A stretch of DNA of 20,800 nucleotides from a virus. Under the pieces are notes generated by a model. The model made no database searches. It had not been told where the DNA came from and saw only the letters and a list, made by a program, of their open reading frames with translations. The translations under genes and the position numbers were made by a program. The DNA lies in IMG/VR virus record IMGVR_UViG_3300022864_000016, positions 1 to 20,800 of that record; one strand, written 5' to 3'. Every line of letters begins with the position of its first letter. The stretch's first letter is position 1. This document shows positions 1 to 20,800 of this stretch, piece by piece.

Positions 1-201
1 CCTATTCTCTTGTAAGGCTCCTTCTACTTCTGTGGCGGAGATTATTGTGCCTGCGTCGGCTATGGGGATATCGGAGGCTGTGGTATCAGTCCCTAAAACG
101 CTGGTCGGCATACCGCTTGGGTATCGCATAACTCTTTCTGCTGAGAACGCCACCTGAGCAAATACGATTAAAGCTATTGTTAAGGTTAATATTTTCTTCA
201 T
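1..201 (-). CDS. Partial signal-peptide fibre-like protein (N-terminus only)
   Basis: An open frame starts with ATG at 201 and runs off the left edge without a stop, giving 67 residues. The start has a good ribosome site (TAGGAG, then AGAGAG before ATG), and the upstream gene's stop codon lies inside that site. Residues 1-20 look like a Sec signal peptide: two lysines after Met, a hydrophobic core (ILTLTIALIVFA) and an AFS|A cleavage site. The mature part contains ATEVEGALQEN, a motif of the type seen near the start of phage tail fibre and collar proteins (VExALxE). It is therefore probably a second fibre or spike subunit with an export signal, the same design as the tail fibre at 970-2772. 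Function beyond that cannot be told because the body of the protein is outside the window. Confidence 0.72.
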   Translation of the reverse strand, partial: MKKILTLTIALIVFAQVAFSAERVMRYPSGMPTSVLGTDTTASDIPIADAGTIISATEVEGALQENR

Positions 202-210
202 CTCTCTCTC

Positions 211-486
211 CTAAGCGTTAATAGCATTATAAAAAACATAAGTTAAACTTTCTCTGGCTGCCCAATTAGCTGCGTAAAGACTATCTCCTATTATATAGCG
301 ATAAGTCCCTTCATCTGTATCGTTTTCCATAATTATCCAAGACCCGCTTCCAGAAATATAACCATAATAATAAATAGTAGCATCTCCGGCTTTTGCCTTC
401 TCATCAGAGATTTCAAAATGGATTGAATCTCCTCCTGCATTATGGTAGACAAAATGACGGTCAGTTATTTGCATTCCTATTGGCAT
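211..486 (-). CDS. Small tail-accessory-like protein, 91 aa
   Basis: A 91-residue protein starting at ATG 486 behind AAGGAG with good spacing. It is rich in aromatic and beta-forming residues (IYYYGYISGSGSWIIM, then TYRYIIGD, YAANWAAR and LTYVFYNAI), with no signal peptide or membrane helix. From memory, short proteins with this YYGY...W.I......YRY...YxxxW..R..L.Y pattern recur beside tail fibre genes in environmental phages. I know of no demonstrated function. It sits between a coiled-coil gene and a second fibre-like gene, with 9-10 bp on each side, so it is very probably made with the tail fibre module and may be a structural or assembly partner of it. Confidence 0.75.
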   Translation of the reverse strand: MPIGMQITDRHFVYHNAGGDSIHFEISDEKAKAGDATIYYYGYISGSGSWIIMENDTDEGTYRYIIGDSLYAANWAARESLTYVFYNAINA

Positions 487-495
487 AGTAACTCC

Positions 496-909
496 TTATT
501 TTTTAAGTATGCTAGTAACCTTGTCTAAAATAGTCTGTTCAAGATTTTGCTCTCTCTTAGTTATCTCAGACTCTCTCTTGTTAAGAGCTTCCTCTTTTAC
601 GATAATCTCCTTCTTCTTGCTGTCTTCATAAGCAGTGAAAGAAGTTATCCTAGTGTTAGTCATCTCAAGACTTGCGTTAGCTTGTGAGATACGACTGTCT
701 GCCTCTTTGCTGTATGTTTCGACACTCTCGATATGTTTAACAGCTGTCTCTCTTGAGTTAAGGTCTTTGGCTCTTAGGTCAGAAGCATCTTCTTTCTCTT
801 TAAGACTTGTTTCCTTCCCGACTAATTCTTTCTTACCAGTGTCTACCTCTGCAAGTCTAGTGACTAATGTATCGTATAATCCCCCAATTTTCTCGATAAT
901 CTGTTTCAT
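496..909 (-). CDS. Coiled-coil protein of the tail-fibre module, 137 aa
   Basis: A 137-residue, highly charged helical protein. Most of the chain from about residue 15 to the end has heptad-like spacing with many E/K pairs (for example KETSLKEKEDASDLRAK and KKKEIIVKEEALNKRESEI), so one or more long coiled coils are expected. There is no signal peptide, membrane segment or recognisable catalytic motif. The start at 909 overlaps the stop of a 13-codon upstream reading frame (ATGA) and is preceded by AGGAGGGAAGG. Its place directly after the tail fibre suggests an oligomerising structural protein or fibre assembly helper, but this is inferred from position only. Confidence 0.78.
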   Translation of the reverse strand: MKQIIEKIGGLYDTLVTRLAEVDTGKKELVGKETSLKEKEDASDLRAKDLNSRETAVKHIESVETYSKEADSRISQANASLEMTNTRITSFTAYEDSKKKEIIVKEEALNKRESEITKREQNLEQTILDKVTSILKK

Positions 910-947
910 CCTTCCCTCCTGTTTATTTTATCAAGTAATATTTCCAT
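906..947 (-). CDS. Possible 13-aa leader ORF before the coiled-coil gene
   Basis: ATG at 947 has its own strong ribosome site (CAGGAG-ATTAAC-ATG) and reads 13 codons (MEILLDKINRREG) to a TGA that overlaps the next gene's ATG as ATGA. The consecutive AGG AGG codons near its end form the Shine-Dalgarno of the downstream gene. It could be a translated leader that couples expression of the coiled-coil protein to ribosome arrival. It could equally be chance, because the gap between the fibre stop and the next gene is only about 60 bp and purine-rich. Confidence 0.4.
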   Translation of the reverse strand: MEILLDKINRREG

Positions 948-969
948 GTTAATCTCCTGTTTTATCTCC

Positions 970-2772
970 TTAAAATTCTAATACTTGAAGTGTGCTCATA
1001 CCTGATAAGACATCTGAATTTGCACTTGATACGTCCAAAACAGACGTAAACGCAGTTGCACCACTCAACCCAGTTACCATTCCAGCAATAGCCCAGTTTT
1101 GGTTTTTTGTACCTGCACCAGAACTACTGATATATTCAATACTAACACTATCGATAATTGTACTACCATACTTTAAATGAATTTGACACGTTCCATCAAC
1201 TTCATCATTATCCCGTACTGTTCCAGTAGCATTTATAAAAACAGTATTACCTGAAGTAATAGTTTTATTTATAGTACAAAGAGTAACATCAGCACCATCA
1301 GCAGTACCAAATGAACCAGAAGTATCACTATCTCCGCTAACTGCTGATGGAGTTGCCCAAGTAGGATTAGCACCTGCACCTGCTGAGGTTAATACCTGTC
1401 CTGAATTTCCCTGTGCACCTAATCCGTCTATAATATCAGAAGCGTCATTTACAAATATCATTCCTGTAGCTGTCTCACCGCTGACACTAACTCCGTCTAC
1501 GGCATCAGCGTTTAAATTAGTTACCTTAGTAGTAGAAGCTACGGTAAAAGGTGCTGTGCCTGTAGCTTGGTCGGAAACGAAAGTTAATCCTGTTGTAGTG
1601 TAAGCCCCTACATCCCAATTAGCGGTTAAAGGGGTAGTTCCGTCTGCAAGTAAATCTCCACCACCTGGAGGGACTACCCAAGTATTATCTCCTCTAAAGT
1701 AAGAGGTAGCGGAAGCGTTTGTCCCTGAGTTAACCATTCCTGAAGTAATAGTTAATTCATCAGTTCCGCCTTCTTCTAAGACTGACTCTGTTATATCGGT
1801 AGCGTTTCCTACAGAGGTAACATCTCCTGTTAAGTTGGCGTTTGTAGTTACGGTGGTAGCGTTGCCTGTTAATTCTCCTGCGAACCCTGTTGTGGTAATT
1901 ATCCCTGTAGAAGGGGTATAGTAACAAGTTCCGTCTGACTCCAAGCCTAGATTGCCACCGTCTAAATCCCCACCTGCTACGAAAACAATCGGATTGTTCT
2001 CTGCAGTGCTTTCATTATCTGTTATAGTTACGGTTGTTCCTACTGTCGCAGTGTCAGCGTTGCCGGTAACATTTCCTGTAAAAGCCCCTGTAAAAGTTGT
2101 AGTAGCTAGATTTGCTGTCCCTGCGTTGTAAGTTATTCCTCCATCTGATTTAGGGTATAAATCCCCTGTAGCACTCTCCCATAAAGAAACATAAGTGGTA
2201 GTGTCTGTAGTGTCGGCTACGGTGATAGTCGTAGGTGCGGTTACATTCTCTAATCCTGTTCCTGCTGCGTTCCACCCAATAACTTTACTAGCTGAGGCTG
2301 CGGGGAATGTAATTGATTCAGTCGCTGTTCCTACTTGTAATAATGACCTGTCTATTTTTTCTTTATTATTCTGTATCATCATTACCATTGTATCAAGACC
2401 CTGTTCTAAAACTTTAGTTGAGAATGGTCCCTGAGGAACGTAATCAATCTCTTGTTTTAAAGCTTGGTCTCTTCTGACTATCAAAGTATATAAAGCTGAA
2501 TAAGTTGACACAGTTGTAACCGTTCCACCTGTACTACTGATGTCAGATACGGTATATTCTGTAGTTAATGTCAGAGTAGTCTCTGCTCCAGTAGATTCAA
2601 GAACAAGGATTACTTCTATATCGTCCTCATCAAAGACCTTGAAGTCAAAGTCAAACTCCGTCTCTGAGGCATCGCAGAGGAAGATTGTCTTAGATGTCTC
2701 ACTGGTTAGATCAGCGTGAGCCGGGCTTATTAGCAGTGCCATAATAAATAATGCGATAAATAACTTCTTCAT
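970..2772 (-). CDS. Tail fibre with T7-type N-terminal anchor domain and a signal peptide
   Basis: A 600-residue tail fibre. Residues 1-20 form a textbook Sec signal peptide (MKKLFIALFIMALLISPAHA, cleavage AHA|D). The start is firmly placed by AGGAGGAAAGA before ATG, and no in-frame start lies just after the hydrophobic segment. Residues about 22-148 match the phage T7 tail fibre N-terminal family, which fixes fibres to the tail: FDFDFKVFDEDDIEV, TTEYTVS, LIVRRDQALKQEIDY and LEQGLDTMVMMIQNNKEKIDR. The centre has many TGN/TGD short repeats typical of fibre shafts. Residues about 485-600 look like a separate beta-rich tip domain and are compositionally different. It is expected to be a trimer that binds the host receptor. 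The export signal is odd, since virion tails assemble in the cytoplasm. Confidence 0.93.
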   Translation of the reverse strand: MKKLFIALFIMALLISPAHADLTSETSKTIFLCDASETEFDFDFKVFDEDDIEVILVLESTGAETTLTLTTEYTVSDISSTGGTVTTVSTYSALYTLIVRRDQALKQEIDYVPQGPFSTKVLEQGLDTMVMMIQNNKEKIDRSLLQVGTATESITFPAASASKVIGWNAAGTGLENVTAPTTITVADTTDTTTYVSLWESATGDLYPKSDGGITYNAGTANLATTTFTGAFTGNVTGNADTATVGTTVTITDNESTAENNPIVFVAGGDLDGGNLGLESDGTCYYTPSTGIITTTGFAGELTGNATTVTTNANLTGDVTSVGNATDITESVLEEGGTDELTITSGMVNSGTNASATSYFRGDNTWVVPPGGGDLLADGTTPLTANWDVGAYTTTGLTFVSDQATGTAPFTVASTTKVTNLNADAVDGVSVSGETATGMIFVNDASDIIDGLGAQGNSGQVLTSAGAGANPTWATPSAVSGDSDTSGSFGTADGADVTLCTINKTITSGNTVFINATGTVRDNDEVDGTCQIHLKYGSTIIDSVSIEYISSSGAGTKNQNWAIAGMVTGLSGATAFTSVLDVSSANSDVLSGMSTLQVLEF

Positions 2773-2781
2773 TCTTTCCTC

Positions 2782-5700
2782 CTATTGGTTTTCTAACATA
2801 AATTCTGACCAGAGTAATCTTCTAAAGTCAGTCGTTTCCCCAGTCGCTAAACCAACTATTCCCTTGATGGTTCTTCTTGGTTGAGAGTATGGCAACTGAA
2901 GCCATACAGCCGATACAAAAGATGCTTTCTCCATTGCCTTTAAATAATCACCACTATCTATATTTGATTTCATATATTTAAGATTGTTCATAATAGCAGA
3001 AACTGGACTTATTGATGGTTCATACCCTCTTAGATAAGCCATTCCTAAATTACCAATTATTGGTACTGAAGAAATAGAAGAACCAAATATAGCGTCAAAG
3101 AAGTCATCTGGATCTTCTGGTAGTCTTCCATGTGACATAATGTATATCAAAGTAGATGAAACTATTATAGATGCTATACCGGTGACAGCTTTTCCATATT
3201 CTCCTTTAGCTACTTCTCTAGGCATATCTGCCCTCGTCATATTCCATATTTGATTAAGCTGGTTAGTAAACATTAAGCCTAATCTTAAAAACTCGTTATT
3301 AGTTCTATAAATAGTTGCTAAATCTTTAACACCACCCTGAGGTTGTGTCTCTATGACTGCCTTATGAGCAAGATTTTTAGCTTCTACTTGTGATTTTGTT
3401 TTTGATTGATGTCTATAAACTGCATCATATACCGACAAAACAGCGTATCTATCCATATTCATTATCATAGCAAAAGCTTTTTTATCTATAGCTTTTGATG
3501 CAACCAACAATGCCCTTTTTATATCTCCCTCAGGTAATCCCTCAATACCTTTTAGTAAGTCATTGAAGTCTCTTGATACTACCCTATTCTTTAAAGAAGG
3601 GTCTAGTTTGTAAATCTCTTCTCTTGCTTTATCATTTGTTATTCTTGTCATACTCTCACCAAGAGCTTTAGGAGTTGTGTACTTCATTGCTAAAGTTAAA
3701 GAAGGAAATTGTTTTAAAGCTGTTACTGCGTTAAAACCTAAATATGCTTTAGACAATCCTAATCTAACTGGTTTCAATACTCTATTCACATATCTCTCAA
3801 CCCAGTTACTTCCTTGAAACATTAAGTCAGGATTAATATTTGTTAATAGATAATCATTAAGCCATTTCCACGATGCCTGTCCATGATTGTATTTAATAGC
3901 GTTCTGTAAGTCTGGATCATTTATTATCTTGTTAAATGATTTCTGTAACGGAGCATAAGCAATTAAATGTTCTTGTTTCTCTATAGCCTTTATAGCATCT
4001 CCTATAAAATCAAGGCTTATCTCTGGTTGGAATTTATCATCTATCTCTTTTCGGGATATGGTACTTTTCTTGTCTACTGAGGTATACTTGAAGCCAGCAC
4101 CTTTCCTTAACACCTGTTCCTGAACCATCTCTGTTTCTAGACCTTCATTCAATTCTTCTTGAGATATACCACCTATGCCTATTCTACGTAGAGGGAAATA
4201 TATATCAACTTTTTCTGGACTTATATTATAATAAGTTTCCGCTGTCTCAAAATATTCATTAGTTCTATTAGCAACTATTTTCTGGGCATCATCAGCAAAT
4301 TTTATATAACTAGGGTATTCAGCCTTTACTGACTTGATAAAATCAGTAACTTCGGCTTCTGTGATATTATTCCCATGTAATAATGCAGCGTGGGACTTTG
4401 CGTCTTTAGTTGCTAGGTACATTCTTAATATATTATTCACTTGATAAGACTTACCATCTATATCAATTAGCTTTCCCAATCCCCAAAATGTAACTTTGTT
4501 ATCTTCCATGGCTTGGTTTATTTGTTTCTTTCTAGCCCATGCGTTAATACCCCTTTGCATATCGGCATTATCAATAGAATTATATATCAGGGTTTCACCA
4601 ATATCTCCTAGTAATCTACGTATCATTCTCAATGGTCGCATTGTAATTATGTCAGCTACCTTTAATAAAGAAGACTTCTTGGCTTTCTTTTCTTGAGTAG
4701 AACCCTTCGAAAACATTCCCTCTTTAGTCCCACCAGCCTGTTTGATTAAAGCAGCTCTCATAATCTCAGATGCAACCTTAGCTTGGTCTTTCTTAGTTTT
4801 AAAAACTTTCTTCCCGGTCTCTTTCAAGTCAGCTATTACATCTGCTAGTTTAATTAGCTCACCTGTAGTCATCTTATTAAGGGATTTCTTACGAGTCTGT
4901 TTCTTATCACCTAACTTATTAAGTATACCATCAATCTGTTTCTGATATTGAATGTCGATAATGTTAGAAGGTTTCTTATATGCTTTGAGAACTGTCTTGG
5001 CAGCTTTGCCTCTAGTAGCTTTTTCTGTTCTTTGAGCTTTTATTTTAGCCATCAAATCTTTTCTTATAGTAACCTCACCTCTTCTAAAAGCCTTGCCTCT
5101 TAACCTTTCGAGTTCTTCGCCCTTAATTGTTATACCTTCTTTTTCCAATCTTGCGATACCAGTATCTTCTAAATCTGCAATTTGGTAATGGATGCTTTCC
5201 CATTCTTTATCTAATTTCTTCAGTTTATTCTCAATAGCCTTTATTGGTTTATTGTCTTTCTTGAGCATATCTCTTTGTTTCTCTAATAGAGTCATTTCCT
5301 TCTCTATAGCAACCCTTCTTTGGTCAAGTTGCTTTTCCCTGCCCTGATAGAGTAAAGATATTTTCTTTTTTATATCAGCAGTTTGGTTATCATTAGCATT
5401 TATTACTTCTTGAGCCTTTTGCTGGATAGGGGTTTTTTCTTTCCCCTGTGCCTTATTCCAGATGTCGGTGAGTTGGGATTTGGTTTCTGTTATTTTTATT
5501 CCTTTTTCAGGTGCAGTGTATTTATAATAAATGTCTGCCCTTCTGCCCATAACTTGCGGATGAAGGTCATCTCGTATTCCTTTTATATCTTTATCTACAA
5601 AATATTGTTGTATTTTCTTTCTATATTTCCTTGTTAAATCCTGTTCGGTCATTCCTTTAACTCCATCAACGACTAAGACTATATCTATATCGCTTCCGGG

Positions 5701-7251
5701 TTTTAATTCTCCTTTTGCAAAACTACCTACAATATAAACATCTTTTATATTTTCTTTATTCTCAACTAAAGGATGTTTGTTGACAATATCTACAATCTCA
5801 TCTTTTGCTGGTTGTTTAGCCACAAACTCGGCAGCAGTCTTAAACTTCTTGGCTTCGGCTATGAGAGGCTCTACAATAGGGGTTTTTGAAGTAGTAAGTG
5901 CCTCAGTTACCTCAGCTTTGTCTTCTTTTACTTTAATCAATCCTTTATCAACAAACTCTTTGTGTAGTGTATCTAGTGCTTCTGCTTCCTTAGGTGTTAG
6001 TTCCTCTCCAGAAGCAGCCTTGACTATAAGTTCTGCTTTTGTTCTACCTTCTGGTGATGGTTCATTTAGTTTCAAAGATAGTTCGTCTTTCTCTTTTTCA
6101 TTAAGATTATCTAATACTTTACTAATATCTTTTTGTGACACTCCCTTTCCAGTTAGATGGTTGCTAATCATTTGAGATGAAGCCCCCATACCACCATATA
6201 TAGCAAAAGCTCCTATTTCTATTGACGCTTGCTCCCACCCCGGGAAGACAGCTTCCTGTAACTTATCCATAGTAGATATATCTCTGTCATCTACACCAAT
6301 AATAGTTTTAAGCAATGCACCAAACCTTTCCTCTCCATATTCTTCTACTAATCCGTCAAAACCACCCTTGCTAAGTAGGTTCACTATCTTACCCTTAGGT
6401 ATTTTCTTAGATATGGCTTCAGCTATCTTAGTGAAGACTTCTTTAGTAGCCTTTGGAAGTCTTTTAAGTATTCCTCTTGTAGCTACATTTCCTATCGGTT
6501 TGAATAATTCTCCTCCCATAGTTTCACTATAAAACTCTACAAAAGTATCTCCATACGCTTTCATAAAAGTAATAACAGGTTGTTCAGCTGCTTCATTCGT
6601 TAGTCGTATTCCTTTGTCTGTAATAGCTAAATGTTCATTGAGACTTTTTTGCCCATAGGTAGCTAACGCTCTATGTGGTAATACTGTAGTTCTTACCGCG
6701 CCGACTACAGCCTCTCTAGCTAATACTTTTGCAGCTTTTGTAACTAATAACTTTTTCGCACCCACAGCAGCAGTTTTAGTAAGAGCTGCCCTTGTGACAG
6801 AAGCCAACCCTTTTGTTGCAGCAAACTCCAAAGCAAATGAAGGAATATTAGCTACAACACGGTAAACATTCTTTCCCCAAGTAGACCCTCTTATCATGGA
6901 CTCTTCTTTCCTTAACATAACATCATATAGAGTTTGTTCGTCAGCTTCTTTTCTTTCAGGACTTGTATACTCATCATCTCTAAGCCTACCTACTAACCCA
7001 ACAAGAGACCCAGTACCTGCTACTTGTCCATAATAAATATCGCTAAATAGTGTCTTTGTACCATACTCCCACCAACCTTCTGGGCCTTCGGCTAACCAAG
7101 TGTTACGTTGTTCAGGAGTAGATAGTAAGAATTTATCTTCTCCTGCACCAAACGTATCAACAGCTACAGCACCATCATCCAATTCAGGATTTGGTTTCTT
7201 GCTCTCAATAGGTATCAATCCGCTCTTTGCTTCTACTGGTACTAATGGCAT
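2782..7251 (-). CDS. Giant internal virion (ejection) protein with embedded nucleotidyltransferase-like domain, 1489 aa
   Basis: The largest gene, third in a run of three internal-protein genes. Its place before the tail fibre matches T7 gp16, and its size is similar (T7 gp16 is about 1300 aa), but it has no lytic transglycosylase motif that I can see. Residues about 465-590 contain GSFAKGELKPGSDID (G509, S510, D521, D523), the GSx(10)DxD signature of DNA polymerase beta-type/MNT nucleotidyltransferases. D573 (RADIYY) is a candidate third metal ligand. Residues about 620-720 are charged coiled coil. The C-terminal 400 residues (LGFNAVTALKQFPSL and so on) resemble conserved C-terminal regions of giant phage 'polyvalent' proteins, and 1354-1374 and 1391-1409 are hydrophobic enough to touch membrane. 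It probably enters the cell with the DNA. Enzymatic activity is inferred from the motif. Confidence 0.88.
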   Translation of the reverse strand: MPLVPVEAKSGLIPIESKKPNPELDDGAVAVDTFGAGEDKFLLSTPEQRNTWLAEGPEGWWEYGTKTLFSDIYYGQVAGTGSLVGLVGRLRDDEYTSPERKEADEQTLYDVMLRKEESMIRGSTWGKNVYRVVANIPSFALEFAATKGLASVTRAALTKTAAVGAKKLLVTKAAKVLAREAVVGAVRTTVLPHRALATYGQKSLNEHLAITDKGIRLTNEAAEQPVITFMKAYGDTFVEFYSETMGGELFKPIGNVATRGILKRLPKATKEVFTKIAEAISKKIPKGKIVNLLSKGGFDGLVEEYGEERFGALLKTIIGVDDRDISTMDKLQEAVFPGWEQASIEIGAFAIYGGMGASSQMISNHLTGKGVSQKDISKVLDNLNEKEKDELSLKLNEPSPEGRTKAELIVKAASGEELTPKEAEALDTLHKEFVDKGLIKVKEDKAEVTEALTTSKTPIVEPLIAEAKKFKTAAEFVAKQPAKDEIVDIVNKHPLVENKENIKDVYIVGSFAKGELKPGSDIDIVLVVDGVKGMTEQDLTRKYRKKIQQYFVDKDIKGIRDDLHPQVMGRRADIYYKYTAPEKGIKITETKSQLTDIWNKAQGKEKTPIQQKAQEVINANDNQTADIKKKISLLYQGREKQLDQRRVAIEKEMTLLEKQRDMLKKDNKPIKAIENKLKKLDKEWESIHYQIADLEDTGIARLEKEGITIKGEELERLRGKAFRRGEVTIRKDLMAKIKAQRTEKATRGKAAKTVLKAYKKPSNIIDIQYQKQIDGILNKLGDKKQTRKKSLNKMTTGELIKLADVIADLKETGKKVFKTKKDQAKVASEIMRAALIKQAGGTKEGMFSKGSTQEKKAKKSSLLKVADIITMRPLRMIRRLLGDIGETLIYNSIDNADMQRGINAWARKKQINQAMEDNKVTFWGLGKLIDIDGKSYQVNNILRMYLATKDAKSHAALLHGNNITEAEVTDFIKSVKAEYPSYIKFADDAQKIVANRTNEYFETAETYYNISPEKVDIYFPLRRIGIGGISQEELNEGLETEMVQEQVLRKGAGFKYTSVDKKSTISRKEIDDKFQPEISLDFIGDAIKAIEKQEHLIAYAPLQKSFNKIINDPDLQNAIKYNHGQASWKWLNDYLLTNINPDLMFQGSNWVERYVNRVLKPVRLGLSKAYLGFNAVTALKQFPSLTLAMKYTTPKALGESMTRITNDKAREEIYKLDPSLKNRVVSRDFNDLLKGIEGLPEGDIKRALLVASKAIDKKAFAMIMNMDRYAVLSVYDAVYRHQSKTKSQVEAKNLAHKAVIETQPQGGVKDLATIYRTNNEFLRLGLMFTNQLNQIWNMTRADMPREVAKGEYGKAVTGIASIIVSSTLIYIMSHGRLPEDPDDFFDAIFGSSISSVPIIGNLGMAYLRGYEPSISPVSAIMNNLKYMKSNIDSGDYLKAMEKASFVSAVWLQLPYSQPRRTIKGIVGLATGETTDFRRLLWSEFMLENQ

Positions 7252-7252
7252 A

Positions 7253-8803
7253 TTATTCTTTTTTGTTTACCCACTTGTAATGTATCCCGTCTACTATAAC
7301 TTCTGTACCATCAGGAAGATTAGCAGCCTCAACATCTGCTTCACTACCAAATGTAGGAGTCTTTCCCTTAACAGCGGTAATATCTCCTTGTTCTAACACG
7401 TCATTCCTTCTTCCTGTTTTAATCTTATCAGCTATGTCTGTTGCCCATTTTGTTCTTTCTTCTTTCTTAGCATCAGGATTTTCTGTTTCTTTATAATAGA
7501 AGTCCCTGACTGCACTATATCTGTCTTCTGGATTTAACACTTTTTTGAAATACTTATCAGCATCTGATACATCATATGTAAACCACTTATTAGCTATTAC
7601 CTTTTCTGTAGCTTGTGCTGTAGTCTTATCATAAATTTGTTTAAATAATGTATTTGCTGTAGATTTGGTCATTAACCCATCCTTTAACCCATTATTTATC
7701 TCTATGCTTATATTGTTTACTCCATTTAGGTAAGACTTAGCATCTTCAGCTTTGCGGTTTTTCTTTTCTTTAGACTTATACCCAGCAGTAATATCGGCTA
7801 TCTTCATTATCATACTATGCTCAAATTTATCCATCTTATCTCTAGTGACACCTGCTACAGAAAGAATAGCTTTTTTCTTCGCCTCAGCCCAGTTATCACT
7901 AAAAATACCAAATTCTAGTCCATTGTCTAACTCCTTTAGGGCTTCTCCTAGGCTCATATCACCAAGTTTATTCTCAAAATCGCCTTGAGCTGTTAGTTTA
8001 CCTCTCAAAGAGTCTATTGTTTTCCCTTCAACCATTTTCTTCAAAATATCTTTAGCCGAACTAGCTAACTCTATCTTTTCAGCATCGTCTAATAAATCAA
8101 ACATCCCTTCTTTATCATTATTTATTATGTCTAAGAACTCTTCTGGATTAGTAGTAATTAGATAATTAGCCTGTGCTTTAACTAAATCTTTTTCAAACTT
8201 CCCGGGGACACCATCCTTCCCCAGTTCAAACTCTACAAACTCTTTTAAAATTATACCCTTGCCGTAAGCATCTCTGAGAGATTTACTGTATTCGCTTAAA
8301 GCAGCTACTTGGGAAGCATCATTCATACTAGGATAATCAGTTACTATTCGCTCTCGTTCATATCCTATACCAGCTTGTGCAGCTTTATGTTGTCTATCTA
8401 AATGTAAATGTTTAATCCCCCACTTAGCGGCTATGTTTTGAGATTGAGCATTTAAAAGAAACTTCTCTCTACCTGATTTACTAGTTATCAGTTTAGAGGC
8501 TTCCGTAGTAGCTTTATCATACATTGCTTCGTATTCAGTAGGGTTTCCGTCAAGGTCTTGTGCGAATAAAGAATTTATCTCATTCCTACTATCACCATTT
8601 ACATTGCTTGCTTCTGTGGACTCTTTGAAATCCCTGACATCAAGCATAGCTCTCTCAGCTTCTAATAAGGCACTGGCAGCTCCCTCAAGCCCGCTAGAAA
8701 TCCCTCTGGTATCTACAACAGAAGGTGTCGCCTTAGGAGGGGTGAACCCCGGAGCATCTTGAGATACCCCGACTTTGCTTCTATATTCTATTAGTTTACC
8801 CAT
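7253..8803 (-). CDS. Internal virion (core) protein, 516 aa
   Basis: A soluble, mainly helical 516-residue protein between the gp14-like gene and the 1489-aa gene, so it holds the place of T7 gp15, a tube-forming ejectosome component (T7 gp15 is about 750 aa, so this is shorter). Features seen are an N-terminal Pro/Gly linker followed by long amphipathic helices, including SKSGREKFLLNAQSQNIAAKW and KEFVEFELGKDGVPGKF, and a compact C-terminal stretch rich in D/G (EADVEAANLPDGTEVIVDG). There is no signal peptide or membrane helix. Its ATG directly follows the upstream stop (TAGATG) with GGGAGAAAATAG as ribosome site, and only one base separates its stop from the next ATG, so the three internal proteins are translated as a unit. 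Confidence 0.8.
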   Translation of the reverse strand: MGKLIEYRSKVGVSQDAPGFTPPKATPSVVDTRGISSGLEGAASALLEAERAMLDVRDFKESTEASNVNGDSRNEINSLFAQDLDGNPTEYEAMYDKATTEASKLITSKSGREKFLLNAQSQNIAAKWGIKHLHLDRQHKAAQAGIGYERERIVTDYPSMNDASQVAALSEYSKSLRDAYGKGIILKEFVEFELGKDGVPGKFEKDLVKAQANYLITTNPEEFLDIINNDKEGMFDLLDDAEKIELASSAKDILKKMVEGKTIDSLRGKLTAQGDFENKLGDMSLGEALKELDNGLEFGIFSDNWAEAKKKAILSVAGVTRDKMDKFEHSMIMKIADITAGYKSKEKKNRKAEDAKSYLNGVNNISIEINNGLKDGLMTKSTANTLFKQIYDKTTAQATEKVIANKWFTYDVSDADKYFKKVLNPEDRYSAVRDFYYKETENPDAKKEERTKWATDIADKIKTGRRNDVLEQGDITAVKGKTPTFGSEADVEAANLPDGTEVIVDGIHYKWVNKKE

Positions 8804-9340
8804 CTATTTTCTCCCTTCTTTGTCGAGAATTGTATATAAGCTTGTTCCGAATTTAAGTAGTGAACTTCCTGCATCCGTGATTGCCTGAGACCCAGCTTGA
8901 CTACCTTTTAATCTTTCCATACCTGCTGAGACTCTAGTAGTATCTACATCACCATACTCAGCGTTTATATTAGTATAGATTATATCGAGTTCAGCTTGTT
9001 TAAGACTCTCTTTCATAACTGCTACTGGGGAGCCTGATAGCCTGACACCTGAAGCAGCGTAAGTTGCTCTTTGTGTTCCGTATATTGCCATACCTTCTCT
9101 ACGGATTCTCTTCACCTCTACCTTGGCGGAGAGTTTTCTCTGCCTTTGTTTAATGGCATTTATTCTGCCTTCAAACTCAAACATTCGTGCATTGAACTCA
9201 CCTGCTCTCTTTGCGGACTGGGCACCGATGATTCCTGTGGCGATACTAGTCAAGGCTGAGGCAGCTCCAAAGGCAATAGCACCTGTAGTATTAGCGCTCA
9301 TACCTTGTTTAGGTAATGGTGTTGTTCCGAAATATGCCAT
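8804..9340 (-). CDS. gp14-like internal virion protein, 178 aa
   Basis: A 178-residue protein with the usual layout of podovirus internal virion protein B. It has a Gly/Ala-rich hydrophobic segment near the N-terminus (about residues 20-43, GAIAFGAASALTSIATGIIGA), then a long basic helix (FNARMFEFEGRINAIKQRQRK and following), a conserved-looking GTQRATYAASGVRLSGSP stretch and another helical part. T7 gp14 is similar in size and forms the outer-membrane pore of the ejection channel. The membrane-compatible N-terminal segment fits that role. It is placed between the nozzle gene and the core protein gene as in T7. The start at 9340 has AAGGAG at good spacing. Confidence 0.85.
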   Translation of the reverse strand: MAYFGTTPLPKQGMSANTTGAIAFGAASALTSIATGIIGAQSAKRAGEFNARMFEFEGRINAIKQRQRKLSAKVEVKRIRREGMAIYGTQRATYAASGVRLSGSPVAVMKESLKQAELDIIYTNINAEYGDVDTTRVSAGMERLKGSQAGSQAITDAGSSLLKFGTSLYTILDKEGRK

Positions 9341-9363
9341 ATTAAAATCTCCTTATTGTCATC

Positions 9364-11835
9364 TTAATTTACCTCGATTACTGGGATTATTGCCAACACG
9401 TGCATCGGGAGGCAGTCCGTTTGCTCTATTATAATCTGTTTCTTTTTATCCCAGCCACTAGGAAATTGCACCTCTTTAAACCCTGTGAATATCGGTATCA
9501 TCTGGTCTGGTAACATTGCTGAAGTCCTGAATATAATGTCATCCATTTGCCCTGTCCTTCCTACCTTACCACCTAATGTTTTATAAAAATTGATATTAAC
9601 CGTAGAGATACTCTTATATTTACCGTGAGCTACGAATTTATCTGAGACTTCTAAATCATTGGTCTTTACTCGTCCTGTATAACCCAGCCCTACGTGAACC
9701 TCTGAATAGGTATCTGTGAGAGTGATTGACCCACTGGCTACTGTCCTGTCGGGATGTGCTGCTCCGTCTACGAGGACTTGGACTGTCTTGCCTTCTAAAT
9801 GGTCTAAGCCTGAAATCGTGGTTGTGCATTTCCTGACCTCACCATCGGAAACGTAATCTGTATAATCTGAACCATCTACTACAGCTGAGTCTAAGTCAAG
9901 AAGAACAAATGCGTTCGCTGAAGCACTGCCTACGATATATCTACCTTGATTTAATTCTGTCATCCCTTCAACTCCTCTGATTCTAACAGTATCAGTATTA
10001 GAGAAGCCGTGAGAGGCCGCTGTAACTGTGATAAGCCCTGTCCCACCTGTTAATTGAACGATGTTAGTAATCGTCTTAGGGGAGTCTAGGGTAAGTCCAC
10101 TATGAACGAAGAAGGCGTCCTCTTGCTCGTCAAACTCCGGGGCTACCTGATATTCAACATAGCGTCTAGTAGTTCCATCGATTGTCCTTTTAACTATAAA
10201 CCAGACTTGGTCATAAGAGTCTTTAGGGATAACTGATACGCTTTGATACTCCCCTTGAGTATCGTGTAGAGTCCAAGCTGCTACCTTCTGCTCTACCTGT
10301 CGAGTGAAACAAGCTAGTTTTCCGTCATCTCTTACGCACCATAAGAGGTTCAACGGAGCTTGCTGATAAGCCATATCTATAATCCCGCTTTCGCTAATAT
10401 GTTCAGAGAAGGCTGTAGCTTCATTAGCTTGGTAATTATCTACATCTAAGGAGTACACATACTCTCTTAAAATCCGGTTATACTCTTGCCAGTAATAAAC
10501 GTTATTTCCTATCTGGAATGGTTTAATACTCGAAGTCCCATAACTTGATTTCTTCTTACGCCTGACATTGGTCGGAGTTATTGGAGAGGTGTCACTGCCT
10601 GTTCCGAAGGTATGTAATCCTCCTGCTGTTCCGGTAAGCAATTCGCTTGAAGGAAAGAGCCATTTTATTACCTCTACTTCATTAGTGTCCATTCTGAACG
10701 AGACTCCGTAATCATCATCAGCACCTGCTTTGAAATTATCATAAGAAAAGATTTGAGAACCCCATGCAAACTGAGGTTGGTAAGCCGTGTACCCGTAATA
10801 AAGTCTACCTTCGTGGATACTTACGGATTTAGGATAACCTCTATAAGCAGACCAAGCAGGTTCAGACCATTCTTCATTCGCACCTGTAGGGAGAGTACCG
10901 CTATATAGGACATTTGCCGTAGCTACAGTCTTTAGTCCACTAGTAGAAACAGAAACAATCTTAGCATACCCGTGGGAGGTGGAAAGAGAACCAATAGCCC
11001 AGATAGAGCCAACGTGGTCCTCATCGAATACCGCCACTGAAGCGGTAAGGATTATCCCATTACCTGCTGAGGCTGAAGGGGTGATTGTTGTTGTGGTTAC
11101 ATTCTCATCCATTAAAGCTGGTCGGTTGCTTCCGGTAGAATAGTCTATTTCTGTTAATGTCCAAGAAGTATGTCCACTACGGGTCAGTTTAGATTGAGGA
11201 TAATCAGGATGAGTTATATATAAAACATCAGCAGTTTGAGAGAATTGAAGTTCCCTGATTACACTTGTAGGGTATGAAGTCGCTATTTCGTAAATCTTCT
11301 CAGACTCTCCACCTGAAGAGTAAGCCGTGTATGTAGTAGGGTCTATGTAATTACCGTCTATATCTTGTAGGAAGAAGTGGTCAGCATATTGGTCGGCTAC
11401 CAAAAACCTTTTGTTGTTGACCTCTGTCCTTCCTACTACGTCTGTGATTTTTACAGTATCAAGGTTTGAATATCCATGGGAGACACAAGTTACCAAAGCT
11501 CTCGCAGATGAAGTGGCTAGACCAGTAATCGTCTTCGCTGATTCAAGGATAGAACCATTCTCACGGAAGAAACGCATATATAGATTCCCAATTTCTATTA
11601 CATAAGCCTGAGTATCAGAGAATACAAATCTCTTAGATATTGTATCTAATGAAGAAGTCTTAACCTCTGCAGCGAAGTAAGTTCCCGGAGCTTTCTTAGC
11701 ACCACCGTAGAACTCAACTACCATATTAAGAAGTTCTGCGGCTGATTGATAATATTGTGCTATATCGGTCCGTCCAGAAAGTTTCGGCGATAGCTCCCCA
11801 GAAGTAAAACTATTTATTATCGGAGTGGTTTTCAA
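9364..11835 (-). CDS. Tail tubular protein B-like (tail nozzle), TTG start, 823 aa
   Basis: The N-terminus (INSFTSGELSPKLSGRTDIA, then NMVVEFYGGAKKAPGTYF) is the hallmark of the podovirus tail nozzle or stabilisation family, which extends the tail tube below the gp11-like ring. The length of 823 aa is typical (T7 gp12 is 794). The start codon is TTG at 11835. AAAGGAG lies at normal distance, the nearest in-frame ATG is residue 38 and would remove the conserved N-terminus, and the nearby ATG at 11840 is out of frame and stops after two codons. Residues about 102-180 and 589-670 are two copies of one module (SHGYSNLDTVKITDVVGRTE versus SHGFSNTDTVRIRGVEGMTE) that resembles the FCCH fold used in many phage tail proteins. 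Confidence 0.92.
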   Translation of the reverse strand: MKTTPIINSFTSGELSPKLSGRTDIAQYYQSAAELLNMVVEFYGGAKKAPGTYFAAEVKTSSLDTISKRFVFSDTQAYVIEIGNLYMRFFRENGSILESAKTITGLATSSARALVTCVSHGYSNLDTVKITDVVGRTEVNNKRFLVADQYADHFFLQDIDGNYIDPTTYTAYSSGGESEKIYEIATSYPTSVIRELQFSQTADVLYITHPDYPQSKLTRSGHTSWTLTEIDYSTGSNRPALMDENVTTTTITPSASAGNGIILTASVAVFDEDHVGSIWAIGSLSTSHGYAKIVSVSTSGLKTVATANVLYSGTLPTGANEEWSEPAWSAYRGYPKSVSIHEGRLYYGYTAYQPQFAWGSQIFSYDNFKAGADDDYGVSFRMDTNEVEVIKWLFPSSELLTGTAGGLHTFGTGSDTSPITPTNVRRKKKSSYGTSSIKPFQIGNNVYYWQEYNRILREYVYSLDVDNYQANEATAFSEHISESGIIDMAYQQAPLNLLWCVRDDGKLACFTRQVEQKVAAWTLHDTQGEYQSVSVIPKDSYDQVWFIVKRTIDGTTRRYVEYQVAPEFDEQEDAFFVHSGLTLDSPKTITNIVQLTGGTGLITVTAASHGFSNTDTVRIRGVEGMTELNQGRYIVGSASANAFVLLDLDSAVVDGSDYTDYVSDGEVRKCTTTISGLDHLEGKTVQVLVDGAAHPDRTVASGSITLTDTYSEVHVGLGYTGRVKTNDLEVSDKFVAHGKYKSISTVNINFYKTLGGKVGRTGQMDDIIFRTSAMLPDQMIPIFTGFKEVQFPSGWDKKKQIIIEQTDCLPMHVLAIIPVIEVN

Positions 11836-11847
11836 ATCATTCTCCTT

Positions 11848-12414
11848 TTATAATCTGCTATTTAGAAATACGTCAGAAATTGGGTCATCCAAACTTTGTT
11901 CCATTCCGTTACTAGAGCGAGCAGCGTTATTCTTCAGGTTAAACTCTGCCCATTTAATCTCTACTAACTTTTTATCCCCTGTTATTGAATAGCATAACTC
12001 AGCTGCAATCTTCGCTGAGAAAGCTTCTACGAAAGCATCATCATAGCTGTTAGGGTCTTCATTGAAATAGATATACTCAATGCTTAAAGTTGTTGAATTA
12101 CAATAGATCCGTCTCCCTTTTATCTTGTGAGTATATCCGTCTTCTGTAATGCTAGTCTTTAATAGCTTAACGAAATCTGGCGGTAAGTTAAAAACATAGT
12201 CGTAATCATCAAGCTCAGGGGTAACGTCTACCCTAGATAGTGATGTTTCTTTCTTAGCAAAGTTCCAAGGATGTGAACGAAGATAAGCTCTTAATAAAGG
12301 GTCGTAAACAACTAAGACCTTCCTCCCTACTTCATTGCCCTCGATAGGCAAGGCAATCGGTTCAGCCCTTAGACTTACTAGAGCTACGTTTATCATATTA
12401 ACTTTTGAGCTCAT
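11848..12414 (-). CDS. Tail tubular protein A-like (gp11-type adaptor), 188 aa
   Basis: A 188-residue protein with the pattern of the gp11-like adaptor family. It has an N-terminal helix (VNMINVALVSLRAEPI), then YDPLLRAYLRSHPWNFAKKE, a strongly conserved element where incoming tail helices contact the portal, then YDYVFNLPPDFVKLL, a short beta part (KIKGRRIYCNS) and helices with EAFSAKIAAELCYSITGD. Size agrees with T7 gp11 (196 aa). Twelve copies are expected to form a ring between portal and nozzle. It is the first gene after the intrinsic terminator at 12428-12467 and has a strong ribosome site, AAAGGAGG. An ATG that overlaps that site is too close to be used, so 12414 is preferred. Confidence 0.92.
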   Translation of the reverse strand: MSSKVNMINVALVSLRAEPIALPIEGNEVGRKVLVVYDPLLRAYLRSHPWNFAKKETSLSRVDVTPELDDYDYVFNLPPDFVKLLKTSITEDGYTHKIKGRRIYCNSTTLSIEYIYFNEDPNSYDDAFVEAFSAKIAAELCYSITGDKKLVEIKWAEFNLKNNAARSSNGMEQSLDDPISDVFLNSRL

Positions 12415-12427
12415 CCCATCCTCCTTT

Positions 12428-12467
12428 AAAAAACTAGAGATAGGGTTTTTAAATCCTACCCCTAGTT
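12428..12467 (-). terminator. Intrinsic terminator between head and tail genes
   Basis: On the minus strand two 13-nt arms at 12467-12455 (AACTAGGGGTAGG) and 12444-12432 (CCTATCTCTAGTT) pair along their full length with two G-U wobbles. The loop is 10 nt, and the stem leads straight into TTTTTT (12433-12428). This is a classic rho-independent terminator placed about 10 bp after the presumed decoration gene and 14 bp before tail tubular A. T7 has its late terminator at the corresponding place after capsid gene 10. It probably lets head proteins be made in excess of tail proteins. Confidence 0.85.
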
Positions 12468-12476
12468 AAAATTCCA

Positions 12477-12914
12477 CTATCCCTTTGTAACGTAAGTAAC
12501 GATAACCTTAATTGTTCCAGTTCCTGCGGTTGCTCCAGTTGTATGCAAAACCAAAGTCTGTCCTGAACCAGCTACTATTTCGTGCCCAGCTGTTGCAGAT
12601 ACACCATTAATCTTCATACAGAACATATCAGCACCAGTATTATCTACTGCTGCCATCAATGCTGCCTTAGAGTCGCTTGTTCCAAAACTCAAACCTGGGA
12701 TGTCGTTAGCGTCAGCATCAATAACCCAATCTATAATCCGAGCCTCTGCAGGTAAATCCTGTCCAAAAAGCACGATTGTAGAATCGGCTGCCAAAGCTGA
12801 TGCTTCGTAAGTGTCAATCAAAGTCTTGACTACTCCGCCCATTTCTTCAGGCTCTATACTGTTTACTGGTCCTGTTCTTTTTAATGTTCTATTTACTCCA
12901 TATACATCACCCAT
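12477..12914 (-). CDS. Probable head decoration / capsid accessory protein, 145 aa
   Basis: A 145-residue protein rich in Gly, Ala, Thr and Val with alternating beta-type sequence through the C-terminal two thirds (STIVLFGQDLPAEARIIDWV, MFCMKINGVSATAGHEIV, TLVLHTTGAT, TIKVIVTYV). There is no membrane or signal segment. It lies right after the capsid gene and before the terminator, in the same high-expression block, which suggests an abundant capsid-surface or capsid-stabilising protein. I do not recognise a specific family. The N-terminal 27 residues are polar and may be a flexible arm. The start at 12914 is fixed by an in-frame TAA 9 bp upstream, but its AGGAGG is 30 nt away with a hairpin in between. 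Confidence 0.8.
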   Translation of the reverse strand: MGDVYGVNRTLKRTGPVNSIEPEEMGGVVKTLIDTYEASALAADSTIVLFGQDLPAEARIIDWVIDADANDIPGLSFGTSDSKAALMAAVDNTGADMFCMKINGVSATAGHEIVAGSGQTLVLHTTGATAGTGTIKVIVTYVTKG

Positions 12915-12950
12915 TTTTAATTAACAAGGGTAACTAACCCTCGCCCTCCT
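12915..12950 (-). promoter_or_regulatory. Hairpin-separated ribosome binding site
   Basis: Minus strand AGGAGGG (12950-12944) is followed by a 7-bp hairpin (CGAGGGT at 12943-12937, loop TAGTT, ACCCTTG at 12931-12925, one G-U) and then 10 nt of AT-rich DNA to ATG at 12914. The linear distance from Shine-Dalgarno to ATG, about 30 nt, is too long. With the hairpin folded it becomes about 11 nt. T4 gene 38 is a known case of a hairpin bringing the two together. Confidence 0.6.
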
Positions 12951-12961
12951 TTCTTTCTTAT

Positions 12962-12977
12962 ACTACCTATAAGTAGT
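12962..12977 (-). other. Small stem-loop after the capsid stop
   Basis: Directly after the capsid TAG the minus strand reads ACTAC-TTATAG-GTAGT, a perfect 5-bp stem with a 6-nt loop. No T-run follows, so it is not a terminator. It may protect the mRNA 3' of the capsid gene or be part of the leader of the next gene. A stem this short could also be chance. Confidence 0.35.
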
Positions 12978-13829
12978 CTATTCTGTACATTCAACTCTAA
13001 CAACTCTCTTCTCTTCTAACCTTGTTGCGCCATAAGATTGTCCTGCATAAATCTGAGCTGAGAAATGTCTTCCGGGAAGTTCGTCAATAGATGCTTTCAT
13101 ATCCAACCAAGTTCCTAGAACCATTCCGTCTCTGTGGTAAGCGTGGCAATACTGAGTTGTAGAGGATTTTTCCAATCTCTCGGTTTGTTTAAGCATAAAC
13201 CCGCAAAGAGTTCCTACCTGGCCATTAACTAAAGCTTTAACCTGAGCGTAATCAGCGCTTGTTACTTCTGAGATTGCAAGTAAATCTTCAACTTGGTCAG
13301 CACTAAGAGCTAGGTATCTGTTGTCATCTTCAACTTCATTAGAGTCAAGAATCTTCTTAGCTTCACGAATCTTAACCATATTCATACCAGCAGAGCTATG
13401 AACTATGATTTGTGTAGAAGGTAGGGAGACTGAGGAAGTTCCAGCTTTTCCATAATATGCTAATGCTGAGAAAGCTGTGCAGACTACTTCGTCTTTAGCT
13501 CTTGCTAAAGCGCCTGCGTTGTTCATAACAATAGGAGAGGTAGGGTCTTTAGCCATCATAACCTTATCCATATTGTCAACTAAAGGTGCTTTGTAAAAGT
13601 AACGTGGAACTATCTTTCTACGATCATAACTAGGGTCAGTATTAACTACGACCTCGTTACGAGAAAGTTTTTCTTGTGCATCGGTAGATGCTAACTGCTC
13701 TTGGAAAGCCATCTCTCCAACGCAATCAGGTTTCTGAAACACTGTGTTAGCAATCTTAACTAACTTTTGCTGAACAAGCAGTGTTATATTGTCGCTGTAC
13801 TGCCTAATCAATATACTGTCAACACTCAT
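12978..13829 (-). CDS. Major capsid protein, 283 aa
   Basis: A 283-residue protein matching the environmental-phage capsid family exemplified by the block DPSYDRRKIVPRYFYKAPLVD, then DPTSPIVMNNAGALARAKDEV, where tyrosine, arginine and proline positions are characteristic. An HK97-type fold is expected from the family. Later elements include KIREAKKILDSNEVE (spine-helix-like), RYLALSADQVEDLL, and the C-terminal GATRLEEKRVVRVEC strand. T7 gp10A is longer (345 aa). There is no sign of a frameshifted long form. It lies between scaffold and decoration genes. The strongest ribosome site in the region (AAGGAGGAG, then AAA before ATG) and a structured leader fit very high expression. Confidence 0.93.
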   Translation of the reverse strand: MSVDSILIRQYSDNITLLVQQKLVKIANTVFQKPDCVGEMAFQEQLASTDAQEKLSRNEVVVNTDPSYDRRKIVPRYFYKAPLVDNMDKVMMAKDPTSPIVMNNAGALARAKDEVVCTAFSALAYYGKAGTSSVSLPSTQIIVHSSAGMNMVKIREAKKILDSNEVEDDNRYLALSADQVEDLLAISEVTSADYAQVKALVNGQVGTLCGFMLKQTERLEKSSTTQYCHAYHRDGMVLGTWLDMKASIDELPGRHFSAQIYAGQSYGATRLEEKRVVRVECTE

Positions 13830-13983
13830 TTTCTCCTCCTTGTAATTAAACCTTGAATATAATGAGCTTCAGGTTGTCCTTACGGGCCTTGAAAGCTGTA
13901 AACTTTCGGGCCTCTTATTAAGAGGTTATCCGTTGTGATTAGTTGTAACCAGCGTAGTAAGCGGGGATTTCTCTTATCCGCTT
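13830..13983 (-). promoter_or_regulatory. Structured leader upstream of the capsid gene
   Basis: The longest non-coding gap (154 bp). Reading the minus strand, it holds a 6-bp stem starting right at the scaffold stop (AAGCGG...CCGCTT, 13983-13959), a possible GGTTA/TAACC stem (13950-13924), a tight palindrome CCTCTTAATAAGAGG (13925-13911), and a GGCC-GAAAG / CTTTC-GGCC stem-loop. An 11-bp near-direct repeat AGGCCCGAAAG / AGGCCCGTAAG (13913-13903 and 13889-13879) lies in the same part. None has a T-run. I see no convincing promoter, although TATATT at about 13864-13859 could be a -10 element without a matching -35. Likely roles are mRNA processing, stabilisation or a phage-polymerase promoter I cannot recognise. 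Confidence 0.5.
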
Positions 13984-14907
13984 CTATGCTCCTGACATCT
14001 TATACAACTCTTGCATCCTTCCTGTAGTCTTGGCATCACCTGCCCAATACTTGTGTTCTGGATGACTTGCGTCCATATAAGCGTGCTTCGGGTCTGCCAT
14101 TACTCTCTTTATCTCCATAGCTGCAGCATCAGGGGTAATCAATGTTCCTGAGATACCTACCTTGTCTAATCCTTCTTCGCTTAGATTCTCACCTATGTTC
14201 GCAAGTAAAGCTAGCATATTAGGGTCATTCCCATATGCAGCGGCTATTGCTTTCCCTTGTTCCTTATCTCCAAAGGTGTTTAATACCTTATTTGCTAGTG
14301 CTACATTCTGGTCATAAGCAGCACCCCATTTACTTCTTAAAGCCATTGAGGCATCTTCTGACGCTTTATTCTTAGCAGTGGTTGTCTGTTGCTGTCCGTC
14401 ATTAAGAGTGCTTGCTAGTTTATCCATTACGAAACTAAACTGATGAGGTAGCATTCCTGCCTTCTTACATTCAGCTTTGAACCCTGCTACAAACTGAGGG
14501 TCTAATCCTACACCGTCAGGGAGTTTAAAATTCTCGCTTGTCTTATAATCATTAGCATCTTTGGGAGCGCCTAAAGCTCCAAGGACTCTGTCTAATTCAC
14601 CGTCTGCGTAAGTACCGTCTGAGTTCTTACGAGGGGCGGGGATTTTATCGTGCCCCATATATTTCTCTATTTCAGAATAACCCTTCATAACATCACCGGG
14701 CATCTTCCAACCCTTTGCTGCTAATGTAGCTTTCTGGCTATCGTCTAAACCTGATGTCCATTCTGGGTTCTGGGTTTTTCCAGCTAGTTCGTTATGACCT
14801 TTAATCAAATCTCCAACGTTGTTATACCCTGCCATACTTGCATGCTCTAACGCTTCCTTTGGGATACTGTCAATCATTTCCTGTGGTAATCCTTCTAAAT
14901 TTAACAT
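13984..14907 (-). CDS. Head scaffolding protein, 307 aa
   Basis: A 307-residue acidic-to-mixed, mostly helical protein directly upstream of the capsid gene, the place of scaffold (T7 gp9, 307 aa, the same length). The sequence resembles scaffold-type proteins of environmental podoviruses: an N-terminal GLPQEMIDSIPKEALEHA, the GWKMPGDVMKGYSEIEKYMG motif, PDGVGLDPQFVAGFKAECKK, a glutamine- and alanine-rich coiled segment, and a C-terminal part ending ...HKYWAGDAKTTGRMQELY that would bind capsid subunits. It would shape the prohead and leave before or during packaging. The start has AAAGGAG at good spacing. Confidence 0.87.
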   Translation of the reverse strand: MLNLEGLPQEMIDSIPKEALEHASMAGYNNVGDLIKGHNELAGKTQNPEWTSGLDDSQKATLAAKGWKMPGDVMKGYSEIEKYMGHDKIPAPRKNSDGTYADGELDRVLGALGAPKDANDYKTSENFKLPDGVGLDPQFVAGFKAECKKAGMLPHQFSFVMDKLASTLNDGQQQTTTAKNKASEDASMALRSKWGAAYDQNVALANKVLNTFGDKEQGKAIAAAYGNDPNMLALLANIGENLSEEGLDKVGISGTLITPDAAAMEIKRVMADPKHAYMDASHPEHKYWAGDAKTTGRMQELYKMSGA

Positions 14908-14910
14908 ACT

Positions 14911-15192
14911 TTACTCCTTTGTGGACTCCCGTTGCCCGATTGGTCGGACGAGGGTTCCCCACGCTTTTTTAAATACTGAACTCCATCTATTCTTAGGGAC
15001 TTCAGATAGGTTATGACCTATATCCGATATAGGTTTTATCCTATATTCTTTCTTATCCATATCAAAGTCCACGAAATCTCTTATTTTATGTCTCTTAATG
15101 TAATTCCCGTCTCTTAAACAAACTATTGCTGTGTGGAAGTTCTCTCTTATTAACTCAGCGTTTTCTGTGAAAGCTCCTACTAACACCCTCAT
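14911..15192 (-). CDS. Unknown small protein of the head operon, 93 aa
   Basis: A 93-residue protein whose ATG overlaps the stop of the preceding gene by four bases (ATGA) and has GGAGGGG as ribosome site, so it is clearly translated with its neighbours. The N-terminal half looks like a compact alpha/beta unit (MRVLVGAFTENAELIRENFH, then TAIVCLRDGNYIKRHKI). The C-terminus is basic (RWSSVFKKAWGTLVRPIGQR). I recognise no family. The position between the Bbp19-like gene and scaffold suggests a role in head assembly or a minor head component. Confidence 0.72.
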   Translation of the reverse strand: MRVLVGAFTENAELIRENFHTAIVCLRDGNYIKRHKIRDFVDFDMDKKEYRIKPISDIGHNLSEVPKNRWSSVFKKAWGTLVRPIGQRESTKE

Positions 15193-15458
15193 TTCAACCC
15201 CTCCACTATATCGTCTACTTCTCGGTTGAGAAGGTTTGTAATATATACATAGATACTTCTTCTACCTTCGTTCATTGCCATTTTAACCGGGTCAGGGTCG
15301 TAAGTAGTTACCTCTACGAAGCAACGCCTCTTTAGGTCGTTTAAGACCTTCTGTCCGTCCTCCCCGTCAAAAACTCTGTGATAGACATTCTGGTTCTCAG
15401 TGATAGAGGCTACTAATTCCTTTTCGTGTGCTTTGTTCTTTCTTGTAAAATCTATCAT
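15189..15458 (-). CDS. Bbp19-like protein, 89 aa
   Basis: An 89-residue protein with the recognisable core of the Bbp19 family of small phage proteins: GQKVLNDLKRRCFVEV, a D-rich loop (TTYDPDPVKMAMN), EGRRSIYVYITNLLN. In those proteins GxxVLxxLxxxF is followed about 20 residues later by EGxRxVxxxI. The family, first named in Bordetella phage BPP-1, usually lies next to portal genes. Its function is not established as far as I know. It starts 4 bp after the portal stop and overlaps the next gene by 4 bp. Confidence 0.72.
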   Translation of the reverse strand: MIDFTRKNKAHEKELVASITENQNVYHRVFDGEDGQKVLNDLKRRCFVEVTTYDPDPVKMAMNEGRRSIYVYITNLLNREVDDIVEGLK

Positions 15459-15462
15459 TTGG

Positions 15463-17094
15463 TCACCCTTCTTTACCTGCTGCTTCAGCCATAGCTAAAT
15501 CTTTATCGGCGGCTGCTCCTTCTCTAACTGTTTCCGTACCTTGTTTCACCATTTCTAGTTGAGCCATCATCTGTTGTTGTTCTGCTCTACCTTCTCGAAT
15601 GTCGGCAACTTCCGCGTCATCACGGATAACTTTCGGGTTAGTGTAAGTAAGTTGTGCGATGTAGTCAACTGTTGCATCGAAGTCTATCTTATCAAATACC
15701 TCTGGTTTAACCTGTCCTAGACCAGCTATAATCTCAAAGGCTTGGGTGAAGTTCTGTAACTCTAAAGACTTCTGTGCTCTGGCTAGAGGTGATAAGTATT
15801 CTATTTGGTAATCCTCACCCTGTAACGAAGGTGGTAAGGGAGGTAAACGGTTACTACGAGCAAGGATTGAGTAAGCTCTTTCTATAACCGGGCTTAACTT
15901 CTCTCGCATTATATTCCCTATTGCCGAACCTAAGAGTTGCATTCTCTGGTTGTTACGGACATTGACTTCAAAAGCTGTCATCTTTCCTACTTGTTGGAAT
16001 AGGATAAATAAATCATTGTATAAGGCTTTTTGTACTGCCTCTTGTTTGTATTTCACATATTCTAGTCCTAGATAGACATTAGCCCCTGTGTTAATAGGGG
16101 TGATGTGTTCATTAGGATAACCACTGTTTTTTAAATTCTTTCCACCGGGATTGAAGTTGTAAGGTTTTAAGAACGCCTCATCTGGTATCTCTAAGGGTGG
16201 TAGGATAGAGAACTGAGCGCCTAGGATGTTAGTCTTTTCAAGCTGATTAAGCATTTTAATATCAGGTAATATATTCATTACCGGGGATGCGCCATAAGGG
16301 GAGAGTTTCATCTTGGAGAATCTGGTCCCGTGGAATGGGAACTCATTATACCCCTTCTCCCGGACTATTGTTTTAAATTCTCTATCTATCCATAGAGCGG
16401 CGTAAGGCATATTCTTAGCATCTTTCTTATTAGGATTGTACACATCTCTAGGGAAGACACAGAAGATATAACGGAATTTGGTATTAAAGTCATTCTTGAT
16501 ATAACACTCTCTGGGTTTAGAACCTGCCTTCTCACCGAACTTGTTGATAGCCTGTTCACAGTTGAACTCATACTCCATATAGGCTTTGTTAACCCTTCCT
16601 TGGGAGTCAGTATCTATGCAGATGTTTTCCATTGGGACAGAGTCAAATCTAATCCCATCCTTCTCGTCTATCTCGGAGTACATGACATCAGTACCTATCG
16701 AGCCTAGATTAAGATAACTCTCTACGTCCTCTTGGTAGAAATTAGACCCGTTGATTAAATGATATATCTCATCCTCTACGTCTTTAAGGTAATCTCTTGC
16801 CTCTTTGTCTCCTGCGATTAGCTTCTGATTCCTTGAAGTGATAGAGAACCATTTAGTCTGAGGGCTAGACATATAAGCCTGCATACCTGCTGCGAAGTAC
16901 GAAAGACCTACAATTGCGGTAGAGTCGTATATATCAGTAGGCAGCTGGTCACCTATGTTCATAACCTTAGTAATGTACGCTTTACGGGGTAGAGAGTGAT
17001 AAGCCAAGTCTTGCCAGTAAGCCTCAAGAGAAGCTCTGGCTGATTTCATATTTTCGTATATTCTAATATGTCGTGTGCCTAAATCTTCTGCCAT
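15463..17094 (-). CDS. Portal (head-tail connector) protein, 543 aa
   Basis: A 543-residue portal of the podovirus head-to-tail connector family (T7 gp8 is 536 aa). Hallmarks are the N-terminal helices with SLEAYWQDLAYHSLPRK, YDSTAIVGLSYFAAGMQAYM followed by SSPQTKWFSI (the region equivalent to LTPPxxxWFxL), YSEIDEKDGIRFDSVPMENI (wing), SKMKLSPYGASPVMNILPDI, KTNILGAQFSILPPLEIPD, and EVNVRNNQRMQLLGSAIGNI in the long C-terminal helix. The C-terminus ends in a charged alanine-rich barrel-type helix. Twelve subunits would form the DNA channel and dock terminase and the gp11-like adaptor. Confidence 0.95.
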   Translation of the reverse strand: MAEDLGTRHIRIYENMKSARASLEAYWQDLAYHSLPRKAYITKVMNIGDQLPTDIYDSTAIVGLSYFAAGMQAYMSSPQTKWFSITSRNQKLIAGDKEARDYLKDVEDEIYHLINGSNFYQEDVESYLNLGSIGTDVMYSEIDEKDGIRFDSVPMENICIDTDSQGRVNKAYMEYEFNCEQAINKFGEKAGSKPRECYIKNDFNTKFRYIFCVFPRDVYNPNKKDAKNMPYAALWIDREFKTIVREKGYNEFPFHGTRFSKMKLSPYGASPVMNILPDIKMLNQLEKTNILGAQFSILPPLEIPDEAFLKPYNFNPGGKNLKNSGYPNEHITPINTGANVYLGLEYVKYKQEAVQKALYNDLFILFQQVGKMTAFEVNVRNNQRMQLLGSAIGNIMREKLSPVIERAYSILARSNRLPPLPPSLQGEDYQIEYLSPLARAQKSLELQNFTQAFEIIAGLGQVKPEVFDKIDFDATVDYIAQLTYTNPKVIRDDAEVADIREGRAEQQQMMAQLEMVKQGTETVREGAAADKDLAMAEAAGKEG

Positions 17095-17096
17095 AT

Positions 17097-17420
17097 TTAA
17101 CCCCCCAATAACGATTTCTTCCCAACTGTGGCTTCATCACTCAGCCCTAGTGGAGAGGTGAATACTGTCTTAGTAATAGCTTGCTTTCTTTTCTTCATAG
17201 TATCAGCTGCTGATTTAGTTGCCTCTGCTTCTGAGAGAGCTATTCTCTTCTCAGCTTCAGTTTGTTTCCGTTCTGCCTTAGCTACTTGTTCGTCTTGATA
17301 TTCTAACATTTGAGACTGGCGTTTCTCTGCTTGGTGAGAAGAAGCCATTGATGTCCCGACTGTTGCTGCGGTTGTTGCCGCTGCCGCTATGATAAGAGCC
17401 ATTGATGTTCCTAATGCCAT
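17097..17420 (-). CDS. Small protein with hydrophobic N-terminus and coiled coil, upstream of portal, 107 aa
   Basis: A 107-residue protein in three parts: an Ala/Thr-rich hydrophobic segment (about residues 5-27, TSMALIIAAAATTAATVGTSM), a charged helix (SHQAEKRQSQMLEYQDEQVAK and on to about residue 80), and a C-terminal TSPLGLSDEATVGKKSLLGG. From memory, the TSPLGL...LLG ending is common in small proteins next to portal genes of environmental podoviruses. T7 has gp7.3, a minor virion protein of the same length needed for infectivity, in the same position. A minor virion or tail assembly role is likely, possibly with membrane contact on entry. The ribosome site is AGGAG before ATG. Confidence 0.75.
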   Translation of the reverse strand: MALGTSMALIIAAAATTAATVGTSMASSHQAEKRQSQMLEYQDEQVAKAERKQTEAEKRIALSEAEATKSAADTMKKRKQAITKTVFTSPLGLSDEATVGKKSLLGG

Positions 17421-17429
17421 AATATTCTC

Positions 17430-17870
17430 CTATAAGGTTTTTATATAGTGGGTTTCAAGTTCTTTAAACCCTAGTCTAGTATAGAACCGATCAAGCTTTG
17501 CTGCTTTCAAGTTCGCTAAATGTATCATAATAATATGCTTAATCCCCTTTGCTCGACAAAACTCTTCAAGCTTTCTAAAGAGTAATACTCCATATTTCCT
17601 ATAAGCTTTTGAGACATACCATATAATCTCTTGATAAACCTTACTCCCGTCTGAGGGGAAGTTGTTGACTATCCCTGCTACTGTTCCTACTATCAAGCCA
17701 TCTTTCTCAACGACTAAGGTGCTTCCGATACAGAGTTTAAACACTGCCTTAATCTGTTCTGGGTTTACTGCACCAGCGCCATAATCTTTTAAACTCTCTT
17801 CAGTGAACTCTTTAATCAATTCGAGTCCATCTTCTATATCCGTTTCTTCTGCTAGCCTAATCTTTATCAT
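17430..17870 (-). CDS. GNAT-family N-acetyltransferase, 146 aa
   Basis: A complete small GNAT protein: IRLAEETDIEDGLELIKEF (beta1-alpha1), LVVEKDGLIVGTVAGIV (beta2-beta4), IIWYVSKAYRKYGVLLFRKL (motif A, acetyl-CoA pyrophosphate loop and alpha3), GIKHIIMIHLANLKAAKLDRFY and TRLGFKELETHYIK (motif B). The usual R/QxxGxG/A loop reads RKYGVL, so the last small residue is replaced. ATG at 17870 overlaps the terminase stop as ATGA and is preferred. A GTG six bases upstream (17876) is an alternative. The acceptor is unknown. It sits inside the head operon between terminase and portal, so either a virion protein or a host target is possible. Confidence 0.88.
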   Translation of the reverse strand: MIKIRLAEETDIEDGLELIKEFTEESLKDYGAGAVNPEQIKAVFKLCIGSTLVVEKDGLIVGTVAGIVNNFPSDGSKVYQEIIWYVSKAYRKYGVLLFRKLEEFCRAKGIKHIIMIHLANLKAAKLDRFYTRLGFKELETHYIKTL

Positions 17871-19432
17871 ATCCACGGCCTTACTGGATCGTGATAACCT
17901 GAGACTCCTACCTTATCCGCATATCTCCCTGTTAAGGGGTCGTATCCTGTAATCTCTCTAGCCATTCCTTGTGGTCTATCTGAGCTTGATGTTACTGGTG
18001 GTTTAGCTATTTGATTCTGCATAGCCAGAGAGTCTATTAAGTCAGTATATAAAGACTTGAATCCGTCTTGGGTTACGCCTAGCATTTCATTCTCTAACTC
18101 TGGAAGCCAAGAGGCATTCTCTGGCATTAGGACTGTATGTCCTGCGACTCGGGGTGCGAGCATCTTCACTCGTTCTAGTTTGTTCCCTTCTTTGGCGTGT
18201 TCTATTGGGATTATGTTAAAGAAGACATTCCTCATCTGCATTTCCTTCATTATAAAGGGTTCGAGCATTTGTTTAAACCAGCCTTTCTCTATTCCGAAAG
18301 GGAGTCTCCTGTGGTTTCCGTTATAGGGGATGTATTTAATTACTGCATCGAATATCTGATTTATCATCTCATCTGACTTCCAACGACCGTAAATCACGTC
18401 TGCTATTATCCAGCGGTTGTCTTCTGTTACTGCGTTAACACAGATAGCCCGATAACAGGCACTGGGGTCAACACTTGAAGCACCGTCTAGAGTTAAGAAC
18501 CAGTTACAGTTCTGGGTGATTTTATCCAGATAGAGGTAGGAGAATCTTACTAAATCATTGAGGTTAAAGATACGGTTCTCAGGTGTTACGGCTTCGCACA
18601 TTCTCTCACGCATCCAAACATCCAGCTGTCCTAGAGTCCTATAAGACTGTCTTTCTTTGTTTATAAACTCCATTGAGAACATCTCAGGCCATGAGGGAAG
18701 CCCGGACTTATTAAGTACAGCGACCTTTCTTGTTTTGAATCCTAGTTCTTTAGCGTTATTGAATACACGTTCTATGATACACTTCTCCCCGAGGTTGTTA
18801 CCGATTAGGATTATCTTAGTTGTTTTACCTAGAAATTTAACATCGGATAAGAACCACTCCCAGTCATGCTTTAATACTGTCTCACTTCGGGAGTCTTCAG
18901 TGCTTTGAGGGTCATCGGCAATGACAATTTTAGGTCTACGGTCTATATTAGCCAATCCACGAATAGCTGAACCCTTACCATAAGACTCTATACGGACATT
19001 GAATACTCTTCCTTCTGCGTCTTTAACGTCTACTGAGAACACCTTAGCTGACTTCTGTTTGACTTCTACGACATTAGCACAAAGGACAGGGTTGGATAGG
19101 TACTCTGTCTCTATCTCTAGGAGCTTGTCGGAGGCTAGTGTGGCGTTGTCTTTAATCAGGACGATGTAATCTCTGTCTTCAGTGGGGAACATTAGACAGT
19201 AAAGGGGGAAGGCTCTTAGTACGTAATTACCTTTAGCACTCTGTCTAAAGCCTTCTATGGCAAAGTTACCGGGTTCGTTTAATAGTATGTTAGACCAATC
19301 GTAATGATATGGGGCTGGTGGGACTTCGTCTTTACCGTTGACTAAGAGATAATACCTGAAGTTGACAAGGTTGTCTTCAGCTAGGTTTACTCTTTCTTTT
19401 AGTTCTTGAGTTTGTTCAGCTGATAGATTCAT
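17867..19432 (-). CDS. terL: Terminase large subunit, 521 aa
   Basis: The packaging motor: an N-terminal ATPase and a C-terminal nuclease. The Walker A region is GFRQSAKGNY (residues 61-70), which lacks the usual Ser/Thr after Lys. Walker B with catalytic acid is IVIADD (170-175), and the coupling motif is LIGNN (209-213). The RNase H-like nuclease shows D316 (LTLDGASS), E382 (FGIEKGW) and D464/D467 (YTDLIDSLA). The length of 521 aa is close to that of other podovirus terminases (T7 gp19 is 586 aa). It follows the putative small subunit and overlaps the preceding 46-aa gene by 17 bp. The ribosome site (AAAGAAAA) is weak, so translation is probably coupled. Confidence 0.94.
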   Translation of the reverse strand: MNLSAEQTQELKERVNLAEDNLVNFRYYLLVNGKDEVPPAPYHYDWSNILLNEPGNFAIEGFRQSAKGNYVLRAFPLYCLMFPTEDRDYIVLIKDNATLASDKLLEIETEYLSNPVLCANVVEVKQKSAKVFSVDVKDAEGRVFNVRIESYGKGSAIRGLANIDRRPKIVIADDPQSTEDSRSETVLKHDWEWFLSDVKFLGKTTKIILIGNNLGEKCIIERVFNNAKELGFKTRKVAVLNKSGLPSWPEMFSMEFINKERQSYRTLGQLDVWMRERMCEAVTPENRIFNLNDLVRFSYLYLDKITQNCNWFLTLDGASSVDPSACYRAICVNAVTEDNRWIIADVIYGRWKSDEMINQIFDAVIKYIPYNGNHRRLPFGIEKGWFKQMLEPFIMKEMQMRNVFFNIIPIEHAKEGNKLERVKMLAPRVAGHTVLMPENASWLPELENEMLGVTQDGFKSLYTDLIDSLAMQNQIAKPPVTSSSDRPQGMAREITGYDPLTGRYADKVGVSGYHDPVRPWI

Positions 19433-19556
19433 TTTTCTTTATGCCCCGTGGCTTAAACCCAAATGCGCACACAATTACAATTACGCTTGCTAAATACCAA
19501 TTCCCTGCGAGTAAACATAATAGTATTGCTGAGATAATTAAAAAACCTTGTTTCAA
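19416..19556 (-). CDS. 46-aa two-helix membrane protein with TTG start
   Basis: A small frame of 46 codons starting at TTG 19556. AGGAAA precedes the TTG at normal distance, and the TTG overlaps the upstream gene's TGA (TTGA), the coupling style used elsewhere in this operon. The product (KQGFLIISAILLCLLAG, then NWYLASVIVIVCAFGF, then KPRGIKKNES) has two hydrophobic segments joined by a short NWY turn and a basic tail. It ends inside the start of terL, and it fills what would otherwise be a 120-bp gap. The two-segment hairpin layout suits a small holin or pinholin-like protein or another membrane peptide. The function is inferred only from size, topology and place. Confidence 0.65.
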   Translation of the reverse strand: MKQGFLIISAILLCLLAGNWYLASVIVIVCAFGFKPRGIKKNESIS

Positions 19557-19738
19557 TGTTTCCTCGCTTCACTCATCTTGATATCATTCCTAAACAATAT
19601 TGCACCGATATGGCTAAGAGCTTTACTATAACCATTGACCTCTATGCTAGTTGGGTCTGTCATACATAATAGCTTGTTTAATGCCCTGTATGCTTTGAGT
19701 AATTCCTCTATTTTATCAGTCGTTGTTGGGAGTTCCAT
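19553..19738 (-). CDS. Unknown small helical protein, 61 aa
   Basis: A 61-residue mostly helical protein (TDKIEELLKAYRALNKLLC, then YSKALSHIGAILFRNDIKM). No signal or membrane segment and no family recognised. The start overlaps the previous stop by one base (TAATG) behind GAGGAAACAT, and its own end carries the same ribosome site for the TTG-start gene after it. Both this protein and the previous one end in RKH as a consequence. It lies between the two terminase genes. A packaging role is possible but only by position. Confidence 0.68.
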   Translation of the reverse strand: MELPTTTDKIEELLKAYRALNKLLCMTDPTSIEVNGYSKALSHIGAILFRNDIKMSEARKH

Positions 19739-20073
19739 TAATGTTTCCTCACCTTTACCATATCATCAGAGAGAAAAGGAAGCCCTGCTTTGTACATCTT
19801 TCTCCATTCTATTCTCTCTCTTATCATTAACTCTTTGGCTCTATCGAACCTTCCGTAGTCTGTATCTGCTACTAGGGCGTTAATAATCCTTTTTAATTCT
19901 TTCTTGGTATCGTCTGCTAATCCTATACTGTTCTTACTCCACCAGTCTATACTCTCTTCTAACATCTTCTGATGTTCTGATGATACCTTGCTCTTCTCAA
20001 AGATACATCGCATAGCTGTATAGTGCATTTCGTCTATTGTTAATATCTCTTTTCCGTTAATCTTTACTAACAT
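19738..20073 (-). CDS. Unknown protein between terminase genes, 111 aa
   Basis: A 111-residue, largely helical, charged protein (IDEMHYTAMRCIFEKSKVSS, then KMLEESIDWWSKNSIGL, KKELKRIINALVADTDYG, RIEWRKMYKAGLPF). No membrane segment, signal peptide or catalytic motif is apparent. It overlaps the end of the putative small terminase gene by 17 bp and is joined to the next gene by TAATG. I do not recognise it. An accessory role in packaging or lysis fits the location, since T7 keeps its Rz genes here, but nothing in this sequence looks like a spanin. Confidence 0.72.
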   Translation of the reverse strand: MLVKINGKEILTIDEMHYTAMRCIFEKSKVSSEHQKMLEESIDWWSKNSIGLADDTKKELKRIINALVADTDYGRFDRAKELMIRERIEWRKMYKAGLPFLSDDMVKVRKH

Positions 20074-20458
20074 GCTCTACCCTATTGGTCCCACTATTGG
20101 TTTCTAGTTTAGGCTTTGATATTATGTTCTCGAAGAATTGATTGTGGCCTATGTGGATTATTGGTTTCTCACCTTCTATCTCGTGTTTTAATTGTAATTG
20201 TAAGTCGGCTGGGTCTTTTCTACTTTGGTCGGCAACCTTGATTGCTCGTTTAATCCAATGCACACGCTTACTTTTCTCCCATTCTACTTGAACTTTTAAG
20301 AAATCAGGATTTGCAAATAGTATTTGGTTTACGCGTCTATTTGTCACCCCAAACATTTCCCCTATTTCTTCAGTAGTCTTTAAGTCATCAGCCCATAAAG
20401 CGCATATCTTTGCGTCTCTTAGTTTGTTCCTGCCAACTATTTTATCTGGTAATTTCAT
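20057..20458 (-). CDS. terS: Putative terminase small subunit, 133 aa
   Basis: A 133-residue protein. The N-terminal 55 residues contain a clear helix-turn-helix (RDAKICALWADDLKTTEEI, then GEMFGVTNRRVNQILFANPDF), the DNA-recognition type found in phage small terminase subunits. A basic helical segment follows (KSKRVHWIKRAIKVADQSRK), then a likely oligomerisation or C-terminal tail. Order and distance to terL, with only small genes between, match T7 (gene 18 then 19) and many other phages. It would recognise the packaging start and regulate TerL. The ATG overlaps the preceding TGA by four bases and has no clear Shine-Dalgarno of its own. A small transcription regulator is the alternative reading. 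Confidence 0.72.
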   Translation of the reverse strand: MKLPDKIVGRNKLRDAKICALWADDLKTTEEIGEMFGVTNRRVNQILFANPDFLKVQVEWEKSKRVHWIKRAIKVADQSRKDPADLQLQLKHEIEGEKPIIHIGHNQFFENIISKPKLETNSGTNRVEHVSKD

Positions 20459-20652
20459 CTGTTTATTCTGTATTGACTGTTGTTATAATCTTGGTAATTA
20501 TTGTCTATCTTGTAGATACTGTCATCATAGCGTCTTTCTTGGCTTTGATAACTGCGTGGGGTGAATTGACTATCGGGGTATCTTGCGATTTGTAGGTCTC
20601 TAGTTGAGGAAAAGCATACGAGTATTAGTAACATTGGAAGGAAGTATTTCAT
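20455..20652 (-). CDS. Small exported or membrane-anchored protein, 65 aa
   Basis: A 65-residue protein starting with MKYFLPMLLILVCFSS, a short hydrophobic segment that could be a signal peptide or anchor. The rest is polar and low-complexity, rich in Y, N, Q, D and R (RYDDSIYKIDNNYQDYNNSQY). Residue C13 lies at the end of the hydrophobic stretch but is preceded by Val, so it does not fit a normal lipobox. AAAGGAGATGA before ATG is a strong ribosome site and the start overlaps the previous stop (ATGA). A lysis role such as spanin is possible from size and location next to the small terminase gene. I recognise no family. Confidence 0.6.
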   Translation of the reverse strand: MKYFLPMLLILVCFSSTRDLQIARYPDSQFTPRSYQSQERRYDDSIYKIDNNYQDYNNSQYRINR

Positions 20653-20747
20653 TCATCTCCTTTTGGGTCTTCTGTTGGGTCTTCTGCGTCAAGGAAAACC
20701 ACGAATAATATTATTGCTCCTAGTATAAATCCTATTATATAATTCAT
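20649..20747 (-). CDS. 32-aa single-helix membrane peptide
   Basis: ATG at 20747 opens a 32-codon frame: MNYIIGFILGAIILFVVFLD, one transmembrane helix, then an acidic proline-containing tail with a repeat (AEDPTEDPKGDE). Its TGA overlaps the next gene's ATG (ATGA), and its last codons supply that gene's AAGGAG. No strong Shine-Dalgarno precedes its own ATG; a stem-loop ends 7 bp upstream of it. The coherent hydrophobic-then-acidic layout and the overlap support a real gene. It may be a holin-like or other small membrane peptide. Confidence is limited by the short length. Confidence 0.55.
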   Translation of the reverse strand: MNYIIGFILGAIILFVVFLDAEDPTEDPKGDE

Positions 20748-20753
20748 AAATAC

Positions 20754-20778
20754 AAGCCCGGATAATTAGCCCGAGCTT
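20754..20778 (-). promoter_or_regulatory. Stem-loop just upstream of the 32-aa gene
   Basis: The minus strand reads AAGCTCGG, a 9-nt loop (GCTAATTAT), then CCGGGCTT: eight base pairs with one G-U. Only GTATTT separates it from the ATG at 20747, with no T-run, so an intrinsic terminator is unlikely. A control of ribosome access or mRNA end protection is possible. A TAA that would end an upstream frame lies in the loop. Confidence 0.4.
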
Positions 20779-20800
20779 CTTGGTTTCTCACTCAGCAAGG
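20766..20800 (-). CDS. Possible C-terminal end of an upstream gene
   Basis: At the right edge one minus-strand frame (…LLSEKPRSSG, stop TAA at 20768-20766) stays open to the window end, whereas the other two frames stop within the first 15 bases. If a gene enters from the right, this is its likely end. There is too little sequence to support more. Confidence 0.25.
   Translation of the reverse strand, partial: LLSEKPRSSG

Follow-up and report, generated by a model that had tools for sequence, protein, structure and literature searches.

The main tail fibre encoded in the window (the whole 20,800-nucleotide stretch of viral DNA analysed here) is, on its predicted sequence features, a T7-type fibre with a Sec signal peptide, and it departs from the known family by this N-terminal extension. 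We infer that adhesion proteins of this kind would be exported through Sec and cleaved to the normal N-terminus of a fibre, would fold in the periplasm and would attach to the particle at lysis, a reading to which we give a probability of about one in two.

Signal peptide and attachment domain of the window fibre

The fibre ORF (970-2772, minus strand) encodes 600 amino acids and begins with MKKLFIALFIMALLISPAHA followed by DLTSET, after which the tail-attachment domain comes directly. Translation, a scanner and comparisons place a Sec-type signal peptide at residues 1-20 (MKKLFIALFIMALLISPAHA; 2713-2772, minus strand), with predicted cleavage between A20 and D21 (Asp21 codon, 2710-2712). This segment has a Lys-rich n-region (MKK), a hydrophobic core with a Kyte-Doolittle 9-mer maximum of 3.19 and an Ala-His-Ala cleavage motif, that is, the n-region charge, core and AxA motif of a predicted Sec/signal peptidase I substrate. 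Both a lipobox Cys and a twin-arginine motif are absent from it; with Asp at +1 and MKK as the n-region, a lipoprotein or a Tat substrate was ruled out. Here and throughout, signals were scored with a simple rule-set scanner. A ribosome binding site read directly from the sequence (AGGAGG, 2778-2783, minus strand) stands 5 nt before the fibre ATG and shares bases with the TAG stop codon (2782-2784) of the gene upstream. Past the hydrophobic segment, no ATG, GTG or TTG lies within 8 residues of the domain start, and the translation gives residue 129 as the next Met. The strong ribosome site and the lack of a start codon near the domain rule out a mis-called start.

The domain behind the predicted signal (residues 21-148; 2329-2712, minus strand) is, on alignments, profiles and a structural model, a T7-type tail-attachment domain. 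In alignments it begins where signal-less homologues begin, and PHROG tail and tail-fibre profiles match the window fibre from residue 24-34 onwards. An AlphaFold model of residues 1-200, built from 69 homologues, reached a mean pLDDT of 78, with blocks of 87-96 over residues 31-100, and its best Foldseek matches among solved structures were the Carin1 fibre (8ck1), T7 gp17 (7boz, 7ey9) and other podovirus fibres (E 7e-8 to 1e-3). No Pfam family, PF03906 included, matched the window fibre. Among other signal-bearing fibres described below, that of L244 scored 28.1 bits against PF03906 (curated cut-off, 25.2), and those of L210 and L144 fell below the cut-off. The virion operon and the T7 fold rule out a bacterial adhesin in place of a phage fibre. 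The shaft and tip occupy residues 149-600 (970-2328, minus strand; from ORFs and Pfam). Tips differ between near-identical phages, as seen in the window (970-1560, minus strand) and L001 (5001-6572), the latter giving a weak Pfam Collar/Gp10_C-like match that the window tip does not have.

In its N-terminal attachment fold, its variable distal part and its position after internal virion proteins, the window fibre resembles T7 gp17-type fibres (PF03906; 7boz, 7ey9; Carin1, 8ck1); the members compared have no signal peptide, whereas in the window a predicted Sec signal replaces the initiator Met. The closest cultured relatives of the domain, the HTVC010P-type fibres (HTVC010P, Skadi, Greip and Lederberg), start with M-T-[IV]-S-[ST]-T and, unlike the window fibre, have no signal. 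We did not find export signals on T7-type fibres described in the open-licence literature, which is weak evidence of novelty, and the searched text of the paper on HTVC010P-type phages (PMC6811365) does not mention export signals on fibres.

The window comes from an uncultivated podovirus whose virion genes lie on the minus strand and whose nearest cultured relatives are HTVC010P-type pelagiphages (portal identity about 37%). Gene order and profile matches identify a terminase (17867-19432) and two tail proteins (11848-12414 and 9364-11835); the portal (PF12236, 15463-17094) was matched by Pfam at E 1e-111, and the same portal family was found in all five signal-fibre phages examined. Directly upstream of the fibre, a large putative internal virion protein of 1489 aa (2782-7251, minus strand) fixes a T7-like gene order, with the fibre gene after it in a PF12236-portal phage. 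No relative of the window fibre turned up among 84,980 prokaryote genomes scanned with it. The sole signal-bearing match in a genome bin, a 3.9-kb contig in a Nitrospirae bin, is too weak a basis for a host assignment.

Several other features of these genes deserve mention. The internal virion protein of the window contains a PF01909 nucleotidyltransferase domain (E 1e-10; 5488-5868, minus strand), and at the same position the L001 protein (195-4991) contains an unrelated insert that includes VVFRGTSKEKDGFSKTKGQAGEGIYFTND, L001 being otherwise about 98% identical; a domain of this probably ejected protein is swapped between the two phages. PF16190 (E1_FCCH, E 1.6e-12) matches two stretches of the tail protein at 9364-11835 (minus strand), which is unexpected in a phage tail protein. 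Between terminase and portal, within the structural operon, lies an acetyltransferase-like gene (GNAT-type by eye; 17430-17876, minus strand), and similar-looking genes adjoin the tail genes of L210 and L244. A 65-aa ORF (20455-20652, minus strand) with an N-terminal hydrophobic, lipoprotein-like segment, MKYFLPMLLILVCFSS, and no PHROG match is possibly spanin-like.

Recurrence of the signal at the native fibre N-terminus

Fibre N-domains were gathered from IMG/VR and GTDB contigs and scanned with a domain HMM, giving 188 distinct domains among the matches listed. In all 180 signal-less fibres the start codon lies no more than 5 residues from the domain. In the other eight, an AxA-type cleavage site is predicted at a distance of 0-2 residues from the domain start; the collection was pattern-based, and 8 of 188 among the matches listed is not a prevalence estimate. 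The signal-bearing fibres are those of L124 (the window type, also represented by L001 and L090), L002, L103, L130, L210, L144, L331 and L244. These eight signals represent six lineages, and their sequences are mutually unrelated except among near relatives.

The clearest case is L331, in which the signal MMFRLLLILCLLTFTAPVHA sits directly on the canonical TISSTT start (TISSTTSR). In the near relative L002/L095, a different and still signal-like sequence, MKILKVLFTGIIIGMFALSAHA, precedes a nearly identical domain, the available mature stretch of the L002 fibre being 94% identical to that of the window. A diverged signal before a conserved domain is the usual outcome of the evolution of cleaved signals. 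The M-T-[IV]-S-[ST]-T start of cultured pelagiphage fibres aligns just past the AHA of the window fibre. On these alignments, the predicted signal takes the place of the initiator Met at the native fibre N-terminus. No signal was present on the cultured phage fibres inspected, all signal-bearing members being uncultivated, and none was found on the fibres of PH444, three Manatee Spring phages and zth2-2.

On a tree of 60 domains, six changes in signal status are required, at least four of which well-supported branches make unavoidable; a single clade of the six signal lineages was rejected (AU test, p-AU 1.7e-11), ruling out a single inherited oddity. Five changes were counted on a quick tree that was larger but did not include L331. 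We conclude that the predicted arrangement recurs in about six phage lineages; the six changes fit repeated gain by recombination and many losses alike. Recurrence, the exact junction and the upstream-gene controls given below rule out a chance hydrophobic N-terminus. The earlier note had read the segment as a genuine Sec signal on a T7-type fibre and not as an annotation artefact, and had looked to homologues for support. This reading is borne out: the expected sequence features are present, AGGAGG stands 5 nt upstream with no alternative start near the domain, and the signal is kept in close relatives and recurs in other lineages.

Signals across the appendage cassette

A second signal peptide, MKKILTLTIALIVFAQVAFS followed by AERVMRYP (142-201, minus strand; from sequence and translation), opens the next fibre-like gene, of which the 5' part (1-201, minus strand) lies in the window before the gene runs off its end. 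This second signal-bearing appendage gene continues in L001 (7494-8291), where the fibre-like motifs TEVEGALQENR and GNVGIGTTTPNQLL are found, and it had no PHROG or Pfam match. The window also encodes a 91-aa appendage accessory protein (211-486, minus strand; BLASTP to its L331 homologue, E 2e-7) and a 137-aa predicted coiled-coil protein (496-909, minus strand; weakly similar to an L210 protein in the equivalent place). Since neither of these cassette proteins has a signal, export would not be uniform, and because the L331 homologue of the 91-aa protein (11649-11969) does have one, the same protein may differ in signal status between phages.

In L331, all four appendage genes, which are consecutive, have signals, namely the fibre, a pectate-lyase-like tailspike, a 106-aa accessory protein and a GNVGIGT-repeat fibre. 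L210 has five signal-bearing cassette genes, the window phage has two, and in L244 all three have signals; in whole-contig listings of four phages the signals cluster in the appendage block. A uniform test of downstream genes found a signal in 6 of 20 after signal-bearing fibres vs 6 of 338 after other fibres; the six include one lipoprotein-like gene (L130), the filter overlooked two genes of L244, and the p value of 1e-5 is only indicative given the non-independence of the genes. Upstream virion genes, scanned in the same way, had a signal in 1 of 321 cases. The predicted signals are a cassette-wide property of appendage genes. The earlier note was right about the fibre; its picture of a property of one fibre did not hold, as the second window gene and the cassettes of relatives carry signals too.

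In L201, L203 and L153 the main fibre is signal-less and downstream fibre-like genes are signal-bearing; these fibre-like or lectin-like genes lie at 9722-11710, 5221-8080 and 9129-13126, respectively. Counting main-fibre signals alone may thus understate how common exported appendage proteins are. L153 (9129-9590) and L210 (8989-9447) share, at 49% identity, a conserved appendage protein of roughly 150 aa that bears a signal and for which no PHROG and no significant Pfam match was found.

Proposed export and periplasmic folding, and rival explanations

In the scheme that we prefer, the fibre would be synthesised as a Sec preprotein, from which signal peptidase I would take off residues 1-20 to leave the same N-terminus as on T7-type fibres of the ordinary cytoplasmic kind. 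It and the other signal-bearing cassette proteins would fold and trimerise outside the cytoplasm, in the periplasm, and disulphides would probably also form outside the cytoplasm. Once lysis breaks the envelope, the exported fibres would use their attachment domain to dock onto tails that had been put together in the cytoplasm. Signal-bearing fibres have kept a conserved attachment domain, and for this reason we expect that they still go onto virions. Export, cleavage, folding and docking form the simplest account because the conserved domain points to the virion, the signal to departure from the cytoplasm and the exact junction to an ordinary mature fibre. Among the three explanations offered by the earlier note, joining the particle after retention outside the cytoplasm fits best, and membrane contact by an uncleaved segment is disfavoured by a cleavage site that coincides with the native N-terminus in six lineages.

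Cysteine content was also compared. Signal-bearing appendage proteins contain 0.87 Cys per 100 aa vs 0.43 in signal-less fibres. Among complete proteins with any Cys, even and odd counts stand at 13:3 in the signal-bearing set (13:4 counting the near-duplicate L001 fibre) vs 45:80 in controls, the set being small and hand-assembled and the controls containing related sequences. Exported proteins of Gram-negative bacteria favour even Cys counts (PMC7678975). The pattern is suggestive of folding in an oxidising compartment, as in disulphide-bonded exported proteins.

The fibres, all of them or a sub-pool, might instead be exported as masks or decoys that bind the host's receptor from the periplasm or the surface, blocking superinfection and the sticking of virions to debris. 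A precedent for signal-bearing tail-region proteins that alter the host surface is lambda Lom (PMC12309495), which resides in the outer membrane and whose gene lies between tail genes; like the window fibre, Lom and similar exported phage proteins bear signals and are encoded among tail genes, and export signals on the whole adhesion set would also suit masking. However, Lom is an outer-membrane beta-barrel without a tail-attachment domain, unlike the window fibre, and such a domain is needless for a masker, yet it is conserved in the signal-bearing fibres. Moreover, no signal-less second copy of the main fibre was seen in the contig listings of the window, L331, L210 and L244. We consider masking unlikely.

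Inefficient signals could leave part of the pool for cytoplasmic assembly while the rest is exported for a second role. Such a dual fate would reconcile export with cytoplasmic tail assembly, and several signals contain internal Met codons, e.g. M11 in the window; but no ribosome site precedes the internal Met of the window, and internal Met codons are absent from the signals of L103 and L144. We hold this account to be decidedly improbable.

We give little chance to the proposal that infected or lysogenic cells display the fibres as adhesins, with the tail domain reused or inherited. The model here is the Bdellovibrio MAT proteins (PMC10769870), which are phage-tail-fibre-like and surface displayed and in which, as in the window fibre, the signal leads directly into a domain (about 130 aa and beta-rich) followed by a trimeric phage-like fibre, a likeness by description only. 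Unlike the window fibre, they are cellular proteins displayed by the predator and encoded outside a virion operon. Pantoea WceF (PMC7949094) likewise shows that a trimeric tailspike-like fold can be exported, but it differs from the window fibre in having a Tat signal, a bacterial gene and no virion. Against display, HTVC010P-type genomes reportedly lack an integrase (PMC6811365), the signal-bearing genes lie in the virion operon directly after internal virion proteins, and no outer-membrane anchor was seen. That the hydrophobic segment stays uncleaved and, on the virion, contacts membranes or serves as a tail anchor is scarcely plausible: T7-like phages do use hydrophobic internal virion proteins in DNA ejection, but here the sequence varies freely while n-, h- and c-regions and AxA are kept at the native N-terminus in six lineages, signal-less relatives have no N-terminal extension (180 of 180 start within 5 aa), and the same kind of segment is found on cassette proteins with unrelated N-domains.

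Export with docking at lysis can be extended to a two-compartment assembly in several unrelated T7-like phages, in which capsid and tail would be made in the cytoplasm, and all of the adhesion apparatus (main fibre, tailspike and accessory fibres) would pass through Sec, undergo processing and disulphide maturation in the periplasm and be joined to the particle only at or after lysis. We put this forward tentatively, as falling somewhat short of even odds. In the textbook view, T7-like phage assembly is wholly cytoplasmic. If the proposal is true, some virions have host-binding parts that mature in a different compartment, which would change views on how receptor-binding proteins fold, how premature receptor binding is avoided and how tail proteins are annotated and expressed. 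Signal cleavage at the native N-terminus of a fibre offers a sequence rule for finding further cases. The predicted signals suggest that in some viruses the host-binding parts leave the cytoplasm before the particle is complete.
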